A stretch of 61,035 nucleotides of DNA, taken from IMG/VR virus record IMGVR_UViG_3300017729_000002, positions 1 to 61,035 of that record. One strand, given 5' to 3'. Positions 1 through 61,035 of the stretch are shown in pieces. The notes under the pieces were generated by a model. It worked only from the letters and a program-made list of their open reading frames with translations. It was not told the DNA's origin and did no database searches. The DNA is from a virus. The translations under genes and the position numbers were made by a program. Each line of letters begins with the position of its first letter. The stretch's first letter is position 1.

Positions 1-1
1 A

Positions 2-58
2 GAGCATAACGAGGTGGTATTCGATACCTTGCACGAACTACAACTCAACAAGAGATAG
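2..58 (+). CDS. 3' end of an unidentified gene (partial)
   Basis: An open frame enters from the left edge and ends at TAG 56-58, giving about 18 residues. Its stop lies 17 nt before the first GTGATACCGTATCAC palindrome, the same stop-to-palindrome spacing seen after the next genes. It may therefore be one more member of the palindrome-bounded operon. If the window is circular, the frame runs back across the junction to a TAA about 40 nt before the right end, with no ATG. Too little is present to identify it. Confidence 0.35.
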   Translation, partial: EHNEVVFDTLHELQLNKR

Positions 59-70
59 CACATAACCTGC

Positions 71-100
71 ACCCCGTGATACCGTATCACGGCACGGGGT
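71..100 (+). repeat. Palindromic element copy 1 (core 76-90)
   Basis: The core GTGATACCGTATCAC is an inverted repeat of 7-nt arms around one C, extended here to 9-nt arms (CC...GG, 74-92). A second, competing stem ACCCCGTG (71-78) with CACGGGGT (93-100) encloses it. It lies between the stop at 58 and the gene starting at 164. There is no U-tract, so a standard intrinsic terminator is not obvious. Three more copies follow the next three genes. Confidence 0.85.
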
Positions 101-163
101 GTAGCCATGTGAGATCTGTCACACTGACAAGTCCACTACAAAAAAAAACAAAACATATTAATT

Positions 164-1066
164 ATGAAAACCAACGCTACAAATAACGAAGCCATCATTA
201 CTGACCTTAACTCAGTAGTCCTTGCCAACCTAACTACCCGACGTGGTAACACCAGCACCCAGTGCAAGGTGACTGCCGATGACGTGGCTTACAAAGCAGG
301 GGCAGAGCGCAAGCTACTGAACGTGTCGTTCCGACACCTCAACTCAGAGGAGATCAAGACCGCTAGGTCTATCATCGTGAAGCTGACCAAGGACATCAGC
401 AAGGTGACACTACCCTGCCCGTCTATCCAAGGTGCAAGGTATGTCAAAGCCAAGGACATGGATGACGTGCAACGCATGGTAGACGAGGCGGAAGCCGAGC
501 TTAATGATGCCAAGCAAGAGATCACCAGACGATGGCACTCGATCCTGACCTCAGCTAAGGCATCAGCTAGTCAGCTCGCTCGCATCAATGACATTGACTG
601 GCCCGATGCCGAAGGCTTTGTCGAGACACTAGGCATCGAGCTCGAGTGGCTGGCATCACCCGCCCCTATCCAAGACACCGTGCTCGAGACTATCAGTGAC
701 GAGGTAGCATCCCGAGCCCGTGCATCACAAGCGGCTGACAAGATGTTCCTCAAGGCACACGCCGCCCCCGTCCGCGAGCTGGTCGTGGCACTAGCCAAAG
801 CGGCTGAAGCTACCACCGCGTCAACGCAAAAGGGTAAGCGTCTTCGACAGGCTAACTTCGATAACATCTCCAAGGCTATCGACAATGTATCGACATACAA
901 CTGGCTCGACCTACCCGAGCTGTCTGACCTAGTGCATACCATCAAGTCATCAGTCGGCACAGTAAACGGTCCGAGCCTGTCACGTGATGAGCGCACCAAG
1001 GTTGCCAGTAAACTGGAGGATGCACAAGCTGTTGCACTCGACACCCTCAACGACCTCGGCATCTGA
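164..1066 (+). CDS. Unknown helical protein, first gene of the MoxR/VWA module
   Basis: A 300-residue soluble protein, rich in Ala, Glu, Lys and Ser, with predicted long helices around residues 100-125 and 185-235. It has no signal peptide or membrane segment. I recognise no catalytic motif. Phage and plasmid MoxR-VWA pairs often carry a third, poorly conserved helical partner (DUF3150-type proteins are one example). The position directly before the AAA+ gene makes that role likely, but this is inferred from context. The start ATG follows an A-rich leader without a Shine-Dalgarno sequence. The gene is separated from its neighbours on both sides by the conserved palindrome. Confidence 0.6.
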   Translation: MKTNATNNEAIITDLNSVVLANLTTRRGNTSTQCKVTADDVAYKAGAERKLLNVSFRHLNSEEIKTARSIIVKLTKDISKVTLPCPSIQGARYVKAKDMDDVQRMVDEAEAELNDAKQEITRRWHSILTSAKASASQLARINDIDWPDAEGFVETLGIELEWLASPAPIQDTVLETISDEVASRARASQAADKMFLKAHAAPVRELVVALAKAAEATTASTQKGKRLRQANFDNISKAIDNVSTYNWLDLPELSDLVHTIKSSVGTVNGPSLSRDERTKVASKLEDAQAVALDTLNDLGI

Positions 1067-1080
1067 ACCCCGATTCCTGA

Positions 1081-1122
1081 ACCCTGCTTGTGCCTACCGT
1101 GATACCGTATCACAGGCAGGGT
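1081..1122 (+). repeat. Palindromic element copy 2 (core 1099-1113)
   Basis: The same 15-nt core sits 33 nt after the stop at 1066. The flanks differ from copy 1 but still pair: TGCCT (1091-1095) with AGGCA (1114-1118), or alternatively CCCTGC (1082-1087) with GCAGGG (1116-1121). Pairing is preserved although the bases changed, which supports an RNA hairpin. Confidence 0.85.
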
Positions 1123-1132
1123 CAGAATTATC

Positions 1133-1161
1133 TTGACTAATTATTCACAATCAATTATTCT
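1133..1161 (+). promoter_or_regulatory. Sigma70-like promoter of the MoxR gene
   Basis: TTGACT (1133-1138), a 17-nt spacer and TATTCT (1156-1161) lie just downstream of palindrome copy 2. The predicted start near 1168 leaves a leader of about 22 nt before the ATG at 1190. The ATPase gene could therefore be transcribed independently of the gene before it. Confidence 0.55.
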
Positions 1162-1189
1162 CTAAACCACAACACTAAATACCACTACT

Positions 1190-2317
1190 ATGTCTATTAC
1201 AGCACAACACGAATCGACCTCCCCTATCGTAACCTCTAGCCAGATCGTCGGGCTCGCACAGATTGCATTTGCATCTGGCTCCATGTATCACATCGAGGGT
1301 CAAGGCGGTGGAGGTAAGACCTCCATCCTACAGCACGACCTAGCCACAGCCATGGGCATACCACCCGAGCGTGTCTTCAAGGTCAACTGCTCTGGCTACC
1401 CACCATCAGAGCTGGTCGGCTATGGTATCCCAGACAGCGAGACCCACGATATGTGGTTCGCCCGCCCAGAGCAATGGCCTCATGCCCTCACCGTAGGCAA
1501 GGACGAATGCCTACTCATCCTCGACGAGTTCACTCAGTGGGCACCCGAGGCACAGTCCTTATGTCGCTCACTCTTTGACCCAGTCAATGGCGTCCCGATG
1601 ATCGGCACCCATGAGCTCGGCAGTAATGTCCACATCTGTATCACATCCAACCGTGCGATAGATGGCTCGAGATCCCTGCGAGTTGATGCACCCACATCCA
1701 ACAGGTGCATGACTAACACCCTAGCCCCCGACCTCGATGACTGCCTAGCATACTACGCGAACCAAGGTCTAGCTACCTCACCGTTGTTTGCATTCCTCAA
1801 GTTTACCCAAGGTCTCAATGAGACTGACCACTTCAACCCTGCTATCGGCAAGGGCTGGGATGGCGGACCTCATGCCACCCCCCGTAGCTGGGAGTTTGCA
1901 CTCCGCTATACCAAGGGTCTCAAGCTAGACGCATTCAATCACTCCACCTTGGAGACTGCCATCAAGGGATGGGTCGGCATGAAGGCAGGGTCAGCCGCTT
2001 GTGCTTTCATCCATACCATCAGTGCATACATCCCACGCCTCAAACAGATCAGAGCAGGGCAAGAGTCTATGCCCAACGGTGACCCGTCGGCACAATACTC
2101 CATCGCCTACGCCGCCCTCCGCACAGCTAAGAAAGAGGTCGAGGATCTCGGGGGCATCGCGTCCGACGCGGTGGTCAGTGGCAACGTGGACTGGCTAGTA
2201 GATCGCATCATCATACCTGCCGAGGGTGAGCTAAGAGGCTGGGCATACCGAACTGCCCTAGCCATTGGCATACCCCTCGAGAAGCATGACCGCCGTGCAC
2301 AGATGCAGAGCCTGTAA
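1190..2317 (+). CDS. MoxR/CobS-like AAA+ ATPase
   Basis: A 375-residue AAA+ ATPase. Walker A is GQGGGGKT at residues 37-44. Walker B is LLILDE at 108-113, followed by the F-x-x-W-x-P-E and LFD-P-V-N-G loop typical of MoxR/CobS-type proteins. ITSN near residue 154 is a sensor 1-like segment. Members of this family act as ring ATPases that remodel protein or metal-cofactor complexes together with a VWA-domain partner, which is encoded next. The gene has its own sigma70-like promoter and is bounded by palindrome copies 2 and 3. No Shine-Dalgarno sequence precedes the ATG. The AAA+ assignment is firm; the phage substrate is unknown. Confidence 0.88.
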   Translation: MSITAQHESTSPIVTSSQIVGLAQIAFASGSMYHIEGQGGGGKTSILQHDLATAMGIPPERVFKVNCSGYPPSELVGYGIPDSETHDMWFARPEQWPHALTVGKDECLLILDEFTQWAPEAQSLCRSLFDPVNGVPMIGTHELGSNVHICITSNRAIDGSRSLRVDAPTSNRCMTNTLAPDLDDCLAYYANQGLATSPLFAFLKFTQGLNETDHFNPAIGKGWDGGPHATPRSWEFALRYTKGLKLDAFNHSTLETAIKGWVGMKAGSAACAFIHTISAYIPRLKQIRAGQESMPNGDPSAQYSIAYAALRTAKKEVEDLGGIASDAVVSGNVDWLVDRIIIPAEGELRGWAYRTALAIGIPLEKHDRRAQMQSL

Positions 2318-2327
2318 CCCGAACCCT

Positions 2328-2356
2328 GCTCCCTGTGATACCGTATCACAGGGAGC
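2328..2356 (+). repeat. Palindromic element copy 3 (core 2335-2349)
   Basis: The longest copy: GCTCCCTGTGATAC (2328-2341), a single C, then its exact 14-nt reverse complement (2343-2356). It sits between the MoxR stop (2317) and the VWA gene start (2379), leaving only 22 nt to the ATG. It could influence translation of the VWA gene as well as stabilise the MoxR 3' end. Confidence 0.9.
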
Positions 2357-2378
2357 CAACACTAAACTACTACAACCG

Positions 2379-3818
2379 ATGAACGCTACCACAATTCATA
2401 ACGACCTTATCCCACAGGGCAATGGCAAAGCCAACGCCAGCTACGATAGCAATGGCAATGGCATCGTAGCCAAAGCAATGCGCCGAGTCCGCGACCACCA
2501 TGGCATGGCTTATAACAAACTCTTATCACTACGCTGGGAAGCCAGCAACATGACACCGTACGGTGCGACAGATGGCAGACGCCTAGTCCTCAACCCGCAG
2601 GGTATCGACAAGCTATGTCAGACATCCAACCCAGTAGGGTACATGGCTTTCCTCCTAGTTCATGAGGCACTGCACGCACTGCTCAATCATGGCACCAGAC
2701 TCAGCAAGTTCACTGACCACCAGCAAGCTAACATCGCGGCTGACTATGTCATCAATGCCATGATCAAGCGTGCCAACCTAGCTTGTATGCGGGGCGGAGC
2801 TAAGCGACCACCATTCCCCATGATAGCTGGGTGTCTTATCGACGAAGCCCTGTCTGCAGATAAGGAAGTCGAGCAGTTGTATGGTGAGCTCATGTCCCAG
2901 ACCCCCGAGCCCGAGCCCGAGCCCGAGCCCGAGGGTGATGACCAAGGTGATGACCAAGGTGATGACCAAGGTGATGACCAAGGTGATGACCAAGGTGATG
3001 ACCAAGGTGACAGCCAAGGTGACAGCCAAGGTGACAGCCAAGGTCAGGGAACCAGCGGTACACGCACCGACGATGAGATCCTCGGCGATGACTTTGTCGG
3101 GAGCATCAATGGCGAAGACACCTTCGAGCCTGAGCTCGACGAGGGCGAGAGCCCCCGAGATGTGGCCGAAGAGATCGACCGATGCAATGACCGCATCGCT
3201 ATGAATGACCAGATCAATGAGGTCGCAGGTCTCGGCGGTAGCAGTGGACATCTAGAACTTGCTGATCACCAGAATAGAGGTGAGCTCGACACCCCATGGG
3301 AGGACATCATCCGAGACTGGATGACCTACTCCACATATGCTGGCTGGGTCAGCCCATTCAATCAACAGGTCTTCCAAGCCACAGGCATGGTCTCCGCTGG
3401 TCGTGGTGGTAAGTCGATCAACAACCTAGTGTTTATAGTAGACACCTCGGGGTCTATGTGTGGTAGTGCGCTACGTGATATCATGTCTAAGATCCAAGTG
3501 GTACTCGACGAGTTACAACCCCGTAGCACAGCCATCATACCATGTGACCACACTGTGCACACGGTGCATGACGTAGAGCTCGGGGGCTTTGTGCCCCGCA
3601 CCCTAGAGGGTGGGGGCTGGACACTCTTCCAGCCAGCCCTCGACTATGCTGAATCACACTACCCTAACTCAGATGGGATAGTATTTCTTACCGATGGGTA
3701 CGCTTCAGATCTACATAAGATCGAAGAGCCCACTGCCCCAATCCTATGGTTGACCTACGGTCTGACCGAGGACCAATATCCTTTTGGCGACGCCATCAAA
3801 GTTCGTTTGTATGACTAG
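2379..3818 (+). CDS. Metallopeptidase-VWA fusion protein, MoxR partner
   Basis: 479 residues from the ATG at 2379; an in-frame upstream start would run through palindrome copy 3 and is rejected. The N-terminal part has a zincin motif HEALH at residues 95-99, as in the DUF2201-type putative metallopeptidase domain. The C-terminal part is a VWA domain with an intact MIDAS: D355-T-S357-G-S359 and D439 in LTDGYA. Between them lies an acidic linker at 2907-3041, made of (Pro-Glu)n, six GDDQ units and three GDSQ units encoded by near-perfect 12-nt DNA repeats. VWA proteins of this type pair with MoxR ATPases. The combination suggests a metal-dependent protein-remodelling or proteolytic complex. The substrate is unknown. 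Confidence 0.85.
   Translation: MNATTIHNDLIPQGNGKANASYDSNGNGIVAKAMRRVRDHHGMAYNKLLSLRWEASNMTPYGATDGRRLVLNPQGIDKLCQTSNPVGYMAFLLVHEALHALLNHGTRLSKFTDHQQANIAADYVINAMIKRANLACMRGGAKRPPFPMIAGCLIDEALSADKEVEQLYGELMSQTPEPEPEPEPEGDDQGDDQGDDQGDDQGDDQGDDQGDSQGDSQGDSQGQGTSGTRTDDEILGDDFVGSINGEDTFEPELDEGESPRDVAEEIDRCNDRIAMNDQINEVAGLGGSSGHLELADHQNRGELDTPWEDIIRDWMTYSTYAGWVSPFNQQVFQATGMVSAGRGGKSINNLVFIVDTSGSMCGSALRDIMSKIQVVLDELQPRSTAIIPCDHTVHTVHDVELGGFVPRTLEGGGWTLFQPALDYAESHYPNSDGIVFLTDGYASDLHKIEEPTAPILWLTYGLTEDQYPFGDAIKVRLYD
2934..3041 (+). repeat. 12-nt tandem repeat inside the VWA gene
   Basis: Nine in-frame 12-nt units: six GGTGATGACCAA followed by three GGTGACAGCCAA, encoding GDDQ x6 and GDSQ x3. Identical units imply recent slippage or unequal recombination. 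Copy number changes would alter the linker length between the peptidase and VWA domains without breaking the frame. Confidence 0.95.
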
Positions 3819-3834
3819 TAGTAAGGCCTTGTCT

Positions 3835-3857
3835 CCACGTGATACCGTATCACGTGG
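3835..3857 (+). repeat. Palindromic element copy 4 (core 3839-3853)
   Basis: CCACGTGATAC (3835-3845), one C, then its exact reverse complement (3847-3857). It lies 17 nt after the VWA stop. This is the last copy I found; none precedes the smaller genes downstream, so the element marks the three-gene module. Confidence 0.9.
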
Positions 3858-3927
3858 GGGCAGGGTAACTACCTAACCTCAATCACAATAACCCCACCAA
3901 TTAACACCAACAAAATAAAACAAAACA

Positions 3928-4143
3928 ATGACACTAGCATTATTCATTATCATTACACTTGCCACATTCGTAGTATTATTCGCATACTCCTTGTCCACGA
4001 GCAAGCCACAGCAGACCCACCCCGCACCACGTCAACCCAAGTGGATCGAGTCTTGCCAAGTAGCACTACTAATTACCACAGGTGTGGGCTTCGGTCTTAC
4101 CTGCCTGACCTTGGTAGTCGCAGTAATTATATCAATCTCATAA
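3928..4143 (+). CDS. Small membrane protein with two predicted TM helices
   Basis: 71 residues. Hydrophobic segments at about residues 2-22 and 47-69 flank a polar Pro- and Gln-rich loop, so both ends probably face the same side of the inner membrane. The leader is A-rich and lacks a Shine-Dalgarno sequence. It is the first gene after the MoxR/VWA module, and may act with it or open the block of small early genes. No family recognised. Confidence 0.55.
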   Translation: MTLALFIIITLATFVVLFAYSLSTSKPQQTHPAPRQPKWIESCQVALLITTGVGFGLTCLTLVVAVIISIS

Positions 4144-4156
4144 CCTAACTAAACAT

Positions 4157-4393
4157 ATGACAACGACACAAGTAACACTACCCATCCACATGATTGACAT
4201 CGTGCGGTATAAGAACTGGACTGGCCTCACTGTAGCTGAACTCTTCCACGCTGGGAGACTAGGATCCAATGGATCAGACAAGAAGAACATCGAACGCTTC
4301 GCCCTCCACATGCACCAACCCCGAGACCTAGACGAGCACCATGCTCTCATGGCCTTGGCTAACGATGCATACGAATACCTACTTAACGAATAA
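4157..4393 (+). CDS. Small hypothetical protein
   Basis: 78 residues, mixed charge, with several His and Met residues. No membrane segment or recognised motif. It starts 13 nt after the preceding gene and ends 4 nt before the next, consistent with one early operon. Function unknown. Confidence 0.5.
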   Translation: MTTTQVTLPIHMIDIVRYKNWTGLTVAELFHAGRLGSNGSDKKNIERFALHMHQPRDLDEHHALMALANDAYEYLLNE

Positions 4394-4397
4394 GACA

Positions 4398-4556
4398 ATG
4401 CAAGTAACCATAACAATAGATGCAACGAGTGAGCGCCAGCTTACTGACTCTCTAATCAAACTAGCCACCAACATATCTGATACCGATACTGGTTCATATG
4501 AACTGATGGATGGGTCATACCAAATCGAAGAAGCCAACGTAGAAATGCACCCATAA
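4398..4556 (+). CDS. Small acidic protein, duplicate copy A
   Basis: 52 residues starting MQVTITIDATSE. A longer upstream frame exists, but the ATG at 4398 matches the start of the second copy at 4770 and the usual leader. The predicted fold is mostly beta at the N-terminus, then an acidic segment DTDTGSYELMDGSYQ. The DNA is roughly 90% identical to 4770-4937, so the pair arose by a recent duplication. Function unknown. Confidence 0.65.
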   Translation: MQVTITIDATSERQLTDSLIKLATNISDTDTGSYELMDGSYQIEEANVEMHP

Positions 4557-4579
4557 ACAAATAGAAAACAAAACACATC

Positions 4580-4804
4580 ATGAAAAAACTAGATAAAGAA
4601 GAACTGCTCCGAGAAAACCGCGATCTTCGCATCAAGGTTAAGCAGATGGAGCAGGAGATTCTCGACCAAATATCCCACTCAGGAGTTTGGATTGAGAAGC
4701 TGAAAGCAAAGTCGCAGCAGGTTATCGACTTGCTCAACAAGTATGAACCCGACCCATACGAGTCGAACAATGAAAGTAACGATAACAATAGACGCAACGA
4801 GTGA
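4580..4804 (+). CDS. Small coiled-coil protein with an overprinted C-terminus
   Basis: 74 residues. Residues 1-55 form a charged heptad-like coiled coil (KKLDKEELLRENRDLRIK and on). The last residues, about NESNDNNRRNE, are read from the 5' end of the duplicated gene at 4770 in another frame. The C-terminus therefore appears to have been replaced when copy B was inserted, and the two genes overlap by 35 nt. Function unknown. Confidence 0.6.
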   Translation: MKKLDKEELLRENRDLRIKVKQMEQEILDQISHSGVWIEKLKAKSQQVIDLLNKYEPDPYESNNESNDNNRRNE

Positions 4805-4937
4805 GCAACAACTTGCTGACTCCCTAATCAAACTAGCCACCAACATATCTGATACCGATACTGGGTCATATGAACTGATGGATGGGTCATACCAGATCGA
4901 AGAAGCTAACGTACAAATACAACCACAATCTAATTAA
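4770..4937 (+). CDS. Small acidic protein, duplicate copy B
   Basis: 55 residues, starting MKVTITIDATSE and nearly identical to copy A (4398-4556) through EEANV. Only the last few residues differ. Its first 35 nt overlap the coiled-coil gene. The conserved reading frame and mainly synonymous or conservative changes between copies indicate that both are real proteins. Confidence 0.65.
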   Translation: MKVTITIDATSEQQLADSLIKLATNISDTDTGSYELMDGSYQIEEANVQIQPQSN

Positions 4938-4948
4938 CAACTAAGACA

Positions 4949-5323
4949 ATGAAACAACTAAGCAAACAAGAGATGGTCGATGCAATGACCACCAACATAG
5001 ACGCCACTTACAACCTGCTCAACACACTGGTTGACCAGACCACCCCCGAAAGCATCCGTGCGCTGTATGATAACTACATGAACGATACGGAAGAAGAAGA
5101 GGAAATGTATAGTGGATACCTCCCAACTAATCTGGAAGTACAGCTTGTCAGTCTAGGAGGTGAGTGGGCAGTCGATGTCCGAGAGCGAGCCAAGCATGAA
5201 GATGATGCTGACCCTTGTCTGGACGGGTATCTCTTTCACTCTTATAAGGAAGCCCGCGCCCTATATGAGAAAGCAGTAGCCTATCACGAGCACCACCCAG
5301 TCACAACCATGGGAGAACTATAA
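4949..5323 (+). CDS. Hypothetical acidic protein
   Basis: 124 residues, acidic, with an E-rich run near residue 50 (DTEEEEEMYSGY). The C-terminal half has alternating aromatic and charged residues (LFHSYKEARALYEKA). No known motif. It is followed after 2 nt by the next gene. Function unknown. Confidence 0.55.
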   Translation: MKQLSKQEMVDAMTTNIDATYNLLNTLVDQTTPESIRALYDNYMNDTEEEEEMYSGYLPTNLEVQLVSLGGEWAVDVRERAKHEDDADPCLDGYLFHSYKEARALYEKAVAYHEHHPVTTMGEL

Positions 5324-5325
5324 CC

Positions 5326-5514
5326 ATGATCTACTTACTTGCACCCTGTATCCTGATTCCCTTATCCTGTTACACGATCTATTACCTATGGGTCACGTAT
5401 CATAATGATAAGTATCTATCCAAGCTGAGGCGTAAAGCTGATGCACAACTCAAGGACGACACACACCGCACCTTCCTTCTAACCATACGAAACAAAACCA
5501 ACACCCAAAAATAA
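5326..5514 (+). CDS. Small single-pass membrane protein
   Basis: 62 residues with one hydrophobic segment at about residues 2-24, followed by a basic cytoplasmic-type tail (SKLRRKADAQ). This is the layout of a small inner-membrane phage protein. Tightly packed between its neighbours (2-nt gaps on both sides). Function unknown. Confidence 0.55.
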   Translation: MIYLLAPCILIPLSCYTIYYLWVTYHNDKYLSKLRRKADAQLKDDTHRTFLLTIRNKTNTQK

Positions 5515-5516
5515 AC

Positions 5517-5810
5517 ATGAAACTAGAAACACAAAAGATAAATGTAATCCGCAAGTTTGAATCCTCAGCTTACCAACGACTCAGCGTCAAGCAAGTGCTC
5601 GCGCTGTTCTACCTAGAGGATGATGACATCACAACCACCGCCCTTGCCAAGAGGGTGGGTGTAACAAGTGCCGCCGCTACTGGCATGATCGACCGCATGG
5701 TGGACCGAGGCCTAGTAGTGAGGAACCGCAACCGCTCCGACCGCAGGGTCATCACCGTTCAGATCACTGACCAAGGCCGAGGCGTAGTAGAAAGGATCGT
5801 TAACTCATGA
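5517..5810 (+). CDS. MarR-like winged-helix regulator
   Basis: 97 residues. The helix-turn-helix TALAKRVGVTSAAATGMIDRM at about residues 40-60 is followed by a wing with RNRSDRRVITVQITDQG, the signature of the MarR family. It is shorter than cellular MarR proteins (about 140), lacking most of the dimerisation helices, so it may dimerise differently. A role in switching early transcription is plausible. It overlaps the next gene by 4 nt (ATGA). Confidence 0.8.
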   Translation: MKLETQKINVIRKFESSAYQRLSVKQVLALFYLEDDDITTTALAKRVGVTSAAATGMIDRMVDRGLVVRNRNRSDRRVITVQITDQGRGVVERIVNS

Positions 5811-6151
5811 CACCAAAACCGCGAACACCATTCGCTAAATCCTTGGGGGCACCCACCCCCAAGGATTATGACCGACTAGTTCAACGAGCTAGTGAATTGT
5901 CTGGTATATCAATGACGGATTTGCTATCCTCAAACCGCACCCAGCGGGTGAGTCAATGGAGACAATCAATCTTCTACGTGCTCCGCCACATGGGTGCTAC
6001 CTTCCACGAGATAGGATCATACTTCAACAGGACACACGGCACCATCATCCATGGGTGCAATGCCCTTGAGAGGAATGCAAACAATAAGACTGTAAGAAAC
6101 ATCATCATCGAGTTAACTAAGCCGACCAATGGAGATACCAACGACGAGTAA
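5807..6151 (+). CDS. DnaA domain IV-like DNA-binding protein
   Basis: 114 residues. Residues 45-90 resemble the C-terminal DNA-binding domain of bacterial DnaA: a basic entry helix (RVSQWRQSIFYVLRHM), then EIGSYFNRTHGTIIHGCNALE, matching the DnaA helix-turn-helix and the DHTTV/HAC signature loop. No AAA+ ATPase domain is present. A phage protein of this kind could bind an origin or DnaA boxes, or compete with host DnaA; that is inference. A 12-bp stem-loop lies within its early codons (5838-5867). It overlaps both neighbours by a few bases. Confidence 0.75.
   Translation: MTPKPRTPFAKSLGAPTPKDYDRLVQRASELSGISMTDLLSSNRTQRVSQWRQSIFYVLRHMGATFHEIGSYFNRTHGTIIHGCNALERNANNKTVRNIIIELTKPTNGDTNDE
5838..5867 (+). 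other. Intragenic 12-bp hairpin in the DnaA-like gene
   Basis: AATCCTTGGGGG (5838-5849), a 6-nt loop, then the exact reverse complement (5856-5867). It spans codons 11-20 of the DnaA-like gene. A perfect GC-rich stem inside a coding region could slow translation, bind a protein or mark an origin. Confidence 0.7.
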
Positions 6152-6512
6152 TGTAAAAGCACTGGAAGCATTTCATGATGTCTTTCTGCAACATGTTCGC
6201 CCCGTAGCGGAGCATGATCGAATTACTCTGAAGGGTGACGAAGCTAAGAAGTATGAGGAACTACGTGCTAAGTTTATACCTGCATCTATTGTTATGGATG
6301 TCATAAGCTACATGAAGTATCACCTCAGTGAGTTCGCCGCCGATGAAGTATTGAAGATGGGATGTGAGGGAGACACGCAAGCGATGATAGAAAGGTGCGA
6401 CGAGCTCGACCCCTACTTCAAAGCCACAAGGTCACTCGCCCTCGCCGTCCATGTCTTTGCCACCGAGGCCAGTGAGACATTCACAACTGCAGATGAAACC
6501 AACGAAGAATAG
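6129..6512 (+). CDS. Hypothetical helical protein
   Basis: 127 residues, acidic and mostly helical, no membrane segment or known motif. It overlaps the DnaA-like gene by 23 nt and is followed after 2 nt by a zinc-ribbon gene. Function unknown. Confidence 0.55.
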   Translation: MEIPTTSNVKALEAFHDVFLQHVRPVAEHDRITLKGDEAKKYEELRAKFIPASIVMDVISYMKYHLSEFAADEVLKMGCEGDTQAMIERCDELDPYFKATRSLALAVHVFATEASETFTTADETNEE

Positions 6513-6514
6513 TT

Positions 6515-6703
6515 ATGCCAAACTCACACCACCCATTCGAGAAAGTAACTGGCGGGAAAGGCGATAGAGATATCCGCACTGACCCAGCCAAGTATCGCAA
6601 CAGTTTATTCTGGAAACGATCAGCGTGCTGTGATGCACATGTCGAGTCGGACCAAGGTAAGCTAGTGTGTAAAGCATGCGGTAAGATCACCACGACAAGA
6701 TAA
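6515..6703 (+). CDS. Small zinc-ribbon-like protein
   Basis: 62 residues. The C-terminal half has CC-x-A-H (around residues 42-46) and C-K-A-C (55-58), a plausible four-ligand zinc ribbon; the N-terminus is basic and polar. Such small phage zinc fingers often bind host transcription or replication proteins. That function is not shown here. Confidence 0.55.
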   Translation: MPNSHHPFEKVTGGKGDRDIRTDPAKYRNSLFWKRSACCDAHVESDQGKLVCKACGKITTTR

Positions 6704-6820
6704 ACAATCTGGTATTGTAGCGGAGTTTGTTTAGTCTCTGGTTACCACATCGCCATCCCTGTAACTACATAAAAGCAGGGAACATTTTCTAAATTAAATA
6801 TACTAAACCAAACAAACACT
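6704..6820 (+). promoter_or_regulatory. Intergenic region with a possible promoter
   Basis: 117 nt without a gene. TATACT at 6799-6804 lies 16 nt before the ATG at 6821 and would fit a -10 element, but no good -35 is found 16-18 nt upstream. A weak CCCTG/CAGGG stem precedes it. The region probably starts transcription of the following gene. Confidence 0.3.
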
Positions 6821-7291
6821 ATGAACAAAGGAACAATACAAACTATAGCTCAGGCTATTGATAACTCATCTATTGATATCTTCCCTGAGGATGTCACAGT
6901 AGTTGACAATGATGACGTGGAACTAACTATCCAGTATGATAAGAAAGATCCTACTAAGCTGGTGATTAATGAATGGCACAGTCAATGGTATTCAGACGAT
7001 CGCAGTCGAAGGGAAGAGGAAGATCGAGTTGATGATAGTAAATCAATCTATCATTCTCTTGATGGCATCTTGTGTAAAACCTTTGAGCAAGTTACTGAAT
7101 GGGCTGAGCAAGGAAAAAAGTGGGAAGACTTGCAAAGCATGCACACACAAATACTACATACAGTAGAGAAACATTATCAGAAAGCAACGGAGAGGTTCTT
7201 TGTTTATTGTGAGCGATGTGGTAACGACAGTCAATGCCTAGACAACTCACTATGCGACTATTGCCGCTATGTAGCGGAGAAGGACGTTTAA
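6821..7291 (+). CDS. Hypothetical protein with C-terminal cysteine cluster
   Basis: 156 residues, acidic N-terminal two thirds, then CERCGNDSQCLDNSLCDYC near residues 129-147, which could bind one zinc ion. It is the last gene of the left plus-strand block and converges on the 4,390-residue gene. A strong bidirectional hairpin lies between them. Function unknown. Confidence 0.55.
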   Translation: MNKGTIQTIAQAIDNSSIDIFPEDVTVVDNDDVELTIQYDKKDPTKLVINEWHSQWYSDDRSRREEEDRVDDSKSIYHSLDGILCKTFEQVTEWAEQGKKWEDLQSMHTQILHTVEKHYQKATERFFVYCERCGNDSQCLDNSLCDYCRYVAEKDV

Positions 7292-7345
7292 TGCCCTGAG
7301 AATCGCACACAGCACTGATCCCTACACCCTGCACCGTGCTACGTC

Positions 7346-7381
7346 AGCCCTGAACCCCTTTAAATACAGGGATTCAGGGCT
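7346..7381. terminator. Bidirectional terminator between converging operons
   Basis: AGCCCTGAA (7346-7354) pairs with TTCAGGGCT (7373-7381), with an inner CCC/GGG pairing. T-rich sequence follows on the plus strand (TTTCTTG). It separates the plus-strand early operon (ending 7291) from the stop of the minus-strand giant gene (7393). Confidence 0.75.
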
Positions 7382-7392
7382 TTCTTGTGCTC

Positions 7393-10300
7393 TTACTGAG
7401 TCTTCTTTCTTTTGATTACTGAACCCTCGGACAGGAGGTACTTCTTGGGATTAGCATTAATCCATTTGTAAGCTTCCTTAATCCTAGCAAGTTTCATCTG
7501 CTTCTCTTCTTCCGTCTTGGCAGTAGCGATCATCCTCTGAGTAAAGTCAGGTGTCAGGTTGATGCCATCCATGACCCCGTTCATCAGGTTCTTAGTTCTA
7601 CGTTTTGATAACACCTCACTAGCCGTCTGGTAAATGTGCTTGTCAGACATCCCATACTTAGAAGCACCTCGCATCATTCTGATCGCGTGGTTAGACACAG
7701 CCTGTCTGTCCTCATACTCTTCCTCAAATATCTCAACAATGCTTTGTTCAGATATAGGCTTGAGGGATCGGAGTATGTTCTTTCGGGATTTAATATTAGC
7801 AAACTCTCGACGGCTCTCATATAGGTAGTTCGTAAGCTGACGCTCAGGATCAATGGTGTGCACCTTGAACGGTCTGACCGCGCCATATAATATATTCTGA
7901 ACAGAGTTCTCTGGGTCAGTATATACCTCGTCACTCGTAGCCGTCTGATATGCTTTGATCGCACGCTTCAAAATGTCAGGGCTATACGCCTCGTTAAACA
8001 AGAATGTCAATCTCTTGATAGCCGCCTCCCCTGTCGTGTCCGAAACATTCTCGACGATAGGTTTGTTGTTCGTCGGGTCCCTGTTCTCTATGACTGCAGT
8101 CAATGCACCCGCCGCGATCTGTTCATCTAGATACTGATCAACAAACAGACCATTGACTAAGGCCGCGCCCGCTTCACCAAACTCACCTCTGCCCATCTTC
8201 TCAAACGCCCTAACTACAGGGTCTGCGAGTAGAGCATATGGGTTGATGAATGTCAGGTCAATAGTCTTATACTTGTCACCACCTCCGAAGAACTTACTCC
8301 ACTTAGGTGGGATAGATAAGAATGAGTTGCCCCTTAGGTATTCGGGAGCAGTCTCACGTTGGAAGTCCTGCATGTCATCATCCTCGGTACCAGCTATACC
8401 TGCAAGTATAGAAGCCACTAGGCCCATGCTACCAACACCGACCGCGAGCATACCAACCATACGCTTCAACCCGCGAGCCTTGATAACACTACTATCACTC
8501 CTCATCTCCTGATTTGCGAGCTTGAATGTGTTGAACACCACCCTCGGAACCTCAGCCTTGAATCGGATAAAGGGTGCTACTAAAGCACCGATGCCATGTC
8601 TCGCTATGTCTTTAACAATAGGAGGAGCTTGGCTAGATGACTGTGCTGTCATCAAAACTTTATCCCGTGCCATTTGTTTGAGGTCCGAGTCAGAGTAGTC
8701 AGCGAATGAGCCACCTTCCTTCTCGGCCTTAGCCTTAGCTTTACGTAATACTTTAAGCTCGTTCTCGTAGTAGGCTATCTTATAGAAGCCGTCCACTGCA
8801 CCAGCCATCCGAGTGGCTACTTTATAAACCTTACCAAACGTAGCCTCCGTACCCTTAGCCGCAGCCTGAATTAATTTATTCTGCTCACTGATAACATCAG
8901 ACAAGTTACGGGTACCATCCAACATGTCCTTCATCAGCGTGGATCTTAGCTCATTATCAATAACACCCAGTGCGGACAGCTCCGTTAAGTAGGCGTCCAT
9001 CCTGTTCGGATCTTTGAGTTCGTCCCATACATACTTGGTCTTAGCAATCATGGATGCCCCGTTAACAAACCCTTGGGATGGCCCGAAGAACACGATGTTT
9101 GATAACATGTTTCGGATATAGAAACCTATCGAGCCTAATGTCTTAGTAGCCATAGACAAACCAGATGCCTGTCTTAGTGTGGATGTCATGAACCCAACTA
9201 CTTTTTCTGAATCGGTGTCGGTCTCGGTATTGATGTCAGACTTGAACAGTTCGACTAGCCCCTCGCGCACATGCTTTGGTGCATACATCCCACGGAGTGG
9301 GTTGTTAGCGGATGTCTTCTTGGGTGTGACCGCGTCCCAGTCTTCGTAGGCTTCGGGGTCTTTCTTCCGAGCGGCCTTCAGTTGCTTAGCCGTCATTAGG
9401 AATCCTTCTTTCTGACCCATCTTCTGGATGTTTGAGAACATAGCCTGATTCGCCGCCATGGTAGACACGGTTAGGAAGGTACGCACTAGGTTGTCTACTG
9501 TAGCTTCAGTACCAACCTCACCAAGCAACGCCCGTAGTCGGGGGTCTAGGTCTTTCTTCTCTTTGAGATTATCTTCAAGGATCTTAGCATCATCATTACT
9601 GACAACGTCATTCTTACCTGCTCTCTTATACTGGGCTAAGAACTTATCCACTTCGAGCTGACCCATGGTCTTCAGACTATCGGGGCTCTGCTCTTGGAAC
9701 TCTGCCTCTACAATTAGATCAGCTTCCTGAGGGTTGAATACCAGACCAGCGTTCTTAGCTTGCTCACGCAACTCGTCTCTTCTCTTTAACTTGAGATCCT
9801 CAATGAAATACTTACCAGCCTCTTCCCTTATGCCCGCATACTCAGGTGAATTACTAGCGTGCTCATGGAATCCAGTCTCAGTAAACATACGATACTGAGT
9901 GGTCAGGTAGATACCTTTCTGCACATCGAAGTGTGCTTTCATACCCTCGTCCATACCATAGAGATCCTTCATCTTCTCTTGGATAGGTTCGATCAACTCA
10001 GACCTAATATCCCGTATGGTCTGTGCCAACTCAGGAGATACCTCCTCAAGTTCAGCCAGAGCCTGAGTTTGCTCAGCTATAATTTGCTTGGCGATAACTT
10101 GTTTCTCAGCTAATAGCTTACCAAACTTATTATCAGCCGCTATCTGCTCGTCTAGTTTCCTCTCCTTTGTAGACTCATAAGTTGTCTGGGCAATGGTGTC
10201 TAGCTCTGCTTGATACTCGTCCTCGATCTCTTTGCGTCGTTCACGTGGGACAATCGCACTACGACCAATGGCCTTGTTGAGACGAGCAGTGTCCGAGCTA

Positions 10301-13300
10301 TCTAGCTGGTCACCATATGCTTCCTTCATGAGGCGATCAAACTTAGTCTTGAAACTGTTCGCTGTTTTCTCAGCCGCGTTCCTAAAGAACTGACGATTCT
10401 GAATCATACGCTCTATCCTAGGATCTAGGGCGCCCTTTAAGATTCTGCCAATTAAACTAGTCGGGGCATCATACCCACCTGTGGCATAGAACGGTAGCTC
10501 CAGCTGGTCAATGAACCCTGAGTAGTCCATCTTGTCTGGGGTAAATCCTTCGGACGGAGCGATAGCTGACTGTAATCCCAAGCTCCTACGGAACCTGACA
10601 TCCTCAGCTGTTTGCCCATATATCTTGTTACGGTAGCGGTTAATGATACCTTGGTCACTTGGCGATGTTATCTCCCAAGTCTCATTCCAATTATCATCTT
10701 GGATGATGTTGGCAAAAGCCTCGGTAGCACTATCAAAACCAAGATATTCCTGCCGCTTTAGTGCATTGCGAACTGACTGTGGCATCCTTTCCAAGTCCCC
10801 CCGCACTGCACCAGACATCAGAGCCTCCCCCATGAACTGCTCATCGTATTGATTAGGATTTCCAATAGCGGATTGGAGTCCACTTGTTCTAGGTGCGTCT
10901 TCAGTCTCCATGACCCATTCGGGGAGGAGGCCAATCTTCTGATCTGCAAAGATAGTTTCTTCACCCGTGGCCGTTTGATTAAACTCACCATAAGGACCAT
11001 AGTTCACCCAGCTGTTTTGTGCTCTGGTTTCTGTAGTTAGTGCTCTTCTCGCCGCCTTGGAATACATTGTAGAATGAGACCTCCATGCATTCTCTTCACC
11101 ACGTGCTCTAAATCCTACACCATTTCGGATGTGCCCGAAGTAATCATGTACTGCTCTAAATATATCATTTGCTAGTACTTCTCTGCCACCCCATGTATAT
11201 GGACTAACTTCTAGGAGTGGGTTATCTGAAGGGTCAAATCCACTATCAGAACCAAACCCGTCTTTAGTTCCAAAAACATACATGTGGTTGTTCTCAACCA
11301 CATCTAGTATTGCATTTCGAGGGTTCTTATATGGGTCTTTACCCGAGGGTGCAAACTCTAACTTAACTCCCGCCTCAATCATTGCATCATACTGAGCATA
11401 CGTCTCAGCGATTAATGCTTGATATGCCTCGGCTACTTCAGGGTCCGATGGGTTGTGTTGTAGTTTATCAAATGCTCTTGCAATCCTCGCCGCCCTCTTT
11501 TCATTGACTGGGGCATAGTATGATATAGGAGTTTCCCCAATACCTGTCTGTTGCTGGTATTTTTCAGCAACATCTTGCGCGGGTTTGTACCCAGTAAATA
11601 TGGTAGGAGTCCCATCGACCCTTACTGTGACTGGGAGCCCTTTGAGGTGACCCCCCGCGTCCCCGCCGTACGAATCTTTTGCACCTCCAACCACGAGATC
11701 TTCTCTTCGTTGTCTTGGGAGAGGGGCTCCGATTGCTGATTGAAGACTTCGTCCATCAGTATATCTGCGGGCGTCCTCTCTAGTTCCTTCGCGCTCACCC
11801 TCGACGCGTTCAGAAACCTCTCCGCGTCCTCTGGATTCGATGTAAGACTGGACACCTGTTCCGAGCTTAGCTTGTTTGTATTCTTTTTCATGTGTTCTTA
11901 ATGTTTGTTTTTGTGAAGTTGATAATACCTCGAGATCTAGGGTCTGGTCAAATAAATATAATCTTTCTTTTTGTAAGAACTTAATGATTGCCCGACCCTC
12001 AACAAATGTACGAGGTGGCCTATCCTTCGGATAAAAAACATCAGCCGCGTCATCAAAGCTAGACTTGAACGCTCCTGTTTCACCAGTCCACCCATTCTCA
12101 TCCCATGTTTGTTTCTCACCAAACCACACCACCGCCTGAAGATCGTCGGGAGACATGTTTAGTTTCTGGGCTGCTTCTCGGAACACTATCTGACCTAACG
12201 CGAAGTCTTGGTTTTTAACTCCCGTCTCTGCTTTGGGGATAATTCTCCACCTCTTTGTATTACCCGCGTATAAAATTCGGCGTAGAGTCCGTGCCGCCCA
12301 CACATCAATGGTGGCTTCAAGAGACTCCCCACGTAAGTTCATTGCAAATTGTGGTGTCTTAGGTGCTTTTGTATTTTCCCGCCACACTCCAGCAAGCACC
12401 CGCAGAGATGGCATACTATTTTGGCCAAACTTCTTTGTTGCATCATACGACTGGGTCAAGGTCATCCCTGACCGATCCACCCATCGCTCTACAATATCCT
12501 GTGCTTTGACAGTCTTGGCTTGTTTTGCGGTAATCACCTGACGCTTGACGGCTTCGGACACGAGGGTTCCCGCATTGATAATATCATACAGTTCTAGGTA
12601 CTGCTTTATGTTTGAGTCAAACTCACCTGATTTATACCTCTGATAAATTTCAGCGGCATATATAAAGTTTTGTTCGACCCCTGTGTTAGCAGACGTAGCT
12701 CCGAGTAAGTTAGTAAATATTACAAGATCTTCTTCTGTGAATATCTCTTTTAATCTGGATTGCATCCGAGTGTACCACCCCAGTCCCGCCGCTACATCGG
12801 GACGTTCCATCATTTTATTAGTCTCCTCAACGAGACGTTCAACCGCAGCATCGACAGCACCACTATCAATTAGTTTTTGAATGTCTTTACGCCCCCTTGG
12901 ACCGACTTCGTAGTGGAGGGAGTCATAGTCTAAAGGTTGTGAATAAGGCTGGTCTTTTTTAGGGGCGGTCTTAAAGAAGGGAGCGCCTATTAAGTTATAT
13001 TGTTGATTCTTAGGCTCTCCTTTGGCGTTAAGAGGAGTTACAGTAATCTCTTCTCCATACTCACTTGGCTTAGCATACCCATAGTTCTTAGCTATACCAG
13101 CTTGTAACCCGTCGGATCGAGTAAGGAACTCTTCTGGATCAGTAGTCAAACCTTCCTCAAGTTTGTCCGCGAGGACAGCCAAGCCTTGGTCTGGTCGTGT
13201 TGGGTCAAATGCAATAGATGATTCCTGAGTCCTGTATCCTGCTTTGATGGAACGTAGTTCGTGGATCAGGCTATTGACTGCCGAGTCCATGAATCGGTTA

Positions 13301-16300
13301 CCCTCACCGTTGTTAAGCTCCTTCTGGAACTTACGCATTTCAGCCATTCGTCGGAAGTATCCACTAACATAGCGGAACATGATCTTCATTAGCGATGGGT
13401 TGGTGCGGTAGAACGCCCAGTCTTGTTCTGTTGTAAAGCCACTAGTCAGAACTTCCATACGCATACGTAGGTGCTCTTCGGTTAGCCTAGCCTTCAGGTC
13501 CAGTAAGTCAGCCTGACCTTGTTCATCGAGATCGGTCGCACGAATCAGGGCAAGGGCTTCAGCGGCTTGCTCAGGTCGGTCAGCATAGTATGACTCAACG
13601 ATCTCTTCATACATGTAGTCAGGCAGGGTGTCAGCTAACTCGTCTATCTCCTCTTGTGTAAGTGTGTTAAAGGAAGCAACGTGACTTAGCTCATGTGACA
13701 TGACCTTTGCTACGATTAGTTTCGATGATGCTAATCCGAGGTCCTGAGTGAGGTTCATAATGAACGCGGGGTTGACTACAACCACACCGTCGCGGAACTC
13801 AGCCGCAGCATTGATGGTCCGATCAATTTCCAGCGGCACCTCTGGGGGGACTAACTCCCTAGCCACGCGGAGGAGAGCCTCTGCTTTTTGTTGAGCCTCA
13901 CTAATCTGAGCTCGGTTGGTTACGCCCTCCGTGTCAGTATCAACTTCCGTGAGTTCTGACACCAGCTCGTTTAAGTCTTCTGCCGCTTTTTGTGCTATTA
14001 GTTCATCCTCAGTAAGCTCTACGTCTTGCTGTGCCTCAGCCAATGATGGATCAGAGTATACAGCGGGTACACCAGTAGCTTTAAATGCGTCCGAAGTCGC
14101 CTTCATGTTTGCAGTAACCTCTGCGACTACTCGCTTGGCACGGGTCTTAGACCTAGGATCACTCACTGATACTGTTGACTGAGCTAAGTCAATCACGTCC
14201 GTCAGCGCATCAGCATACTTAGATGCCTCCTCAGTTGTCACGCCTTTACCGAAGAACTTAAATATAGAATCCATGATCTTACGGAAGAAACCACGACCAC
14301 CTTTATCAGCACCTAAACCTTTAATCTCTGCTTGGAGTTCTGGGCTTAGCATTATACCAGCCACAAACTCGTCCATGTTAACTAAGGAGTCCATCAGAGC
14401 GCTGTTGGATCGGTAACCAGCGGTACTAGCCGCCTCAGATATCTCTTGTCTTAGTGCATCGAGCCGCGTAACCGCATCCAGTTGGGCTGGGGTCAGTGTA
14501 GAACGTGGCTGGCTAAGGACTTTGGTCAGGGTAGCGTGTACATATTCCTCTAGGAGTACGTTGGATAGTCCGCGACCGTTGTGCCCATCTAAGTTCAGGA
14601 CGACTTCTAGACTTCCATCTGTCATGGTAGTCTGCATCCCAGCGAATGGCAGGTTCGCGCTAATGATTGTGAACTTCACATCACGTACCAATTCCACGTT
14701 CTCTAGGATCAGATTTGCAACTAACTTATGTGCAGTTGTCCCTGTCTCAGCAATCTTTTGAAGTGCACTTACGACACTATTTGAATCCCCAGACACCAAG
14801 CCTAGTCTTTCAGCTTCAGCTTGGTTAGCGGCCCTAGCAATCTTACGTTGTGACTCAGCAATGCGGGATCGGGACTGGTTCTTTTTGACGACGTTCCTTG
14901 CGTTGGTGTTGTGGTCTTTGTTCTGCCGTGGCGTGCCTGTACGTACGACATTGAACCCTTCAGTAATTACCCTGTATAGGTCAGGGTTGCTGGACTCGAG
15001 ACTTCCTAAAATTGTCTGTAGATTTTTACTACCTACGTTTTGATCAAGAGCTCGTTGGGTCGTCTCAGCGATCTCCTTGGTCTCCATCCTCGATATTACA
15101 TTAGCGGCATCTTGGGAACCTCCCGCTAATTCTGTAGCCAGATCTACGAGTATGGCTCTAGCTTCATCACTCTCATATAAAGATTCAGCTACGTCGCTAT
15201 CTTGATCAATAGCATTATTAGCCTCATCACGGCTTACGGGATCTGTGCTAACAGCTGGTATGGATGTGTCCGTATCCTCGTTAAACTGCGATCTCTCCGC
15301 ATTGTTCTGCGTGTCTCTAACCCTCTTAGCTTTCTGCTGCTTCCTGAAGTTATCGCTAGATAGCTGAGCAATGAAACTCATAGGAGGCATCGTATTCTCC
15401 TTTAACAAGGGGTGGTTAACTATTTCTTGTAAAACAAAGTTGGTAGTTCTTTTTGGGAAGCTACTACCAGCAGTCATAGATGACACTTGTTTCAGTTGTT
15501 CGTTTAACTTAGCACCCGTGAGCTCCCTATACCTAGTCTGCTCTACGAAAGCTTGAATTAACCTGCTTCGGTTAGTTGCAGTGTCTTGCCTCAGTTGTAA
15601 ATTCCCTGTTGGCTTTCCCTCTTGGTCTACCTCAATCGTCCCGTCCTTATTTAATTTAGCAGTTAATAGTTTACCGACAGGACCGTCGAGAATGTTCTTT
15701 CTAGCAACGTATGCATTAGCGACTAGCATAGTCTCAACTACAAAACGCTGTGATGCAGCATCAAAGAAATCACCTTCGAGCGGGGCTACACCTTTACGGT
15801 TCATTAGGTTCTTCAACGTACCACGAGAAGAACTTTTTTCAGGATCCGAACTCATCGCGTTACTGATGAACGTAGTTACGTTGTTGATGAAATCCCCAAC
15901 CGTAAATACTTCACCATCTTGTACTTTGGATTTTGTTCCATCAGCTTGAGGAGCTTCGTCTATTTCTAATGGGGTTCCATAAAACGACTGATCAAATAAG
16001 CCAGCCCCCGCTGACTTCTTTAGTAGTATGTTGTAGTTGGCTTGTGTGGACGTTACTTTATCTGGATCTGATCCATCCTGAAGCATACCCTCGTTCTCAT
16101 TATTTACAGACAGCACACTAAGGACTCGCCTTGTGTCTGGGTCTGCGATGATAGAAGGGTTTAGTTCCACGCCCTTAGGGACGATTACAGTCTTACCTGC
16201 TTTGAGGTATTCCGCTGTAAGTACAGGGTCATTGTCAAACACGCCACGACCACTAGAGTCTAGGAATCCTTTGACAGGAGCTCCCTTTGAGCTAGACATC

Positions 16301-19300
16301 TTTTTGGTGTGCGGGTTGTAATGCACCTGCTTACGACCCTCAAATACTTTACCACCCTCTGGCTCAGTGAGTGGTGTGATGGGCCACGTGTCATAAATCT
16401 GACGAGCCACCTCAGTAGATACTCTGGGGTAGTAACCTTTAGGTTTCTTGGAATACTCGAAGCCTGACTTTGTTTTGGCAGTTACGCGTGACGGGAAGCC
16501 AGAGGCCACTAGTGTGTCAAATGATACTTGGTCTTCCTCAGTATTGAGAAACTCGAGTATCTCTGTTACTGGAGCTTCAGCAGTACCTGCTTCCATGGGG
16601 ATGTCAATGTCCTCCTCGGACTCAACGACACGACCCTCCTTGTCTAGATTGATCAGCATCTGTTCATTGACCTCTTCTAAGTCTACCCCCTGTTCAGCCG
16701 CTTCTTCAATCTCTTCGGGGGTGACTGGAGCCAGCGCATCAATATCAGCTCCACGGACATTAGTTTCGTCCCCTAGGTTCAGCTCTTGTTGAACTGCTTG
16801 TGACTCCTCTTCGGTAAGGTTGTCTAGTATGGGAGCCGATTTTACGATTACCTTTTCTTCAACCTGTTGCCGCTCAAATAACTGTAGCTGAACTTCTTCA
16901 AGCGTTCTTTCAACCGACTCTGGGTCTACATTACTGTCCAAATTTTCTAGGGTTGCTCCCACTAGCTCAGACATAATTGGCATCCCGACCCAGTCACTAG
17001 TCGCAGGATCTCTGACACCGATAACATAGTTCTCTAAGTCCAGCATGTAGTCTGCATCGGGACCCTTCAGGAGGTTCTCCTCAGCCTCTTCAGGTGTTAA
17101 GCGTCCCGCAAGAGCACCTTCGCCCTCTTGGTTGAGCCAGTCTGCCATGCGCTGACGTGTACCCACTTCATCTAATGTTACGTCATTAGACTCAGGGAAA
17201 CCTACAATGTTTCCATCCTCATCTTTTGTTAGTGTTCCATCCACAACAGCCTCGGCTATTTGTAATGAGCGAAACAACCCCGATGTCTCCGCAGGATCGA
17301 CCTCTTCAAACAATTTGTATTGATCATCTGTCATCTCCTCTTCGACGAGATAATCATAACGCGCTTGTTGCTCCTCATTTAATTGAGCTGAGTCAGACCC
17401 TTCGGGCGTAAACCATGAGTTCAGGGGGAGCGTAGTCAGTTTATCTGTATCGTGTGATAACTTCTGACTTTGAGATCTAGGATCTTGTGGCGCGGGGGTA
17501 GTAGTGTCAGCTTGAGGGGCATCAGGATCTAGCTTAAGGGTATCCTCGATCTCTTTCACCCTTTGAAGTTGATCTGGTTTGAAGAAAGTTTGCTCTCGTG
17601 CCAACTCTTTAATACCGTTCAGTTCCTCTCGAAGTTCATCTTCTCGAGCTTTTTGTGCAGCTGGACCCGCTAAAGGTTTTGGAACAAATGGGGCTGGTTC
17701 GCTAGGTGCCCCCTCCTCTGCCGACGCTGCTGCTTCAGTAACCTCAGGTGTAGCACTAGGATCTAACTCTTGTGTCAGCTTAGCCCTAGCCTCATCAGCT
17801 CTTTTACCTCGAGCAGGACCTGTCAATATATCACGGACCACTTGTCCAGTAATTGGTGCGGCCGCTGTATCTAGTTCTGCGACGACATTGTCTACAAAAT
17901 CGAGCTCTAACTTCGCTTGATCTCTACGTGACTGTTCACGTAAACCAGATCTACTTGCTAACTTTTGGTATGCCCCCATACCACTACCAATGATGCCCCC
18001 AGTCAGACCTGCTCGGTAAGCTGATTCTAATCGAGCCATTCCATCAGTGCTCTGGTCAGTGTAGTAGTCAGTGATGTAAGAGTTAACGAACTCATCTAAA
18101 CCCTCCTCAAGGGCTTCCGAAGTAAACCCATCAAATGCTTCGCTGACAATATTCTTCTGACCCGCAAACTTCCCAGCGTTCTTAGCCATGTCTTTGTGGA
18201 TTTTGCCCACAGCATTCGCGAAGATCTTCACTGAGTCTTCCGACCCAAGTTTGACCCTAGACCCTATGTTGCCTAGCCGCTCCACGACACCTAACGCTTC
18301 CCGCTTGGTCATTCCTTTAATGAATGCATCCTCGATACCACCCTTACCAATGGATCTGAAGGCCTTCATAATACCAATGGTGGAGAATCCAGATACTATC
18401 CCAGATCCGAAAGCCCTATCATGCTTCTCTTCGTGAGACATGTCAGGATTCATCTGTGTGAGTGTGTCATATGTCGCAGCATAGTTAGCACCCGCAGACC
18501 TAGTAAATGCGGGGGTATTGATTGCGGCGTCTTGCGTCCACTTATTGGAAGCTATCTTAGCAAACGAATCAATAGCTCCCATGGCACCTTTCTTGATCTC
18601 ATCCGTAGCTGGCTCTAGGATGTAACCATCCTTAACTAATCTCTTCAACGCTACCTCCGAGGACTCCTCTACTCCATCCACAACCAAACGCTTAAAGGGT
18701 GAGTTCAAGGTCATACTCTTAACAATACCTTTAGTCAAAGACTTAGTGGTCAGTTTGGCTCCCTGTTTAGCTGCGATCAGCATTGCACCACCAGCGCCAG
18801 TAGTTGCAGTTAGTGCAGCGGTCGCTGCCATGTCAGCAAAGACAGGTCCAATAGTCTCCGCCACATCTTGCCCTATACCAAATTCAACACCAAACAATCT
18901 TGCTCGCTCACGGCGTTGGGCATTGCGTTGGTTAGCTTCGATAAGTTGTTCTCTGGCCCACTCATTACCAGCCATTGCCATTGGTGCTGTCACCATCGAA
19001 ACAAATCCCTGTCCCCAAGCAGCTCCTACACCCTTAGCGCGTGCTTCAAATTGACTGTAGTTGTCTGGATCAGAGAGAAAATTCTCCAATATAACGTGGT
19101 CCTTAGTGCCAGCGGCCCTACCTTCTTGCAATGTACCTAACCATTCCTCAGCATCAGCGCCTTTGCTAAGCAGCTCATTGGCTGAGTCAAAGTTTTGAGC
19201 AGACATCGCCTCACGGTTGGCTCTAAGCTGAGCCTTATCCGCTTCAGTAAGATCAGTGTTTGCATTAATAGCCTCTTCAAACTTAGCGACGTTGGAGACA

Positions 19301-20565
19301 AGTGAGCGGTGCATCTGAGCAGGACCATAGCCGTACTTCTTGATGTTCATCCCTATCTTAGTTGGGTCGTCCTGCAATTTGAACTGCCCAGAACCTAATA
19401 ATTGATCGCCAGCGCGTTGCGTCAACACGGTTTTAAATTCATCAAGATCCATGTCCATGCTACCGAGAGCAGGGTCCATAGAACTCATGGTGCTGTAGAT
19501 TGACATGGTCTCATTATTGATGAGCTTCTCTAATCTCTGCACATTTTCCTTATCGTCGTCTATGACTGCCTCGTCATACGACTTGTATAATTTAACAAAT
19601 CTGTCGAACTGCTTTTGCGAGACTCCTTGTTGTTCCGAGGAACCACTCTTAGTCTCCTGTGTAGGAGGTGCTATTAACTCAGCGTCGAGTATACTGTCAA
19701 CCATATCACCCAGTTCTTGTTTACGGATGATATCATATGTGGGATTACTGAAGCCATCAGGCGTCTCGAGTTGCTTGGAAATATGAGCGGCATCCTGCAA
19801 GGTAACACCATATGGCTTAGATACATCAATGATCTCTTTAGCATTCATGCCTTGTGCAGCTTTTCCAATCTGCACATATGAAGTACCATCTTCTCGTCTA
19901 ATACGAGCTGCCGCTACGCGACCGTCTAAGAGTGCGCTCTTAGCTGCGTTGTCATAAAGCTTGGTTTGCAAGTATCCCTCCGCCTTGCTTTTCCAAAATT
20001 CAAGGTCATCTTTAATTTCTTGGTTTGCCTCGGTAGCCTCTGGGTCAGTTGCCATTGAGTTAGCAAAGGCTTTCTGTTTGGCACGATAAGTGATCACGTC
20101 TTCCCATACCTGTTCTGGGGTAGTGTCCTCAGGTAAATTGTCTAAGTTGTTAGCAGCGATTGCTGTAATCTCAGCTGATGGGGATTCCGCTATGAGCTTA
20201 AGACTAGCCTCTGTAGATAGCTCAGGCGCAGGGAATAGCTTTGCTGTGTTGACTTCATCCCCATCCTCGGGGTTGACTAGACCTCTTTGTACAGCCGCGC
20301 CGTAGAGTGTGTTCCTTAGATCCTGCTCAAAGCCAACCGTGGCTTGGTTTTTTTCCGCGTGCTTCCCTCTAAGATAATCCCCGTAATTTTGCAAATCACC
20401 CAGCTCGTCACCACTAGCATTGTTTACATTCCAGTCATCGAAAGAGTCAAACTCAACTTGCTCAGGAGGAACCGTAGGTTCTTCTGTTGCTTCTGGGTTA
20501 GTAGCATCATTAAGGTGTCCCCAAGGGGTCGGCGATATCGGAGCGAAGGATTTGACGTCAGGCAT
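7393..20565 (-). CDS. Giant polyvalent virion/injected protein (4,390 residues)
   Basis: One uninterrupted frame of 13.2 kb, over a fifth of the window. Visible parts: an acidic N-terminal region; hydrophobic segments near residues 510-600 and 880-910; a degenerate zincin-like EEYVH near 2006; a clear HELSH zincin motif at about 2287-2291; a domain at about 2490-2930; a domain with HDYFGH at about 2950-3220; a short domain at 3235-3325; then long helical segments and a hydrophobic stretch near 4030-4055 before a basic C-terminus. Boundaries are marked by a repeated LQ-S/A-A/G-I linker. This matches polyvalent phage proteins that are packaged and injected with the DNA; the C-terminus resembles LPD38-type domains. 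No RNA polymerase motif was seen. The enzymatic roles are inferred. Confidence 0.8.
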   Translation of the reverse strand: MPDVKSFAPISPTPWGHLNDATNPEATEEPTVPPEQVEFDSFDDWNVNNASGDELGDLQNYGDYLRGKHAEKNQATVGFEQDLRNTLYGAAVQRGLVNPEDGDEVNTAKLFPAPELSTEASLKLIAESPSAEITAIAANNLDNLPEDTTPEQVWEDVITYRAKQKAFANSMATDPEATEANQEIKDDLEFWKSKAEGYLQTKLYDNAAKSALLDGRVAAARIRREDGTSYVQIGKAAQGMNAKEIIDVSKPYGVTLQDAAHISKQLETPDGFSNPTYDIIRKQELGDMVDSILDAELIAPPTQETKSGSSEQQGVSQKQFDRFVKLYKSYDEAVIDDDKENVQRLEKLINNETMSIYSTMSSMDPALGSMDMDLDEFKTVLTQRAGDQLLGSGQFKLQDDPTKIGMNIKKYGYGPAQMHRSLVSNVAKFEEAINANTDLTEADKAQLRANREAMSAQNFDSANELLSKGADAEEWLGTLQEGRAAGTKDHVILENFLSDPDNYSQFEARAKGVGAAWGQGFVSMVTAPMAMAGNEWAREQLIEANQRNAQRRERARLFGVEFGIGQDVAETIGPVFADMAATAALTATTGAGGAMLIAAKQGAKLTTKSLTKGIVKSMTLNSPFKRLVVDGVEESSEVALKRLVKDGYILEPATDEIKKGAMGAIDSFAKIASNKWTQDAAINTPAFTRSAGANYAATYDTLTQMNPDMSHEEKHDRAFGSGIVSGFSTIGIMKAFRSIGKGGIEDAFIKGMTKREALGVVERLGNIGSRVKLGSEDSVKIFANAVGKIHKDMAKNAGKFAGQKNIVSEAFDGFTSEALEEGLDEFVNSYITDYYTDQSTDGMARLESAYRAGLTGGIIGSGMGAYQKLASRSGLREQSRRDQAKLELDFVDNVVAELDTAAAPITGQVVRDILTGPARGKRADEARAKLTQELDPSATPEVTEAAASAEEGAPSEPAPFVPKPLAGPAAQKAREDELREELNGIKELAREQTFFKPDQLQRVKEIEDTLKLDPDAPQADTTTPAPQDPRSQSQKLSHDTDKLTTLPLNSWFTPEGSDSAQLNEEQQARYDYLVEEEMTDDQYKLFEEVDPAETSGLFRSLQIAEAVVDGTLTKDEDGNIVGFPESNDVTLDEVGTRQRMADWLNQEGEGALAGRLTPEEAEENLLKGPDADYMLDLENYVIGVRDPATSDWVGMPIMSELVGATLENLDSNVDPESVERTLEEVQLQLFERQQVEEKVIVKSAPILDNLTEEESQAVQQELNLGDETNVRGADIDALAPVTPEEIEEAAEQGVDLEEVNEQMLINLDKEGRVVESEEDIDIPMEAGTAEAPVTEILEFLNTEEDQVSFDTLVASGFPSRVTAKTKSGFEYSKKPKGYYPRVSTEVARQIYDTWPITPLTEPEGGKVFEGRKQVHYNPHTKKMSSSKGAPVKGFLDSSGRGVFDNDPVLTAEYLKAGKTVIVPKGVELNPSIIADPDTRRVLSVLSVNNENEGMLQDGSDPDKVTSTQANYNILLKKSAGAGLFDQSFYGTPLEIDEAPQADGTKSKVQDGEVFTVGDFINNVTTFISNAMSSDPEKSSSRGTLKNLMNRKGVAPLEGDFFDAASQRFVVETMLVANAYVARKNILDGPVGKLLTAKLNKDGTIEVDQEGKPTGNLQLRQDTATNRSRLIQAFVEQTRYRELTGAKLNEQLKQVSSMTAGSSFPKRTTNFVLQEIVNHPLLKENTMPPMSFIAQLSSDNFRKQQKAKRVRDTQNNAERSQFNEDTDTSIPAVSTDPVSRDEANNAIDQDSDVAESLYESDEARAILVDLATELAGGSQDAANVISRMETKEIAETTQRALDQNVGSKNLQTILGSLESSNPDLYRVITEGFNVVRTGTPRQNKDHNTNARNVVKKNQSRSRIAESQRKIARAANQAEAERLGLVSGDSNSVVSALQKIAETGTTAHKLVANLILENVELVRDVKFTIISANLPFAGMQTTMTDGSLEVVLNLDGHNGRGLSNVLLEEYVHATLTKVLSQPRSTLTPAQLDAVTRLDALRQEISEAASTAGYRSNSALMDSLVNMDEFVAGIMLSPELQAEIKGLGADKGGRGFFRKIMDSIFKFFGKGVTTEEASKYADALTDVIDLAQSTVSVSDPRSKTRAKRVVAEVTANMKATSDAFKATGVPAVYSDPSLAEAQQDVELTEDELIAQKAAEDLNELVSELTEVDTDTEGVTNRAQISEAQQKAEALLRVARELVPPEVPLEIDRTINAAAEFRDGVVVVNPAFIMNLTQDLGLASSKLIVAKVMSHELSHVASFNTLTQEEIDELADTLPDYMYEEIVESYYADRPEQAAEALALIRATDLDEQGQADLLDLKARLTEEHLRMRMEVLTSGFTTEQDWAFYRTNPSLMKIMFRYVSGYFRRMAEMRKFQKELNNGEGNRFMDSAVNSLIHELRSIKAGYRTQESSIAFDPTRPDQGLAVLADKLEEGLTTDPEEFLTRSDGLQAGIAKNYGYAKPSEYGEEITVTPLNAKGEPKNQQYNLIGAPFFKTAPKKDQPYSQPLDYDSLHYEVGPRGRKDIQKLIDSGAVDAAVERLVEETNKMMERPDVAAGLGWYTRMQSRLKEIFTEEDLVIFTNLLGATSANTGVEQNFIYAAEIYQRYKSGEFDSNIKQYLELYDIINAGTLVSEAVKRQVITAKQAKTVKAQDIVERWVDRSGMTLTQSYDATKKFGQNSMPSLRVLAGVWRENTKAPKTPQFAMNLRGESLEATIDVWAARTLRRILYAGNTKRWRIIPKAETGVKNQDFALGQIVFREAAQKLNMSPDDLQAVVWFGEKQTWDENGWTGETGAFKSSFDDAADVFYPKDRPPRTFVEGRAIIKFLQKERLYLFDQTLDLEVLSTSQKQTLRTHEKEYKQAKLGTGVQSYIESRGRGEVSERVEGEREGTREDARRYTDGRSLQSAIGAPLPRQRREDLVVGGAKDSYGGDAGGHLKGLPVTVRVDGTPTIFTGYKPAQDVAEKYQQQTGIGETPISYYAPVNEKRAARIARAFDKLQHNPSDPEVAEAYQALIAETYAQYDAMIEAGVKLEFAPSGKDPYKNPRNAILDVVENNHMYVFGTKDGFGSDSGFDPSDNPLLEVSPYTWGGREVLANDIFRAVHDYFGHIRNGVGFRARGEENAWRSHSTMYSKAARRALTTETRAQNSWVNYGPYGEFNQTATGEETIFADQKIGLLPEWVMETEDAPRTSGLQSAIGNPNQYDEQFMGEALMSGAVRGDLERMPQSVRNALKRQEYLGFDSATEAFANIIQDDNWNETWEITSPSDQGIINRYRNKIYGQTAEDVRFRRSLGLQSAIAPSEGFTPDKMDYSGFIDQLELPFYATGGYDAPTSLIGRILKGALDPRIERMIQNRQFFRNAAEKTANSFKTKFDRLMKEAYGDQLDSSDTARLNKAIGRSAIVPRERRKEIEDEYQAELDTIAQTTYESTKERKLDEQIAADNKFGKLLAEKQVIAKQIIAEQTQALAELEEVSPELAQTIRDIRSELIEPIQEKMKDLYGMDEGMKAHFDVQKGIYLTTQYRMFTETGFHEHASNSPEYAGIREEAGKYFIEDLKLKRRDELREQAKNAGLVFNPQEADLIVEAEFQEQSPDSLKTMGQLEVDKFLAQYKRAGKNDVVSNDDAKILEDNLKEKKDLDPRLRALLGEVGTEATVDNLVRTFLTVSTMAANQAMFSNIQKMGQKEGFLMTAKQLKAARKKDPEAYEDWDAVTPKKTSANNPLRGMYAPKHVREGLVELFKSDINTETDTDSEKVVGFMTSTLRQASGLSMATKTLGSIGFYIRNMLSNIVFFGPSQGFVNGASMIAKTKYVWDELKDPNRMDAYLTELSALGVIDNELRSTLMKDMLDGTRNLSDVISEQNKLIQAAAKGTEATFGKVYKVATRMAGAVDGFYKIAYYENELKVLRKAKAKAEKEGGSFADYSDSDLKQMARDKVLMTAQSSSQAPPIVKDIARHGIGALVAPFIRFKAEVPRVVFNTFKLANQEMRSDSSVIKARGLKRMVGMLAVGVGSMGLVASILAGIAGTEDDDMQDFQRETAPEYLRGNSFLSIPPKWSKFFGGGDKYKTIDLTFINPYALLADPVVRAFEKMGRGEFGEAGAALVNGLFVDQYLDEQIAAGALTAVIENRDPTNNKPIVENVSDTTGEAAIKRLTFLFNEAYSPDILKRAIKAYQTATSDEVYTDPENSVQNILYGAVRPFKVHTIDPERQLTNYLYESRREFANIKSRKNILRSLKPISEQSIVEIFEEEYEDRQAVSNHAIRMMRGASKYGMSDKHIYQTASEVLSKRRTKNLMNGVMDGINLTPDFTQRMIATAKTEEEKQMKLARIKEAYKWINANPKKYLLSEGSVIKRKKTQ

Positions 20566-20594
20566 AGCTGTTGCGTGTATGTATTGGGTGGATA

Positions 20595-21590
20595 TTACAA
20601 TCCAGTTCTATTTTGTAAAGATGATTTTTGTCGTGGTAATACTGTGGGTGCAGAAGTTTGATATCCTGCTCTATTGTATTGCTTAGATCTATATGCTTTT
20701 TCTTGATCTGTAACGTATACGGAGAGCTGATCACGGTAACCTTCTACTGCGTCCCTTAATTCTGCGTCAGTCATACCCTTGTCTCTAACTTCAGATGGTC
20801 TCATACCCGTGAACTTGGCATAGTGACCCACTAGGATGTTCCTAGCCTTGGCTGGCATTGCGGGCTCGTCTCCGTAATCCTTCGCCTCAATATAAGCACC
20901 TTCAAGATCTGAATCCAGATCCTCTAGTTGGTCTTTTGACTCCTCTAAATCCTTAACCCCATACTTCGCGATCTCTTTCTGTGTTTCTATTTCGATTGCG
21001 GAGTCATAAAACGACTGCGCTTCTGCGACACGTTGAGCAGTATCTTCTTCATTTAACCCAAGAGCTTTGGCTCTTGATTTCACTGCTGCAATATTACCAG
21101 CTTCAATAGCTGGCCTCATCATGTTGGTTTGCTTGTCAATCTTAGCCTGTTCTTTCGCTATGCGAGTCTTCTCAGCGTTTATTTTACCAGTGGCCGCAGT
21201 ATACAAGCTATTTGCCGATGGGGTGCTAAACAATTCGGGGTTCTCTAATCGGTAGTTGGCTAACCCTTCGGCGCGATCTTCTGGGCTACCTTCCCCACTA
21301 GTAATCCCAATAAGATTATTTGATATCTGACCAATCCTAGAGTCCTGCTCTCGTTTCCTACGAGCATCATCCCTCCGCTTCTGTAAGGCTTCGAGGTTCA
21401 TCTGGTATGTCAGATCTCGATTACGCTGCTGATCAATTGCTGCATAGATATCCATGGTCTCCTTGATCTCCTTATTGGATGGGCCAAATGCCTTGTTCAA
21501 GTAAGAAGCCTCTGATCCTTTAAGACCAGAGGAGAAGAACCGATTCCTCATCGGCGTGATATCATTTTCTATTGAGAAGCTATTTGGCAT
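20595..21590 (-). CDS. Probable virion protein, helical
   Basis: 331 residues, highly charged, largely alpha-helical and coiled-coil (many R, K, E, Q, A), no catalytic motif. It lies in a co-directional block with the terminase and the giant protein, 29 nt before the latter. It is probably an internal or ejection protein packaged with it. This role rests on position and composition only. Confidence 0.55.
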   Translation of the reverse strand: MPNSFSIENDITPMRNRFFSSGLKGSEASYLNKAFGPSNKEIKETMDIYAAIDQQRNRDLTYQMNLEALQKRRDDARRKREQDSRIGQISNNLIGITSGEGSPEDRAEGLANYRLENPELFSTPSANSLYTAATGKINAEKTRIAKEQAKIDKQTNMMRPAIEAGNIAAVKSRAKALGLNEEDTAQRVAEAQSFYDSAIEIETQKEIAKYGVKDLEESKDQLEDLDSDLEGAYIEAKDYGDEPAMPAKARNILVGHYAKFTGMRPSEVRDKGMTDAELRDAVEGYRDQLSVYVTDQEKAYRSKQYNRAGYQTSAPTVLPRQKSSLQNRTGL

Positions 21591-21596
21591 ATGCTG

Positions 21597-22184
21597 TTAT
21601 CTTGTAGAGGTGCGATCCATACGTGTGTCCAAGAGTTTCCCTTCTTCGTATTCCCGAATGCGTTCTTGTGGGGTTCCTAGGTATTGAGAGCTATTGGGAT
21701 CCAGTCGTGCATCCATGCCAGAACCAGTTTCTGACTTTATGAAGTTACTGGGCATCATTAATGCTGGGTGCCCCAGATCATAACTACTACCTCCAACAAC
21801 GGCAGGGCCTCTACCTACACGGGGTTCACCCATATCAATACGGGGTCTGTTTCTGTTTCTGTTTCTGTTTCTGTTACGGAGAAACTCCTCATAAGCATCT
21901 TGTGCTGCACTACCCATACCACCTTTGGCCATGGCATACTGCTCAGCATCGACAAATGCTTGGGACTTAACCGTCGGGTGACCAGCAAGCTTCATCATCT
22001 CTGCTTGTGCAAACATTTGGTTGGCCTCCTTCTTGGCTCCAGCCTTACGTAACTTCCTCGCGGCTACACGTGCCATGTGGTAATCAGATGTAATCCTGCG
22101 TGGCTTATCACTGAGGCTACCCGTACGGAGAGAGGATTTCCACTCACCATCCTGAAGTTTTTGATATTTGCTTTTCCTACTCAT
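21597..22184 (-). CDS. Probable virion protein with Arg-Asn repeat
   Basis: 195 residues, basic N-terminus (MSRKSKYQKLQDGEWKSSLR), helical middle, then a tract of alternating Arg and Asn encoded by a TTTCTG hexanucleotide repeat on the plus strand at about 21847-21874. The C-terminal part is Gly- and Pro-rich. Likely structural or DNA-associated. It is separated from its neighbours by 6 and 12 nt. Function unknown. Confidence 0.55.
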   Translation of the reverse strand: MSRKSKYQKLQDGEWKSSLRTGSLSDKPRRITSDYHMARVAARKLRKAGAKKEANQMFAQAEMMKLAGHPTVKSQAFVDAEQYAMAKGGMGSAAQDAYEEFLRNRNRNRNRNRPRIDMGEPRVGRGPAVVGGSSYDLGHPALMMPSNFIKSETGSGMDARLDPNSSQYLGTPQERIREYEEGKLLDTRMDRTSTR

Positions 22185-22196
22185 TTACGATTTAAA

Positions 22197-23231
22197 TTAA
22201 GTGTTCCTTCTACGGAGACCTCCTCTAGCACCAAACTGATTATCATCACGTCTTCCCAGCCTGTTCATAAAGTTATCCATTTCTTTACGCCCTATGCCGA
22301 GTGCTTTAGCCCTGCTTTGGTCTCCCTTATTGAATGTGTAGCTACCGCCTGATCTATTAAGTTGATTCTCGAGGTATGATCCAAATTCTTGGCGGCCTTT
22401 TAATCGTTCCTTGGGGTCTGTAATAACGGTGGGGGCATTACTCGCGGTGGCTCGCGCTGAGGATGATGCTTGGGGGCTCGCGGGTGGTGCCATGAACTCA
22501 CGCGGAGTTAGGTCAAGACTTGTATCACCAAAACTCGTGCCAGTTATTTCACCCATTGGTTTAAGCACCGTATTCTCAGGGGCTGCTGCATCTGCTACCG
22601 CTGGCGCTGCGTCCTGTGGCTTAAGCTTAGCTAATTCTCCTAACGCTGCCTTACGATCTACATTGCGCTGTTTGAGGCGAGCTTCATATTGGTCTCCTGT
22701 CTCACCTTCCATAGCGCGTCCCATTGAACCACCGAACTTCTCATTAAAATCTTTCTGGGCAGCTAAGAAGTCATTCGCTCCCTCTGGTGCTGCTGGTGCT
22801 GCGGGTGCTTCAGGGGCAGCTGGGCTGTCCTCACTTTCTCTACCCAGTCCAGTCTCTGCTCTGGCTAGTTCAATGTCAGCCATAACTTTATTGGCCTGTT
22901 TCATGAGATCACTAGGACCCGCCGCACGCTTTGCATCAATTTTATCTAAGAAGTCTTGGGCACCTTGCTTTTCCTGTTGGAATTCACTAGGCTCTTTTTC
23001 TACGGCATCCCGTTGCTCACGCGCTTTGGATACAAAGTCGGCCTTCGCACCTGCTGCGGCACCACCCACCATAGGTCCCTTATAATCTTTTAGAATATCT
23101 TTATCTTCCTTATCCCGCTCAGCACGAGCGGCTTGGGTCGCGGCTTTGCTTTCTTCATTGGCGCGTTGACTAGCTGCGTATTCTGCTGCTTTCTTTTTTT
23201 TCTCTTCTGGTGTGAGTGGTATTGCCGCCAT
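22197..23231 (-). CDS. Probable virion protein, Ala/Glu-rich
   Basis: 344 residues, with long charged helices in the first half (EEKKKKAAEYAASQRANEES) and an Ala- and Pro-rich linker (PAAPEAPAAPAAPEG) at about residues 132-146. The C-terminus is basic with an RGGLRRR tail. It is the first gene behind a sigma70-like minus-strand promoter and heads the block leading to the giant protein. Function unknown; an internal head protein is plausible. Confidence 0.55.
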   Translation of the reverse strand: MAAIPLTPEEKKKKAAEYAASQRANEESKAATQAARAERDKEDKDILKDYKGPMVGGAAAGAKADFVSKAREQRDAVEKEPSEFQQEKQGAQDFLDKIDAKRAAGPSDLMKQANKVMADIELARAETGLGRESEDSPAAPEAPAAPAAPEGANDFLAAQKDFNEKFGGSMGRAMEGETGDQYEARLKQRNVDRKAALGELAKLKPQDAAPAVADAAAPENTVLKPMGEITGTSFGDTSLDLTPREFMAPPASPQASSSARATASNAPTVITDPKERLKGRQEFGSYLENQLNRSGGSYTFNKGDQSRAKALGIGRKEMDNFMNRLGRRDDNQFGARGGLRRRNT

Positions 23232-23260
23232 GTATGTATTACAAGTTAAAGTTAATGATT

Positions 23261-23288
23261 AGTATATACATTGTGCCTCCGAACTCAA
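23261..23288 (-). promoter_or_regulatory. Minus-strand promoter of the internal-protein operon
   Basis: On the minus strand TTGAGT (23288-23283), a 16-nt spacer and TATACT (23266-23261). The predicted start near 23254 leaves a leader of about 23 nt before the ATG at 23231. It lies just upstream of the terminase stop, so the internal-protein genes can be expressed separately from the terminase. Confidence 0.55.
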
Positions 23289-23296
23289 GGGTAAAA

Positions 23297-25075
23297 TCAC
23301 GGTAAGTAAGCCGCATCATTATACAGAGCAGACTTCAAGTGCTTCATTGTCTTAGGCGGTTTCCGATATGCTTGATTTGGATCTTCTTCTCTGGGCTCCA
23401 ATGCGATCAAACCATGCCTCTGACGAGCGCAGTCCAACGCTAGAAACGCCGCATCTGCAAGGTCAGGTGACTGACCTAGCCTCTGTTTGAACTCTGGCTT
23501 AGATTCGATCCTGACCTTTAGCGATCCTGTCTTGATCATCTCATAGGTCCGACCAACAATCTCCTGAGCAAGATCTGAATCTACACCAAATAATTGTCGG
23601 GTCCTCATCAGCTCTTTCCCTACGAACCATAGTTCTGACACTCGGTTGGTGTATAACTCCACCCCTGTCATCTGACTATTTACGGAGACCCGCTTATCTG
23701 ATGGCTTGCCACCAAAGGTAACACGTAAGAAACGGGGTGACCACTCACCAGCGAGCACGTCACAGAATGAAGATCCAGCACCAGTTGCATCCACCGCCAG
23801 ATCATCGGGGGCAACACCCTCCTTCTCGCAGATCTTTTTGATCTGCTGTACGAGCTGGTAAGATCTTGGCACTGCCTTGTTTGTCGCATCGTCGTTCAGC
23901 TGGTAACTCTTATGGAACTCAAATACATATTGCCCCACATCGTCGGTGCCTACATACCCCGTGTATAGAACTGTGCGGTCACCACCGTTGGTAAACGCGG
24001 GGTCAAGACCAGCCACTTTGATGGGCTTAGACCCCCAACGAACCTTGTTCATGCAGCCACTCTTTGTAATCTCAGTTTCGCTGTATATGCCCTCGTCCTC
24101 GTCGGAGTCAAAGAACACCGCACGAACCATTCGCATGTAACCCCTTGAGCTTGTGCCGAGTAGCTCACGTTTCTCTGCGATCTGGTCAGCACGAGGTAGG
24201 TATGGGTATATTGTTTCACCAGCTAAGATATTAGGACTACGCTCACCGTCGAGTCGGATGTATTTACCACCCCACTTAGTCCTCCAGCCATCATCGACAT
24301 TGGTGTCTACGGAATCCCAGCCATCCTCTGGCTCAGACCAAACACCAAACGCATCAAACTTAGAGCTCGGGTTGGACATACCAATCATGCGGAACTCGGG
24401 GTTTGATGACAAGTTGGTCAGACCTGCGTGTACCACAGCCTCGGAGATCTCAGAAAGCTCGTCACCAATAACGATGACCTTCCTGTTCTTAATACCAATA
24501 AACTTACCTACCGCTTCTCGAGTCCTGCTTTTCTCTGCCGCAATCAGGGACAGACCAGACTTCTCTAAGAGCGTACCATGTTCATTGACGTATGCCACGT
24601 TACCTATTGAATCCCGAATCCTGAAAGGCATATCATCTATCACTGCCAGTAAGCTGATGATAGAACCCCAAATCCTTTTTCGTGCTTCACGCAACGTGGT
24701 TGAAGTAATCAGGACTAAGGTATCCTTTGGCTGGGACAAGCAGTTAACGATGGCATAAGCAGCCATGGTGTGAGACTTGGATGAGGATGCAGCACCGCCC
24801 ACAGCGAGGAACTTATTCTCAAGGCAGCTGCGGATAATCATCTTAGCCCATGGGTTTTGCTGCATTAAGGGTTCAGGAATGTCGGGGCGGTTCCATAGGA
24901 TGTCACAAATACGCCAGAAGTAATACTCCTTGGCTTTTGTAAGCTCATGGTTTGCGAAGCCAAAGAGCAGGGCGGTCAGCAAACTGGTTGGTGGGATAAT
25001 TAGACCACCTACATCCATGTCCGTTGAGGATGGTTTAATGTGCGGCTCGTATTTGCTGTCTAATTTAATGTCCAT
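23297..25075 (-). CDS. terL: Terminase large subunit
   Basis: 592 residues from the ATG at 25075; a longer frame to 25114 is less likely because it would enter the promoter of the divergent gene. The ATPase half has a Walker A-like GGAASSSKS near residues 91-99 and a Walker B VIVIGDELSE near 195-205. The nuclease half begins with AGLDPAFTNGGD near 355 and has a second acidic cluster DLAVDATGAG near 425. The motor packages DNA through the portal. The putative small subunit is divergently encoded 42 nt away, while the portal is 30 kb off, an unusual split of the packaging genes. Confidence 0.9.
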   Translation of the reverse strand: MDIKLDSKYEPHIKPSSTDMDVGGLIIPPTSLLTALLFGFANHELTKAKEYYFWRICDILWNRPDIPEPLMQQNPWAKMIIRSCLENKFLAVGGAASSSKSHTMAAYAIVNCLSQPKDTLVLITSTTLREARKRIWGSIISLLAVIDDMPFRIRDSIGNVAYVNEHGTLLEKSGLSLIAAEKSRTREAVGKFIGIKNRKVIVIGDELSEISEAVVHAGLTNLSSNPEFRMIGMSNPSSKFDAFGVWSEPEDGWDSVDTNVDDGWRTKWGGKYIRLDGERSPNILAGETIYPYLPRADQIAEKRELLGTSSRGYMRMVRAVFFDSDEDEGIYSETEITKSGCMNKVRWGSKPIKVAGLDPAFTNGGDRTVLYTGYVGTDDVGQYVFEFHKSYQLNDDATNKAVPRSYQLVQQIKKICEKEGVAPDDLAVDATGAGSSFCDVLAGEWSPRFLRVTFGGKPSDKRVSVNSQMTGVELYTNRVSELWFVGKELMRTRQLFGVDSDLAQEIVGRTYEMIKTGSLKVRIESKPEFKQRLGQSPDLADAAFLALDCARQRHGLIALEPREEDPNQAYRKPPKTMKHLKSALYNDAAYLP

Positions 25076-25081
25076 TAAAGA

Positions 25082-25110
25082 TTGAATACATTGTAAATAC
25101 CAAGTATACT
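25082..25110 (+). promoter_or_regulatory. Promoter for a probably leaderless terS-like mRNA
   Basis: TTGAAT (25082-25087), a 17-nt spacer and TATACT (25105-25110). The predicted start is at 25117 or 25118, and the ATG begins at 25118, so the mRNA would have essentially no 5' leader. Confidence 0.55.
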
Positions 25111-25117
25111 CCAACCC

Positions 25118-25801
25118 ATGGCGAAGGACAACCCTGAAGACAATAAAAATAAAGGACCAGAACCGCTGCCTTTACACCATAAAAAAGTCAGTAACCCATT
25201 CGGACAGAATGGTAAGAAGCGCCGTCTGTTTACAAAAGCCATGGAGCTCTATGAGCAGCAGTATACTTTTGCTGCAATTGCTAAGGAGTGCGGAGTCCAC
25301 GTATCGACTTTGCGTAGATGGTTCAGGGATGCAGGTGCACCACCTAAGAAGAGTAAGTGGGAAGAGAACCCAACTCCGTGGATTGATAAAGAAGCGCCTA
25401 AGCCAGAGTCCATCTTTGATGGCACGGAGGAGCATAAGACTAAGCACGCTGTAGACAAAGCTGCCGAGCACGCGCACCTAAAAGAGAAAGGCAGGATCGA
25501 TGAGATAGCTTCTGCCCAAGCCAGTCCAGCAGAGCAATACCAGAGCTACATGGCGAGTCAAGCGGTCCGACTGATGCGAGATGGTATGGCTCAGATGAGA
25601 CCACCAACCAACGTCCGCGAAGTGGAAGTGCTAGATAAGATAGCTCGCCGCCACTTTGGCTTAGACGAAAAGCAAAGCGGTGGCGCGACCAGCCTAAGCA
25701 TAGACATAAACATTCTAAATGACGCAGCTGCGGCTTCAAGGAAGAGGCCCACCAAAGTTGTCGATGTAGACCCAAATCCAAAAGACAACAAAGACCAATG
25801 A
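25118..25801 (+). CDS. Terminase small subunit-like HTH protein
   Basis: 227 residues. A helix-turn-helix, FAAIAKECGVHVSTLRRWF at about residues 52-70, resembles those of phage terminase small subunits and transposase-type HTH proteins. The rest is charged and helical, with a disordered, Lys- and Asp-rich C-terminus. Divergent from the large subunit with only 42 nt between starts. The role in DNA recognition for packaging is inferred from the HTH and position. It overlaps the next gene as ATGA. Confidence 0.65.
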   Translation: MAKDNPEDNKNKGPEPLPLHHKKVSNPFGQNGKKRRLFTKAMELYEQQYTFAAIAKECGVHVSTLRRWFRDAGAPPKKSKWEENPTPWIDKEAPKPESIFDGTEEHKTKHAVDKAAEHAHLKEKGRIDEIASAQASPAEQYQSYMASQAVRLMRDGMAQMRPPTNVREVEVLDKIARRHFGLDEKQSGGATSLSIDINILNDAAAASRKRPTKVVDVDPNPKDNKDQ

Positions 25802-26055
25802 AATTCTTCGCCTCACGCACGCATGAGCCCAACCCCTTCGTCATCAAAGGGAGCATCCGCTCTAACCTAGATTACTTTTACTCTGCTAAGCAGATCACGG
25901 GAGACTTTGTCAGGGTAATCCCCTCGACATGGAAAGAGATCTCATTCCTACAGAGTCTTGAGAAAGGCTATAACTTATTTGCTCCATGGCACGGCGACGG
26001 TGTTCTAGTCAAAGCAGACTTCCTCCCAGCTGTCAGTGATAGTAGGCGTCGATAA
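25798..26055 (+). CDS. Small hypothetical protein
   Basis: 85 residues, mixed beta and helix, with aromatic and basic residues (FFASRTHEPNPFVIKGS). No recognised motif. It starts within the stop of the upstream gene (ATGA) and overlaps the resolvase gene by 20 nt, so the three are probably translationally coupled. Function unknown. Confidence 0.5.
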   Translation: MKFFASRTHEPNPFVIKGSIRSNLDYFYSAKQITGDFVRVIPSTWKEISFLQSLEKGYNLFAPWHGDGVLVKADFLPAVSDSRRR

Positions 26056-26530
26056 TGGGGCTTGCTCTGGAGCAGCGGTTGCGATTAGCAGCTGGGATGG
26101 TGCGGTGCTAGGATACACGAGGTTGCCCAGCCACAAGGTGGGGAAAAAGACTGAGCTCGACATGATCGGTTTTCGTGATTGGGTGCTGGAATTCAAGCTA
26201 CCACCCGTCAATATTATCATCGAGGAGCCTCTGCATCACGCGCCATCATCTCAGTCCATGCGATCCATGGCATTGTGCTATGGGCAAATCACTGGGTTGT
26301 GCACAGGCATGGCGTGGCCTTGGGAAGGGCTGTCTGTGAGGCAGTGGCAGAAAGATATGCTGGGCAAGTTTCCACGCGGGCAATCGAAGAAGTATGCGCT
26401 GGCAAAGGCCAAAGAGCTGTATCCCGATGAGCAATGGTTAGCAACCCCACGCTCCAAAAAACCACATGATGGGATTGTGGATGCTTACCTTATGGCAGCA
26501 AGAGAATATCAGATCCACTTTGCAGATTAA
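26036..26530 (+). CDS. RuvC-like Holliday junction resolvase
   Basis: 164 residues from a GTG start. It has the RNase H-fold signature of RuvC-type nucleases: D6 in VGVDNG, paired acidic residues in IIIEEPL near residue 64, and a C-terminal HDGIVDAYLMA near 143-153 with His and Asp. These would bind two metal ions and cut branched DNA, useful for resolving replication intermediates before packaging. The length matches RuvC. The preceding gene overlaps its start. Confidence 0.8.
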   Translation: MIVGVDNGACSGAAVAISSWDGAVLGYTRLPSHKVGKKTELDMIGFRDWVLEFKLPPVNIIIEEPLHHAPSSQSMRSMALCYGQITGLCTGMAWPWEGLSVRQWQKDMLGKFPRGQSKKYALAKAKELYPDEQWLATPRSKKPHDGIVDAYLMAAREYQIHFAD

Positions 26531-26549
26531 AAAATAATTGAGATTTTAT

Positions 26550-26578
26550 TTGACGGTTTTTATATGGGCTGGTATGTG
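26550..26578 (+). promoter_or_regulatory. Sigma70-like promoter of the helicase/replication operon
   Basis: TTGACG (26550-26555), a 17-nt spacer and TATGTG (26573-26578). The predicted start near 26585 lies before a 16-codon frame at 26602-26652 and the helicase ATG at 26615. The -35 is strong and the -10 weak. Confidence 0.45.
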
Positions 26579-26614
26579 TTGATCACAATAAATCAGAAAC
26601 CATGAAGCCAGTAA

Positions 26615-27919
26615 ATGAAATCACTATTCCCGAAGCAAGAAGACGCGCATAAGTTTTTCACTATTACCCAGCGGGAGGGACGCAACACACTAGACACCAG
26701 CGATGCTGGAACTGGGAAAACTGTAGTTGCCGCTGCGTTAGCAAAATCATTAGGACACCCTGTTGCTGTCCTGTGCCCGAAGCAAGTCATACCATCGTGG
26801 GAGCGAGAGCTCAAGGAGATGGGTGTGGAGCCACTATTCGTAATTAACTACGAAAAGATCCGAGGTGGTCGAACCAAGTGGATGACCAAGAAGGGTAAGA
26901 ATATCATGAAGTGGATTCTACCCATGGGCACACTAGTTCTGGTTGACGAGATCCATAAGTGCAAAGGTCCTTACACCCAGAACGCGCAAATGATCCTATC
27001 ACTTGTTAACCAAGGATACCAGATCCATGGGATGTCAGCTACCGCAGCTGAGGACCCAACCGAGATGAGGGCTATTGGTTATATGCTAAATCTCCACAAT
27101 CTTAATAAAGCCCAAGCACCACTTAGGTCGTGGTTCGGCTGGATGAAGCACTTTGGTTGCGAACAAGATTTCTGGAATCAGTGGAGATTAGTCAAAAAGA
27201 GCAAACTTAAAGAGCTCAGGACGGCCATGTATGGCATAAGCACTGACCGACTGTCCGTGCAGGATCTACCAGACGCCTTTAAAAAGAACCGTATCTTCGT
27301 TGAGCCAATCCAATTTAAGAATCTTGCCAAGATTAAGAAGGCTTACAAAGACTTAGGTCTCACACCTGAAATACTGGAGCAGTATATCGAGCACGGCACC
27401 GTCGAGAACAGTGAGCACGTGATCGTTAACATCATACGTGCACGCCAGTTAGCGGAGTCATTGAAAGTCCCAGACCTAGTGGAGATGGCAGAAGACCTGA
27501 TGCTTGAGGGTTTGTCCGTTGTTATCTTCGTCAGCTTTAAGGAGACCGTGGAGGCTCTATGTGAGAAGCTTTGCTGTGACCGTATCGAGGGTGGGCAGAA
27601 GTCCGACCGCCAGCAGGTCATCGATGACTTCCGAGATGACAAGACCACATGCGTGGTTGTCAACACGGCAGCGGGTGGCACAGGCATCTCCCTGCATGAT
27701 GTCAAGGGTGACCGACCACGTGTCAGCTTAATATCCCCACAGTTCTCCGCCAAGGATCATGTCCAAGTTCTAGGACGTATCCATCGCAATGGCATGAAGT
27801 CAGATGCACTTCAGAAGATTCTCGTCGCAAGTGGCAGCGTAGAGGAGGCAGTAATGTCTTCGATGCAACGTCGCCTCGACAACCTAGCAATAATGCAAAA
27901 CCAAAACCAAAACCAATAA
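26615..27919 (+). CDS. SF2 (SNF2-like) helicase
   Basis: 434 residues, an ATP-dependent DNA translocase. Motif I is GTGKT at residues 32-36, motif II DEIH at 111-114, motif III SAT near 139. In the second half come TAAGGTGISLHDV (motif V-like) and VQVLGRIHRNG (motif VI). The layout fits phage SNF2/DEAD-type helicases used in replication or recombination. The C-terminus ends in a short Gln-Asn repeat encoded by AAAACC units. A short overlapping frame begins at 26602 and may be a leader peptide. Strand specificity and substrate cannot be read from the sequence. Confidence 0.85.
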   Translation: MKSLFPKQEDAHKFFTITQREGRNTLDTSDAGTGKTVVAAALAKSLGHPVAVLCPKQVIPSWERELKEMGVEPLFVINYEKIRGGRTKWMTKKGKNIMKWILPMGTLVLVDEIHKCKGPYTQNAQMILSLVNQGYQIHGMSATAAEDPTEMRAIGYMLNLHNLNKAQAPLRSWFGWMKHFGCEQDFWNQWRLVKKSKLKELRTAMYGISTDRLSVQDLPDAFKKNRIFVEPIQFKNLAKIKKAYKDLGLTPEILEQYIEHGTVENSEHVIVNIIRARQLAESLKVPDLVEMAEDLMLEGLSVVIFVSFKETVEALCEKLCCDRIEGGQKSDRQQVIDDFRDDKTTCVVVNTAAGGTGISLHDVKGDRPRVSLISPQFSAKDHVQVLGRIHRNGMKSDALQKILVASGSVEEAVMSSMQRRLDNLAIMQNQNQNQ

Positions 27920-27933
27920 AACAAAACAACACC

Positions 27934-28101
27934 ATGAGTGAAGAAAATAAAGACAACGAACTCGACGAAATCCTAAAAAACCAGTTTGTGCAAGAGCTGC
28001 TTAAATTCGTAAGTGACATCCGAACTGCCTTAGGTGATGAAAAGGGTGATCTCGAAAACTCCGAAATCGTACAACGCGCAAAGGACGCATACAAAGGATA
28101 A
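27934..28101 (+). CDS. Small acidic protein between helicase and nuclease
   Basis: 55 residues, MSEENKDNELDEIL..., acidic N-terminus and a helical segment around residues 17-32. The stop TAA shares its last base with the ATG of the nuclease gene (TAATG), so translation is probably coupled. The leader is the usual AACAACACC type without SD. Function unknown. Confidence 0.6.
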   Translation: MSEENKDNELDEILKNQFVQELLKFVSDIRTALGDEKGDLENSEIVQRAKDAYKG

Positions 28102-29234
28102 TGTCAACGCAGCAGCCACACGCTGACCGAGGTCACGCAGAGTTCAGCCCATCTTCCCTGAAGTATGTGGCTGGGTGTGCTGCTTACCACGGCAAGGATG
28201 GTTCATCTCCAGCCGCTGAAATGGGTACTCGTATCCACGAGGCACTGGAAGTGCGCGATCCAGCAGCATTACACAACGAAGAGGAACTGGATCTATATAA
28301 CCGCTGTGCGGATATGGAAGACGAGTTTCTCGCTGATGCGTTCCCACCAGATGACGAGCGCACTGAGTTCTACGAAGTGCAAGTTGACGTAGATCTGGGT
28401 GAAACCCAAACCTATGGCACCTGTGACCGACTGAGTATATCATCAGATGGTAAGTTTGGAGTCCTTGCGGATTACAAGACAGGTATCAGCACCATAGATA
28501 AACCCCATGAGAACATGCAAGCGATTGCATATACCATTGGGGTGTTTCAAAAGTTCCCTGATCTGGAGACCATTATGTTTGCGTTCTATGTTCCTCAACG
28601 AGGTTCATTACCATTACTCGGTTCTTTTGTAAGAACTGAACTACCTGACCTTATTGAGGTTCTCGGTAATGTCATTAAGGAAGGTGAACGTGTCCGTCCC
28701 ATGTGGGGTGGTGGTCAATGCCCCCCAGCTGGGGAGTGTAACCCTACCCAGAATTGTAGGTTCTGTCGCCATGAAGATCGTTGCCCCGCTTTAGGTGGTC
28801 TCGTTCTGGATGTGGCTTCTAACTTACAACGCAAGGACTTCACAAACATAGACATTGAAGCTGTTGATGATCCAGCATCCATTGAGGAACTCTGGAACAT
28901 CTCGAAGATCGTAGAAGCGTGGGCCAAACGCCTACGCGCCCGAGCTATGGAAATGGCGCACGAAGGTGCTGAGTTCCCATCCCTTCGACTCTCATCTATG
29001 GGAGCTCCTACCAAAGTCGTAGACAACCACAAGTTCATTAAGATCGCCTCCGACATGGGTGTTGATACTGATGAGCTTTTAGACAGCGCCACATTTGCAG
29101 TAACTAAGACAGCTAAGCTTGTCGGTGAGACCGCAGACAAAGGCGAAAAAGGACAGAAGTCCGCAGAATTTCTGGACACTTGCAAAGACGCAGGTGCCCT
29201 CGAAAAACAAAAGGAGCGATTCACGCTCCGCTAA
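28101..29234 (+). CDS. RecB/Cas4-like PD-(D/E)XK nuclease (DUF2800-type)
   Basis: 377 residues. The core is E-x-G-T-R-I-H-E near residue 45, D-x-x near 115, and LADYKTGIS near 122-130, carrying the DYK of the PD-(D/E)XK fold. The segment CNPTQNCRFCRHEDRCPAL near 213-231 supplies four cysteines that may hold an iron-sulfur cluster, as in Cas4/AddB-type nucleases. In phages these proteins accompany an ssDNA-binding protein and process DNA ends for recombination; the following gene may be that partner. Function is by family similarity. Confidence 0.8.
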   Translation: MSTQQPHADRGHAEFSPSSLKYVAGCAAYHGKDGSSPAAEMGTRIHEALEVRDPAALHNEEELDLYNRCADMEDEFLADAFPPDDERTEFYEVQVDVDLGETQTYGTCDRLSISSDGKFGVLADYKTGISTIDKPHENMQAIAYTIGVFQKFPDLETIMFAFYVPQRGSLPLLGSFVRTELPDLIEVLGNVIKEGERVRPMWGGGQCPPAGECNPTQNCRFCRHEDRCPALGGLVLDVASNLQRKDFTNIDIEAVDDPASIEELWNISKIVEAWAKRLRARAMEMAHEGAEFPSLRLSSMGAPTKVVDNHKFIKIASDMGVDTDELLDSATFAVTKTAKLVGETADKGEKGQKSAEFLDTCKDAGALEKQKERFTLR

Positions 29235-29262
29235 ACCAAAAAACAATAAACCATATAATAAT

Positions 29263-29913
29263 ATGCCAAAAGCAAAAGAAGAAGAAATTGAAGCAGCAAC
29301 AACCACAGCTGTCACTACCGTCGGACAAGAACTTACTATCGATGCCGACGATATCGATATCCCACGACTTAACGTCGTGCAGAAAATGTCCACTGGGGAC
29401 TTTGATCACGGAAGTCTTATCCTAGATAAGACCCACGAGATCTTACCTCGGGAGACTAAAGGACATTGCATCATCCTCGGTGCAATTAAGAAATGGAAAG
29501 AGGACATCGACTTCGACTCGGATGAGATGCCTCGGATCGTAGGAACAAAGCAAGAGATGGAACAGCTTAAGATAGATTCAGAATATCAAATTCTAGAATT
29601 TGCCGAGCTAATTCTTATGTTTGCCCAACCAGAAGGTAATACGGATGATGATGCGTTCCCCTTCCCAATTGGTGACAACAACTACTGTATCGGAAAGATC
29701 TACGTCCAGAAGGATGCATATCGTAAGACCTATAAAAGCCTTATGACGTTTGCTGCTTTCAACCGTGGGCTACCTCTGAACAGCCGTCTATGGAACTTTG
29801 AGTCTCAGATCATGAGCAAGGGTAAATACTCATGGTATGTCCCGACCCTCAGTGTGACTAAAGAGCACGTCCCAGAAGCAGTTGCAGACTTCGCAAACTC
29901 ATTCCAAGCATAG
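29263..29913 (+). CDS. Possible ssDNA-binding or recombination protein
   Basis: 216 residues from the ATG at 29263 (MPKAKEEEIEAA); an upstream extension overlaps the nuclease gene and is rejected. The N-terminus is acidic, followed by DIDIPRLNVVQKMS and a beta-rich body. Proteins with this opening are often encoded beside RecB-like nucleases and family A polymerases in phages. A role in binding single-stranded DNA is inferred from context, not from a motif. Confidence 0.55.
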   Translation: MPKAKEEEIEAATTTAVTTVGQELTIDADDIDIPRLNVVQKMSTGDFDHGSLILDKTHEILPRETKGHCIILGAIKKWKEDIDFDSDEMPRIVGTKQEMEQLKIDSEYQILEFAELILMFAQPEGNTDDDAFPFPIGDNNYCIGKIYVQKDAYRKTYKSLMTFAAFNRGLPLNSRLWNFESQIMSKGKYSWYVPTLSVTKEHVPEAVADFANSFQA

Positions 29914-29917
29914 TTGT

Positions 29918-30100
29918 ATGAGTTCCCATTTAGACGTGATCTCTGAGGAGATTGCAACCGCCAATAAAATGCTCTCAGATCTCGATGACAACATCAAAAC
30001 TCTGCAAGAACATTACGCTCGCACGGTCGTTATCATTGACGCCTTCGAGAAAGCCAAAGGGCTCTTTGATATCCAAGAAGAGCTTTCACTAGAGGAGTAA
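29918..30100 (+). CDS. Small helical protein before the polymerase
   Basis: 60 residues, starting MSSHLDVISEEIATANKML; nearly all predicted helix with a heptad-like pattern, so probably a coiled coil. It begins 4 nt after the previous stop. A strong hairpin separates it from the polymerase gene. Function unknown. Confidence 0.5.
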   Translation: MSSHLDVISEEIATANKMLSDLDDNIKTLQEHYARTVVIIDAFEKAKGLFDIQEELSLEE

Positions 30101-30124
30101 TCCCTAGTTTAATATACATGACCC

Positions 30125-30158
30125 ACCCACACCCCTATGACGTCATGGGGGTGTGGGT
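30125..30158 (+). other. 34-nt near-perfect dyad upstream of the polymerase gene
   Basis: A 17-nt arm beginning ACCCACACCCC (30125-30141) is followed at once by its reverse complement (30142-30158), with one T:G mismatch; the centre is ATGACGTCAT. It lies 24 nt after one stop and 40 nt before the polymerase ATG. There is no poly-T, so it may be a processing or regulatory hairpin, or a protein-binding dyad, rather than a simple terminator. Confidence 0.8.
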
Positions 30159-30198
30159 AAATTTATGCCAAATTACAATCACGGCACACACCAAAAAT

Positions 30199-31986
30199 AT
30201 GAATAATAAAATTACTTACGCGTTAGATTTTGAGACATTTTACAGCAACGACTGTAGTATCAGAACACTCGGCCCCTTGGGCTACTTCTCACACCACGAA
30301 TTTGATGCCTATATGGTCTCGGTTGTCGGCGATGATGGATACGAATTTGTTGGTCACCCCAAAGACTTCGATTGGGATATGCTAATTGACAATGTTGTCC
30401 TCGCCCACAATGCATCTTTTGATGAAACACTTTACAAGTATGGGACCACACAAGGCTGGTGGCCCGATGTCAAATACTCCGCATGGCACTGCACAGCAGA
30501 TCTTGCGGCTTATGTTGGTATACCAAGGAACCTCGCTGGTGCTTCAGAATATGCACTCGGAGTTAAGCCAGACAAGTCCACCCGAGACAACATGAAAGGA
30601 AAGCTCTGGGAAAACATGACACCAGAGTTTCAGGCGGAGGTCTCCGAATATGCATTAGTAGACTCACGTCTCTGCCTACAGCTGTGGCAGAAAATAGGTG
30701 ACGAGTGGCCAGAGCACGAAAGAGAAATCAGCCGTGTCAATAGGGAGGCTCTACAACGTGGCATACCCATTGATCAAGAAGAGCTCAAGATGGCACAAGA
30801 ACGTGTTAAGCAATACTTGTTTGATGCGGAGGCTAACATACCATGGCTTGGTGAGAAGCCGACCCTATCGAGAAAAGCCTTCAATGAAGAATGTCGGAAG
30901 ATGGGCATAGAGCCACCAGCCTCTCTAGCAAAAACAGACATTAAGGCACAGGAATGGATTAAGGAGCATGGGCAGAAGTATAAGTGGATTCAGGCGGTAT
31001 CTGAGTGGCGTAGGATCAACTCCTTACTTAAGAAGTTGGAAGCTATTGATTGTGCCACGATGCCAGACGGTCGCTATTACGGAAACATAATGTATTTTGG
31101 GGCACACACTGGTCGCTTCTCAGGGGGTGGCGGTAACTTTAACCTACAGAACCTGCCCCGAAAAGAAATGTTCGGGGCCGATCTACGCAAACTAATCTGT
31201 GCCCCTGAAGGCAAGAAGCTAGTCGTAGTTGACTTGTCTCAGATTGAGGTGCGGACGCTACTGTGGTTAGCAGAGGATTGGGACATGCTTAAAACTGTTG
31301 AACAGTCTGATGACATCTACGAGGCATTTGCCATAGAATTTGACATGTGGGATCCAGCTAAAGGATCTCTCAGGGTTGAGGACCCAGACACAAGAAACTT
31401 AGTAAAAGCAATTGTATTGGGCGCTGGGTTTATGGCAGGTCCGAAAGCCTTCGCAGCAGCATATGGTTACAGTGAGGAAGATTCACAATCCGCAATTGAC
31501 CTCTACCGAGCCAAGATGAAAAAAGTTGTTAAGTTATGGGACACCCTCAAGGAAAACCTAAATGGGTATCACCAGCTGGATGACAGAAACTGTGAACGAA
31601 AAGACCATGCGGAAGACTTGCCCCTCAGGCAAATTAAGTATGGTAAGCCCAAGCTAGTCAAAGGTAGGTTTGGGTATCCAGAGAACATCACTCAGATTAT
31701 TAAGCACTCGCGCCGAGTTGATGTCAGGATCTGGCAGGGTTTGATAACTGAGAACTTAGCACAGGGTTTAGCCCGCGACATATTTGCTGGCATGATGGTG
31801 GCACTTGATAAGGCTGGATATAAACTCCTGTTCCACGTTCACGATGAAGTTATTTTAGAGGTTGATGACGAAAATGCTTCCGAGGCTTTGAGCGATGTGG
31901 TAAGAATAATGTCGGAGCCGCCACCGTGGATACCAAACATCCCACTGTCCGCTGAGGGTTCTGTCCTGAAACACTACGAGAAATAA
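30199..31986 (+). CDS. polA: Family A DNA polymerase
   Basis: 595 residues from the ATG at 30199; a longer frame would run through the dyad and is rejected. The N-terminus is a 3'-5' exonuclease: DFET at D10, and YALVDSRLCLQLW later. Polymerase motif A is VVDLSQIEVR (D345), motif B R399-xxx-K403-xxx-L407-xxx-F411, motif C HDE at 548-550. No 5'-3' exonuclease domain is present, as in T7-like phage polymerases. The position equivalent to E. coli Phe762 is Leu, and that equivalent to Tyr766 is Phe. It is the replicative polymerase, working with the primase-helicase encoded 4 nt downstream. Confidence 0.93.
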   Translation: MNNKITYALDFETFYSNDCSIRTLGPLGYFSHHEFDAYMVSVVGDDGYEFVGHPKDFDWDMLIDNVVLAHNASFDETLYKYGTTQGWWPDVKYSAWHCTADLAAYVGIPRNLAGASEYALGVKPDKSTRDNMKGKLWENMTPEFQAEVSEYALVDSRLCLQLWQKIGDEWPEHEREISRVNREALQRGIPIDQEELKMAQERVKQYLFDAEANIPWLGEKPTLSRKAFNEECRKMGIEPPASLAKTDIKAQEWIKEHGQKYKWIQAVSEWRRINSLLKKLEAIDCATMPDGRYYGNIMYFGAHTGRFSGGGGNFNLQNLPRKEMFGADLRKLICAPEGKKLVVVDLSQIEVRTLLWLAEDWDMLKTVEQSDDIYEAFAIEFDMWDPAKGSLRVEDPDTRNLVKAIVLGAGFMAGPKAFAAAYGYSEEDSQSAIDLYRAKMKKVVKLWDTLKENLNGYHQLDDRNCERKDHAEDLPLRQIKYGKPKLVKGRFGYPENITQIIKHSRRVDVRIWQGLITENLAQGLARDIFAGMMVALDKAGYKLLFHVHDEVILEVDDENASEALSDVVRIMSEPPPWIPNIPLSAEGSVLKHYEK

Positions 31987-31990
31987 GACC

Positions 31991-34168
31991 ATGAAATATT
32001 TTTACATTGAGAATCTAAGAAGTTCCGACATCACCATTGTCAAAGATTTGTCCAAGACAAAATCAAAAGTCCCCCACCACAAAACCAAATCGGATCACCG
32101 TAAGTGGTCAGCTGAGCCGTCCACCAAGCATGTCTTTTACAATACCGTAGAAGCGGATTCTCCACGGGAGCGTGTCGGAGTTGATAACCCACCCCGCTTG
32201 ATCTATGGTGTCGTAGGTGACTATGATGCAGCGGTAGACTGGAGCGCAATTGAAGATGTCCTAGAAAAGGCGGCATACACACCGACATGGATTTCACAAA
32301 CACACAGTGGGTACATGCGTCTAGTATGGGAGTTTGAATCACCTGTCCCTACGTCTGATGAAATGTTCCCAGCGTTCATGAAACAGATAGCGCGAATCCT
32401 GACACTGCAAAAGCTACATGCAGGTTTTGATAGCACGTCCATGAAGTCGTCCCAGTATTTTGACTTGGGGACAAACTGGAAGCAGATTGGGGTTTCCCTA
32501 CCTAAGTCTGTGACACAAACCGCAGCTATCAAAGCAGCGTCCGCACAAGCCCCCCGATCTGGTGATGTGGTTATCCCAATCGACGTCGTTGCGGCTGAGG
32601 TAGAAAGCAGATTCCCAGCTAGGTGGACCAACCCATTTGAAGTTGGGCAACGTGGACCCCTGTTCTGGATCAATGATGGCATTGAGAGGGATGGTTGTCA
32701 GGTTGTTGAAGATGGTATTGTCTGTTATTCCGACCGTGCAGGTAAAGGGTTTGTTACATGGGCTGAGATCTTTGGACGTAAATTCGTGCAAGATTATGAG
32801 CAAGAAAAAGTAGGTAGCTTGCTTGACGACTATTGGTATAACGGTAAGAGCTACTACAAGATGAGCTATGGACAAGCAGTCAGCATCAATGAGGCGCAGG
32901 TAATGCGTGAGCTCAAGAAGGCTGGTTTCTCTCAGAAGCCCAGCAAAGGCAAAAACACTTCGGAGATTGACGAGGCTATTCTAGCCATCTGCAACGTGAA
33001 CCGAGTAAATGATATAGCCCCTGTCATCTTCTCCACAGATCGAATCGTGGAGTTTAACTCAAATCGTATTCTCAATACGGCTTGCCTGTGCCCCACGCAA
33101 GCGGACAGTGATGGTGACATTAGTAAGTGGCCTTTTATACACGAGTGGCTACACCAGTTGTTTGCCAATAGTGCTGATCAGCGGCCTACGGTAGAATACT
33201 TTTTTGCTTGGCTACAGCGGTTCTATATTGCCGTGATGAACCACCAGCTAACTCAAGGGCAAGCTCTATTGTTAGTGGGTCCTACCAACAAAGGGAAGTC
33301 TCTGTTGTCAAACAAAGTTATCGCTGCATTAGTCGGCGGCTTCTCTGATGCGAGTGAATACCTCAGTGGCATCAGTCAGTTCAACAAGGACCTAGCTCGA
33401 GTTGCAGCATGGGTGGTAGACGATACCACTTCGGCTGCTTCGTTCCAAGACCAGCTAAAAGCCACCGAGCTTATCAAGCGTGCTGTAGCCAACCCTCGTA
33501 TGGAATACATGGCTAAGTATGCGGATGCTATGTCTGTGCCTTGGACTGGTCGAGTTATTATGTCCCTTAACGAAGACGCTAATAGCCTGTCGGTTATTCC
33601 AGCCCTCGATTCTTCTAACCGTGACAAGATTATGGCACTGAGAATATCAGACAAGGCGACGAGTAGCTTCCCGCCAAACCACGTCTTGGAAGATATAATC
33701 GAGCAGGAACTACCACACTTCGCTCGATGGTTACTAGACCACCAACCACATGAGGATATTATGGACGGTCCCGCTAGGTTTGGTGTAGTTAGCTTTATTG
33801 ACGAGAAGATCGCTGAGGCTGCCTACGACAACTCAAGCCGCAGTAGTGTGGCTGAGCTAGTTGACTGGTTTGCCAAACAGGCAAGGAACTACACGGATGA
33901 CATTGAGTGGCGTGGGACACTGACTGAGTTCCTTATCTCTACGATGGGTTTCAATGAGGGACGCGCAGTCGGTCGGAGTAACAACCCCGAGTTCGTTCGA
34001 CGTGGGATGTGCACGATGGAGGAAACTACCAAGTCCAACACCAGCGTCAGACCTGTAAGGTCAGAGGGGCGCGGTGGTGGAAAGATATGGGTTATCAATC
34101 TCGAAGAGAGATTCGATATCGAGAAAGTGGGTCAGACAGTTCCTACATCAAGTTTGGCACAGACATAG
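31991..34168 (+). CDS. Primase-helicase (AEP PrimPol plus SF3/D5-like helicase)
   Basis: 725 residues. Near residue 77 there is G-D77-Y-D79 within LIYGVVGDYDA, the paired acids of an archaeo-eukaryotic primase active site; FDSTSMKSSQYFDLG follows near 150. The second half has Walker A GPTNKGKS at 430-437, WVVDDT near 474 as Walker B, and MSLNED near 520. This combination is known from NrS-1-like PrimPol/DUF5906-type phage proteins that unwind and prime DNA. The last 26 bases overlap the convergent minus-strand gene at 34143. Confidence 0.82.
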   Translation: MKYFYIENLRSSDITIVKDLSKTKSKVPHHKTKSDHRKWSAEPSTKHVFYNTVEADSPRERVGVDNPPRLIYGVVGDYDAAVDWSAIEDVLEKAAYTPTWISQTHSGYMRLVWEFESPVPTSDEMFPAFMKQIARILTLQKLHAGFDSTSMKSSQYFDLGTNWKQIGVSLPKSVTQTAAIKAASAQAPRSGDVVIPIDVVAAEVESRFPARWTNPFEVGQRGPLFWINDGIERDGCQVVEDGIVCYSDRAGKGFVTWAEIFGRKFVQDYEQEKVGSLLDDYWYNGKSYYKMSYGQAVSINEAQVMRELKKAGFSQKPSKGKNTSEIDEAILAICNVNRVNDIAPVIFSTDRIVEFNSNRILNTACLCPTQADSDGDISKWPFIHEWLHQLFANSADQRPTVEYFFAWLQRFYIAVMNHQLTQGQALLLVGPTNKGKSLLSNKVIAALVGGFSDASEYLSGISQFNKDLARVAAWVVDDTTSAASFQDQLKATELIKRAVANPRMEYMAKYADAMSVPWTGRVIMSLNEDANSLSVIPALDSSNRDKIMALRISDKATSSFPPNHVLEDIIEQELPHFARWLLDHQPHEDIMDGPARFGVVSFIDEKIAEAAYDNSSRSSVAELVDWFAKQARNYTDDIEWRGTLTEFLISTMGFNEGRAVGRSNNPEFVRRGMCTMEETTKSNTSVRPVRSEGRGGGKIWVINLEERFDIEKVGQTVPTSSLAQT

Positions 34169-35129
34169 ACCCAGCACCTGCTGGTTGGAACTTCACTGTG
34201 GGCTTAGCAGACCCACGGTGAGCATCCATCTCCTCTTCAAGGAGGATACGGCATACACCCCAGTGGTAGTTTGCACGCTCAACATCAGCATTATCCTCAG
34301 CAATGAAACCAAGCAGCCCGTGTTTGATTGCATTGAGGTTTCCAAGATGGACAATATCCTGCACTGATTGAAGTGGGATGAACTTCCGTTTCATCAAAAG
34401 GCGCACATGTTTAGTCAAATTGGTTGGATTAGAGAGCCTGAGACGGCGATAGCGGGCAACTTGATTGCCCTCCCCCCGCGCTAGCGTCAGTATGACGCCT
34501 TTCCAGTCCTCCGAATCAGCAGCAAAGTCCACGGTTCCCACGTTGTCGGTGTCTACCGCTACAATCTTGACGTCGAAGGGGACGGTTTCAAATACGATGG
34601 ATGTGATCCGAGTCGCATCTGAGTTAGTTCCAACCATGGCAGTAGACTCATCAAGCTGGAAGATCTCTTCGCCGAGTTCCCCGTTGGTGTTCAGGTAGCT
34701 AACAATAACGCGCCCGCAATCTGGTAGTGTAGCCCCTTCCTTAAGTGGGCGTGCGTAGAGCTTGTATTGCTTGGAACGATTGAGGTCAATAATTGAAGGG
34801 GCATAGCCATCATCCACCACACCATACAATGGGTCTGGGCCGCTGCCTACTGTGCTCGATCCTGAACCCGTTAACTTGTAATCATGCCACAGGGATCTGA
34901 CAGCCGTAGTATTGTCATCAATGGTCGCTGCCATCAGGGACTCGGCACCATCAGGGAGGGAGAAGTATTGGTGATCTGTGACCACGGTATCCTCATACAC
35001 CAAATCACGCCAGTAGCCCATGCTATATATCCTCGGAAGCACCATATTAAGGCTGGTGAGGAAATCAAAATCGGGGCGAACGTAGTCATTTAGAGACTGG
35101 TTAATGGCTGATAAGGTGAGGGCGGGCAT
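34143..35129 (-). CDS. Putative connector or tail protein
   Basis: 328 residues. The N-terminus is helical (ALTLSAINQSLNDYVRPDFDFLTSLNMVLPRIYSMG), the middle beta-rich, and the C-terminus has GNLNAIKHGLLGFIAED and VERANYHWGVCRILLEEE, a pattern seen in head-tail adaptor and tail tube proteins of short-tailed phages. It is the last gene of the right-hand minus-strand structural operon. The stop overlaps the 3' end of the primase-helicase gene on the other strand. Assignment is by pattern and position. Confidence 0.5.
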   Translation of the reverse strand: MPALTLSAINQSLNDYVRPDFDFLTSLNMVLPRIYSMGYWRDLVYEDTVVTDHQYFSLPDGAESLMAATIDDNTTAVRSLWHDYKLTGSGSSTVGSGPDPLYGVVDDGYAPSIIDLNRSKQYKLYARPLKEGATLPDCGRVIVSYLNTNGELGEEIFQLDESTAMVGTNSDATRITSIVFETVPFDVKIVAVDTDNVGTVDFAADSEDWKGVILTLARGEGNQVARYRRLRLSNPTNLTKHVRLLMKRKFIPLQSVQDIVHLGNLNAIKHGLLGFIAEDNADVERANYHWGVCRILLEEEMDAHRGSAKPTVKFQPAGAGSMSVPNLM

Positions 35130-35178
35130 AATTTTAATGGTAGCAGATTAAGGAATCAGGGTCAAGGGTTGAGGATTA

Positions 35179-36081
35179 TCAAGGTTGTTGTGACTCGTAG
35201 TTATAAAAGTTAAAGGAACCAGAGGGTGGTAAGCCAGTAGCAGTCCATGTGGTTTGTGTTCGTTCGCCTGCAAAAAAATCGGCATCCCTGCCCTGCCAGT
35301 AGGCTGCAACAAATGGAAACCCGTCTATGGACACGGTGGTTACGTTATCAGGTTGCGCTTGTCTTTCGCGCCTGTTGCCGTAGAACGGTCCGAACTCAGC
35401 CCACCAGTTCGGATAAGGAAATAATCCACCGTCACTTTCCCAATCTCCGTCTTCTGCGAAGTTGCCATATGCAACCCCATTAGCATCAACACCTTCAACA
35501 CCACTATGCATCTGGAGGGCTCCGATGGGGAATCCGTAACCAATATGGTTTGCTTCGTCGTCAACGTCCCCATCATACATCTTAACAAACGGTCCAAAAT
35601 TTACTGAAGCGAATACATCACCTGGATATGTAAATGAGTGTATTTCTCTTGAGGATTCAGCTGGGCCACAAGCTGCTCTCTGTCGAGGCTCAACCTCCTC
35701 CTCTGAATACCTCAAATATTGGAAGTAATCGTCGCCACGTTCTTCAGAGTGAATGGTAGATAACTTAAAGGGCTCCACACCCCATCCTTCTTCCCCATCA
35801 GGATACGCGACATCCGTAAAGATGAGCTCATAAGTTGTTTCTTCCGCTTCGCTTCCATCAGGATACACGGCCTCTGCGGGAATTAAAACAACTTGGAGTT
35901 TAAGTATGTCTTCTGTAATTTCAACGGAAGCCAAGTTAAAAACCAAAGCAGAGGCTTGCTCTAGCGTCATGGGTTCAACATATGCGTAATTAGAGACATC
36001 CATATTCTCAATGCAGAAGGGTAAATTCTGCTGTAAGAATGATTCGGTCGGGTCAGTTATTTCTGGGACAGCGTCATCCAT
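35179..36081 (-). CDS. Structural protein, tail region
   Basis: 300 residues, acidic, beta-rich, with many aromatic and Gly residues and no known motif (for example YPNWWAEFGPFYGNRRERQ near residue 220). It ends 3 nt before the start region of the neighbouring tail gene and shares its style. Likely a tail or fibre component; not recognised. Confidence 0.5.
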   Translation of the reverse strand: MDDAVPEITDPTESFLQQNLPFCIENMDVSNYAYVEPMTLEQASALVFNLASVEITEDILKLQVVLIPAEAVYPDGSEAEETTYELIFTDVAYPDGEEGWGVEPFKLSTIHSEERGDDYFQYLRYSEEEVEPRQRAACGPAESSREIHSFTYPGDVFASVNFGPFVKMYDGDVDDEANHIGYGFPIGALQMHSGVEGVDANGVAYGNFAEDGDWESDGGLFPYPNWWAEFGPFYGNRRERQAQPDNVTTVSIDGFPFVAAYWQGRDADFFAGERTQTTWTATGLPPSGSFNFYNYESQQP

Positions 36082-36084
36082 ATC

Positions 36085-36699
36085 TTAAAGGGGGATAAAG
36101 GCTGGCAATGCAACACCCCTGAAGCAGGAATCATTAATGACCATGTTGCTCCTTACCAACTGCGTGACTATGTATCGGTCTGCGGGTGTCGGATCGTCTG
36201 GTAAGTCTGGGTTGTTCCGTATTAGAGCAATTGGGGTCTTAGAGTGGGTGAGGTCTTTTATATTATTTGGGTCAGCAAAAGCATCTTCAGGCAGATACCT
36301 TTTCCATACCTCCGTCTCCCCATCGTCTCTTGATGCCACTTCAAATGTTACATTTTTATCCTCAATCCCATACTGAAAATATATCACTGACTCTCCTGTA
36401 ATGTCTATTCCCAGAGCGGCTAACTCAATATTTACATATTTTCCTTTTGTCACTCCTTCGTTCGTGACTCCATCCTCGGTGACAAGGGAGAGATGTGAAG
36501 GGTCATAAATCAATGTCCCTGTAGTTGATAGCACCCACTTCGGTCTTCCTGTCTCAGGAAAATCTGGGTCATTGATAATGGTTATTTTCCATGGGTGTAC
36601 ATCACCACTACCACCACTAAACCTTGATGGTGGGAAGTCAACTAGTGGGTCCGTTTGGTAGTAATTCGTGGGTCCTCCGCTGTAATCAGGATAGGGCAT
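36085..36699 (-). CDS. Structural protein, tail region
   Basis: 204 residues, beta-rich, Pro- and Asp-rich, no membrane segment. The opening PYPDYSGGPTNYYQTDP suggests an extended N-terminus that may dock on another virion protein. It lies 3 nt from the downstream gene and 4 nt from the 1,272-residue repeat protein upstream. Function unknown. Confidence 0.5.
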   Translation of the reverse strand: MPYPDYSGGPTNYYQTDPLVDFPPSRFSGGSGDVHPWKITIINDPDFPETGRPKWVLSTTGTLIYDPSHLSLVTEDGVTNEGVTKGKYVNIELAALGIDITGESVIYFQYGIEDKNVTFEVASRDDGETEVWKRYLPEDAFADPNNIKDLTHSKTPIALIRNNPDLPDDPTPADRYIVTQLVRSNMVINDSCFRGVALPAFIPL

Positions 36700-36703
36700 T
36701 GTA

Positions 36704-39700
36704 TTAAACTGGTGGGTAACACGTTATTGTTTTCTGGAGGAAACCTCCTTGGAAGGGGGACACCTCGTCTGAGATTACAACATTAACCCAATTAGTTTGC
36801 TCGGTGGCTGGTATTGTCTCATTCCACACTAGGTATTCCCACTGGTCACTTGTAGTACCAGTAGTACCTGAAAACGTCTGTGCGGTGTGTAAACATGGTG
36901 GGATACTTACCCTAAACAAAGGGCACGAAAAGAAAACAGGGGTCGTCTTCAGGAAGGGTCCTACCGATGATTGTCCTGTTGGGGCTTCTTTAGACCATGT
37001 CTCAGTCACGCTAGCGCGGCAGGGCCCACTATATTCTTCCTGTATGTATGTCGGGAAATATGAGAAAACGTCGGTGCCATCTCTCTGGGACCATTTTTGG
37101 GGCGTTAGTCCCCCTAGCACGGCTGGCCATTTTTTGTTGACGGTGCTCTCATACGTAACTGCGGGCTCTGGAGTAAATACCGTCCTGTCAATTCTGTATA
37201 TGACATCGGTCGCATTATTATACACCGCTGTATTTCTTACTTCCTCAGTAGGCGCTGGAGTTGAGTTGGGGGTCTTATCATATTTAGTGAATGTTTCACG
37301 AGTGAAATATGGGTTAGTCTCCTTAGATGACGTGAACTCTGCGGTGTCTGGAACAGGGGTTTCTTCGTCAATTTGGAACACCTGAATCGAAGCTCCCGTA
37401 ACCTCACCCCTATAAACTGCTCTGATGCGGTTTATCTTATTTGGATCTTCAGCGACACCTGTCTGATTAAAGTAAGTTTTAACTTCCAGATGTCCCCAAT
37501 CAACGGATGATATAACGGTGTAGGTATAAGTCTCGTTAGGGTCTATCTCTGTAACTTCATCAACTTGGTATACTTCGGTGGTGCCATCATTATACACCAA
37601 CCTAGAATTACCCGTGCTGGTTAATGCTCCGCTAGTGGCAAACTTAGACGTAGTGGTAATCGTGGCATATATAGTAGACTCTTTGGTCTCCCCATTCTCC
37701 GCTGCTTTGAATACAAGATCTTCTACATCGACTTGGTAAATGATTGTCCCACCACCCCGATACACTACCCTTGATCTACCAATGTTTCCAGTGACGCTAG
37801 AGCTCTGGCTATATGTACTAGTTGTCGTCAGCGTGCCATATAAACGGGCTTCTTTAGTCTGACCAGCATCTTTATTAGAGGCTACTGTTGTAGTCTCATT
37901 GTCAACTTGGTAGATAACAATCCCACCTCCGCGGTAAGCCACACGTGAACTTCCTGTAGCGGATGAGATATTGCCAGAGGTTGCATATGTGCTTGTTGTA
38001 GTGATGTCGGCGAATATAGTCTGCTGTTTAGTCTGTCCAGCGTCTGTGTTAGTGGGTAACTGAGCGACCTCATTATCAATCTGGTAAAGGATAACACCAC
38101 CACCTCGGTAAACTACTCGAGAGCTACCCGTGTCACCAGTGACATCACCAGACTGGGCATATGTGCTAGTTGTGGTGATCTTGGCAGCAGCTGTTTTTTG
38201 TATTGTCTCACCAGCGTCAGTATTAGTAGTGATCGTTGTCGTCTCTTCATCTACTTGGTAGATCACAACACCACCACCGCGGTAAGCTACACGTGAGCTA
38301 CCAGTGTCTGTGTTGATCGTAGGAGAAAGTCTGAACTCACTTGCAGTAGATATATCGGCGAAGACAGTCTGCTGTTTGGTCTCACCAGCGTCTGTGTCGG
38401 CAGGTAACTCAGCGACCTCGTTATCTATTTGATAAATAGTTACTCCGCCGCCGCGGTAAACGACCCGAGAGCTACCAGTGTCCCCTGTGACATCACCATT
38501 CTGGGAGAAAATACTGCTAGTGGTGATAATTGCCGACGCGGTCTTCTGTATAGTTTGACCCGCGTCCGCATCTTCTTTGGCTACTACAGACTCCTCACTG
38601 ACTTCATATACCTGCGTCGTACCATCATCATAGATAACCCGACTAGATCCTGTTTCAGTGAGAACGTCTCCACTGGTGCGATAAAACTTATTCGTAGTTA
38701 TGGACGCGTAGATCTGCTCATTCTTCTCCTGACCTGCGGAGCCTTCTTTAATGGTGAAGGTGTCTTCGTCGCGTTGATAAATTTGTAAGGTGCCATCATC
38801 AAACACAATACGACTACGGGTGTTGTTCTGCCCTACAATGGGCTCGGTTCCCGCGGATGTGTTGGTCGTTATCTTACCATATGGTCTGGTCTCAACTTGT
38901 GATTCGTATTCAAATCCAGTGAGCTCGGCGCTACGCTGCTTCCTCTGCCACCCACGCTCATCAAATGATACTGTGTAATTACCCTCTCCGTCCTTGTCAT
39001 CCTCTAGGGTGGAGGTTTCGATAATCTTATACCCGATGTTATACTGGTGTTCCTCTTGAAAGGCCCAGCCTTTCTTAGCATAAATGTCCAAGACTACACT
39101 GAAATAGCTGTCTATCTCAGGTGGGGTCTCCTGAGATATACGTCGTGTAGCATATTCATATTGACCATACTTAGAATCTGGAGTTCCTACTGCTGGTCTT
39201 GGGAACGCACCTACCTGACTACGAGGTACGATCCATGTTCGTGTTACCGTAAGCCCTCCTTCTTGTAGGCTTAGGTTACCATCCTGAGCCGCTGGGTCGG
39301 GAGTCTTAGCGTAGACATGCTCCTCAGATACATACAAAGATGAAAGGGTATCATCTTCGATAGGTCTCTGAGCTCTGTCCACAAGGAGGTATTCACCTGT
39401 GAACTTGCCACTAGGGTCTGATGGCATAGATGCACCGACCTCTGGGCTAGTGGGGTTATAGTCTTCCCGTAGTGTGACGTAACTGCGGCGTACCAATGAT
39501 ATACGTACACCTCCAATGTCTACAAATGATTCGGAGAAGTTATACTGGTCTTCGTTGAATCTATCTCGAGCGTAGTAATATTTATAGAAGTCTCCTATAT
39601 TATCATTCGGGACTGCTGCTACAAACTTGTGATCTGTAAATTCACCGTGGGCCTCCCCAAATTCTGGGAGTGGTGATGGCTCCAACTTTTCATTTTTACG

Positions 39701-40522
39701 GTCTACTAACTCATAGAAGACAAAGTCATTCTGGTTGGGCGTCAGGTAAAGGAAAACTCTTCGCTCGTTAGCCTCGCCGTTCTGAACATCTGAGACGTAG
39801 AACCACTCCTCAGAAACCTGCTCAACCCGTCTATGTGACCCTGTGTCTTCGTCCACATCCCAGAAACTAGACGAACTATCAAGGACTAATTCCCCAATGC
39901 TCTTGGTAGAGCCTTCTGGGACCTCGTCACGGTGGAGTAATATTGTAGTCGTGAATACGTGAGCACCTGTATTCTTATCATATGTAGTCGTCGTGATGGG
40001 CACACGCTTCAAGTAGATCCTGCGTTCAATAACGAACATTGAATCCATCTCGTCGGGGTTCCTCTTTGAGGATATGCCAACGGTCTCTCCGATACGTGAC
40101 TGCTCTCTGGATATTAAAGTATACTGGTCGGATTCCTCAAATGGATCCGCGTCCACAATAGGCATTGCGGAACCTAGGGCTGGAGAATCCTCATCATATT
40201 CAGACCTTAACGTAATGTATGACCGCTCTACCTGATCATACGTACCAGACTTATGGTTAACGGTAGTGTGTTCAAAGTTGTAATCGTCTTGGTGCTCTCG
40301 CTTAGCGGCGTAGTAATAGTAATACACCTGCCCTTCGTCGTCGGCTTGGACGGCTTGGGCGAAAAAATGATTGGGGTATTTCCTAAAATCTGGGTGTGGT
40401 TCACCATACTCAGGAACCGATTCCTGAACCCTTTGCTTGTCTACTTTTTCGTAGAATAAGAAATCCTCGTTACGTGGGCTAACGAAGATGGATACGCGCT
40501 GGCGTTGGCTACTCAGAGGCAT
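36704..40522 (-). CDS. Large repetitive tail protein (1,272 residues)
   Basis: Start ATG at 40522; a GTG two codons upstream is possible. The N-terminal module (about residues 10-135, FVSPRNEDFLFYEKVD... SYITLRSEYDEDSPALG) is duplicated at about 255-400 (LTPNQNDFVFYELVD... SYVTLREDYNPTSPEVG). From about residue 560 to 1010 come eight or nine copies of a unit of roughly 50 residues containing T-G-S-S-R-V-x-Y-R-G-G-G-x-x-I-Y-Q-x-D. The repeats predict a long beta structure, so a tail stem, nozzle or fibre is likely. It follows the lysis genes, so structural and lysis genes are interleaved. Confidence 0.65.
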   Translation of the reverse strand: MPLSSQRQRVSIFVSPRNEDFLFYEKVDKQRVQESVPEYGEPHPDFRKYPNHFFAQAVQADDEGQVYYYYYAAKREHQDDYNFEHTTVNHKSGTYDQVERSYITLRSEYDEDSPALGSAMPIVDADPFEESDQYTLISREQSRIGETVGISSKRNPDEMDSMFVIERRIYLKRVPITTTTYDKNTGAHVFTTTILLHRDEVPEGSTKSIGELVLDSSSSFWDVDEDTGSHRRVEQVSEEWFYVSDVQNGEANERRVFLYLTPNQNDFVFYELVDRKNEKLEPSPLPEFGEAHGEFTDHKFVAAVPNDNIGDFYKYYYARDRFNEDQYNFSESFVDIGGVRISLVRRSYVTLREDYNPTSPEVGASMPSDPSGKFTGEYLLVDRAQRPIEDDTLSSLYVSEEHVYAKTPDPAAQDGNLSLQEGGLTVTRTWIVPRSQVGAFPRPAVGTPDSKYGQYEYATRRISQETPPEIDSYFSVVLDIYAKKGWAFQEEHQYNIGYKIIETSTLEDDKDGEGNYTVSFDERGWQRKQRSAELTGFEYESQVETRPYGKITTNTSAGTEPIVGQNNTRSRIVFDDGTLQIYQRDEDTFTIKEGSAGQEKNEQIYASITTNKFYRTSGDVLTETGSSRVIYDDGTTQVYEVSEESVVAKEDADAGQTIQKTASAIITTSSIFSQNGDVTGDTGSSRVVYRGGGVTIYQIDNEVAELPADTDAGETKQQTVFADISTASEFRLSPTINTDTGSSRVAYRGGGVVIYQVDEETTTITTNTDAGETIQKTAAAKITTTSTYAQSGDVTGDTGSSRVVYRGGGVILYQIDNEVAQLPTNTDAGQTKQQTIFADITTTSTYATSGNISSATGSSRVAYRGGGIVIYQVDNETTTVASNKDAGQTKEARLYGTLTTTSTYSQSSSVTGNIGRSRVVYRGGGTIIYQVDVEDLVFKAAENGETKESTIYATITTTSKFATSGALTSTGNSRLVYNDGTTEVYQVDEVTEIDPNETYTYTVISSVDWGHLEVKTYFNQTGVAEDPNKINRIRAVYRGEVTGASIQVFQIDEETPVPDTAEFTSSKETNPYFTRETFTKYDKTPNSTPAPTEEVRNTAVYNNATDVIYRIDRTVFTPEPAVTYESTVNKKWPAVLGGLTPQKWSQRDGTDVFSYFPTYIQEEYSGPCRASVTETWSKEAPTGQSSVGPFLKTTPVFFSCPLFRVSIPPCLHTAQTFSGTTGTTSDQWEYLVWNETIPATEQTNWVNVVISDEVSPFQGGFLQKTITCYPPV

Positions 40523-40565
40523 AGCCACATATTACCTGATAATCCAAGAAAACCAATACAAAATT

Positions 40566-40856
40566 CTATGGCTTAGCCTTTAACTCGGCTGCCAGTTTGT
40601 CAAGGGACTGGCTTAATTTACTATAAGATTCTCTGTGTTCTTGTCGGTCCGCCGTGCGAGCAGCCCTGTCTTCACTCCTAGCCTGTCTGTCTTCTTCACG
40701 TAGGAGGCGATCCTCAGACATCATATCCTTAAGGAAGACACGATGCACTTCATCACGTTCGTTTATCGTTTTTAAAAATAACTTACTGATAAAGTATAAT
40801 CCACCCACTGCTACACCTAGTGGCCCGCCTTCTAATATTATAGTTGAGAAATCCAT
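40566..40856 (-). CDS. Membrane-anchored coiled-coil protein (spanin- or holin-like)
   Basis: 96 residues. One predicted TM helix at about residues 8-26 (GGPLGVAVGGLYFISKLFL), then a strongly charged coiled coil rich in R, E and D (SEDRLLREEDRQARSEDRAA). This is the layout of an inner-membrane spanin or an accessory lysis protein. It starts 1 nt after the amidase stop. The role is inferred from topology and position. Confidence 0.55.
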   Translation of the reverse strand: MDFSTIILEGGPLGVAVGGLYFISKLFLKTINERDEVHRVFLKDMMSEDRLLREEDRQARSEDRAARTADRQEHRESYSKLSQSLDKLAAELKAKP

Positions 40857-40857
40857 G

Positions 40858-41484
40858 TTACGATAAATTCATGTGCTTTTCGAGTCTAGCAACCCTCTCC
40901 TCTAAAGTCAACGACGGCTTTGTTTGCGGGGCGAAACCAAGGTATTTACACACCCCATTGGCCACTGCACGGGCCATCTTCTCCCTGTTCATCGCATCAC
41001 CTATAAACTTCTCTCCCAGTGGGTTATGTATGAACTCACCTTCCATAAGAACAGCGGGACAGTTGGCTAATCTAATCACAGCAAAATTTGCTTCTTTGTC
41101 CAGATCTCCGTCTGACCAGTCGTTGCGAGCATGTTGTGAGGGGAACTCGGCTGCGTGTGCATCACCAATACAAGTCGCGAGCTTGTCTGAGTTGTTGTCA
41201 CGCCGTGTTGTGAACACTTCCCACCCATTAGCAACCTCACTGTCAGCACTGTTAAAATGGTATGAAATAAATAGAGTACATTTTTGTGTGTTACATACGT
41301 CGGCTCTTTCGCTTAAGGTCAAGTAGGAGTCGTTCGTGCGGGTCATTACAACCTCTACTATTGGTTCAAGCATGAGCTTGATGCGTTCACACACGTCTAG
41401 GGCCATCTCCGATTCTTTTAAACCAGAGGGCCCTAAAGCTCCTACGTCATGGCCGCCGTGCCCAGCGTCGATACAGACTTTCAC
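40858..41484 (-). CDS. N-acetylmuramoyl-L-alanine amidase (endolysin)
   Basis: 208 residues from a GTG start that overlaps the stop of the lipoprotein gene (GTGA). It is an Amidase_3 (AmiC-type) zinc enzyme: H9 in IDAGHGG, E in LKESEMALD, H in FISYHFNSAD, and E in LMEGEFIHN. It cleaves the amide bond between muramic acid and the peptide stem. No signal peptide, so export depends on the holin-like protein nearby. The C-terminus has a short helical tail. Confidence 0.88.
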   Translation of the reverse strand: MKVCIDAGHGGHDVGALGPSGLKESEMALDVCERIKLMLEPIVEVVMTRTNDSYLTLSERADVCNTQKCTLFISYHFNSADSEVANGWEVFTTRRDNNSDKLATCIGDAHAAEFPSQHARNDWSDGDLDKEANFAVIRLANCPAVLMEGEFIHNPLGEKFIGDAMNREKMARAVANGVCKYLGFAPQTKPSLTLEERVARLEKHMNLS

Positions 41485-41648
41485 TTGCCTGAGTCGTCGA
41501 TAATAATGGTTGGCTTAACGTCAATCACGAGCCCTCCTTTGGGAGAGTATGATGCGTTCACCCCATTTGCTTCAACACCCCAAGATACGGGGAGATCTGC
41601 ACATGATGCGAGTGCCATGAAAGGAATAAGTAGAAGTAGGTTCTTCAT
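41481..41648 (-). CDS. Small lipoprotein in the lysis cassette
   Basis: 55 residues. A hydrophobic signal (KNLLLLIPFMALASC) ends in the lipobox LASC, with the lipid-bearing Cys at 16. The mature part is about 40 residues, polar with several Pro. Its ATG lies in the stop of the holin-like gene and its own stop is in the GTG of the amidase. An outer-membrane spanin is likely and would imply a diderm host; the function is inferred. Confidence 0.65.
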   Translation of the reverse strand: MKNLLLLIPFMALASCADLPVSWGVEANGVNASYSPKGGLVIDVKPTIIIDDSGK

Positions 41649-41812
41649 TTGCTTTCAGGTTTAAAAATCCAGATAGCTGAGATTAGAGCAAGACCTGCTC
41701 CAACAATTGCGTCTGCTTGCTCTGTAGACAGGGCGAGACCTGCTAAAGCAGCGACGGTGATAAGTCCGCGCCAAGTGGACTCTTCTTTCAGGCGGTTTAG
41801 TATGTTCTTCAT
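41645..41812 (-). CDS. Holin-like small membrane protein
   Basis: 55 residues from the ATG at 41812. A charged N-terminus (KNILNRLKEESTWRGL) is followed by hydrophobic segments at about 16-29 and 34-49. The pattern STWRGLITVAALAGLALSTEQADAIVGAG resembles a widespread phage holin family. Translation starts within the stop of the mini-gene upstream (ATGA). It would form membrane holes that release the amidase. Confidence 0.65.
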   Translation of the reverse strand: MKNILNRLKEESTWRGLITVAALAGLALSTEQADAIVGAGLALISAIWIFKPESK

Positions 41813-41895
41813 AATTTTAATGCTATTATATACAAGACAGTATAGATAATGATCGTGGCTCCGCAGAGCCAGATCATATCCGCTTGACTGTCCAT
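41809..41895 (-). CDS. 28-residue membrane mini-protein
   Basis: MDSQADMIWLCGATIIIYTV... to residue 28, nearly all hydrophobic after residue 6: a single TM helix. The stop overlaps the holin ATG (ATGA) and the start is 9 nt after the preceding stop. Coupled mini-genes next to holins often encode antiholins or second holins. Small size keeps confidence moderate. Confidence 0.45.
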   Translation of the reverse strand: MDSQADMIWLCGATIIIYTVLYIIALKL

Positions 41896-41903
41896 GATTG
41901 TTT

Positions 41904-43075
<1,172 letters not shown>

Positions 43076-43136
43076 GGCCCATAGTTTAGGCTACAGGGTC
43101 GGGGGTTCAAGCTTTTTATACAACTCCCGAGGTGCA

Positions 43137-43838
43137 TTATATATCGGCAAATCTGCGCCCAACGCCCCCATTGTAGAGATAGTCGGCAGTCGCTTGAGCC
43201 TCAGCATCGTTAGTCGGAGCCGCTTCCCAATGCCCCAGCATGGCAAATTTGCAAGGATGATGATTGGTTCCCCAATTTCTACCTAATCGCAGGGGTCTGC
43301 TTCTTGTGCAGACCGAACAGCTGTAGTTAGAATTTGTTCCTTGTGATACACCATCAACATATGCTCTCAATGTAGTGCCGTCATAACTCACAAGGTAATG
43401 CTTCCACCCATCAGCGACGTATTGCTTGGTAATTAATCTTCCTGCTTCGTTGTGTATACTAACAGCCTGATCTGTATTGCTTGTAGATCTGCCGATCATC
43501 ATCATGGTGCCATTTACTGCGGTGTTTCGCCAACAAAACCACGGCGTGTATCTAGGGGCTTCAATAACAAACTTTACCCATGCACTAATTGTAACAGGCG
43601 CAGTCCCTGTGATCGTTTTGCTAAGGGAAGTTGTTGCGCTAGTAACGGTGCAACCACCTCCGTCTGGGGCTGTGTTTGATTCTATAACAGTTGTCCCCCC
43701 CACATCAACCATGTTTCTCAAGGAGTCAATGCTATTGGTGTGTGCTGAATCATCCAGATCCCAGTAATTAGTAGGAACCCCTAAAGGAAAACCACCGCCT
43801 CTTTTGCTAGTTAATGATATTGGGAACTTCAAACTCAT
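43137..43838 (-). CDS. LamG/lectin-like fibre protein
   Basis: 233 residues from ATG 43838, whose ATGA overlaps the stop of the preceding gene. The N-terminus MSLKFPISLTSKRGGG matches that of the next gene upstream and is probably a docking peptide. Residues 90-210 (TISAWVKF..., WKHYLVSYDGTTLRAYVDGVSQG, RPLRLGRNW) form a concanavalin/LamG-like jelly roll that binds carbohydrate. Likely a receptor-binding or decoration protein. Confidence 0.72.
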   Translation of the reverse strand: MSLKFPISLTSKRGGGFPLGVPTNYWDLDDSAHTNSIDSLRNMVDVGGTTVIESNTAPDGGGCTVTSATTSLSKTITGTAPVTISAWVKFVIEAPRYTPWFCWRNTAVNGTMMMIGRSTSNTDQAVSIHNEAGRLITKQYVADGWKHYLVSYDGTTLRAYVDGVSQGTNSNYSCSVCTRSRPLRLGRNWGTNHHPCKFAMLGHWEAAPTNDAEAQATADYLYNGGVGRRFADI

Positions 43839-45067
43839 AGCATTGGATCTGGGTATGATGTCCACTCAGCAATAGTAATACCAGCTGGTGCTTGCGATGT
43901 CTTCCATGTTGCATCATATTGAGACAGGTAATCAGCATGGACGTAAATTGTATCGGTCACTTTGTGGTAATTGAAAACCTGTCCACCAGTGAATATGCTT
44001 GCTGGGGAGTTGATGTAGTAATCCCTTACTGTGCTGTCTCCGTTGATTTTAGAAAAAGCTACGTTAGCTACACTGGTTAGAGATGTAGGCAGAAAAATGT
44101 CTCCTGCATATCGTGTGCTTTGAAACGCACTAACTCCAATAGTCTGTAAGCCCTCGCTAAAGTTGAGAGCTACATTTGTTTGTGACCCTTGGAAAAAAGC
44201 ATCATTGGAAATGCTTATAATATTGGATGGTATATTTATCTCAGTGCAATCATGTTGCCTGAATGCAGCACTCCCTATACTTGTTGCATTAGTCCCTATT
44301 TGGATTGAGCTTACTGGATTAACGTAACGAGCAAAATTATTAGGAATGTTTCCAGTTGTTAGCTTGAGAACACTACCACTCGCATCAAATGCGTAAGTCC
44401 TATCTGGCACAGGTTCAAAATCGGGAAGATCTACATACCTTCTATACACTCCACCGTTATACAACAAATCAGCGTCTTCTTGTGTCATCCAGCGTTTCCA
44501 GTAAATAATCTGTGCTACATCAACGGCTGAGTTTCCTATTCTGTATATCGGTCCATTGCCTTGGTTGGCGACAGGAGTATATTCTCTGAAATTGTCATTA
44601 AAAAAGGTTTGTCCTTCTCTTGTGTCTGCGTCCCATTGATAAAGAACAAGAACCCATTGCCCTGTCCCTGTATACTTGTTGATACCAGACATGTTGTAAT
44701 AACTTGTGTTGATTCGGTTTCCACCGTTGTTAAATGATACCCGACAAGAACCACTACCTCCTCCTTGCACAACATATGTGTTTACTGCATAAGCTGGTTT
44801 TCTAAGAACTAAACCAAGCGTTTGTTTTCCAGCCCCAGCATTAAAACTGCAACCAAGCGTACCAAAATAGCTGTTTTTGTTATTAGACCACTTATATGCT
44901 GTTGAAAAAGTTGGTGGTTGATTAGCGACAGTACTTCCTATTGTCCCAATGTTATTCCCAGCGAACTGACCGATAGTGCTTCCACCATCCCACCAATCGA
45001 CAAGACCGTCAGTTATACTGCCACCACCTTTTTTGCCAGCTAATGATATTGGAAATTTTAACGCCAT
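43835..45067 (-). CDS. LamG plus BspA-like leucine-rich repeat fibre protein
   Basis: 410 residues. It opens MALKFPISLAGKKGGG, shared with the following gene. Residues about 75-200 form a lectin-like jelly roll, and about 225-385 are LRR_5 (BspA-type) repeats (INIPSNIISISNDAFFQG, LNFSEGLQTIGVSAFQ, LPTSLTSVANVAFS). BspA repeats mediate surface or glycan binding. A receptor-binding protein is the natural reading. Its start overlaps the preceding stop (TAATG). Confidence 0.75.
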   Translation of the reverse strand: MALKFPISLAGKKGGGSITDGLVDWWDGGSTIGQFAGNNIGTIGSTVANQPPTFSTAYKWSNNKNSYFGTLGCSFNAGAGKQTLGLVLRKPAYAVNTYVVQGGGSGSCRVSFNNGGNRINTSYYNMSGINKYTGTGQWVLVLYQWDADTREGQTFFNDNFREYTPVANQGNGPIYRIGNSAVDVAQIIYWKRWMTQEDADLLYNGGVYRRYVDLPDFEPVPDRTYAFDASGSVLKLTTGNIPNNFARYVNPVSSIQIGTNATSIGSAAFRQHDCTEINIPSNIISISNDAFFQGSQTNVALNFSEGLQTIGVSAFQSTRYAGDIFLPTSLTSVANVAFSKINGDSTVRDYYINSPASIFTGGQVFNYHKVTDTIYVHADYLSQYDATWKTSQAPAGITIAEWTSYPDPML

Positions 45068-45564
45068 TAAACCTCGATAGCAAAGGCTTGCTCGAACAGT
45101 GAATCCAAAGTGGCATCATCTAAGCCTAAGCCCGTAGCCATTGATGTAAGCAAAGTGGAATCCCTGCGTAGTGTGTTACCGTGATAAAACACCTCTTGAG
45201 CTACGGCTTTCTCGACAGGATCAGCAATAGCTGTGATAGCAGCGTCCACAGCATCCATTAAAACGCTTTCCCCAAAAGGGGTCACTTTAGCAATAGCCCT
45301 AATACGCCATGCTGGGACTTCATACCATTCTTCTTCGGTTTCTACCTGTTCTACTTCAACCCACCCGTAACTTGTAGTGGTCAAGAGCCTAGACCAAATC
45401 TTGCCTTCAGCAGGTGTGTCGGTAGGGAAATCCTCGTCCTCAACGTATGCATAGCCCTCTGGTGTTGTGGGTGGGGGCGTGTCTCTCGATAGTGTGGTGG
45501 GTAATCCACCCACACTCTTATAGCTTATTCGTAAGGGGTTCGTCTGTGTAAGTATGTAGTTCAT
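45067..45564 (-). CDS. Tail-fibre-associated protein
   Basis: 165 residues. The N-terminus is beta-rich, the C-terminal half helical (AVDAAITAIADPVEKAVAQEVF), resembling small phage proteins encoded beside fibres. It lies in a chain of overlapping genes between the large fibre and the lectin proteins. Function unknown; an accessory fibre or chaperone role is possible. Confidence 0.5.
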   Translation of the reverse strand: MNYILTQTNPLRISYKSVGGLPTTLSRDTPPPTTPEGYAYVEDEDFPTDTPAEGKIWSRLLTTTSYGWVEVEQVETEEEWYEVPAWRIRAIAKVTPFGESVLMDAVDAAITAIADPVEKAVAQEVFYHGNTLRRDSTLLTSMATGLGLDDATLDSLFEQAFAIEV

Positions 45565-45568
45565 ATTA

Positions 45569-45979
45569 TTAAGTTACGTCGCTGATATATAGATATAGAT
45601 CTGAGCCTCCTGTATCATGCTTATACCACCCCAGTGTGCCTACTCCTGTCGATGCCGTGATACTAGCGATGTCTGCAGCATCCCCCGCGAGAACTGTTTC
45701 CCCAGCGGTTAGGTTAAGGACATAGCCACCTGTAGCATCCTGTGTTATTTCTATTAAACCACTGTCACCCACACTAGCATTACTAATTGTCAAAGTAGTG
45801 GCGTCAGCTGTAAGCTGCACCGTTGCGTTAGGGCTGATGCTTGCATCAAATGAAATGGTGTTAGCACTGAAACTGGCTGCTTGGGGTGTTGTGTTCAAGT
45901 TAAGTGCTGATCTAGCACTAGCTTTATTAGCAGACTTTAGGAAGCTGTCTATGTCTGTTGATACGGTTACGTCTGGCAT
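45569..45979 (-). CDS. Small beta-rich decoration or fibre protein
   Basis: 136 residues, low in charge, rich in Ser, Thr and Ala. The opening DVTVSTDIDSFLKSANKASARSALNL is a typical fibre-repeat opening, and the rest is alternating beta (ATVQLTADATTLTISNAS). Likely a short fibre or capsid-decoration protein. No enzymatic motif. Confidence 0.55.
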   Translation of the reverse strand: MPDVTVSTDIDSFLKSANKASARSALNLNTTPQAASFSANTISFDASISPNATVQLTADATTLTISNASVGDSGLIEITQDATGGYVLNLTAGETVLAGDAADIASITASTGVGTLGWYKHDTGGSDLYLYISDVT

Positions 45980-45986
45980 GATTTAA

Positions 45987-46133
45987 TTAAGGTTGAAGGT
46001 AATAAGAAGTTCCGTCTGGCTGCTTGTACAAGCTGTTATCTGGTTGTCTGTATAGGTTACTAGGTATCACACCAACAATTTGCACCACTGTACGTGCTGC
46101 ACACTTTGCGATAGATAATCCAATACCAAGCAT
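45987..46133 (-). CDS. 48-residue protein coupled to the gene above
   Basis: MLGIGLSIAKCAARTVVQIV, then a polar Tyr/Gln/Pro-rich tail (YRQPDNSLYKQPDGTSYY). The ATG overlaps the stop of the 46133-46396 gene (TAATG), which supports translation. The hydrophobic N-terminal half may insert in a membrane or pack in a virion. Function unknown. Confidence 0.5.
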   Translation of the reverse strand: MLGIGLSIAKCAARTVVQIVGVIPSNLYRQPDNSLYKQPDGTSYYLQP

Positions 46134-46396
46134 TAGACTTGTTTGTAGGCAGTTACGGACCCTGTAGCCAATGTGAAACCAGTGATCTGCCCGTATAAGA
46201 CATACCCAGCAGGGAATGTAACACCAGTGCCATCATCTCCGCTTGAGTCTAGTTCCTTCCACGTCAGTGCTGACAGGGTGGATTCCTCGATAAATGCCAA
46301 GGCACAGAAATCACCAGTCACAGCTCCTGTTGCGGGGAGTGCGATAGTGGCTCCAGATTGGCCGAATGATTGCTTTTCAATATTTGAAGTTGCCAT
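46133..46396 (-). CDS. Small structural protein
   Basis: 87 residues, beta-rich, no charged clusters (SFGQSGATIALPATGAVTGDFCALAFIEES). Similar in style to head-fibre or decoration proteins encoded after fibre genes. Its stop overlaps the next start. Function unknown. Confidence 0.55.
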   Translation of the reverse strand: MATSNIEKQSFGQSGATIALPATGAVTGDFCALAFIEESTLSALTWKELDSSGDDGTGVTFPAGYVLYGQITGFTLATGSVTAYKQV

Positions 46397-46445
46397 AAGT
46401 TTATTATATCAGTAAGTAGTTTATGTGCGAGTCTAAATGTTTGTC

Positions 46446-49400
46446 TTAGAGTTTTGTGACAACTAGCTGACCCGACTGAACAAGGAAATTGCTAGTACCT
46501 CCCGCGTCAACGCTTTGGAAAACGGCCACTGCTGATGTTGGGCTTGTTGCGGCAATCTCAATAATACCACTTACTGTGGCACTGCCAACGGCTCCATTGT
46601 TTGGCATAGCCCTGTCGGCCACAAACCCCGTGCCTGACCAGCTTGTGCCATCGTAGTGATAAATCTCGAACTGGTATTCGCCAGCAGTGTCGGTCGTGCA
46701 GCAGATATTCGCTTCGACTCTGTAAGTACCCGCAGTCGGTATTGAGATAGCGTTGGCTGTTGTGCTTGGTGTAGTTCCAGTAGACGAGCCAACAGAAACC
46801 CAATCCACTATCGCTGGGGTAGTGTTGCATACCGTATTTGTGGCGTTCGCATTGTTATAAAGCACGCCGTAAGTAGCACCACTTAATTGTTCAATCTTGT
46901 CGTAAACTGCATTCTTTGAAGGGGCCGTGGTGTCACCGTCCCAGCTAATTCCATAAGTGGTGTCGTCTGCTCCCGCAAGATGGGTGTCGTTACCAGCATC
47001 ATCTGTAAACCAAAGCTCGTTTGGTGTTGCGTTTTTAACCCAGATTTGGCCGCGACCTGCTATATCGGCCAAGGCGCTTGCTCGCTCATCAATGAACAAG
47101 GGAGCAGAGATGTGCATTCCGTTAGCCACTCGGAAGTTGGCTGTCTTTTCTTGCGTGATGGTGTAGTCAGCGGCGGTGGTGTCGGCGAAGGCAAATACCC
47201 CGTCCAACCTACCTAGTGGCACACCAGTAGCCTTGACTCGGGTTCCAGCGATAACACAATTTGAACCATAACTGATGTTGTTATTGTTACCACCCAGTAT
47301 AATAGAGCTATCTGCATAATTTCCAGAGTTGGTCTGGCCTGCAAGAATAGCACAGTATCCTCCACCACCCATCCCCCCATCAAGAGTGTGTCCCTGACCA
47401 CCAATAATTGCGCTGTTGTAAGAGGACATTGTGGGAATAGAGGCATTACCCGAATGTGCTAGGATAACACTGTTCCCATAGCTATTAGCCATACTAGAAT
47501 TAGTAGATGCAATAATTGCGGCGTTCGGTGTGGCTGAAGCAAGAGTATTACCAGTTCCAGCAGTAATAAAGCCATGAGTGCCTGCCGCGCTATTGAAGCT
47601 ACCACCGATAAGTGCAGAGTGGGTACCAGCTGCAACATCATCAGCGTTACCCTGCATCTGAAGATCTACCGAATAGTTGCCTCGGGCATCAGGTGTGGAG
47701 CTTCTTGCTACCGCAGAGATATCATAAGTTGAGCTTGAACCTTGGGTCGTGCCACCAGTCGCTGCGTCTTGCCACGCCAGCCCTGTTGCGTAGCCCGATG
47801 CCGTTGTAAGAACTTTACCATCTTGAGGGAACGCCGTTAATTTGGCAGCTGTGTTATTACCCGTTCCGACAATAAGATCACCCTTAGCATCAAAGGCTGT
47901 GTCAGTCGTGATATCCCAACCAAGTGTTTCAATCTTATCGTAGATCGCATTCTTAGTGGCAGCGTCTTGGTTTCCGTTCCACCCAACCCCATACGCAAGG
48001 TCGGATGCTGCTCCTCCCGCTGGGGCGAGCTTGATGACGGATCCATCGTATGTTAAGACTTGCCCGCTTTTACCAGATAGATTCTCATTACTCTGGAACA
48101 CATAGTTATCTAATTCAATGCTTGCTGCTCCAAAATTTCCCGATGCTGAGGAGAGTTTTAAATTACTTCGATAAAAACCACTACCTGTGTTATCAACGAC
48201 ACTTATCGTCGTTGGGTTTTGAGCGCCGTAGCCTGATGAGGTCCCTGATCGGATATCTAGACTGAACTCATCCAAGGTTGAACTAGTAAAAGATAAGAAG
48301 GGTGCGTTTGACTTCCGTATTTCAAAGTTTCCCACATCTAAATTACCGCCTAATTCGGGGCTCGTGTCCTCTACTATGTCTACCAAGCCACCAGAAGGGG
48401 CGGCCCACTTAAGACCAGTGGCTTCAGCAGCATCGGTCGTTAAAACTAAATCATCGGTGACAGGCGCAGGTAGTATTGAAGCGGCTCCTGCCCCAGTTGC
48501 AGCAATTAAGTCGCCTTTAGTGGCCCATGAGGCATCGGTGGTGATGTCGCTTGTGATGACTATCCAATCAGCTGAGTCGGATAGGACTCCCGATGATTTA
48601 GCTATTAAAACATCACCAACCGCAAAGGTTATGTCTGGGTCTGTTACGAAGTTGTATGTTCCTGCTGCGGTGACGTAGTAAATGTCACCTACAGTGGAAG
48701 TAATTACATTCAGGTTTGGGGAACCGAGTCCACCCGATGCAGTTGGATCAAAATCTCCTTTGTATGAAACTTGGTCTGATGATAACCCATTCAATTTTGA
48801 AGCCAGCGCATCTGTGAAAGCGTTGGTATCTGCCTCAGCTTCGTAAGCCACTTTGATCTCTGCTCCTGTCTGGTCAGCTGTCGCAGCGGTTTCTATGCCT
48901 GTCAGTTTTGTTTGCTCAGCATCCGTGAAAGCGTTGGTGTCTGCCTCAGCTTCGTAAGCCACTTTGATCTCTGCGCCTGTCTGGTCAGCTGTCGCAGCGG
49001 TTTCGATGCCTGTCAGTTTTGTTTGCTCAGCATCTGTGAAGGCGTTGGTGTCTGCATTGGACTCGTATTTTGTCTTAACGGTTCCCGCGTCTAACCCACT
49101 CCCGACTATGGTCCAGTCACTTTCCGTGGATGCACTGTCAACCTCTGCAATTATGGTTGTCCCAAGTAATAATGTTTGACTATAAAAACTACCCTCTGTC
49201 TCGACGACATAGGTGTCTCCTGCGGAAATTGCGATCGCTGATGGTGATGTTAAGTCAGGTGTGTTAGTCGAAGCATTGTAAGCTCCTTTGAAACTTGATG
49301 CGCTTAGAAGGATCTCATTATCGACATAGGATTTAACACTAGCTTGTGTTGGGACTTTTGTCTGTGAGTTGCTCACCAAGGTGGCTTCGTTTAATACAAA

Positions 49401-50126
49401 TGAGGCTCCGCTAATATCTGCATCCGTGGTTTTTACAATGACATTACCATCGGTAATATTGGCAAGGGTGTGGGTGTGGGCTGCTTGAGCAAAATCGGTG
49501 GTGTCGGCTGCAGCTGCGGTGCCACTGTCAGATATGTCAGAAAGGGTGTGAGTGTGGCTTGCTTGAGCAAAGTCGGTGGTATCGGATGCAGCGGCGGTGC
49601 CGCTGTCAGATATGTCAGAAAGGGTGTGAGCATGGACTGCGCCAGCAAAGTCGGTGGTATCGGATGCAGCTGCGGTGCCGCTGTCGGATATGTCAGAAAG
49701 GGTGTGGGTGTGTGCCGTCGGGTCACGGTCATCTGATAAACGAGTGTCATTGCCTTTAACAACTTCGGCAGCTGCGGCATTACCTACTGTAGCTACATCA
49801 AGACCAGCGGCACTCCCAGAATCCGTAATCTGAGATAGTGTGTGGCTATGTGTGGTTGGTGTTCTCGCATCACTAAGGCGGGAATCCGTGGTATCAATAA
49901 GGGTAGCATCAGAGATCTGAGAGTTGACTGAAGACAAGGTCCCAGCTTGGATGGAGTTGCTAGCGAGTGTTCCTTGGGATGCGGTCGCAAAGTCGGCTGA
50001 GGCGGAGGCAGCTGCTGTGCCTGCATCAGTAATATCAGCTAAGACATGTGTGTGAACAACATCTGCTTTTCCTTCTAAGGAGCCTGAGACCCCTGTTAAC
50101 TTGATAACTTTAATTGGGTTGGCCAT
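46446..50126 (-). CDS. Long tail fibre (1,226 residues)
   Basis: From the N-terminus: a short docking region; several 20-25-residue repeats HTHTLSDISDSGTAAASDTT (residues about 90-230); repeats with DTNAFTDAEQTKLTGIETAA (about 350-440); paired YGxxWxGxxxAxxKNAxYDKIE segments (near 735 and 1070); a low-complexity beta-helix (GGSFNSAAGTHGFITAGTGN and on) at about 850-1000; and a C-terminal jelly roll (YRVEANICCTTDTAGEYQFEIYHYDG). The C-terminal domain probably binds the host receptor. The repeats also recur at DNA level. Confidence 0.85.
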   Translation of the reverse strand: MANPIKVIKLTGVSGSLEGKADVVHTHVLADITDAGTAAASASADFATASQGTLASNSIQAGTLSSVNSQISDATLIDTTDSRLSDARTPTTHSHTLSQITDSGSAAGLDVATVGNAAAAEVVKGNDTRLSDDRDPTAHTHTLSDISDSGTAAASDTTDFAGAVHAHTLSDISDSGTAAASDTTDFAQASHTHTLSDISDSGTAAAADTTDFAQAAHTHTLANITDGNVIVKTTDADISGASFVLNEATLVSNSQTKVPTQASVKSYVDNEILLSASSFKGAYNASTNTPDLTSPSAIAISAGDTYVVETEGSFYSQTLLLGTTIIAEVDSASTESDWTIVGSGLDAGTVKTKYESNADTNAFTDAEQTKLTGIETAATADQTGAEIKVAYEAEADTNAFTDAEQTKLTGIETAATADQTGAEIKVAYEAEADTNAFTDALASKLNGLSSDQVSYKGDFDPTASGGLGSPNLNVITSTVGDIYYVTAAGTYNFVTDPDITFAVGDVLIAKSSGVLSDSADWIVITSDITTDASWATKGDLIAATGAGAASILPAPVTDDLVLTTDAAEATGLKWAAPSGGLVDIVEDTSPELGGNLDVGNFEIRKSNAPFLSFTSSTLDEFSLDIRSGTSSGYGAQNPTTISVVDNTGSGFYRSNLKLSSASGNFGAASIELDNYVFQSNENLSGKSGQVLTYDGSVIKLAPAGGAASDLAYGVGWNGNQDAATKNAIYDKIETLGWDITTDTAFDAKGDLIVGTGNNTAAKLTAFPQDGKVLTTASGYATGLAWQDAATGGTTQGSSSTYDISAVARSSTPDARGNYSVDLQMQGNADDVAAGTHSALIGGSFNSAAGTHGFITAGTGNTLASATPNAAIIASTNSSMANSYGNSVILAHSGNASIPTMSSYNSAIIGGQGHTLDGGMGGGGYCAILAGQTNSGNYADSSIILGGNNNNISYGSNCVIAGTRVKATGVPLGRLDGVFAFADTTAADYTITQEKTANFRVANGMHISAPLFIDERASALADIAGRGQIWVKNATPNELWFTDDAGNDTHLAGADDTTYGISWDGDTTAPSKNAVYDKIEQLSGATYGVLYNNANATNTVCNTTPAIVDWVSVGSSTGTTPSTTANAISIPTAGTYRVEANICCTTDTAGEYQFEIYHYDGTSWSGTGFVADRAMPNNGAVGSATVSGIIEIAATSPTSAVAVFQSVDAGGTSNFLVQSGQLVVTKL

Positions 50127-50127
50127 A

Positions 50128-50460
50128 CTAGTGGGTGATGTGCTTAGATGTTGTCAGGACAATGTTCTCTGAATAATGAATGTCACCACTTGGGTCGGTG
50201 AACTTGATGTCGAATACCATCGACATCTGTGGGGGTAAATTTAAAGTATCGGCTGGGGGTGCAGACACGCGGATTTGTCCGACCGCTGCTGCTGTGTCGT
50301 CGATACTGAACGTAACAAGTTTCTCGTTACTTGAAACAAGTTTAAGGTCGCTTTCAAACGACCATGAAGAAAGATCAATAGGGTTATCCACCTCATCAAC
50401 ACAGAGACAAGTCTGAGAAAATGTAGAACCTCTCTTGATCTCAATCTCTGGGGCGGGCAT
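50128..50460 (-). CDS. Small beta-sandwich structural protein
   Basis: 110 residues, mostly beta (IEIKRGSTFSQTCLCVDEVDNPIDLSSW; GQIRVSAPPADTL; MVFDIKFTDPSGDIHYSENIVL). This resembles small Ig-like or baseplate-upper type phage proteins found next to fibres. It starts 3 nt after the acidic protein gene. Probably an attachment or adaptor protein. Confidence 0.55.
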   Translation of the reverse strand: MPAPEIEIKRGSTFSQTCLCVDEVDNPIDLSSWSFESDLKLVSSNEKLVTFSIDDTAAAVGQIRVSAPPADTLNLPPQMSMVFDIKFTDPSGDIHYSENIVLTTSKHITH

Positions 50461-50463
50461 GGC

Positions 50464-50841
50464 TTAGGCGTATTCTTCTTTTTCTTCGTCTTCTTCGTCG
50501 TCTTCAGTCAAGGCTTGCTCAACCGCAGATGCGAAGTCGGCGTCTTCCTCTTCGGGTTCACCCTCGGGCTCCTCCTCGGTCATTTCTTCGGACATTTCCT
50601 CCACCATCTCAGGATCGGCAGGGGCTTCTTCAGCCATCTCTGCTTCAGGGGCTTCTTCAGGGGCTTCTTCAGGGGCTTCTTCGCCTCCTTCGGTCAGGGC
50701 CTCGGCTTCGGCGACAGCCTTATCAGCTTTGATCTGCATTTGTTGTGCTTCGAGTTGTAGCACTTCCGCTTTGGCGCGGGCTAGTTCTGCTTCAATAGCA
50801 GCTGCGAAGTTGTCGGGCTCTTCTGTAGATTGGTTGTCCAT
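50464..50841 (-). CDS. Very acidic repeat protein next to the capsid gene
   Basis: 125 residues with an extremely acidic C-terminal half. Helical residues 1-50 (AAAIEAELARAKAEVLQLEAQ) precede E-A-P-E repeats (EEAPEEAPEEAPE) and a D/E-rich end. Its start is close to the capsid terminator hairpin. A decoration, maturation or internal protein is possible. The E-A-P-E tract is encoded by tandem 12-nt units. Confidence 0.55.
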   Translation of the reverse strand: MDNQSTEEPDNFAAAIEAELARAKAEVLQLEAQQMQIKADKAVAEAEALTEGGEEAPEEAPEEAPEAEMAEEAPADPEMVEEMSEEMTEEEPEGEPEEEDADFASAVEQALTEDDEEDEEKEEYA

Positions 50842-50852
50842 AGGTAAAAGGT

Positions 50853-50887
50853 GTTGCGGGGGGTATAGTTTTTATACCCCCCACAAC
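50853..50887 (-). terminator. Hairpin downstream of the capsid gene
   Basis: Arms of 15 nt (50853-50867 and 50873-50887) with one mismatch (wobble) and a 5-nt loop: G-rich stem GGGGGGTATA against TATACCCCCC. In the minus direction the stem lies just after the capsid stop and is followed within a few bases by CCTTTT. It probably trims or terminates the abundant capsid mRNA, with some read-through to the next gene. Confidence 0.7.
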
Positions 50888-50906
50888 GGTTAGTTTGTTT
50901 TAGCGA

Positions 50907-52277
50907 TTAGGCTGCTGGTGTAGCAGAGTCGCGCTTGAACAGAATGACGTATCCGAACTCAGTCTTGATTGGCTTGGAAGCCGATGCAAGAACACCACGG
51001 AAGAATCCGTTGGTCTGGTCTGGGTTTTTGTCTTCTGATGCGATGTTGAGCCAGTTGAACTTGCCCTTGTAATCACAAGCGTTGAAGCTCAATCCGTTGG
51101 AACCACTGAATGGGTTAGGAATCTGGGACTCCATAACTTCACTGTGAAGAACGAATGCTGCTTCAAGTGGTGCTGTTTCATACGCGGGGTTGTCGGTAAC
51201 GATACCCAGAGTAACTGTGTAAGGTAGGACGCGGGTAAGAACACCAGAAGTTTCAGTGTAACGTGGGGCAAGATCGTCAACCATGTGGTAGTAACCACGG
51301 AAGGACTTCTCAACACCAAGTGGAGCAATGAGCTCGCTTACACGGGCTGCGTTGTAACGTACGTCATCACGGAAACCTGCTTCAGTCTGAAGTTGGTAAG
51401 ATGCCTCAGAAGAACAGACAAGTGCAAAGACTGGACGACCATTCTCACGACCATAAGCATCACGACCAGCACCCTTGCGGACGTTCTGGTAGTAAATCTT
51501 GTCGAGGATAGCATTCGAGATGTTTGCATCAGGGGTGATGTCGGTGTTACCAACGCCTGAAGTTGACAGGTCAAACACGCCATTGTTGATGGAGTTGTCT
51601 TCGTAGACGTCATCAGAAGCTGCGTCGCCGTCGGCGTCAACTACTGTCTGAACTACAGTGCCAGCTGTCTTAGCGGCCATGAAGTTAGCAGAAAGACGCT
51701 CATACTCGTCGCGGTAGCGGCTCTCCCATGTGTAGGCGGTAGCCTCAGTCATGAGATCCATGATAGCACGAAGCTGATCTTGGCGGTGAGCAGCGAAGCG
51801 AAGGTCTTCCAAGGAAATCTTGGGGGACTCTACGTTTGCGCGGCGGAGGGTGTATGGCTTCAGCTTACGGCTGAAGTTGATGTATGAACGAGCGTCATCA
51901 GTTGGAGCTGTGTTGTCATCGTTAATGTCAGCACCACGATCACCTGCGAACTGCTTAGCAGCTTTGGCGAGTGGCTGGCTTCCGATAGTCTGGGAAGTCC
52001 CAAGGGTGTCGGAAGTTTCTGTGACTGCGATACTTCCCCAAGTGACACCAGAGTTATTACCTGTGGAGTCGGTTGTTGGAAGAGCGCGATCATAGATCAA
52101 TGTCTGTTGTGTGTAGCCCATGCCTTCAGGGAAGGGTGACTGCTTGATAAGATCCATCCACGCAGATGTGTGGAGGGTTCGTTTGTGGATATCAGCGCCG
52201 ATGCGTCCAGCTTCCTGAACGAGGGCTGCGTCGATTGCGGTTAACGCGGTATCCGCGTTATTTTGGAATGTTGCCAT
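50907..52277 (-). CDS. Major capsid protein
   Basis: 456 residues, abundant Ala, Asn and Asp. The N-terminal part (ALVQEAGRIGADIHKRTLHTSAWMDLI) and the later DKIYYQNVRKGAGRDAYGRENGRPVFALVCSSEASYQL fit HK97-fold capsid proteins of short-tailed phages, possibly the N4 gp56 group. It follows the scaffold gene across a leader with tandem promoters and has hairpins on both sides, as expected of the most strongly expressed gene. The exact family is not certain. Confidence 0.8.
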   Translation of the reverse strand: MATFQNNADTALTAIDAALVQEAGRIGADIHKRTLHTSAWMDLIKQSPFPEGMGYTQQTLIYDRALPTTDSTGNNSGVTWGSIAVTETSDTLGTSQTIGSQPLAKAAKQFAGDRGADINDDNTAPTDDARSYINFSRKLKPYTLRRANVESPKISLEDLRFAAHRQDQLRAIMDLMTEATAYTWESRYRDEYERLSANFMAAKTAGTVVQTVVDADGDAASDDVYEDNSINNGVFDLSTSGVGNTDITPDANISNAILDKIYYQNVRKGAGRDAYGRENGRPVFALVCSSEASYQLQTEAGFRDDVRYNAARVSELIAPLGVEKSFRGYYHMVDDLAPRYTETSGVLTRVLPYTVTLGIVTDNPAYETAPLEAAFVLHSEVMESQIPNPFSGSNGLSFNACDYKGKFNWLNIASEDKNPDQTNGFFRGVLASASKPIKTEFGYVILFKRDSATPAA

Positions 52278-52343
52278 TGTTTTAGGTTGTTATAGTTGTT
52301 GTATTTAATGTGCCTGCCAAATACGACAGACAACGAGGTTCGT

Positions 52344-52359
52344 GTATCACGTATGATAC
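52344..52359 (-). other. Stem-loop in the capsid mRNA leader
   Basis: GTATCA (52344-52349) pairs with TGATAC (52354-52359) around a 4-nt loop, with AGACAA/TTGTCT flanking on both sides. It lies about 70 nt before the capsid ATG. The half-sites echo the GTATCAC element of the left end but in the other order. Confidence 0.45.
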
Positions 52360-52388
52360 CCATTTGTCTTTTTAGGGACGGTTACCTT

Positions 52389-52416
52389 TAAATAGAACTA
52401 CTTATGGCTAGAGCGA
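52389..52416 (-). promoter_or_regulatory. Tandem capsid promoter, proximal copy
   Basis: Within a 28-nt direct repeat (52391-52418). On the minus strand TCGCTC (-35), 16 nt, TATTTA (-10). The predicted start is near 52382, about 105 nt before the capsid ATG. The second copy is 81 nt further upstream. Confidence 0.5.
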
Positions 52417-52469
52417 CCGACGGTATCCGAAATATGTAGGTGAGATAAAACTCATGTAACATACCAAGC

Positions 52470-52497
52470 ATAATAGAACTACTTAAGGCTAGAGCAA
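52470..52497 (-). promoter_or_regulatory. Tandem capsid promoter, distal copy
   Basis: The same 28-nt unit with two changes (52472-52499). On the minus strand TTGCTC, a 16-nt spacer and TATTAT. This is the better match to a sigma70 promoter; the start would be near 52463. Conservation of both boxes and the spacer in the two copies supports promoter function. Confidence 0.55.
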
Positions 52498-52566
52498 CCT
52501 ACCTGATTTATTACGCCCCCATTTAAACAAAAAATGAATGGAGCGTCAAGGTGCAATGTAAAGTGC

Positions 52567-52619
52567 CAAGACAGGTGTGGGGAATAATACTAATACACAA
52601 AAAAACCACACCTGTCTTG
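52567..52619 (-). terminator. Hairpin between scaffold and capsid genes
   Basis: CAAGACAGGTGTGG (52567-52580) and its exact reverse complement (52606-52619) enclose a 25-nt A-rich loop. It lies 43 nt after the scaffold stop and upstream of the tandem promoters. It probably ends or attenuates scaffold transcription and isolates the capsid gene. Confidence 0.65.
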
Positions 52620-52661
52620 ACTAACCACAAACCGCGGGGACACTACAACCCCATGTGGAAA

Positions 52662-53870
52662 TTATTGACCCCCGAGGATAGACTCAATGGAGGACGCGAA
52701 GTCCCCGCTGCTTGAGGCTGATCCTGCGAGTGAGGCGGAGTTAGTCCCGCCTGAAAGTTTTGGTTCTGCATCTTCATATGATGCGAGCTGCTTGGTAAGC
52801 TCTTCAATAAGCTTCTGGGATGAAGCATACTCTTTAACCATGGATGGCAACAACCTTGCGGCTACTGCTTGGTAAGCGAAGTCTACTGAGTGCACAACCG
52901 TAGGGTCAACATCAGCGGCTTCCTTCTGGATGGTATCTAAGTCAAGACCTTCAAATCCCGAAAGGAATGGAACCTTGTCCTTAATCCGTTGCGTCACGTT
53001 CTTGGTTACGTCCACGCGCTCGGCGGCTTTTTCAGCTAGCGTAATCTTATTGCGTTCTTCGTTAACTAGTTCAGCCTCCTTAAGGGCTTCTTCCGCGTTG
53101 GCTCGTAGGTTATCACGGCGCTGTAGGATCGGGTCGATCTCAGATGCGAGGCGATAAAAGATTGCTCTGTCCCTATCTGACGCAGTGGCCATCAGCTCAG
53201 CGACGGCATTCTCCTGCTCCGTGGGGTCTTCCATGGTCATTGCCTCAACAAGTTCACTGTATTCAATACCGTGGGTGTCGGCTAACTTCTCAACCGCTGT
53301 GAACACTTGTTCCAGTGGATGGATAACTGCGTCATGATAGGCAGTTGTCTGCTCCAAGTTTGTAACCATTTGAGCATTCTCATACTCTTGCACACGCTGC
53401 TGCAAAGTTTCAACTGTCTCTGAACCCACAACGCCTTCAAGCTCAGCGACTTTCGCCTCAGCTTCTTTTGCCCGCTGCGTAAGTGTCTCACGCTCAGCAC
53501 GTTCTGACTTTAGTTCTGTCTTCAAACGCTGGAACGCAGAACTGGCTTTCGGTGTCCAGTCATCACCAACGTCGGCATCAAGGGAATCCAATAGGTCATT
53601 TGACTCTTCGGTCTTTTCTTCACCCTCGGTTTTAGTGGACTCCTCTGCCGCTGGTTCAGTCTCGGCTGATTCCTCTTTCTTTGTTTCCTCAACGGCTGGC
53701 GCTTCTTCGGCTGCGGGGGTTTCTTCTACCGCTGGCTCATCGACAGCGTTAATGCTAGCCTCTAGGGCAGCTTCAAAAGAAAAGTCACCAGCATCACCGC
53801 CACCCACTTCAGGGATGGCAGCGACTGGATCAGATGTAGGGGTGGCTTCGGGTGTTGCAGTATCGGACAT
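52662..53870 (-). CDS. Capsid scaffolding protein
   Basis: 402 residues, acidic. Residues 1-100 are disordered and Glu/Ala/Pro-rich; 110-340 are coiled-coil helices (RLKTELKSERAERETLTQRA, ANAEEALKEAELVNEERNKI); the C-terminus is Ser/Gly-rich with SGDFASSIESILGG. It lies directly before the capsid gene. This is the classic composition and position of a phage scaffold, removed or degraded during head maturation. Confidence 0.82.
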   Translation of the reverse strand: MSDTATPEATPTSDPVAAIPEVGGGDAGDFSFEAALEASINAVDEPAVEETPAAEEAPAVEETKKEESAETEPAAEESTKTEGEEKTEESNDLLDSLDADVGDDWTPKASSAFQRLKTELKSERAERETLTQRAKEAEAKVAELEGVVGSETVETLQQRVQEYENAQMVTNLEQTTAYHDAVIHPLEQVFTAVEKLADTHGIEYSELVEAMTMEDPTEQENAVAELMATASDRDRAIFYRLASEIDPILQRRDNLRANAEEALKEAELVNEERNKITLAEKAAERVDVTKNVTQRIKDKVPFLSGFEGLDLDTIQKEAADVDPTVVHSVDFAYQAVAARLLPSMVKEYASSQKLIEELTKQLASYEDAEPKLSGGTNSASLAGSASSSGDFASSIESILGGQ

Positions 53871-53888
53871 GGTTTATAGGTGTTGTGG

Positions 53889-54206
53889 TTATTGTAGGTG
53901 ATCCCACTCAGACGTGCTGAATGATTGATTGATTTTGGTAGGAGCACTACAAAGTTTTCGTAAATCGTGGAACGCATCGCAGTAACCTGCAAAGGCTGCG
54001 TGACTCAGGGAGTTGGCTTCCGTGTTCCGTAGGGTGCCTCGCGTCGGGCGTGAGTTCTCTTTCAATATGGCTTCCGCTTTACGGAAGACTTCGCTATTGA
54101 CTAACTCTTTCAACGCTCCCGCATTCCCACCAGCATACCATGCACCAACACTCGCATCCATTGGGATTGGGTCTATAGTGAATTGTGGTTCTTGCTTACG
54201 AGGCAT
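53889..54206 (-). CDS. Hypothetical protein between PD-(D/E)XK and scaffold genes
   Basis: 105 residues from ATG 54206 (MPRKQEPQFTIDPIPMDASV); a TTG start at 54242, in the overlapping stop of the preceding gene, would add 12 residues. The body has GAWYAGGNAGALKELVNSEVFRKAEAIL, helical, and ends with Ser-rich sequence. Its position suggests a head-related role. Not recognised. Confidence 0.5.
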   Translation of the reverse strand: MPRKQEPQFTIDPIPMDASVGAWYAGGNAGALKELVNSEVFRKAEAILKENSRPTRGTLRNTEANSLSHAAFAGYCDAFHDLRKLCSAPTKINQSFSTSEWDHLQ

Positions 54207-54238
54207 GTGAAAGATCTTACGTAGTAATATCAGAATGT

Positions 54239-54667
54239 TCAAGATTTTTTATCTATTATTTCCCAGTTATCCCTAGGGCTGTCAATAAGGTTCCAGCTCA
54301 AGGATGCAGGGCCTAGGATTTCGGTTAGAGGATACAGGGCCCATGAGTCATGTTCGGCTATGTATACAGCGATGATATCAAAGTCTCCTTCTTGATATAA
54401 GGTGTAACGGGGCTTCCCTGTTTTATTCACTCGACGCGTGCTTGACGGTTTGCCAGATCCTATGATTATTTTCCACCGTTCTTTGTGGTGTGGCTTCTCG
54501 TGTTTTTGTTTAGTGGCTTTCTTAACCTGCACCATGATGGGAGGCTCACAAGCTTTGCGGATGATGATATCTGCCTTGGTATTATGTGACGTAGGTAGGA
54601 ACACCTCGAACCCCCTCAGCGCGGCTTGATAAATAAAAGCTGCTTCGGCTACGTCTCCTACGTTCAA
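54239..54667 (-). CDS. PD-(D/E)XK endonuclease-like protein
   Basis: 142 residues from a TTG start. The fold is that of small PD-(D/E)XK enzymes: E in GDVAEAAFIYQAALRGFEVF, D in NTKADIIIR, and MVQVKKA as the Q-x-K motif. A basic segment follows (TKQKHEKPHHKERWK). It lies right after the portal gene (11 nt). It could cut DNA at junctions or cleave host or competitor DNA; no specific role is shown. Confidence 0.65.
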   Translation of the reverse strand: MNVGDVAEAAFIYQAALRGFEVFLPTSHNTKADIIIRKACEPPIMVQVKKATKQKHEKPHHKERWKIIIGSGKPSSTRRVNKTGKPRYTLYQEGDFDIIAVYIAEHDSWALYPLTEILGPASLSWNLIDSPRDNWEIIDKKS

Positions 54668-54678
54668 GTGATCGTGGG

Positions 54679-56955
54679 TTATGACCTAGCGTCTTCTTGG
54701 AACTTCATGGCGGCTTCAGCGTCGCGGATGGCTTGATCCTGCTCGTGCTTTTGTTGCTTGATGGCCATCTCGAGCTCAGCCTTCTGCTGCATAATCTGCA
54801 TCTGGACTTGGGCTGCCTCCATCTTTGGATCTGGTGCTTGTTGTTCACCGCCCTGCTGCTGTTGCATCATGGCTTCTTCCTCAGTCATCTGCTGCTGGGC
54901 TTGGGCTGCATCACGTTCTTCTTTCTGCATTGCCTTGGCGGTGTTGTTAATCATTTCTTCACCATACTGTAGAGCCTGCTTAGCCTGTGCGACTAGTCCC
55001 TCAAGTGCAGGTTCCGCAGATGCGAACTGTGTATGCTCGGCAACGTGCTGATACATGGACTGAAGCACTGGCATTGACTGCATTGGGTCGGCTTGTCCTG
55101 TGTTTAATGCTTCAATTAGCTGTCCAAAGACCTGTAAGTGGATAGGTAAGTGGGTTCCATGTAGCTCAGATGACAATACTGGGATAGGTTCACCCTTAGA
55201 AATGTGTCCATTCTCGATGATCGCCATCTTATTGTCCACTGTTTCACGTGGAACATCTACTTGTGGGGCATATCTATCAGCAATATCGGCTCCAACACGG
55301 GTAGCTACGATGTCACGTGTGAGGTTTGCACGCCCAACTTCGTCAAATGAGCCACTAATTGCGTTCAATTCACGTAAGGAAGCCAGTCTGTTAGCCCTAG
55401 ATCCGTCTCCGATAGCTCTAACTGCTGTAGTTCTGGCTGTATCGAGGCTGTTAATGAACTCTTTTGGTACGCCACGAGCCTCACAACGCTTGAAAAAGTC
55501 TGAAATGCGCTTGTCTTTAGGTGATTTGATGATGCGTTTGACCACTTGACGGAGTAATCTACCCCAAGATGCGTAGAATAAGTTCAATGCAGCACCACTT
55601 AACTGGGTGCTAATGTCCATATCGCTAACAACTTGATCCTTATTCCTGTATGGTGAACTCTGATTCGGGCCATATGGGGACTGTGTGTCCGTATTCATGG
55701 CCAATTGGTTCTGCATATCCGATAAAGCGGGCTGCACAGCCTGAGATAAGTTAGGAATTGCCTTCTCAATGATGTTCACATTGGGTGAAAGCACGGCATA
55801 TGAGCCATAAAATGTCATATCGAGCTCCTCAAGAGCGCGACTTGACTCAGGTTGCAGCATTACGGCGGAGCTAATCATGGCTCCGTCGATCATTTGGCAA
55901 CGTAGTCTGTTAGATGTTTGAATGTGAGAGAAGATTCTCTGCCCTAATCCGCGGATCGAGTGGTATGTGCCGTTAGATCCGACGCCATATGTAAACATCA
56001 CGTATGCTTCTTCAGCAGACTTGTAGCGTGATGGCTTCTCATAGAGAAATTCTTTGGGGCTAGACTCGGCGCATGAGTAATGAGACAGGCTCCCGTCAAC
56101 TTCACGGACAAGATAATGCAGAACCGATACGGTGGGGTTCTCTACGCCAATATATAAGTCGTTATTCTTGAGCTCGGCCTGTAAAGCCTCGTAATTACCA
56201 TCAACAGAACCACCTGAGAACGACCCACGCCCCGTGGTGGTCACATTCTTAGTCATGACGCGCTTTACCTCGGCGACATTCCAACCAACTTTAGCAGCTG
56301 CTTCAGGGTCTTTAATAAAATTGTTTAACTCATGGAGGTGATAGCTGCGACGAATGACTGACACGTCGATGGCTTCCTCTGTTGCGGGGGTCTGACGAGG
56401 GATTAGAATGTCCTCAAAGGATCCTACCCTAAACTGCCAGCCTTCAGGGGAGTCAAAGTATGCTACGCCGACACCGTGCTTAATAAATGTTGTGCAAAGT
56501 CGAAGGTAGTTACTGTGAAACTCGGGCCACGACTTTAGTAGCTGAGTAATCTCTGAGCTAACTATGTCTTCCCACTCATGGCGTTGGGCGTCTTCACCGA
56601 GTGTGCCTTTAACATTAACGAACTTCTCCAATGAGGAGTATAGGTCTACGTAAGCTGACAAAGAGATATCAAGCAAACGCTGAGATTCTCCGAAGTTTAA
56701 GTTTGTTTTCTGACCTTGTCCAGAGGCGTTGAGCTTAGCTTGCGAGTATGGGGCTGAGCCATCAAACATGCCGTCGATTCGGGCACGCTGCAATGCTGAC
56801 TGTTTGTCTGCATCCTTGAGGCGGTTGTATACTGCTAAAGCGGACGTTACATCTTTGAGTCTGCGTGCTTTGGTTCCGTCTTCCTTAACCCCCATCGTGA
56901 GCCCTAGCTCATCTATTACGTCTAGGGATTTGGGTTGCTTTGTTTTGTCAGCCAT
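54679..56955 (-). CDS. Portal protein
   Basis: 758 residues. The size, position before scaffold and capsid, and long helices fit a podovirus-type portal. Conserved-looking parts include LNFGESQRLLDISLSAYVDLYSSLE near 90, FRVGSFEDILIPR near 180, and SSPYRNKDQVVSDMDISTQLSGAALNLFYASWGRLLRQV near 440. The C-terminal 100 residues form a Gln/Met/Ala-rich coiled coil (EEERDAAQAQQQMTEEEAMMQ) that may extend as a barrel into the head. No ATP-binding motif. Confidence 0.8.
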   Translation of the reverse strand: MADKTKQPKSLDVIDELGLTMGVKEDGTKARRLKDVTSALAVYNRLKDADKQSALQRARIDGMFDGSAPYSQAKLNASGQGQKTNLNFGESQRLLDISLSAYVDLYSSLEKFVNVKGTLGEDAQRHEWEDIVSSEITQLLKSWPEFHSNYLRLCTTFIKHGVGVAYFDSPEGWQFRVGSFEDILIPRQTPATEEAIDVSVIRRSYHLHELNNFIKDPEAAAKVGWNVAEVKRVMTKNVTTTGRGSFSGGSVDGNYEALQAELKNNDLYIGVENPTVSVLHYLVREVDGSLSHYSCAESSPKEFLYEKPSRYKSAEEAYVMFTYGVGSNGTYHSIRGLGQRIFSHIQTSNRLRCQMIDGAMISSAVMLQPESSRALEELDMTFYGSYAVLSPNVNIIEKAIPNLSQAVQPALSDMQNQLAMNTDTQSPYGPNQSSPYRNKDQVVSDMDISTQLSGAALNLFYASWGRLLRQVVKRIIKSPKDKRISDFFKRCEARGVPKEFINSLDTARTTAVRAIGDGSRANRLASLRELNAISGSFDEVGRANLTRDIVATRVGADIADRYAPQVDVPRETVDNKMAIIENGHISKGEPIPVLSSELHGTHLPIHLQVFGQLIEALNTGQADPMQSMPVLQSMYQHVAEHTQFASAEPALEGLVAQAKQALQYGEEMINNTAKAMQKEERDAAQAQQQMTEEEAMMQQQQGGEQQAPDPKMEAAQVQMQIMQQKAELEMAIKQQKHEQDQAIRDAEAAMKFQEDARS

Positions 56956-57002
56956 AAGATGTTGGGGATGTTACTATTTTATATTGAAGTGGTCAAGGTG
57001 CA

Positions 57003-57272
57003 TTACCACTTGACCTTATTCGCCCAGTATGCCGCTGACATCTTGCCTTTATCGATGTTCTTTTTATGGCGAGCTTTGAATGATGCTTGGCGCTTGGTGG
57101 GTTGCTTGTCACCTGTCACACCCTGTTGTCCAAAATGGATAACCTTAGTCTCGCCGTCTTCACTCGCCATGACGACGTGGCTCTTGGTTTTGTGCTTGGG
57201 TGTGCGCTTGGGTTTATTGACCCCAGAAAGACCGAGTCTTTTTATAGTGGCTTTGACGCGATCAGAAGGCAT
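57003..57272 (-). CDS. Small basic phage protein (DUF6321-like)
   Basis: 89 residues, very basic. It carries RVKATIKRLGLSGVNKPKRT near the start and VIHFGQQGVTGDK and MSAAYWANKVKW at the end. This matches a conserved small phage protein often found near portal genes. Its opening M-P-S-D-R-V-K-A-T is shared with the next upstream gene. It may bind nucleic acid or the head-tail connector. Confidence 0.7.
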   Translation of the reverse strand: MPSDRVKATIKRLGLSGVNKPKRTPKHKTKSHVVMASEDGETKVIHFGQQGVTGDKQPTKRQASFKARHKKNIDKGKMSAAYWANKVKW

Positions 57273-57274
57273 GT

Positions 57275-57469
57275 CTAATACTTGGTTGTGCCCTTCGCTT
57301 TGTCATAAACCTCATTAGCAGCCGTCGTCATTTTCCCACGCATTTGTTCTTTACGGGCTTTCTTACGTTGGTCCCTGTCACGCTTGGAAGCACTACTTGT
57401 CATAGGCTTGGGGCTACCACTTGAAAGACCTATGCTTTTTGCTGTTGCTTTAACTTTATCTGAGTGCAT
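57275..57469 (-). CDS. Small basic protein related to its neighbour
   Basis: 64 residues from ATG 57469; a TTG at 57487 is possible. It starts MHSDKVKATAKSIGLSSGSP, paralogous to the opening of the following gene, and continues with a Lys/Arg-rich helix (KRDRDQRKKARKEQMRGKM). Probably nucleic-acid or virion associated. Function unknown. Confidence 0.6.
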   Translation of the reverse strand: MHSDKVKATAKSIGLSSGSPKPMTSSASKRDRDQRKKARKEQMRGKMTTAANEVYDKAKGTTKY

Positions 57470-57479
57470 GTGAATAACC

Positions 57480-57701
57480 TTACACAAGTTCTACCCAATC
57501 GTCAATCCTCGATCCTGCGTCCTTCGACTCGAGGTTGCCCTCGATGAAAGATTGAAGTGCAAGGGTCTCTGACTTGGTTAGCTTGGTGACGGAAATGTAT
57601 CCCGACGACCTCCATGCTTTTACTATCTCCACAATACCGTTCTCCCATCGAAATGATAGGCGGTAGTTCTCGGCTTCGTATTGGTCTGTTTGTCTTTTCA
57701 T
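57480..57701 (-). CDS. Hypothetical small protein
   Basis: 73 residues, mixed beta and helix (NYRLSFRWENGIVEIVKAWRSSGYISV), no known motif. Its ATG overlaps the preceding stop (TAATG). It lies in the nuclease and small-gene block before the portal. Function unknown. Confidence 0.5.
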   Translation of the reverse strand: MKRQTDQYEAENYRLSFRWENGIVEIVKAWRSSGYISVTKLTKSETLALQSFIEGNLESKDAGSRIDDWVELV

Positions 57702-58042
57702 TAGTCTTTTGGGTATGGTTCAGCTAGACCTTCGTCCAGCAATAGTTGATTCATGCTTACTCCATCTAAATATATTGTCCCGAGCCAACGGCCATATTTG
57801 CCTGACTTGTCTCTGTAGGATTCTAAGGTCACCTCCCTACCACTAATCAGGTTCCTGAGTCGGGCTGCTGCTACTAGCCCAGCGGCTCGCTCGTCTCCTC
57901 GTATCTCGGGGGTGTTGATACCGATAAGTCTAATCTTCTGATTCCTCATCCACATGTTGAACCCTAAGTCGATGTCTAGGGTCACGGAGTCGCCGTCGTA
58001 TACACTAGTGCATCGTGCGTTGTATGTATATTGTGTATTCAT
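57701..58042 (-). CDS. Staphylococcal nuclease-like (thermonuclease) protein
   Basis: 113 residues from ATG 58042, in ATGA overlap with the HNH gene. It has the SNase motifs: D-G-D-S in VYDGDSVTLDIDLG, R-L-I-G-I-N-T-P-E-I-R at about 42-52, and DKSGKYGRWLGTIYLDG near 80. The catalytic Asp, Arg and Glu positions are kept. Calcium-dependent cleavage of DNA and RNA is the family activity. No signal peptide, so it acts in the cytoplasm or is virion-borne. Confidence 0.82.
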   Translation of the reverse strand: MNTQYTYNARCTSVYDGDSVTLDIDLGFNMWMRNQKIRLIGINTPEIRGDERAAGLVAAARLRNLISGREVTLESYRDKSGKYGRWLGTIYLDGVSMNQLLLDEGLAEPYPKD

Positions 58043-58662
58043 TTTTTGTGTATTTTTTTGTGGCAAGGGATGCAAACCCCCATTAGCTCAAACATAAACT
58101 CGTCTCCAACATGATCATACGTCAGGTGATGTGCTTGTTGAGACTTTGCCTTTAAACACGCCTGACACAGTGGGTCACGCTTTAGTATTTTCTTACGCTT
58201 CTTAGCCCATTTTTTGGATTTTAAATACTCATTATACCACTCCCACCAGTCTGATTTTTCTCTTTCTTGGTCAGCAGCAGCTAGACTATAGCGGATCTCT
58301 GCTATCCTGTTACTCGCTGCCGCTGCTTTGCTCATTAATGTTTTTGTAGATAAAACATCTTCAAGCAGAGGCCAATCGTTATCCCATTCCAATCTTCGGA
58401 TGTCTTTCCCCTGACCTTTCTGGCCACAACCAAGACAAATGGGTACTACATTACTGTCACCAAATTTGTGGGTGTTGTAGCGGTTTTTAATTGTACCAAC
58501 AATTATCTCACCCATCGGAAGATCCCATTTGTTGGTGCCGACGCAATAGCAGAGCCTATTGCGGCCATATGGTTTATCATTACGCTCGCGTATAAGATAC
58601 TCAACGTCTGCGTTTGCCGCGTCTACTAATTTTATCGCTTCGTCTAGTGTTATTGTATTCAT
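58039..58662 (-). CDS. HNH endonuclease
   Basis: 207 residues. The C-terminal third has the HNH signature: CQACLKAKSQQAHHLTYDHVG, then MGVCIPCHKKIHKK, with paired Cys residues for zinc. Before it is a helical basic region YLKSKKWAKKRKKILKRDPL. The first half has further Cys pairs (IPICLGCGQKG) that may form a second zinc site. It is encoded next to the packaging genes; HNH enzymes here are often terminase-associated, or are homing endonucleases. Confidence 0.78.
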   Translation of the reverse strand: MNTITLDEAIKLVDAANADVEYLIRERNDKPYGRNRLCYCVGTNKWDLPMGEIIVGTIKNRYNTHKFGDSNVVPICLGCGQKGQGKDIRRLEWDNDWPLLEDVLSTKTLMSKAAAASNRIAEIRYSLAAADQEREKSDWWEWYNEYLKSKKWAKKRKKILKRDPLCQACLKAKSQQAHHLTYDHVGDEFMFELMGVCIPCHKKIHKK

Positions 58663-59198
58663 GATTTCATCTCTATGAGTTGTTGCATCCGTTCTTCCTG
58701 CATCTCTTTAAGCTGCTTGCGGCTGTAGGTGCGCGGTCGAAAAGATACGTCCCTTAGGTTAACGCGTTCAATGGGGCATCGGCCACTGGTCTCGTCTAAG
58801 TAATACTTTACCTCGCGGAAATATATACCTTGAGCGTCTTCAGTCTGATGGTAAACATTACCGCCGTGGTCTACTAAGTATAAACACCACAAGTCAGGTA
58901 TCTCTATAAACTGGGAACCTATCTCACGCGGTCTTCGCGGTAGCCACTCGTGGTCCTCTCCAGCTGCTATCAGCGCCTCCCTGCGTAGTGCTTGCGGGTT
59001 TCGACTTCTCCTCTTCCCATCGTCAAAAGTAATTTGCACTCGGAGTTCTTTCCAGTTTCTACCTTTACGAGAGGTGAGCGTGGTCTTAATTGGTTTGCGT
59101 GAGCCGCTCTTTAACAAGCGGTATACCTTGCCGTTGGAGGCAATCTGATACTTCGAGGCGTTTGGTATGGGGTAAAACTGTAGTGTGTCTTTACTCAT
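58659..59198 (-). CDS. NUMOD4-like protein
   Basis: 179 residues. The opening FYPIPNASKYQIASNGKVYRL matches the NUMOD4 module found in homing endonucleases, here without an attached nuclease domain; a second, weaker copy may be IEIPDLWCLYLVDHGGNVYH. It lies just before the HNH gene, so the two may act as a split homing-type pair. A sigma70-like promoter abuts the ATG. Function inferred. Confidence 0.6.
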   Translation of the reverse strand: MSKDTLQFYPIPNASKYQIASNGKVYRLLKSGSRKPIKTTLTSRKGRNWKELRVQITFDDGKRRSRNPQALRREALIAAGEDHEWLPRRPREIGSQFIEIPDLWCLYLVDHGGNVYHQTEDAQGIYFREVKYYLDETSGRCPIERVNLRDVSFRPRTYSRKQLKEMQEERMQQLIEMKS

Positions 59199-59204
59199 GT
59201 GGGT

Positions 59205-59232
59205 ATCCTACTAAAAACAGAGGGGGTGTCAA
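59205..59232 (-). promoter_or_regulatory. Promoter abutting the NUMOD4-like gene (leaderless)
   Basis: On the minus strand TTGACA (59232-59227), a 16-nt spacer, TAGGAT (59210-59205), then six bases and the ATG at 59198. The predicted start falls on the A of the ATG. The -35 is part of the direct repeat GATTGACACCCCCTCT. Confidence 0.55.
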
Positions 59233-59298
59233 TCCGTTTTTAACTCCAATTTTGTGCTCGGGGCTGTAGCCTATATTCTATATAGCCTAGCGGCTAAT

Positions 59299-59415
59299 AG
59301 AGATGACCACAACAACCCCTCTTCTTTTAGAAAGTTTTTATTCACTTTCTCCTTCTTAGAGGGAGAATATAGAAAAAAACTTTCTAAAAGAAAGGGGGTT
59401 GTTGTGGTCATCTCT
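59299..59415 (-). repeat. Long inverted repeat, 41-nt arms
   Basis: Arm 1 is 59299-59339 and arm 2 59375-59415; they are complementary over 41 nt with two mismatches. The 35-nt loop itself can form a TTCTCC/GGGAGAA stem. Directly repeated sequence lies on both sides. It could be a structured RNA, a strong terminator, a replication or packaging site, or the remnant of a small element. Confidence 0.85.
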
Positions 59416-59539
59416 CTTTTTATTTAGCCCTTACCCTATATAGCCCACAGGCCCATAGAGGGGGTGTCAATCAGTAAAAACACACCTTAAAATAAACGCA
59501 AACTACTTGCATTAAGGATCTAATGTATTCACTTTGTAG

Positions 59540-59653
59540 TTACTTCAGCAGCAAATAGGCGATAATCACCCCTATCCAAAAGCCTAACCAGAGCAACCCA
59601 ATCATTATAAGGCACGCCCCTTCCTGCGCTTTGTTTATTTCATCGTCTTTCAT
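59540..59653 (-). CDS. 37-residue membrane protein
   Basis: MKDDEINKAQEGACLIMIGL, then a hydrophobic stretch to the end: one TM helix of about 22 residues with an acidic N-terminus. The ATG overlaps the stop of the metallopeptidase-like gene (TAATG). Function unknown. Confidence 0.5.
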   Translation of the reverse strand: MKDDEINKAQEGACLIMIGLLWLGFWIGVIIAYLLLK

Positions 59654-59967
59654 TATTTTGGTTTTAAGTGTTTGTGTTCCAAAATCCACGGTATAATTAG
59701 GTTCTCGACGCACCTTACATACGCCTCCTCCTCATTACGCTCCATGTATGCGATACCCGTTATTCGGAATATCATATGCGACACCTCATGTATAAGCGTG
59801 AGCCAGTGCTGCTTCGGGTCATCTATACACTTCAGAGATAGGAAGATGGTGAGCTGGTCATTGTCACACAGACCCCACTCCTCTATATCTGAATACCGAA
59901 CCTTGATCCATTTACCTAGAACCTTGATTCGTTTGACCTTGCTGCCCTTCTCAAGTTCTTTCTTCAT
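59653..59967 (-). CDS. Small zincin-like metallopeptidase
   Basis: 104 residues. HEVSH near residues 59-63 is an HExxH zinc site within LTLIHEVSHMIFRITG, followed by NEEEAYVRCVENL, which may supply the third ligand. The length and layout match small phage IrrE/SprT-type peptidases. Substrates in such families are often repressors or host proteins; none is known here. It overlaps the neighbouring gene by 17 nt. Confidence 0.72.
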   Translation of the reverse strand: MKKELEKGSKVKRIKVLGKWIKVRYSDIEEWGLCDNDQLTIFLSLKCIDDPKQHWLTLIHEVSHMIFRITGIAYMERNEEEAYVRCVENLIIPWILEHKHLKPK

Positions 59968-60205
59968 CCGTCATCGTGATAAAGCAAGGTGTTGATTCGC
60001 CGAGCCATGCACCTATCTGGTTAAACTCAAAGAACTCTTCCGCCTCCTCGTAGTCCATTCCGTCCTTCATATGTGCCTTGATGACTTTGTCACGGTCGTA
60101 GCACACGATAGGCGGCTGCCCAAATCGCTCTACTACACCTACGATGCACTCGTCATACCCATCCATAATGAGCATGTCCTCTGTAATTTCATCTTCTAAT
60201 ATCAT
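59951..60205 (-). CDS. Conserved small phage protein
   Basis: 84 residues, acidic. MDGYDECIVGVVERFGQPPIVCYD and YEEAEEFFEFNQIGAWLGESTPCF are typical of a small protein seen in many phages, without known function. It overlaps the preceding gene by 4 nt (ATGA) and the next by 17. Confidence 0.7.
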   Translation of the reverse strand: MILEDEITEDMLIMDGYDECIVGVVERFGQPPIVCYDRDKVIKAHMKDGMDYEEAEEFFEFNQIGAWLGESTPCFITMTDEERT

Positions 60206-60606
60206 GACTTTTTGTTGTAAGGGCTAATTGGTGCTTCGCCTCGGTCTTCGAGTGTGCGTTGCAATAGTGCTAATGCCCGCCACGCAACTTTCGCTGCATG
60301 TAGAATACCATCATCATCGAGCTGGTCATACTGCATCAGGTGTCTGACTAGGCAGTCCGACTCATCGGTAGACTTCTCCCTCGCCCAATGGAGCGGTTCA
60401 CCTGCGTTGTGTTGGTCGTTTCCTGTCTTACTACACTTAGCTACCAGCCACAGTGCATCTGGGAAGTAGTTAAGCACTCCACTAAATATAGGCGCTTGCT
60501 TCCGTTCGTAACCCTTGTTAAAGCCTCCTTCGTCCTGTAGATAAGGCTTCGAGTCGCCTTCACCGACCCCTATACTGGACCATCCTTTCTTTTGTTTATC
60601 GCTCAT
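60202..60606 (-). CDS. dATP/dGTP diphosphohydrolase N-terminal domain-like protein
   Basis: 134 residues. It matches the DUF5664-type family: LNYFPDALWLVAKCSKTGNDQ, PLHWAREKSTDE, CLVRHLMQYDQLDDDGILHA and AKVAWRALALLQ. The His and Asp residues in RHLMQYDQLDDDGILH suggest a metal site. It may hydrolyse nucleoside triphosphates or adjust the dNTP pool during replication. It overlaps the neighbouring small basic gene by 11 nt. Confidence 0.68.
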   Translation of the reverse strand: MSDKQKKGWSSIGVGEGDSKPYLQDEGGFNKGYERKQAPIFSGVLNYFPDALWLVAKCSKTGNDQHNAGEPLHWAREKSTDESDCLVRHLMQYDQLDDDGILHAAKVAWRALALLQRTLEDRGEAPISPYNKKS

Positions 60607-60829
60607 TGTTCTTTTTAGCTTTGCGTTTTAGGTAGTATTCATGCTGGTACTTCTTCTGTTTAGATACGTAATCGGGGTCCTTAAGTCTTTTCTCAGCTCT
60701 CTCTTGTAGGATTATTTCCCTTTTAGCATAATATCGCTCTTTGGCATACCTCAATCTAGCGCGTCTATTCTTCTGGTAGTACAGCCGCTTCTTCTTGAGG
60801 GTCGCTTCTGGTGTTTTCTTATCGGGCAT
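60596..60829 (-). CDS. Small very basic protein
   Basis: 77 residues, about 40% Lys and Arg with many Tyr (LYYQKNRRARLRYAKERYYAK), all helical; probably binds nucleic acid. It is the first gene of the right-hand minus-strand operon and sits directly on a promoter, so its mRNA may be leaderless. Function unknown. Confidence 0.6.
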   Translation of the reverse strand: MPDKKTPEATLKKKRLYYQKNRRARLRYAKERYYAKREIILQERAEKRLKDPDYVSKQKKYQHEYYLKRKAKKNNER

Positions 60830-60834
60830 GACTT

Positions 60835-60862
60835 AGATTACCCACCACCACACTTGTGTCAA
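60835..60862 (-). promoter_or_regulatory. Promoter of the right minus-strand operon (leaderless)
   Basis: On the minus strand the consensus TTGACA (60862-60857), a 16-nt spacer and TAATCT (60840-60835), then five bases and the ATG at 60829. The predicted start falls at the ATG. Confidence 0.6.
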
Positions 60863-60892
60863 GTCTTTGTGATTCCCATTAATTTTTTCATA

Positions 60893-60914
60893 TGCGTGTA
60901 TATATACACACGCA
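60893..60914. repeat. Inverted repeat near the right end
   Basis: TGCGTGT (60893-60899) and ACACGCA (60908-60914) flank an AT-rich loop (ATATATAC), about 30 nt upstream of the promoter. It could be an operator. From 60863 to the right end no gene is evident. Confidence 0.5.
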
Positions 60915-61035
60915 CGACCCGCAAAAAACCCGCACACCCCCCGTGGCGTCCCACAACTTCGCACAACGTATGTAATGCCAGATCCTAAGTCCTTGATCCT
61001 GAGACAGTTACCAGAATAGGGCTGTGGAACAATCG

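Follow-up and report, generated by a model that had tools for sequence, protein, structure and literature searches.

A phage and plasmid gene trio encoding a midasin-related ATPase, a DUF3150-like protein and a metallopeptidase-VWA protein, and the hairpins at early-gene junctions of a podovirus-like phage

Described MoxR-VWA systems and the locus studied here

Phage gene pairs encoding a MoxR-type ATPase and a peptidase-VWA protein have already been published. For the pair found in jumbo phages, Iyer et al. (2021) proposed a role in virion assembly and not in takeover (PMC7824862). The locus described here resembles two known pairs, the MoxR/metallopeptidase-vWA pair of group 2.2 jumbo phages (PMC7824862) and, in the Schitoviridae, the N4 gp24/gp25-like pair. 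It shares with them the ATPase family, the proximity of the two genes and a partner protein with a peptidase domain at the N-terminus and a VWA domain at the C-terminus, but it occurs in a different phage group and comprises a third component as well as hairpins at the gene junctions. The N4 gp24/gp25-like pair recurs across a large phage family, and no settled function was found for it. A DUF3150 partner of these pairs was not mentioned in the literature found, and a literature search for DUF3150 itself returned no paper, a result that leaves room for such papers to exist. No DUF3150-like gene was seen in the stretches examined of CRP-7, the Rhizobium phage, Pollock and XC38.

Bacterial MoxR-vWA ternary conflict systems, described as VMAP, iSTAND, FtsH and beta-propeller types, have a common layout of a MoxR AAA+ ATPase, a vWA protein and one conserved third protein (PMC7159879). 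In contrast to these systems, the third protein of the present locus is DUF3150-like, its peptidase domain is located at the N-terminus and retains the active-site residues, no effector domain was seen, and its origin lies in phages and plasmids. The same three families are also encoded contiguously in an operon of Burkholderiales plasmids (ATP-binding, DUF3150 and VWA-like (DUF2201) proteins), the relation of which to our locus is at the profile level only; this operon differs by its order (ATPase-DUF3150-VWA), by a T-run hairpin after the ATPase gene and by lacking the core palindrome.

The window, meaning the whole stretch of DNA that was analysed, is a linear 61 kb IMG/VR contig from a podovirus-like phage with genes for a terminase, a DNA polymerase, an exonuclease, a primase and an endolysin. 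Its left edge carries three plus-strand genes (164-1066, 1190-2317 and 2379-3818), hereafter the trio. Window genes from 164 to 7291 are on the plus strand and the late structural genes are mostly on the minus strand; the trio is encoded on the early strand and not on the one that carries most structural genes. The initial annotation had proposed that the trio is a transferable cassette, set off by dedicated palindromes and provided with its own post-transcriptional control.

Identity and active sites of the three proteins

All three reading frames of the trio are open (300, 375 and 479 aa). The second gene (1190-2317, plus strand) encodes an AAA+ ATPase of the MoxR/midasin clade, which belongs to phrog_1297 (N4 gp24-like; E = 1.3e-32) and whose profile has the midasin AAA modules as its best solved relatives (E = 6e-22 against the PDB). 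The third gene (2379-3818, plus strand, ATG start) encodes a metallopeptidase-VWA fusion of the DUF2201 type, with DUF2201_N and DUF2201 matches that both exceed the Pfam cut-off (PF13203, E = 1.8e-14; PF09967, E = 2.4e-14), an assignment to phrog_1314 (N4 gp25-like; E = 7.5e-54) and a VWA domain in C-terminal position. The intact Walker motifs, HExxH and MIDAS that had been read from the sequence at the outset were confirmed, the corresponding residues all being present and without variation among the aligned sequences. In the ATPase these are Walker A G40/G42/K43, Walker B D112/E113 and the sensor and arginine residues N154, R172 and R232; in the VWA protein they are H95/E96/H99 with H104 (HExxH) and D355/S357/S359, T415 and D439 (MIDAS). 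An acidic GDDQ repeat linker is encoded at about 2934-3045. Membership in the VMAP type of MoxR-vWA systems was considered and rejected, since Pfam scans showed neither a VMAP third component nor a C-terminal effector on the vWA protein, in which the VWA domain itself is C-terminal.

The metallopeptidase-VWA protein carries the label "HNH endonuclease" in phrog_1314 and in many RefSeq records of Schitoviridae (including H21, H23, H27 and H39). Because the only Pfam domains seen in the protein so labelled are DUF2201 and VWA, this label looks like a spreading misannotation.

The first gene (164-1066, plus strand) required more sensitive comparisons. Its 300-aa product gave no Pfam match and stayed below the gathering score of DUF3150 (PF11348), direct searches of named-phage and plasmid collections returned no homologue, and a fold search of the PDB with its AlphaFold model (pLDDT 71, pTM 0.50, moderate confidence) gave nothing significant. 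Among 11 homologues, six weakly matched Pfam DUF3150, with a best E-value of 1e-4 and with listed scores, including that of a plasmid protein, below 24.9 bits. Comparison by hhalign of the phage set with the plasmid DUF3150 set yielded a match of 98.3% (E = 2e-14, 231 columns), and the AlphaFold model matched a viral protein annotated as DUF3150 in BFVD (E = 2e-8). Similarity to DUF3150-annotated proteins was found at the level of both profile and fold, and on these comparisons the first trio gene encodes a DUF3150-like helical protein, the third component of the trio. A scan of bacterial genomes with the DUF3150-like alignment confirmed no relatives, the degenerate patterns used reaching near ones only.

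Recurrence of the trio in phages and on plasmids

A single-sequence search with the ATPase recovered no relatives, and related contigs were retrieved by means of the terminase. Three of these (G005, G007 and G017) contain all three trio genes. An alignment search with the DUF3150-like protein identified 12 viral loci, each with an adjacent VWA gene (12/12); the ATPase gene is also present in all 11 of those loci that are not cut off upstream, and the order in this set is ATPase-DUF3150-VWA. In distant marine relatives, a combined profile search further placed a DUF3150-like gene directly upstream of the ATPase gene, with E-values from 1e-9 (best) to 2e-4 (weakest). Their gene order is the same as in the window, so that the idea of a swap unique to the window was rejected. 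All three genes were also found in cyanophage Pra-JY27, and the ATPase/VWA pairs of XC38, CRP-7 and the Rhizobium phage are located near the DNA polymerase. Altogether, at least 15 virus loci as well as plasmids of Burkholderiales carry the trio, which recurs in two gene orders.

Five of the six plasmids inspected have contiguous ATPase, DUF3150 and VWA genes in that order, and the sixth, Simplicispira L188, has DUF3150 and VWA genes with no ATPase gene in the stretch seen. The hosts of the trio-bearing plasmids are Cupriavidus, Burkholderia, Paraburkholderia and Caballeronia; the plasmids are conjugative or mobilizable, and some copies lie beside transfer genes. Phage and plasmid ATPases matched in profile comparison at 99.6% (E = 2e-24). 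The joint search for the three proteins that had been suggested initially thus found them together in both types of element.

A close relative of the window, G001 (ca. 80% nucleotide identity), lacks the trio, the region from window position 1 to ca. 4143 being swapped for other early genes; for this reason the trio is regarded as accessory. As judged from these sequence comparisons, the trio is a true unit, both mobile and accessory, and in this respect the initial proposal of a transferable cassette was upheld.

The distribution of the trio bears on two readings of its function. The first extends the proposal made for jumbo phages, in which the ATPase and peptidase-VWA pair would be a chaperone of virion assembly that processes structural proteins (PMC7824862), and it has a precedent in the MoxR-VWA proteins of Acidianus two-tailed virus tail assembly, cited in the same study. 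Against it, the genes of the window and of its relatives sit with early and replication genes and not with structural ones, and the trio is found on plasmids, which make no virions; a virion-assembly role is considered improbable here. A second and somewhat less improbable reading regards the trio as a conflict system of mobile elements, directed against hosts or competitors and related to the bacterial MoxR-vWA ternary systems. The layout of MoxR, vWA and a third protein (PMC7159879), the occurrence on phages and conjugative plasmids and the accessory status within the phage group would all agree with it, but Pfam scans revealed none of the VMAP, iSTAND, FtsH or beta-propeller components, nor any effector at the C-terminus of the VWA protein, and PADLOC gave no match.

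Palindromes at the gene junctions of the window

The three intact genes are accompanied, as initially reported, by four palindromes with an identical core. This 15-nt core, GTGATACCGTATCAC, occurs exactly four times in the 61 kb (at 76, 1099, 2335 and 3839) and represents the only 12-mer family of the contig with at least four dispersed copies. Allowing up to three mismatches revealed no extra sites; shuffled sequences averaged 1.4 matches and never had as many as the eight observed (four places, both strands). Identity is confined to the core, and the flanking stems differ among all four copies. Every copy nevertheless extends to a longer stem, the flanks being variable in sequence yet complementary in all four, and shuffling of the flanks only weakened the folds (p = 0.001, 0.005, <0.001 and <0.001 for copies 1 to 4).

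On the plus strand, hairpin 1 (67-104, core 76-90) lies upstream of the DUF3150-like gene and hairpin 2 (1081-1122, core 1099-1113) between this gene and the ATPase gene. Hairpin 3 (2328-2356, core 2335-2349) has perfect 14-nt arms and begins 10 nt past the ATPase stop codon, and hairpin 4 (3827-3865, core 3839-3853) has 19-nt arms, with G-U wobble pairs on the sense strand, and begins 8 nt past the VWA stop codon. Copies 2 to 4 start ca. 8-18 nt downstream of a stop codon. The contig extends 71 nt to the left of palindrome 1. A reading frame that is already open at its left end has its stop codon at 57-59, just before hairpin 1; palindrome 1 may therefore also lie 3' of a gene, in a series that may run on beyond the contig edge.

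Hairpins between early genes are known from phage mRNAs, including the RNase III sites of T7 and the UUCG hairpins of T4. Those of the window are likewise placed just past the stop codon at successive early-gene junctions; in contrast to T7 and T4, the hairpin apex in the window group is fixed within one phage and differs between phages, and processing is here putative. Copy 4 folds at -32.0 kcal/mol in the sense orientation and at -17.7 kcal/mol in the antisense one, the sense G-U pairs becoming mismatches on the other strand. Such a strand bias is clear in one of the four copies, the other three folding equally well in antisense. Action at the RNA level is favoured, not proven, and the three unbiased copies are also compatible with a role as DNA. 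The post-transcriptional part of the initial proposal therefore remains plausible, given the folds after flank shuffling and the bias of copy 4, although the repeats are not dedicated to the trio (see below).

Two established classes of element were rejected. Stems are present, but the longest T-run in the 40 nt after each of the window hairpins is 1-2 nt and a terminator scan listed none of them, which argues against intrinsic terminators. Integron attC sites would be expected to have GTTRRRY and RYYYAAC boxes, and no GTTRRRY box was found near any copy. A search of Rfam returned no family.

A role of the palindromes as DNA, either as operators of a dimeric regulator such as the MarR-like protein encoded at 5517-5810 or as hairpin promoters of the type used by the N4 virion RNA polymerase, is rather unlikely. 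Several features would suit it: the odd-centred symmetric core is fixed in all copies, the 3-nt loop has a purine at its centre when read on the template strand, the palindromes lie 37-85 nt upstream of start codons, a sigma-70-like box follows copy 2 (1133-1161), and the palindromic element of G001 belongs to a conserved leader of ca. 70 nt. An operator, on the other hand, would not need variable flanks that stay complementary, and the MarR-like protein is conserved in G001, yet the palindromes of G001 differ. As for an N4-type promoter, the template contacts are -8G, -10G and a purine at -11; with the centre of the template core GTGATACGGTATCAC placed at -11, position -8 is a T and position -10 a C, so that the two contacted G residues are absent. 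No phage RNA polymerase was detected in the contig; PF00940 was silent, as it was in the control, and sequence is missing between the contig ends. The giant protein of the window showed no RNA polymerase motif, and no PDB match pointed to such an enzyme.

The MarR-like winged-helix regulator (5517-5810) is surrounded by a stretch that is ca. 90% identical in nucleotide sequence in G001.

Hairpins in related genomes

The initial expectation that the palindrome travels with the three genes was contradicted by the comparative data, in both of the ways named at the outset as refuting it: related phages have the genes without this palindrome, and palindromes occur on unrelated genes. The exact core was found in none of 19 related contigs checked, and a 13-nt version with two mismatches gave scattered matches in these contigs at about the level of a reversed control pattern. 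Among 2.9 million viral contigs, the exact core had 25 single-copy matches, which does not exceed chance as estimated from the collection size, and the extended palindrome had no match.

Relatives that carry the trio show different hairpins or none at its junctions. Six distant marine relatives have 8-16 nt between the first two trio genes and a common hairpin upstream of the trio, and in several relatives the DUF3150-VWA junction bears hairpins whose sequences are unrelated. All five complete plasmid copies have, in place of the core palindrome, a hairpin followed by a T-run at the ATPase-DUF3150 junction, from which it appears that the position of a hairpin can recur without sequence similarity. 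Conversely, palindromes are found on unrelated genes. About six junctions of G017, mostly of unrelated genes, bear a palindrome particular to it (TCAAGACNGTCTTGA-type), and L180 has seven such junction palindromes, one of them inside the trio. In G001, a different leader repeat of ca. 70 nt, of which the palindromic element forms part, is present in seven or eight copies on the replacement early genes. A third palindrome type occurs in G005 at other early genes, with none repeated at the trio, and in G007 many early genes are preceded by short hairpins. In the window itself, the DNA polymerase gene has in its leader a hairpin of the same placement but different sequence (30125-30158, plus strand), where G001 has a hairpin of yet another sequence.

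Because the trio occurs with other hairpins or with none, and because relatives place their own palindromes on unrelated genes, the hairpins are independent of the trio and are best read as a habit of early-gene junctions in this phage group, lineage-specific in sequence, and not as a cassette border. That the palindromes would be dedicated borders, i.e., recombination sites or mobile ends moving with the three genes, is very improbable. This idea drew on the presence of one and the same core around each trio gene and at no other site of the contig, and on the absence of the accessory trio from G001, but the same ends were not found in any other genome tested, the attC-type box is missing, and the start of the contig just before copy 1 makes the boundary partly an edge effect. 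An apparent cassette border can thus be the contig-edge view of a genome-wide regulatory habit.

Other early-gene motifs were observed in relatives. In L186, a TTGACA/TTTACA-N17-TACACT box lies in front of each trio gene (3302, 4565 and 5558), with 6 nt between its end and the ATG; such boxes would yield leaderless single-gene transcripts. In L178-L185, a second repeated leader motif, approximately GCGTAGCTTACCGCNTAGTTGAAGC, precedes many early genes (e.g., L180 4797, 5039, 5281 and 6708), occurs with or without the palindrome and could be a promoter.

Proposed function of the trio and of the hairpins

In midasin, the motion of the ATPase ring acts on the MIDAS domain that holds the client, and MoxR-VWA pairs are thought to work alike. 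On the basis of this mechanism and of the midasin-like character of the ATPase, we infer a remodelling complex for the trio. It is rather probable that the three proteins act as one remodelling machine and that the palindromes are a separate layer of early-gene RNA hairpins. The ring of the ATPase would pull a client that the VWA protein presents through its MIDAS/VWA domain. An adaptor or scaffold role would fall to the DUF3150-like helical protein, and the N-terminal zincin domain of the VWA protein would trim or cleave the client. The client is more likely to be a host or replication complex than a part of the virion, a preference based on the early-strand position opposite most structural genes and on carriage by plasmids. 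The hairpins, with a conserved apex and a lower stem that varies freely but is always complementary, would delimit or protect single-gene transcripts at early-gene junctions, by forming 3' ends, by RNase processing or by stabilisation, and would in this manner set the proportions in which the products are made.

More tentatively, the MoxR/DUF3150/peptidase-VWA combination may be a further class of MoxR-vWA ternary systems on podoviruses, cyanophages and conjugative plasmids; it would act on a host target shared by phage takeover and plasmid establishment, and its products would be balanced by junction hairpins that evolve fast in sequence and are stable in position. We hold this extension to be possible, if doubtful. 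The link of the peptidase-VWA protein to a DUF3150 partner and to conjugative plasmids moves the focus from virion assembly to a host process common to phages and plasmids, and the trio offers a defined three-protein set for testing.

Additional features of the window

Positions 4386-4572 and 4758-4944 form a 187-nt near-duplicate (87%) that includes a small gene (...ITIDATSERQLTDSLIKLATNISDTDTGSYELMDGSYQIEEANV...); the two copies are separated by a stretch with a further small gene. On the minus strand, a 4390-aa ORF (7393-20565) encodes the giant protein mentioned above, which has limited matches only (DUF7178, phrog_3170 and phrog_3842).

A/C-rich leaders precede the start codons of plus-strand genes (164-7291) and of minus-strand genes, and very few of them show a sequence resembling Shine-Dalgarno, which is a hint that the host may be independent of it. 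At 30118-30210, the first ATG of the DNA polymerase ORF precedes a long hairpin. Since the match to one relative begins with residue 28, and since this hairpin is followed by an A/C-rich leader that contains an ATG, the true start of the DNA polymerase is probably downstream of it.

Follow-up and report, generated by a model that had tools for sequence, protein, structure and literature searches.

A giant reading frame in a late minus-strand block

The window analyzed here is the whole 61,035-base stretch of DNA, positions 1 to 61,035 of virus record IMGVR_UViG_3300017729_000002. An ORF scan of this window revealed a 4,390-aa frame that runs without interruption on the minus strand (from 20565 to 7393) and occupies 13,173 of the 61,035 bases, or 21.6% of the record, in agreement with the original prediction of a single protein making up a fifth of the genome, for which the strand had not been given. 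The plus strand of the same interval contains stops throughout and has no comparable frame. Since nine independently assembled viral contigs from other metagenomes carry the same ORF, either as single ORFs of 3,911–4,469 aa aligned from end to end or with a cut end, the giant ORF is not an assembly artefact.

The giant gene is located in a late minus-strand block, after the gene for the large terminase (TerL) and three small genes, and the order TerL–344–195–331–giant is kept in near relatives (Table 1). This is a phage structural gene neighborhood, as is characteristic of polyvalent proteins. While TerL is well conserved among the relatives, the giant shows only ~22–44% identity there, the closest relatives aside, and it therefore diverges much faster than TerL.

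Table 1. Features of the giant protein and of its gene block (window coordinates; residue numbers refer to the giant protein)
Feature	Position	Strand	Basis
TerL, large terminase, first in conserved block	23297..25114	-	phrog_2, E=3.5e-17; 67–94% identical in relatives
344-aa gene, partner in near relatives	22197..23231	-	
195-aa gene, conserved partner	21597..22184	-	relatives
331-aa gene directly upstream of giant, conserved partner	20595..21590	-	tblastn, 27–51% identity to relatives
Giant ORF, 4,390 aa, ATG start	7393..20565	-	single-ORF relatives
N module, residues 58–922, conserved	17800..20394	-	HMM match in nearly all relatives
M module, residues 1356–1474, conserved	16144..16500	-	family profile
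Zincin-like domain 1, residues 1896–2130	14176..14880	-	PhiM1 gp48 homology; N4 vRNAP peptidase-region fold
EEYVH, degenerate HExxH of zincin 1, residues 2006–2010	14536..14550	-	motif
Zincin-like domain 2, residues 2239–2459	13189..13851	-	model; ArdC and selecase best fold matches, Z 4–6
HELSH, intact HExxH of zincin 2, residues 2291–2295	13681..13695	-	motif
Linker 1, LQAGIA, residues 2487–2492	13090..13107	-	repeated hexapeptide
DUF7178 module, residues 2591–2815	12121..12795	-	Pfam PF23802, E=7.8e-10; 222 viral places
Linker 2, LQSAIG, residues 2941–2946	11728..11745	-	repeated hexapeptide
HDYFGH module, about residues 2974–3224, strongly conserved	10894..11646	-	phrog_3170; 71 viral loci
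HDYFGH motif, residues 3140–3145	11131..11148	-	alignment
Linker 3, LQSAIG, residues 3230–3235	10861..10878	-	repeated hexapeptide
Short module, ~95 aa, residues 3236–3330	10576..10860	-	between linkers 3 and 4
Linker 4, LQSAIA, residues 3331–3336, C-module start	10558..10575	-	repeated hexapeptide
C module, residues 3342–4364, virion-associated	7474..10542	-	phi18:3 gp123 relative; phrog_22602
Sole strongly hydrophobic stretch, residues 4033–4060	8386..8469	-	hydropathy

Conserved scaffold, zincin-like domains, and variable slot

The N and C modules and the zincin region were used as scan queries, which initially yielded ~30 further distinct relatives, and a later scan added 25 more that were <70% identical to the earlier ones and to each other; many of these relatives have incomplete ORFs that extend past the end of the locus or contig sequence. 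More than 30 diverged viral contigs carry single ORFs with the same layout, mostly of 3.3–4.9 kaa where complete, and no relatives of the giant were found in bacterial genomes. In layout profiles that started from the initial nine proteins and were then iterated over 38 representatives, the order N, M, zincin 1, zincin 2, variable slot, and C is the same nearly everywhere in the family, with the slot between zincin 2 and C varying in length from ~30 to 1,500 residues. The N module had no match in Pfam or the PDB, and a Pfam search of the whole chain gave only DUF7178 above the cutoff, with no LPD or other catalogued polyvalent domain.

The N, M, two zincin, DUF7178, HDYFGH, and C modules bear out the several globular domains anticipated by the original prediction, of which three other details called for correction. 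Two zincin-type motifs had been noticed, and HEEKH at 711 and HELSH at 2291 are indeed present, but only the latter lies in a zincin fold, as residue 711 falls within the N module; in the other zincin-like domain, the motif at 2006 reads EEYVH, which is not a literal HExxH. Neither the membrane-like segments nor the hydrophobic C-terminal segment could be confirmed: over 19 residues, a mean hydropathy above 1.4 is reached only at residues 4033–4060, and this stretch stands ~330 residues before the C terminus, inside the C module.

A profile built from 27 sequences of the two zincin regions was compared with solved structures and matched PhiM1 gp48 (8vb2_A; E=9.2e-9 over ~120 residues) and the internal virion protein 9sfn (E=2.2e-6); in both alignments, which fall on zincin 1, the HExxH positions coincide. 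PhiM1 gp48 is a tetrameric ejection protein of a podovirus (8VB2, PMC11440229), and the zincin 1 region is homologous to it and to 9SFN; gp48 has an intact LLHEAAHA motif in this region. The two proteins are far shorter than the giant (1,263 and 1,337 aa versus 4,390), with no second zincin or effector slot matched. In the PhiM1 study, the segment Asp268–Asp528, which contains the zincin-matched stretch, is described as an endolysin/exotransglycosidase-like domain (PMC11440229).

The two zincin domains were modeled with AlphaFold (pLDDT 77), and the best fold match of zincin 1 obtained with VIA was residues 2124–2366 of the N4 virion RNA polymerase (vRNAP) gp50 (Z 9.0, 184 residues, rmsd 4.0), a segment that we equate with what Iyer et al. 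(PMC5512222) called the MPTase region. VIA also gave weaker matches of both domains to peptidases (ArdC, selecase, and SprT-type), and Foldseek alone gave nothing significant for the two-zincin model. The match of zincin 1 to N4 was seen with VIA only, and the sequence similarity to ejection proteins supports it independently.

The motifs themselves vary across the family. In the first set of relatives, zincin 2 has EExxH except in the giant and its nearest relative, and zincin 1 has HExxH in some proteins and EExxH in others; HExxH in zincin 2 was more frequent in the new set. The second Glu and the last His of the motifs are retained nearly throughout. The first nine proteins had suggested reciprocal inactivation, with exactly one HExxH intact, a rule that failed on wider sampling. 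Many relatives have EExxH in both zincin domains, and an active internal protease is therefore not general. In the giant, an HExxH within a zincin-fold domain is present (HELSH in zincin 2), and this domain would be a candidate active metallopeptidase.

In the giant, the slot contains the DUF7178 module, the HDYFGH module, and a shorter segment of ~95 residues. Many other phage proteins carry DUF7178 (222 places) or the HDYFGH module (71 loci), and DUF7178 is found in the slot of other relatives too. A motif resemblance of DUF7178 to HhH-GPD DNA glycosylases found no support, and its TPR matches in the PDB were dismissed as 20-residue matches to repeat proteins. An alignment of 29 diverse members of the HDYFGH family showed that the HDYFGH motif is nearly invariant and is accompanied by a GE.NAW..H / ETRGQNSW block. 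The model of this module (pLDDT 82.6, pTM 0.83) had no match in the PDB by Foldseek or VIA, while 21 viral predicted structures matched it, including polyvalent and mycobacteriophage proteins. Aromatic amino acid hydroxylases have an HDxFGH iron-ligand motif. The assignment of the module to these enzymes was not adopted, as they appeared in Foldseek only with non-significant scores (E 2–7) and in VIA not at all; the module is probably metal-binding. It represents a widespread, strongly conserved phage domain without a recognized fold match.

Other modules occupy the slot in relatives: an ADP-ribosyltransferase (ART-PolyVal, E=4.6e-36) in L038 and a GNAT-like domain, with weak matches, in L037. 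In Pseudoalteromonas phage Y3, a shorter protein fuses an ADP-ribosyltransferase-like domain to the C module. The original prediction held that a lack of similarity to known effector domains would speak against it; no such similarity was found for the giant itself, whereas the relatives have the ADP-ribosyltransferase and GNAT-like modules.

The C module relates the giant to virion proteins. It is shared, at 21–23% identity, with Cellulophaga phage phi18:3 gp123 (1,935 aa) and Pseudoalteromonas phage Y3 ORF31 (1,027 aa), whose match to the giant is limited to this module; gp123 is the last gene of its own late block, and its record is annotated as structural from MS/MS virion proteomics. In addition, phrog_22602, "virion structural protein," matches 9 of 34 aligned C-module members. 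PhiM1 gp48 belongs to a complex that resides in the head until it is ejected upon infection (PMC11440229). On the basis of these ejection-protein and virion-protein homologies, the giant is very probably carried inside the virus head and enters the host along with the DNA. The polyvalent, modular, and virion-delivered character that had been proposed for it is likewise very probable, given the homology of zincin 1 to ejection proteins, the C-module relative annotated from virion MS/MS, and the swapped ADP-ribosyltransferase and GNAT-like modules.

Repeated peptides at the module junctions

Four copies of a hexapeptide mark the ends of the slot and the ends of the modules in it, and this linker peptide is absent from all other ORFs of the window. 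Homologous boundaries in many relatives carry different peptides that are likewise repeated within each protein: VGTSFG in G001–G003, ATQ(F/L)GA in G004–G007, LETxxG (e.g. LETRFG) in L070 and L074, LQSRxG (e.g. LQSRYG) in L071 and L076, S(E/G)LGAT in L038 and L039, and LGSGLGP in L290. Most of them fit the loose form hydrophobic-x-(S/T)-x-hydrophobic-G. In the segment immediately preceding the C module, 17 of 32 proteins showed this form versus 0.81 expected, some of these proteins having served to define it; among new proteins, it was found in 3 of 23 versus 0.53 expected. A permissive regular expression for repeats gave too much noise to be told from shuffled sequences.

The repetition was also assessed by a motif-free test, in which the stretch after zincin 2 was compared with the stretch before the C module and same-protein pairs were scored against cross-protein pairs. 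Same-protein pairs scored 21.5 and cross-protein pairs 16.8 in 13 clusters (permutation p<2e-4), and this result was replicated with 17 new distinct proteins (19.6 versus 17.0; p=0.001). Among the linker repeats of the giant, 9 of 26 synonymous codons were shared versus 8.2 expected, which is the chance rate and indicates that the peptide rather than the DNA is conserved; codons also differed at about the chance rate in L070, L071, G005, and G006. Conversely, codon sharing exceeded expectation in G001–G003, G008, and L074, and DNA-level copying is thus possible in G001–G003. No description of such junction peptides was found in the open-access literature, our coverage of which was incomplete.

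Proposed function and alternative explanations

Together, these results suggest that the giant is a polyvalent ejection protein. At the level of sequence, the scaffold (N, M, two zincins, and C) is conserved and the slot carries exchangeable, lineage-specific modules. The conserved N, zincin, and C modules would package the giant into the head, from which it would exit with the DNA. The weakest step of the proposal is that the linker peptides would be recognition sites, most likely ones at which proteolysis, during maturation or after injection, would free the modules. The giant would then act as a phage polyprotein, bringing several activities into play early in infection. Taken as one explanation, a polyvalent ejection protein with a swappable slot and with linkers that are cleaved to release the modules seems probable to us. 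That the giants of the family are true polyproteins, in which a protease recognizes the junction hexapeptide and effector swaps between linkers give new injected cargo, is a more tentative proposal, which we would put at somewhat below an even chance.

The recurrence of the linkers within a chain, their differences between lineages, and their location at junctions are what co-evolution with a trans-acting recognizer would leave. Cleavage would be our first choice for the function of the linkers, because processing of polyvalent proteins by their own zincin domains was predicted in 2017 and P1 DdrB undergoes processing ahead of packaging (PMC5512222); the packaging of N4 vRNAP in unprocessed form despite its peptidase domain counts against it (Iyer et al. 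2017, PMC5512222). Across 13 clusters, an association between matched linkers and an intact HExxH was noticed post hoc. When stated beforehand, the prediction that an intact HExxH goes with matched linkers failed in 17 new relatives (matched linkers in 2 of 12 intact versus 2 of 5 non-intact; Fisher p=0.95).

This missing tie to an intact protease motif is consistent with the linkers being docking or packaging peptides that bind the same lineage-specific partner, the chain being folded into the head and threaded out; candidate partners would include the portal, a scaffold, and small ejection proteins, for instance the 331-aa product. The conserved 331-aa neighbor gene agrees with docking, as does the recurrence of linkers within a protein together with their divergence between lineages, which co-evolution with any trans partner predicts. 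The position at module junctions, however, fits cutting as well or better, and we consider docking a fair rival but the less likely reading. Relatives do exchange modules at linker points, and the linkers could be mere seams whose similarity is maintained because recombination there swaps modules. The codon sharing beyond expectation in G001–G003 agrees with such seams, but the giant, L070, L071, G005, and G006 encode the same residues with different codons, at about chance, as expected if the peptide and not the DNA is conserved; this explanation is a distinctly unlikely one.

Two further alternatives concern the protein as a whole. A large virion-stabilizing or tail protein with no enzymatic role would agree with the designation of the C-module relatives as virion structural proteins and with the mostly degenerate zincin motifs, but it accounts poorly for the ejection-protein homology and for a slot that takes exchangeable enzyme modules such as the ADP-ribosyltransferase, and we regard it as very improbable. 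The giant also resembles N4 gp50 (9PNR/9PNT) in its size class, in being the last gene of a minus-strand late operon, and in the fold of the peptidase region shared with zincin 1, and it might be a divergent N4-type virion RNA polymerase instead of an effector carrier. No polymerase family was detected in it, residues 923–1895 having been searched at the sequence level, and its N and C modules have no sequence match to gp50; comparison of the N, M/zincin, and C profiles with gp50 gave nothing significant apart from a weak local HELVH match. A polymerase of this type is hardly to be expected here.

The preferred reading, a polyvalent ejection protein with a swappable slot, agrees with the polyvalent proteins of Iyer et al. 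(2017, PMC5512222) in that the giant is very long, multidomain, predicted to be injected, and equipped with zincin-like domains, and in that the slot of its relatives includes ART-PolyVal. It differs from those proteins in its conserved scaffold and in its repeated linker, which is specific to each lineage, and Pfam detected no catalogued polyvalent domain in it; the paper never uses the word "linker" (PMC5512222). The giants are best filed as an undescribed family in which two known kinds meet, phage ejection proteins and polyvalent proteins. The novelty lies in the family, in junction peptides that recur within a protein and are specific to the lineage, and in the HDYFGH module without a recognized fold match. 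The repeated junction peptide provides concrete, testable sites, allows such chains to be divided into modules by sequence alone, and offers a handle on how phages swap injected effectors. For most polyvalent proteins, to our knowledge, no cut sites have been proposed.

Repeated short linkers of their own were also observed in unrelated phage polyvalent proteins, the longest ORFs of L200–L203, L122, L151, L162, and L179, with QFxP occurring 6 times in L200 and 8 times in L203, AxFLP 6 times in L201, and RYMPE 3 times in L122. This suggests that repeated short linkers may be a general feature of phage polyvalent proteins; if true, their presence in unrelated proteins would point to a general rule for phage cargo proteins.

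Further features were noted elsewhere in the window. The region 1190–3818 encodes an AAA-ATPase-like protein and, after it, one that combines HEALH with a VWA-like part; a 12-base tandem repeat there encodes GDDQ units. A sulfotransferase-like ORF at 42236–43075 ends in a run of ~15 glutamines derived from a TTG/CAA trinucleotide tract, which also yields a poly-T run in the overlapping next ORF. A tail-like protein of 1,226 aa at 46446–50126 contains tandem repeats of 111 and 78 bases, and a 104-aa ORF with HEVSH at 59653–59967 may be a separate metallopeptidase.

What the first reader, a model, noticed from the sequence alone, without database searches (positions are those of the whole stretch)
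59219..59472. Long inverted repeat between duplicated promoter segments
A 41-nt arm pair (two mismatches, 35-nt loop) sits between direct copies of GATTGACACCCCCTCT and of CTATATAGCC...ATAGAG. The outer copy of the -35 lacks a matching -10 at normal spacing, as though an insertion or duplication placed the hairpin between them. A structured small RNA, replication or packaging site, or mini-element are all possible.
Basis: seen in the sequence. Interest (0 to 1): 0.7.

Follow-up and report, generated by a model that had tools for sequence, protein, structure and literature searches.

The report
Conserved hairpin before phage structural genes
The long DNA hairpin in this uncultured virus is real and is one version of a hairpin that dozens of related viruses carry at the same place, just before the genes that build the virus particle; its job is unproven, and a DNA control site such as a replication start is my leading guess.

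Summary
The insertion or mini-element reading does not hold.

The window is a phage with no cultured relative found. A structured element lies at the same place, 0.5-1.1 kb upstream of the portal gene, in at least 57 of 94 related loci (99th percentile of controls). It is about 66-79 nt long and AT-rich: an A-tract, a short stem, a variable inner stem that covaries, and a T-tract. It directly precedes a gene for a protein with two NUMOD4-like repeats. A covariance model built without the window hits the window hairpin at E = 0.004 (rough calibration). The two nearest relatives keep the hairpin through four double compensatory changes. Tandem copies within one genome evolve in concert.

The mechanism is not shown. 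I favour a DNA-level control site, most likely a replication origin (about 0.4), over an RNA leader or terminator (0.3), an operator for the NUMOD4-like protein (0.17) or a packaging site (0.08). The inner GATTGACACCCCCTCT copy is a good sigma-70-like promoter that would give a leaderless transcript; the outer copy lacks a -10.

The parts
59296..59418 (-). Long hairpin / dyad element: arms 59299-59339 and 59375-59415 (39/41), loop 59340-59374 itself partly paired
   Evidence: compensatory changes in relatives
59311..59404 (-). Match to covariance model R2, which was built only from distant relatives
   Evidence: 28.3 bits, E = 0.004 over 419 kb (rough calibration); strand + match 59329-59384, E = 0.038
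59457..59472 (-). Outer copy of GATTGACACCCCCTCT; TTGACA at 59470-59465, no -10 at normal spacing
59205..59234 (-). Inner copy (59219-59234) plus -10 TAGGAT (59210-59205): predicted promoter TTGACA-16-TAGGAT, leaderless for the next gene; TAGTAT in both close relatives
59267..59302 (.). 36-nt imperfect direct repeat, copy next to the promoter
   Evidence: 75% identity to 59425-59460
59425..59460 (.). 36-nt imperfect direct repeat, outer copy
58659..59198 (-). Gene for a 179-aa protein with two NUMOD4-like repeats and no HNH motif seen by eye; directly downstream of the element in the family
   Evidence: hhalign to the family alignment E = 8e-12; most family members match HNH-endonuclease PHROGs; 59 of 60 loci
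58039..58662 (-). HNH endonuclease gene, next in the operon
   Evidence: phrog_589, E = 5.9e-8
54679..56955 (-). Putative portal protein (758 aa), anchor used to find relatives; the name is inferred from size and place beside the putative scaffold and capsid genes, as no family library matched it
60596..60829 (-). 77-aa basic protein; in one clade a gene in this upstream position ends at the first base of the hairpin element

Best explanation
Shown: the hairpin is an enlarged member of a family-wide cis-acting element found once per genome (or as a tandem pair) between the leftward early genes and the rightward structural operon, directly upstream of a gene for a double-NUMOD4-like protein. 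Inferred: it works as DNA. The AT-rich dyad would open or extrude as hairpins and be recognised by a phage protein, with the NUMOD4-like protein or the DUF5906 primase-helicase (31991-34168) as candidates, and would most likely serve as the origin of phage DNA replication, with the adjacent promoter driving the NUMOD4-like gene. Which strand or molecule is recognised, and by what, is not shown.
For: One locus per genome: model R2 finds only the window hairpin and its orthologue at E below 0.1 in seven whole contigs. Same place in at least 57 of 94 loci against 1% of controls, followed within 420 nt by the NUMOD4-like gene in 59 of 60. Element GC averages 27% in loci of 46% GC, down to 24% in a 56% GC locus. 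No RNA-strand bias: G.U versus A.C mismatches inside stems 16:21, p = 0.51, and 31:24 by a looser count. Iteron-like ACCGCTCAGAGATT repeats cluster on both sides in L005, L011, L012 and L031; flank repeats exceed controls in a minority of lineages. Tandem copies share their inner stem within a genome (0.91-1.0) but not between genomes (mean 0.76).
Against: No replication datum exists. GC and AT skew give no consistent origin signal across seven contigs. Clear iteron clusters were seen in only four lineages, not in the window. A-tract and T-tract flanks in relatives also fit an RNA hairpin. In one clade the element fills the gap between two co-directional genes, so it is probably transcribed. 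Template-switch or gene conversion between arms and copies could produce the covariation without selection on structure.
Confidence: 0.4

Rival explanations
1. RNA-level element: an intercistronic or leader hairpin in the late-direction transcript that acts as a terminator or attenuator, an RNase III processing site, or a 5'-end stabiliser.
For: Relatives have an A-tract, stem and T-tract in the late direction. In L080/L090 the element exactly fills the space between an upstream stop codon and the next ATG. Inner stems covary. By eye, L006/L008/L033 and L020 have a TTGAC-type promoter just before or overlapping the 5' arm.
Against: AT-rich stems, unlike the GC-rich hairpins elsewhere in this genome; no T-tract after the window hairpin on the late strand; one locus per genome; no G.U over A.C excess; no Rfam match.
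Confidence: 0.3
2. Operator for the adjacent double-NUMOD4-like protein: a DNA-binding regulator that binds the dyad and controls its own promoter and the structural operon.
For: Strict linkage of element and gene; the protein matches HNH-endonuclease families, whose NUMOD4 modules bind DNA (own knowledge), without an HNH motif; strong promoter between element and gene in the window clade.
Against: Perfect 14- to 28-nt stems with free sequence are more than a dimeric operator needs. A significant promoter downstream is not general. Linkage is partly by construction, since only the stretch before the portal was searched.
Confidence: 0.17
3. Packaging (pac-type) recognition site next to the portal gene.
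For: Close to the portal gene and an HNH gene; scattered contig ends fit circularly permuted, headful-packaged genomes.
Against: The terminase large subunit gene (23297-25114) and the gene beside it are over 30 kb away in the contig; contig ends show no clear clustering at the hairpin.
Confidence: 0.08
4. Mobile mini-element or recent insertion between duplicated promoter segments.
For: Two direct copies flank the hairpin.
Against: Same locus in both close relatives and a related element there across the family; single locus per genome; the direct copies also flank it in L003/L004 in diverged form.
Confidence: 0.03

Closest known systems
Iteron-type phage, satellite and plasmid origins (for example P4, SaPI and PLE origins)
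   Same: AT-rich block with repeats and inverted repeats, in four lineages flanked by about 20-bp-spaced direct repeats; the phage encodes a DUF5906 / phage primase-type protein. For PLE, RepA binds repeats that contain inverted sub-repeats (PMC7145576). The P4 and SaPI comparison is from my own knowledge.
   Different: Here the core is a hairpin-forming dyad with freely varying sequence; clear iterons are absent in most lineages; no initiator-origin link is shown.
Bacteriophage T7 RNase III intercistronic hairpins (own knowledge)
   Same: Two stems separated by an internal loop, about 70 nt, between co-directional genes in one clade
   Different: A single locus per genome, AT-rich, no strand bias of mismatches, and in the window an almost unbroken 41-bp arm pair
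Intrinsic terminator, or an antitermination-controlled one such as lambda tR' (own knowledge)
   Same: A-tract, stem and T-tract in many relatives, placed before the structural genes
   Different: AU-rich stem; no T-tract on the late strand in the window; one locus per genome
Phage N4 virion RNA polymerase hairpin promoters
   Same: DNA hairpins near transcription start regions of a phage genome with a giant protein
   Different: N4 hairpins are short with 3-nt loops (own knowledge); no RNA polymerase family was matched in the 4390-aa protein
Baculovirus hr elements (own knowledge)
   Same: AT-rich imperfect palindromes, sometimes repeated, proposed as both origin and enhancer
   Different: Different kind of virus; several hr loci per genome versus one here

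Membership tests
Intrinsic terminator | GC-rich stem relative to the genome | tested here: not met
   Element 27% GC versus loci 46%; window element 35% versus 48%
Intrinsic terminator | T-tract directly after the stem on the transcribed strand | tested here: not met
   Window late strand reads ..TCATCTCTATTAGCC; a T-rich tail follows only on the opposite strand. Many relatives do have a T-tract
Iteron-type replication origin | Several direct repeats flanking an AT-rich region | tested here: inconclusive
   Clear in L005, L011, L012, L031; window has only one 16-nt pair; excess over controls in a minority
Iteron-type replication origin | Replication starts at the site | not testable with these tools
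   Skew was uninformative; needs infected cells
Structured RNA element | Covarying base pairs | tested here: met
   30 double-changed cells versus 11.7 in shuffles, 0/500; 4 double changes in the window clade, 1/500. DNA-level templating could also cause this
Structured RNA element | G.U tolerated over A.C on the transcribed strand | tested here: not met
   16:21, p = 0.51; 31:24
Known RNA families (Rfam 15) | Match at or above gathering score | tested here: not met
   0 matches in the window and in 15 relative loci
MITE or other mini-element | Several copies or varying insertion sites | tested here: not met
   One locus, syntenic across the family
Fixed genome end (cos, direct terminal repeat) or telomere hairpin | Contig ends coincide with the site | tested here: not met
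   Ends of about 40 contigs of 50 kb or more are scattered around the genome
N4-type vRNAP promoter | Virion-encoded single-subunit RNA polymerase | tested here: not met
   No RNA polymerase match in the 4390-aa protein by Pfam or PHROGs; a very remote one cannot be excluded

The most novel reading that the evidence does not exclude
A hairpin-based DNA switch or origin in an uncultured phage lineage: a structure-conserved dyad of free sequence whose arms and tandem copies are kept alike by templated repair, read by a regulator or initiator domesticated from a homing endonuclease (double NUMOD4, no HNH).
Probability: 0.15. Interest if true: 0.75.

Novelty: new variant of a known kind. Interest (0 to 1): 0.55.

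Why it matters
A conserved, covarying hairpin element at one fixed place in a phage group without cultured members, tied to one putative DNA-binding protein, gives a defined site to test for replication or transcription control. The concerted evolution of tandem copies is unusual and would bear on how palindromes are maintained in phage genomes.

Tried and rejected
Mobile element: rejected, single syntenic locus. Fixed genome terminus or telomere: rejected, scattered contig ends. N4-like hairpin promoter: no RNA polymerase match. Known RNA family: none. GC and AT skew as an origin test: uninformative, confounded by gene direction. A general sigma-70 promoter after the element: significant in the window clade, not in the family. 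Cultured relatives by portal, terminase and NUMOD4-like protein: none. Host from genome contigs: two metagenome bins only, not trusted. Literature searches found no description of this element.

Full report
What is there. The window is a 61,035-base uncultured viral contig. The finding is exact: on the - strand, which is the coding strand here, a hairpin with 41-nt arms (59415-59375 and 59339-59299, 39 matches) and a 35-nt loop that is itself partly paired; the dyad can be drawn over 59296-59418. It is the only inverted repeat of score 16 or more in the window (score 35) and the most stable 120-nt stretch. Folding z-scores are about -10 and -9 on the two strands. GATTGACACCCCCTCT occurs exactly twice, on either side of the hairpin. 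The inner copy forms TTGACA-16-TAGGAT, with the -10 six bases before the ATG of the next gene, so a leaderless transcript is predicted.

Surroundings. Downstream on the - strand come a 179-aa protein gene (58659-59198), an HNH endonuclease, a Staphylococcal-nuclease-like protein, small proteins, and then large genes that I read as portal, scaffold and capsid from size and order; the portal and capsid candidates matched no family. The 179-aa protein has two NUMOD4-like repeats and no HNH motif by eye. It is homologous to the protein in the same place in relatives (hhalign E = 8e-12), and most family members match HNH-endonuclease PHROGs. The portal, terminase and NUMOD4-like proteins have no tblastn match among 50,697 phage records.

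Close relatives. Two contigs (L003/L043 and L004/L044; portal 88% identical) keep the hairpin in the same place. Over the 41 pairs, four changed on both sides with pairing kept; 1 of 500 shuffles reaches the covariation score, and sliding the register destroys it. The outer -35 segment is also present there, diverged (GATTGACAACCCCTCT), so the duplication predates the three genomes.

Distant relatives. The stretch upstream of the portal gene was read in 94 further loci. A scan for an A-tract, a short outer stem, an inner inverted repeat and a T-tract 64-79 nt apart scored above the 99th percentile of 470 control stretches in 57 of 94 loci. A few of these are not the element seen by eye in the same locus (for example L018, L022, L024) and a few contigs are near-duplicates, so 57 is approximate; conversely some lineages with clear hairpins (L006, L008, L015, L033) miss this strict definition. 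The NUMOD4-like gene starts within 420 nt in 59 of 60, although only the stretch before the portal was searched. In L080/L090-type genomes the element fills exactly the gap between the stop codon of the upstream gene and the ATG of the NUMOD4-like gene.

Structure. Twelve sequences of one clade align without gaps as 13 outer pairs, a 7+7 internal loop, 14 inner pairs and a 6-nt loop. Eight inner pairs show changes on both sides; 30 double-changed cells against 11.7 expected, 0 of 500 shuffles; slid registers give at most 9. A covariance model from this clade searched against seven whole contigs (419 kb) finds the window hairpin (E = 0.004) and its orthologue (E = 0.01) and nothing else below E = 1 apart from their opposite strands. 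The calibration is rough, so this is supportive rather than conclusive; position and linkage carry the homology argument. The same model finds the element at the expected place in many other lineages.

DNA or RNA. Three tests lean towards DNA without settling it. Mismatches inside stems show no G.U over A.C excess (16:21 and 31:24). Elements are very AT-rich compared with their genomes, and other stable hairpins of this genome are GC-rich. The element occurs at one locus. Against this, A- and T-tracts and the intercistronic position in one clade fit RNA.

Concerted evolution. Eight contigs carry two tandem copies, six of them with the same 119-nt period and related but diverged spacers, so that duplication is old. 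Within a genome the inner stem-loops are 0.91-1.0 identical; between genomes 0.76 on average, with no higher identity between copies in corresponding positions. Copies, and perhaps arms, are therefore homogenised or selected to stay alike. This also means that covariation alone cannot prove selection on pairing.

Mechanism. Shown: a conserved, structured, single-locus cis element tied to a NUMOD4-like gene. Inferred: DNA-level function, most likely a replication origin. Four lineages have iteron-like repeats clustered on both sides of the AT-rich dyad, flank repeats exceed controls in a minority, and the phage encodes a DUF5906 primase-type protein. Skew analysis did not support or exclude this. 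Rivals are an RNA leader or terminator, an operator for the NUMOD4-like protein and a packaging site. Scattered contig ends argue against a fixed genome end.

Limits.

Noticed in passing
window 76-90, 1099-1113, 2335-2349, 3839-3853: Palindrome GTGATACCGTATCAC in four copies near starts or ends of + strand genes, operator-like or terminator-like; 0 of 100 shuffles reach this number.
   Followed up: partly
L017 and L041 contigs (G004 35287-35394, 36484-36610; G006 29713-31458): Related phages carry a different repeated palindrome, GTTAACAACTCAGTTGTTAAC, upstream of the hairpin region: possibly a lineage-specific operator.
   Followed up: no
window 7393-20565 (-): A single 4390-aa open reading frame with only DUF7178 and PHROGs of unknown function recognised.
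   Followed up: no
window 2910-3053: 12-bp coding repeats (CCCGAG / GGTGATGACCAA) inside a VWA/metallopeptidase-like gene, an acidic repeat tract.
   Followed up: no
window 37818-38571: Four 174-nt tandem repeats in a 1274-aa gene of the structural block; other repeats at 48791-49712 in the 1226-aa gene.
   Followed up: no
L119, L153, L157, L161, L164, L173, L149, L203: Tandem copies of the hairpin element that evolve in concert within each genome.
   Followed up: yes
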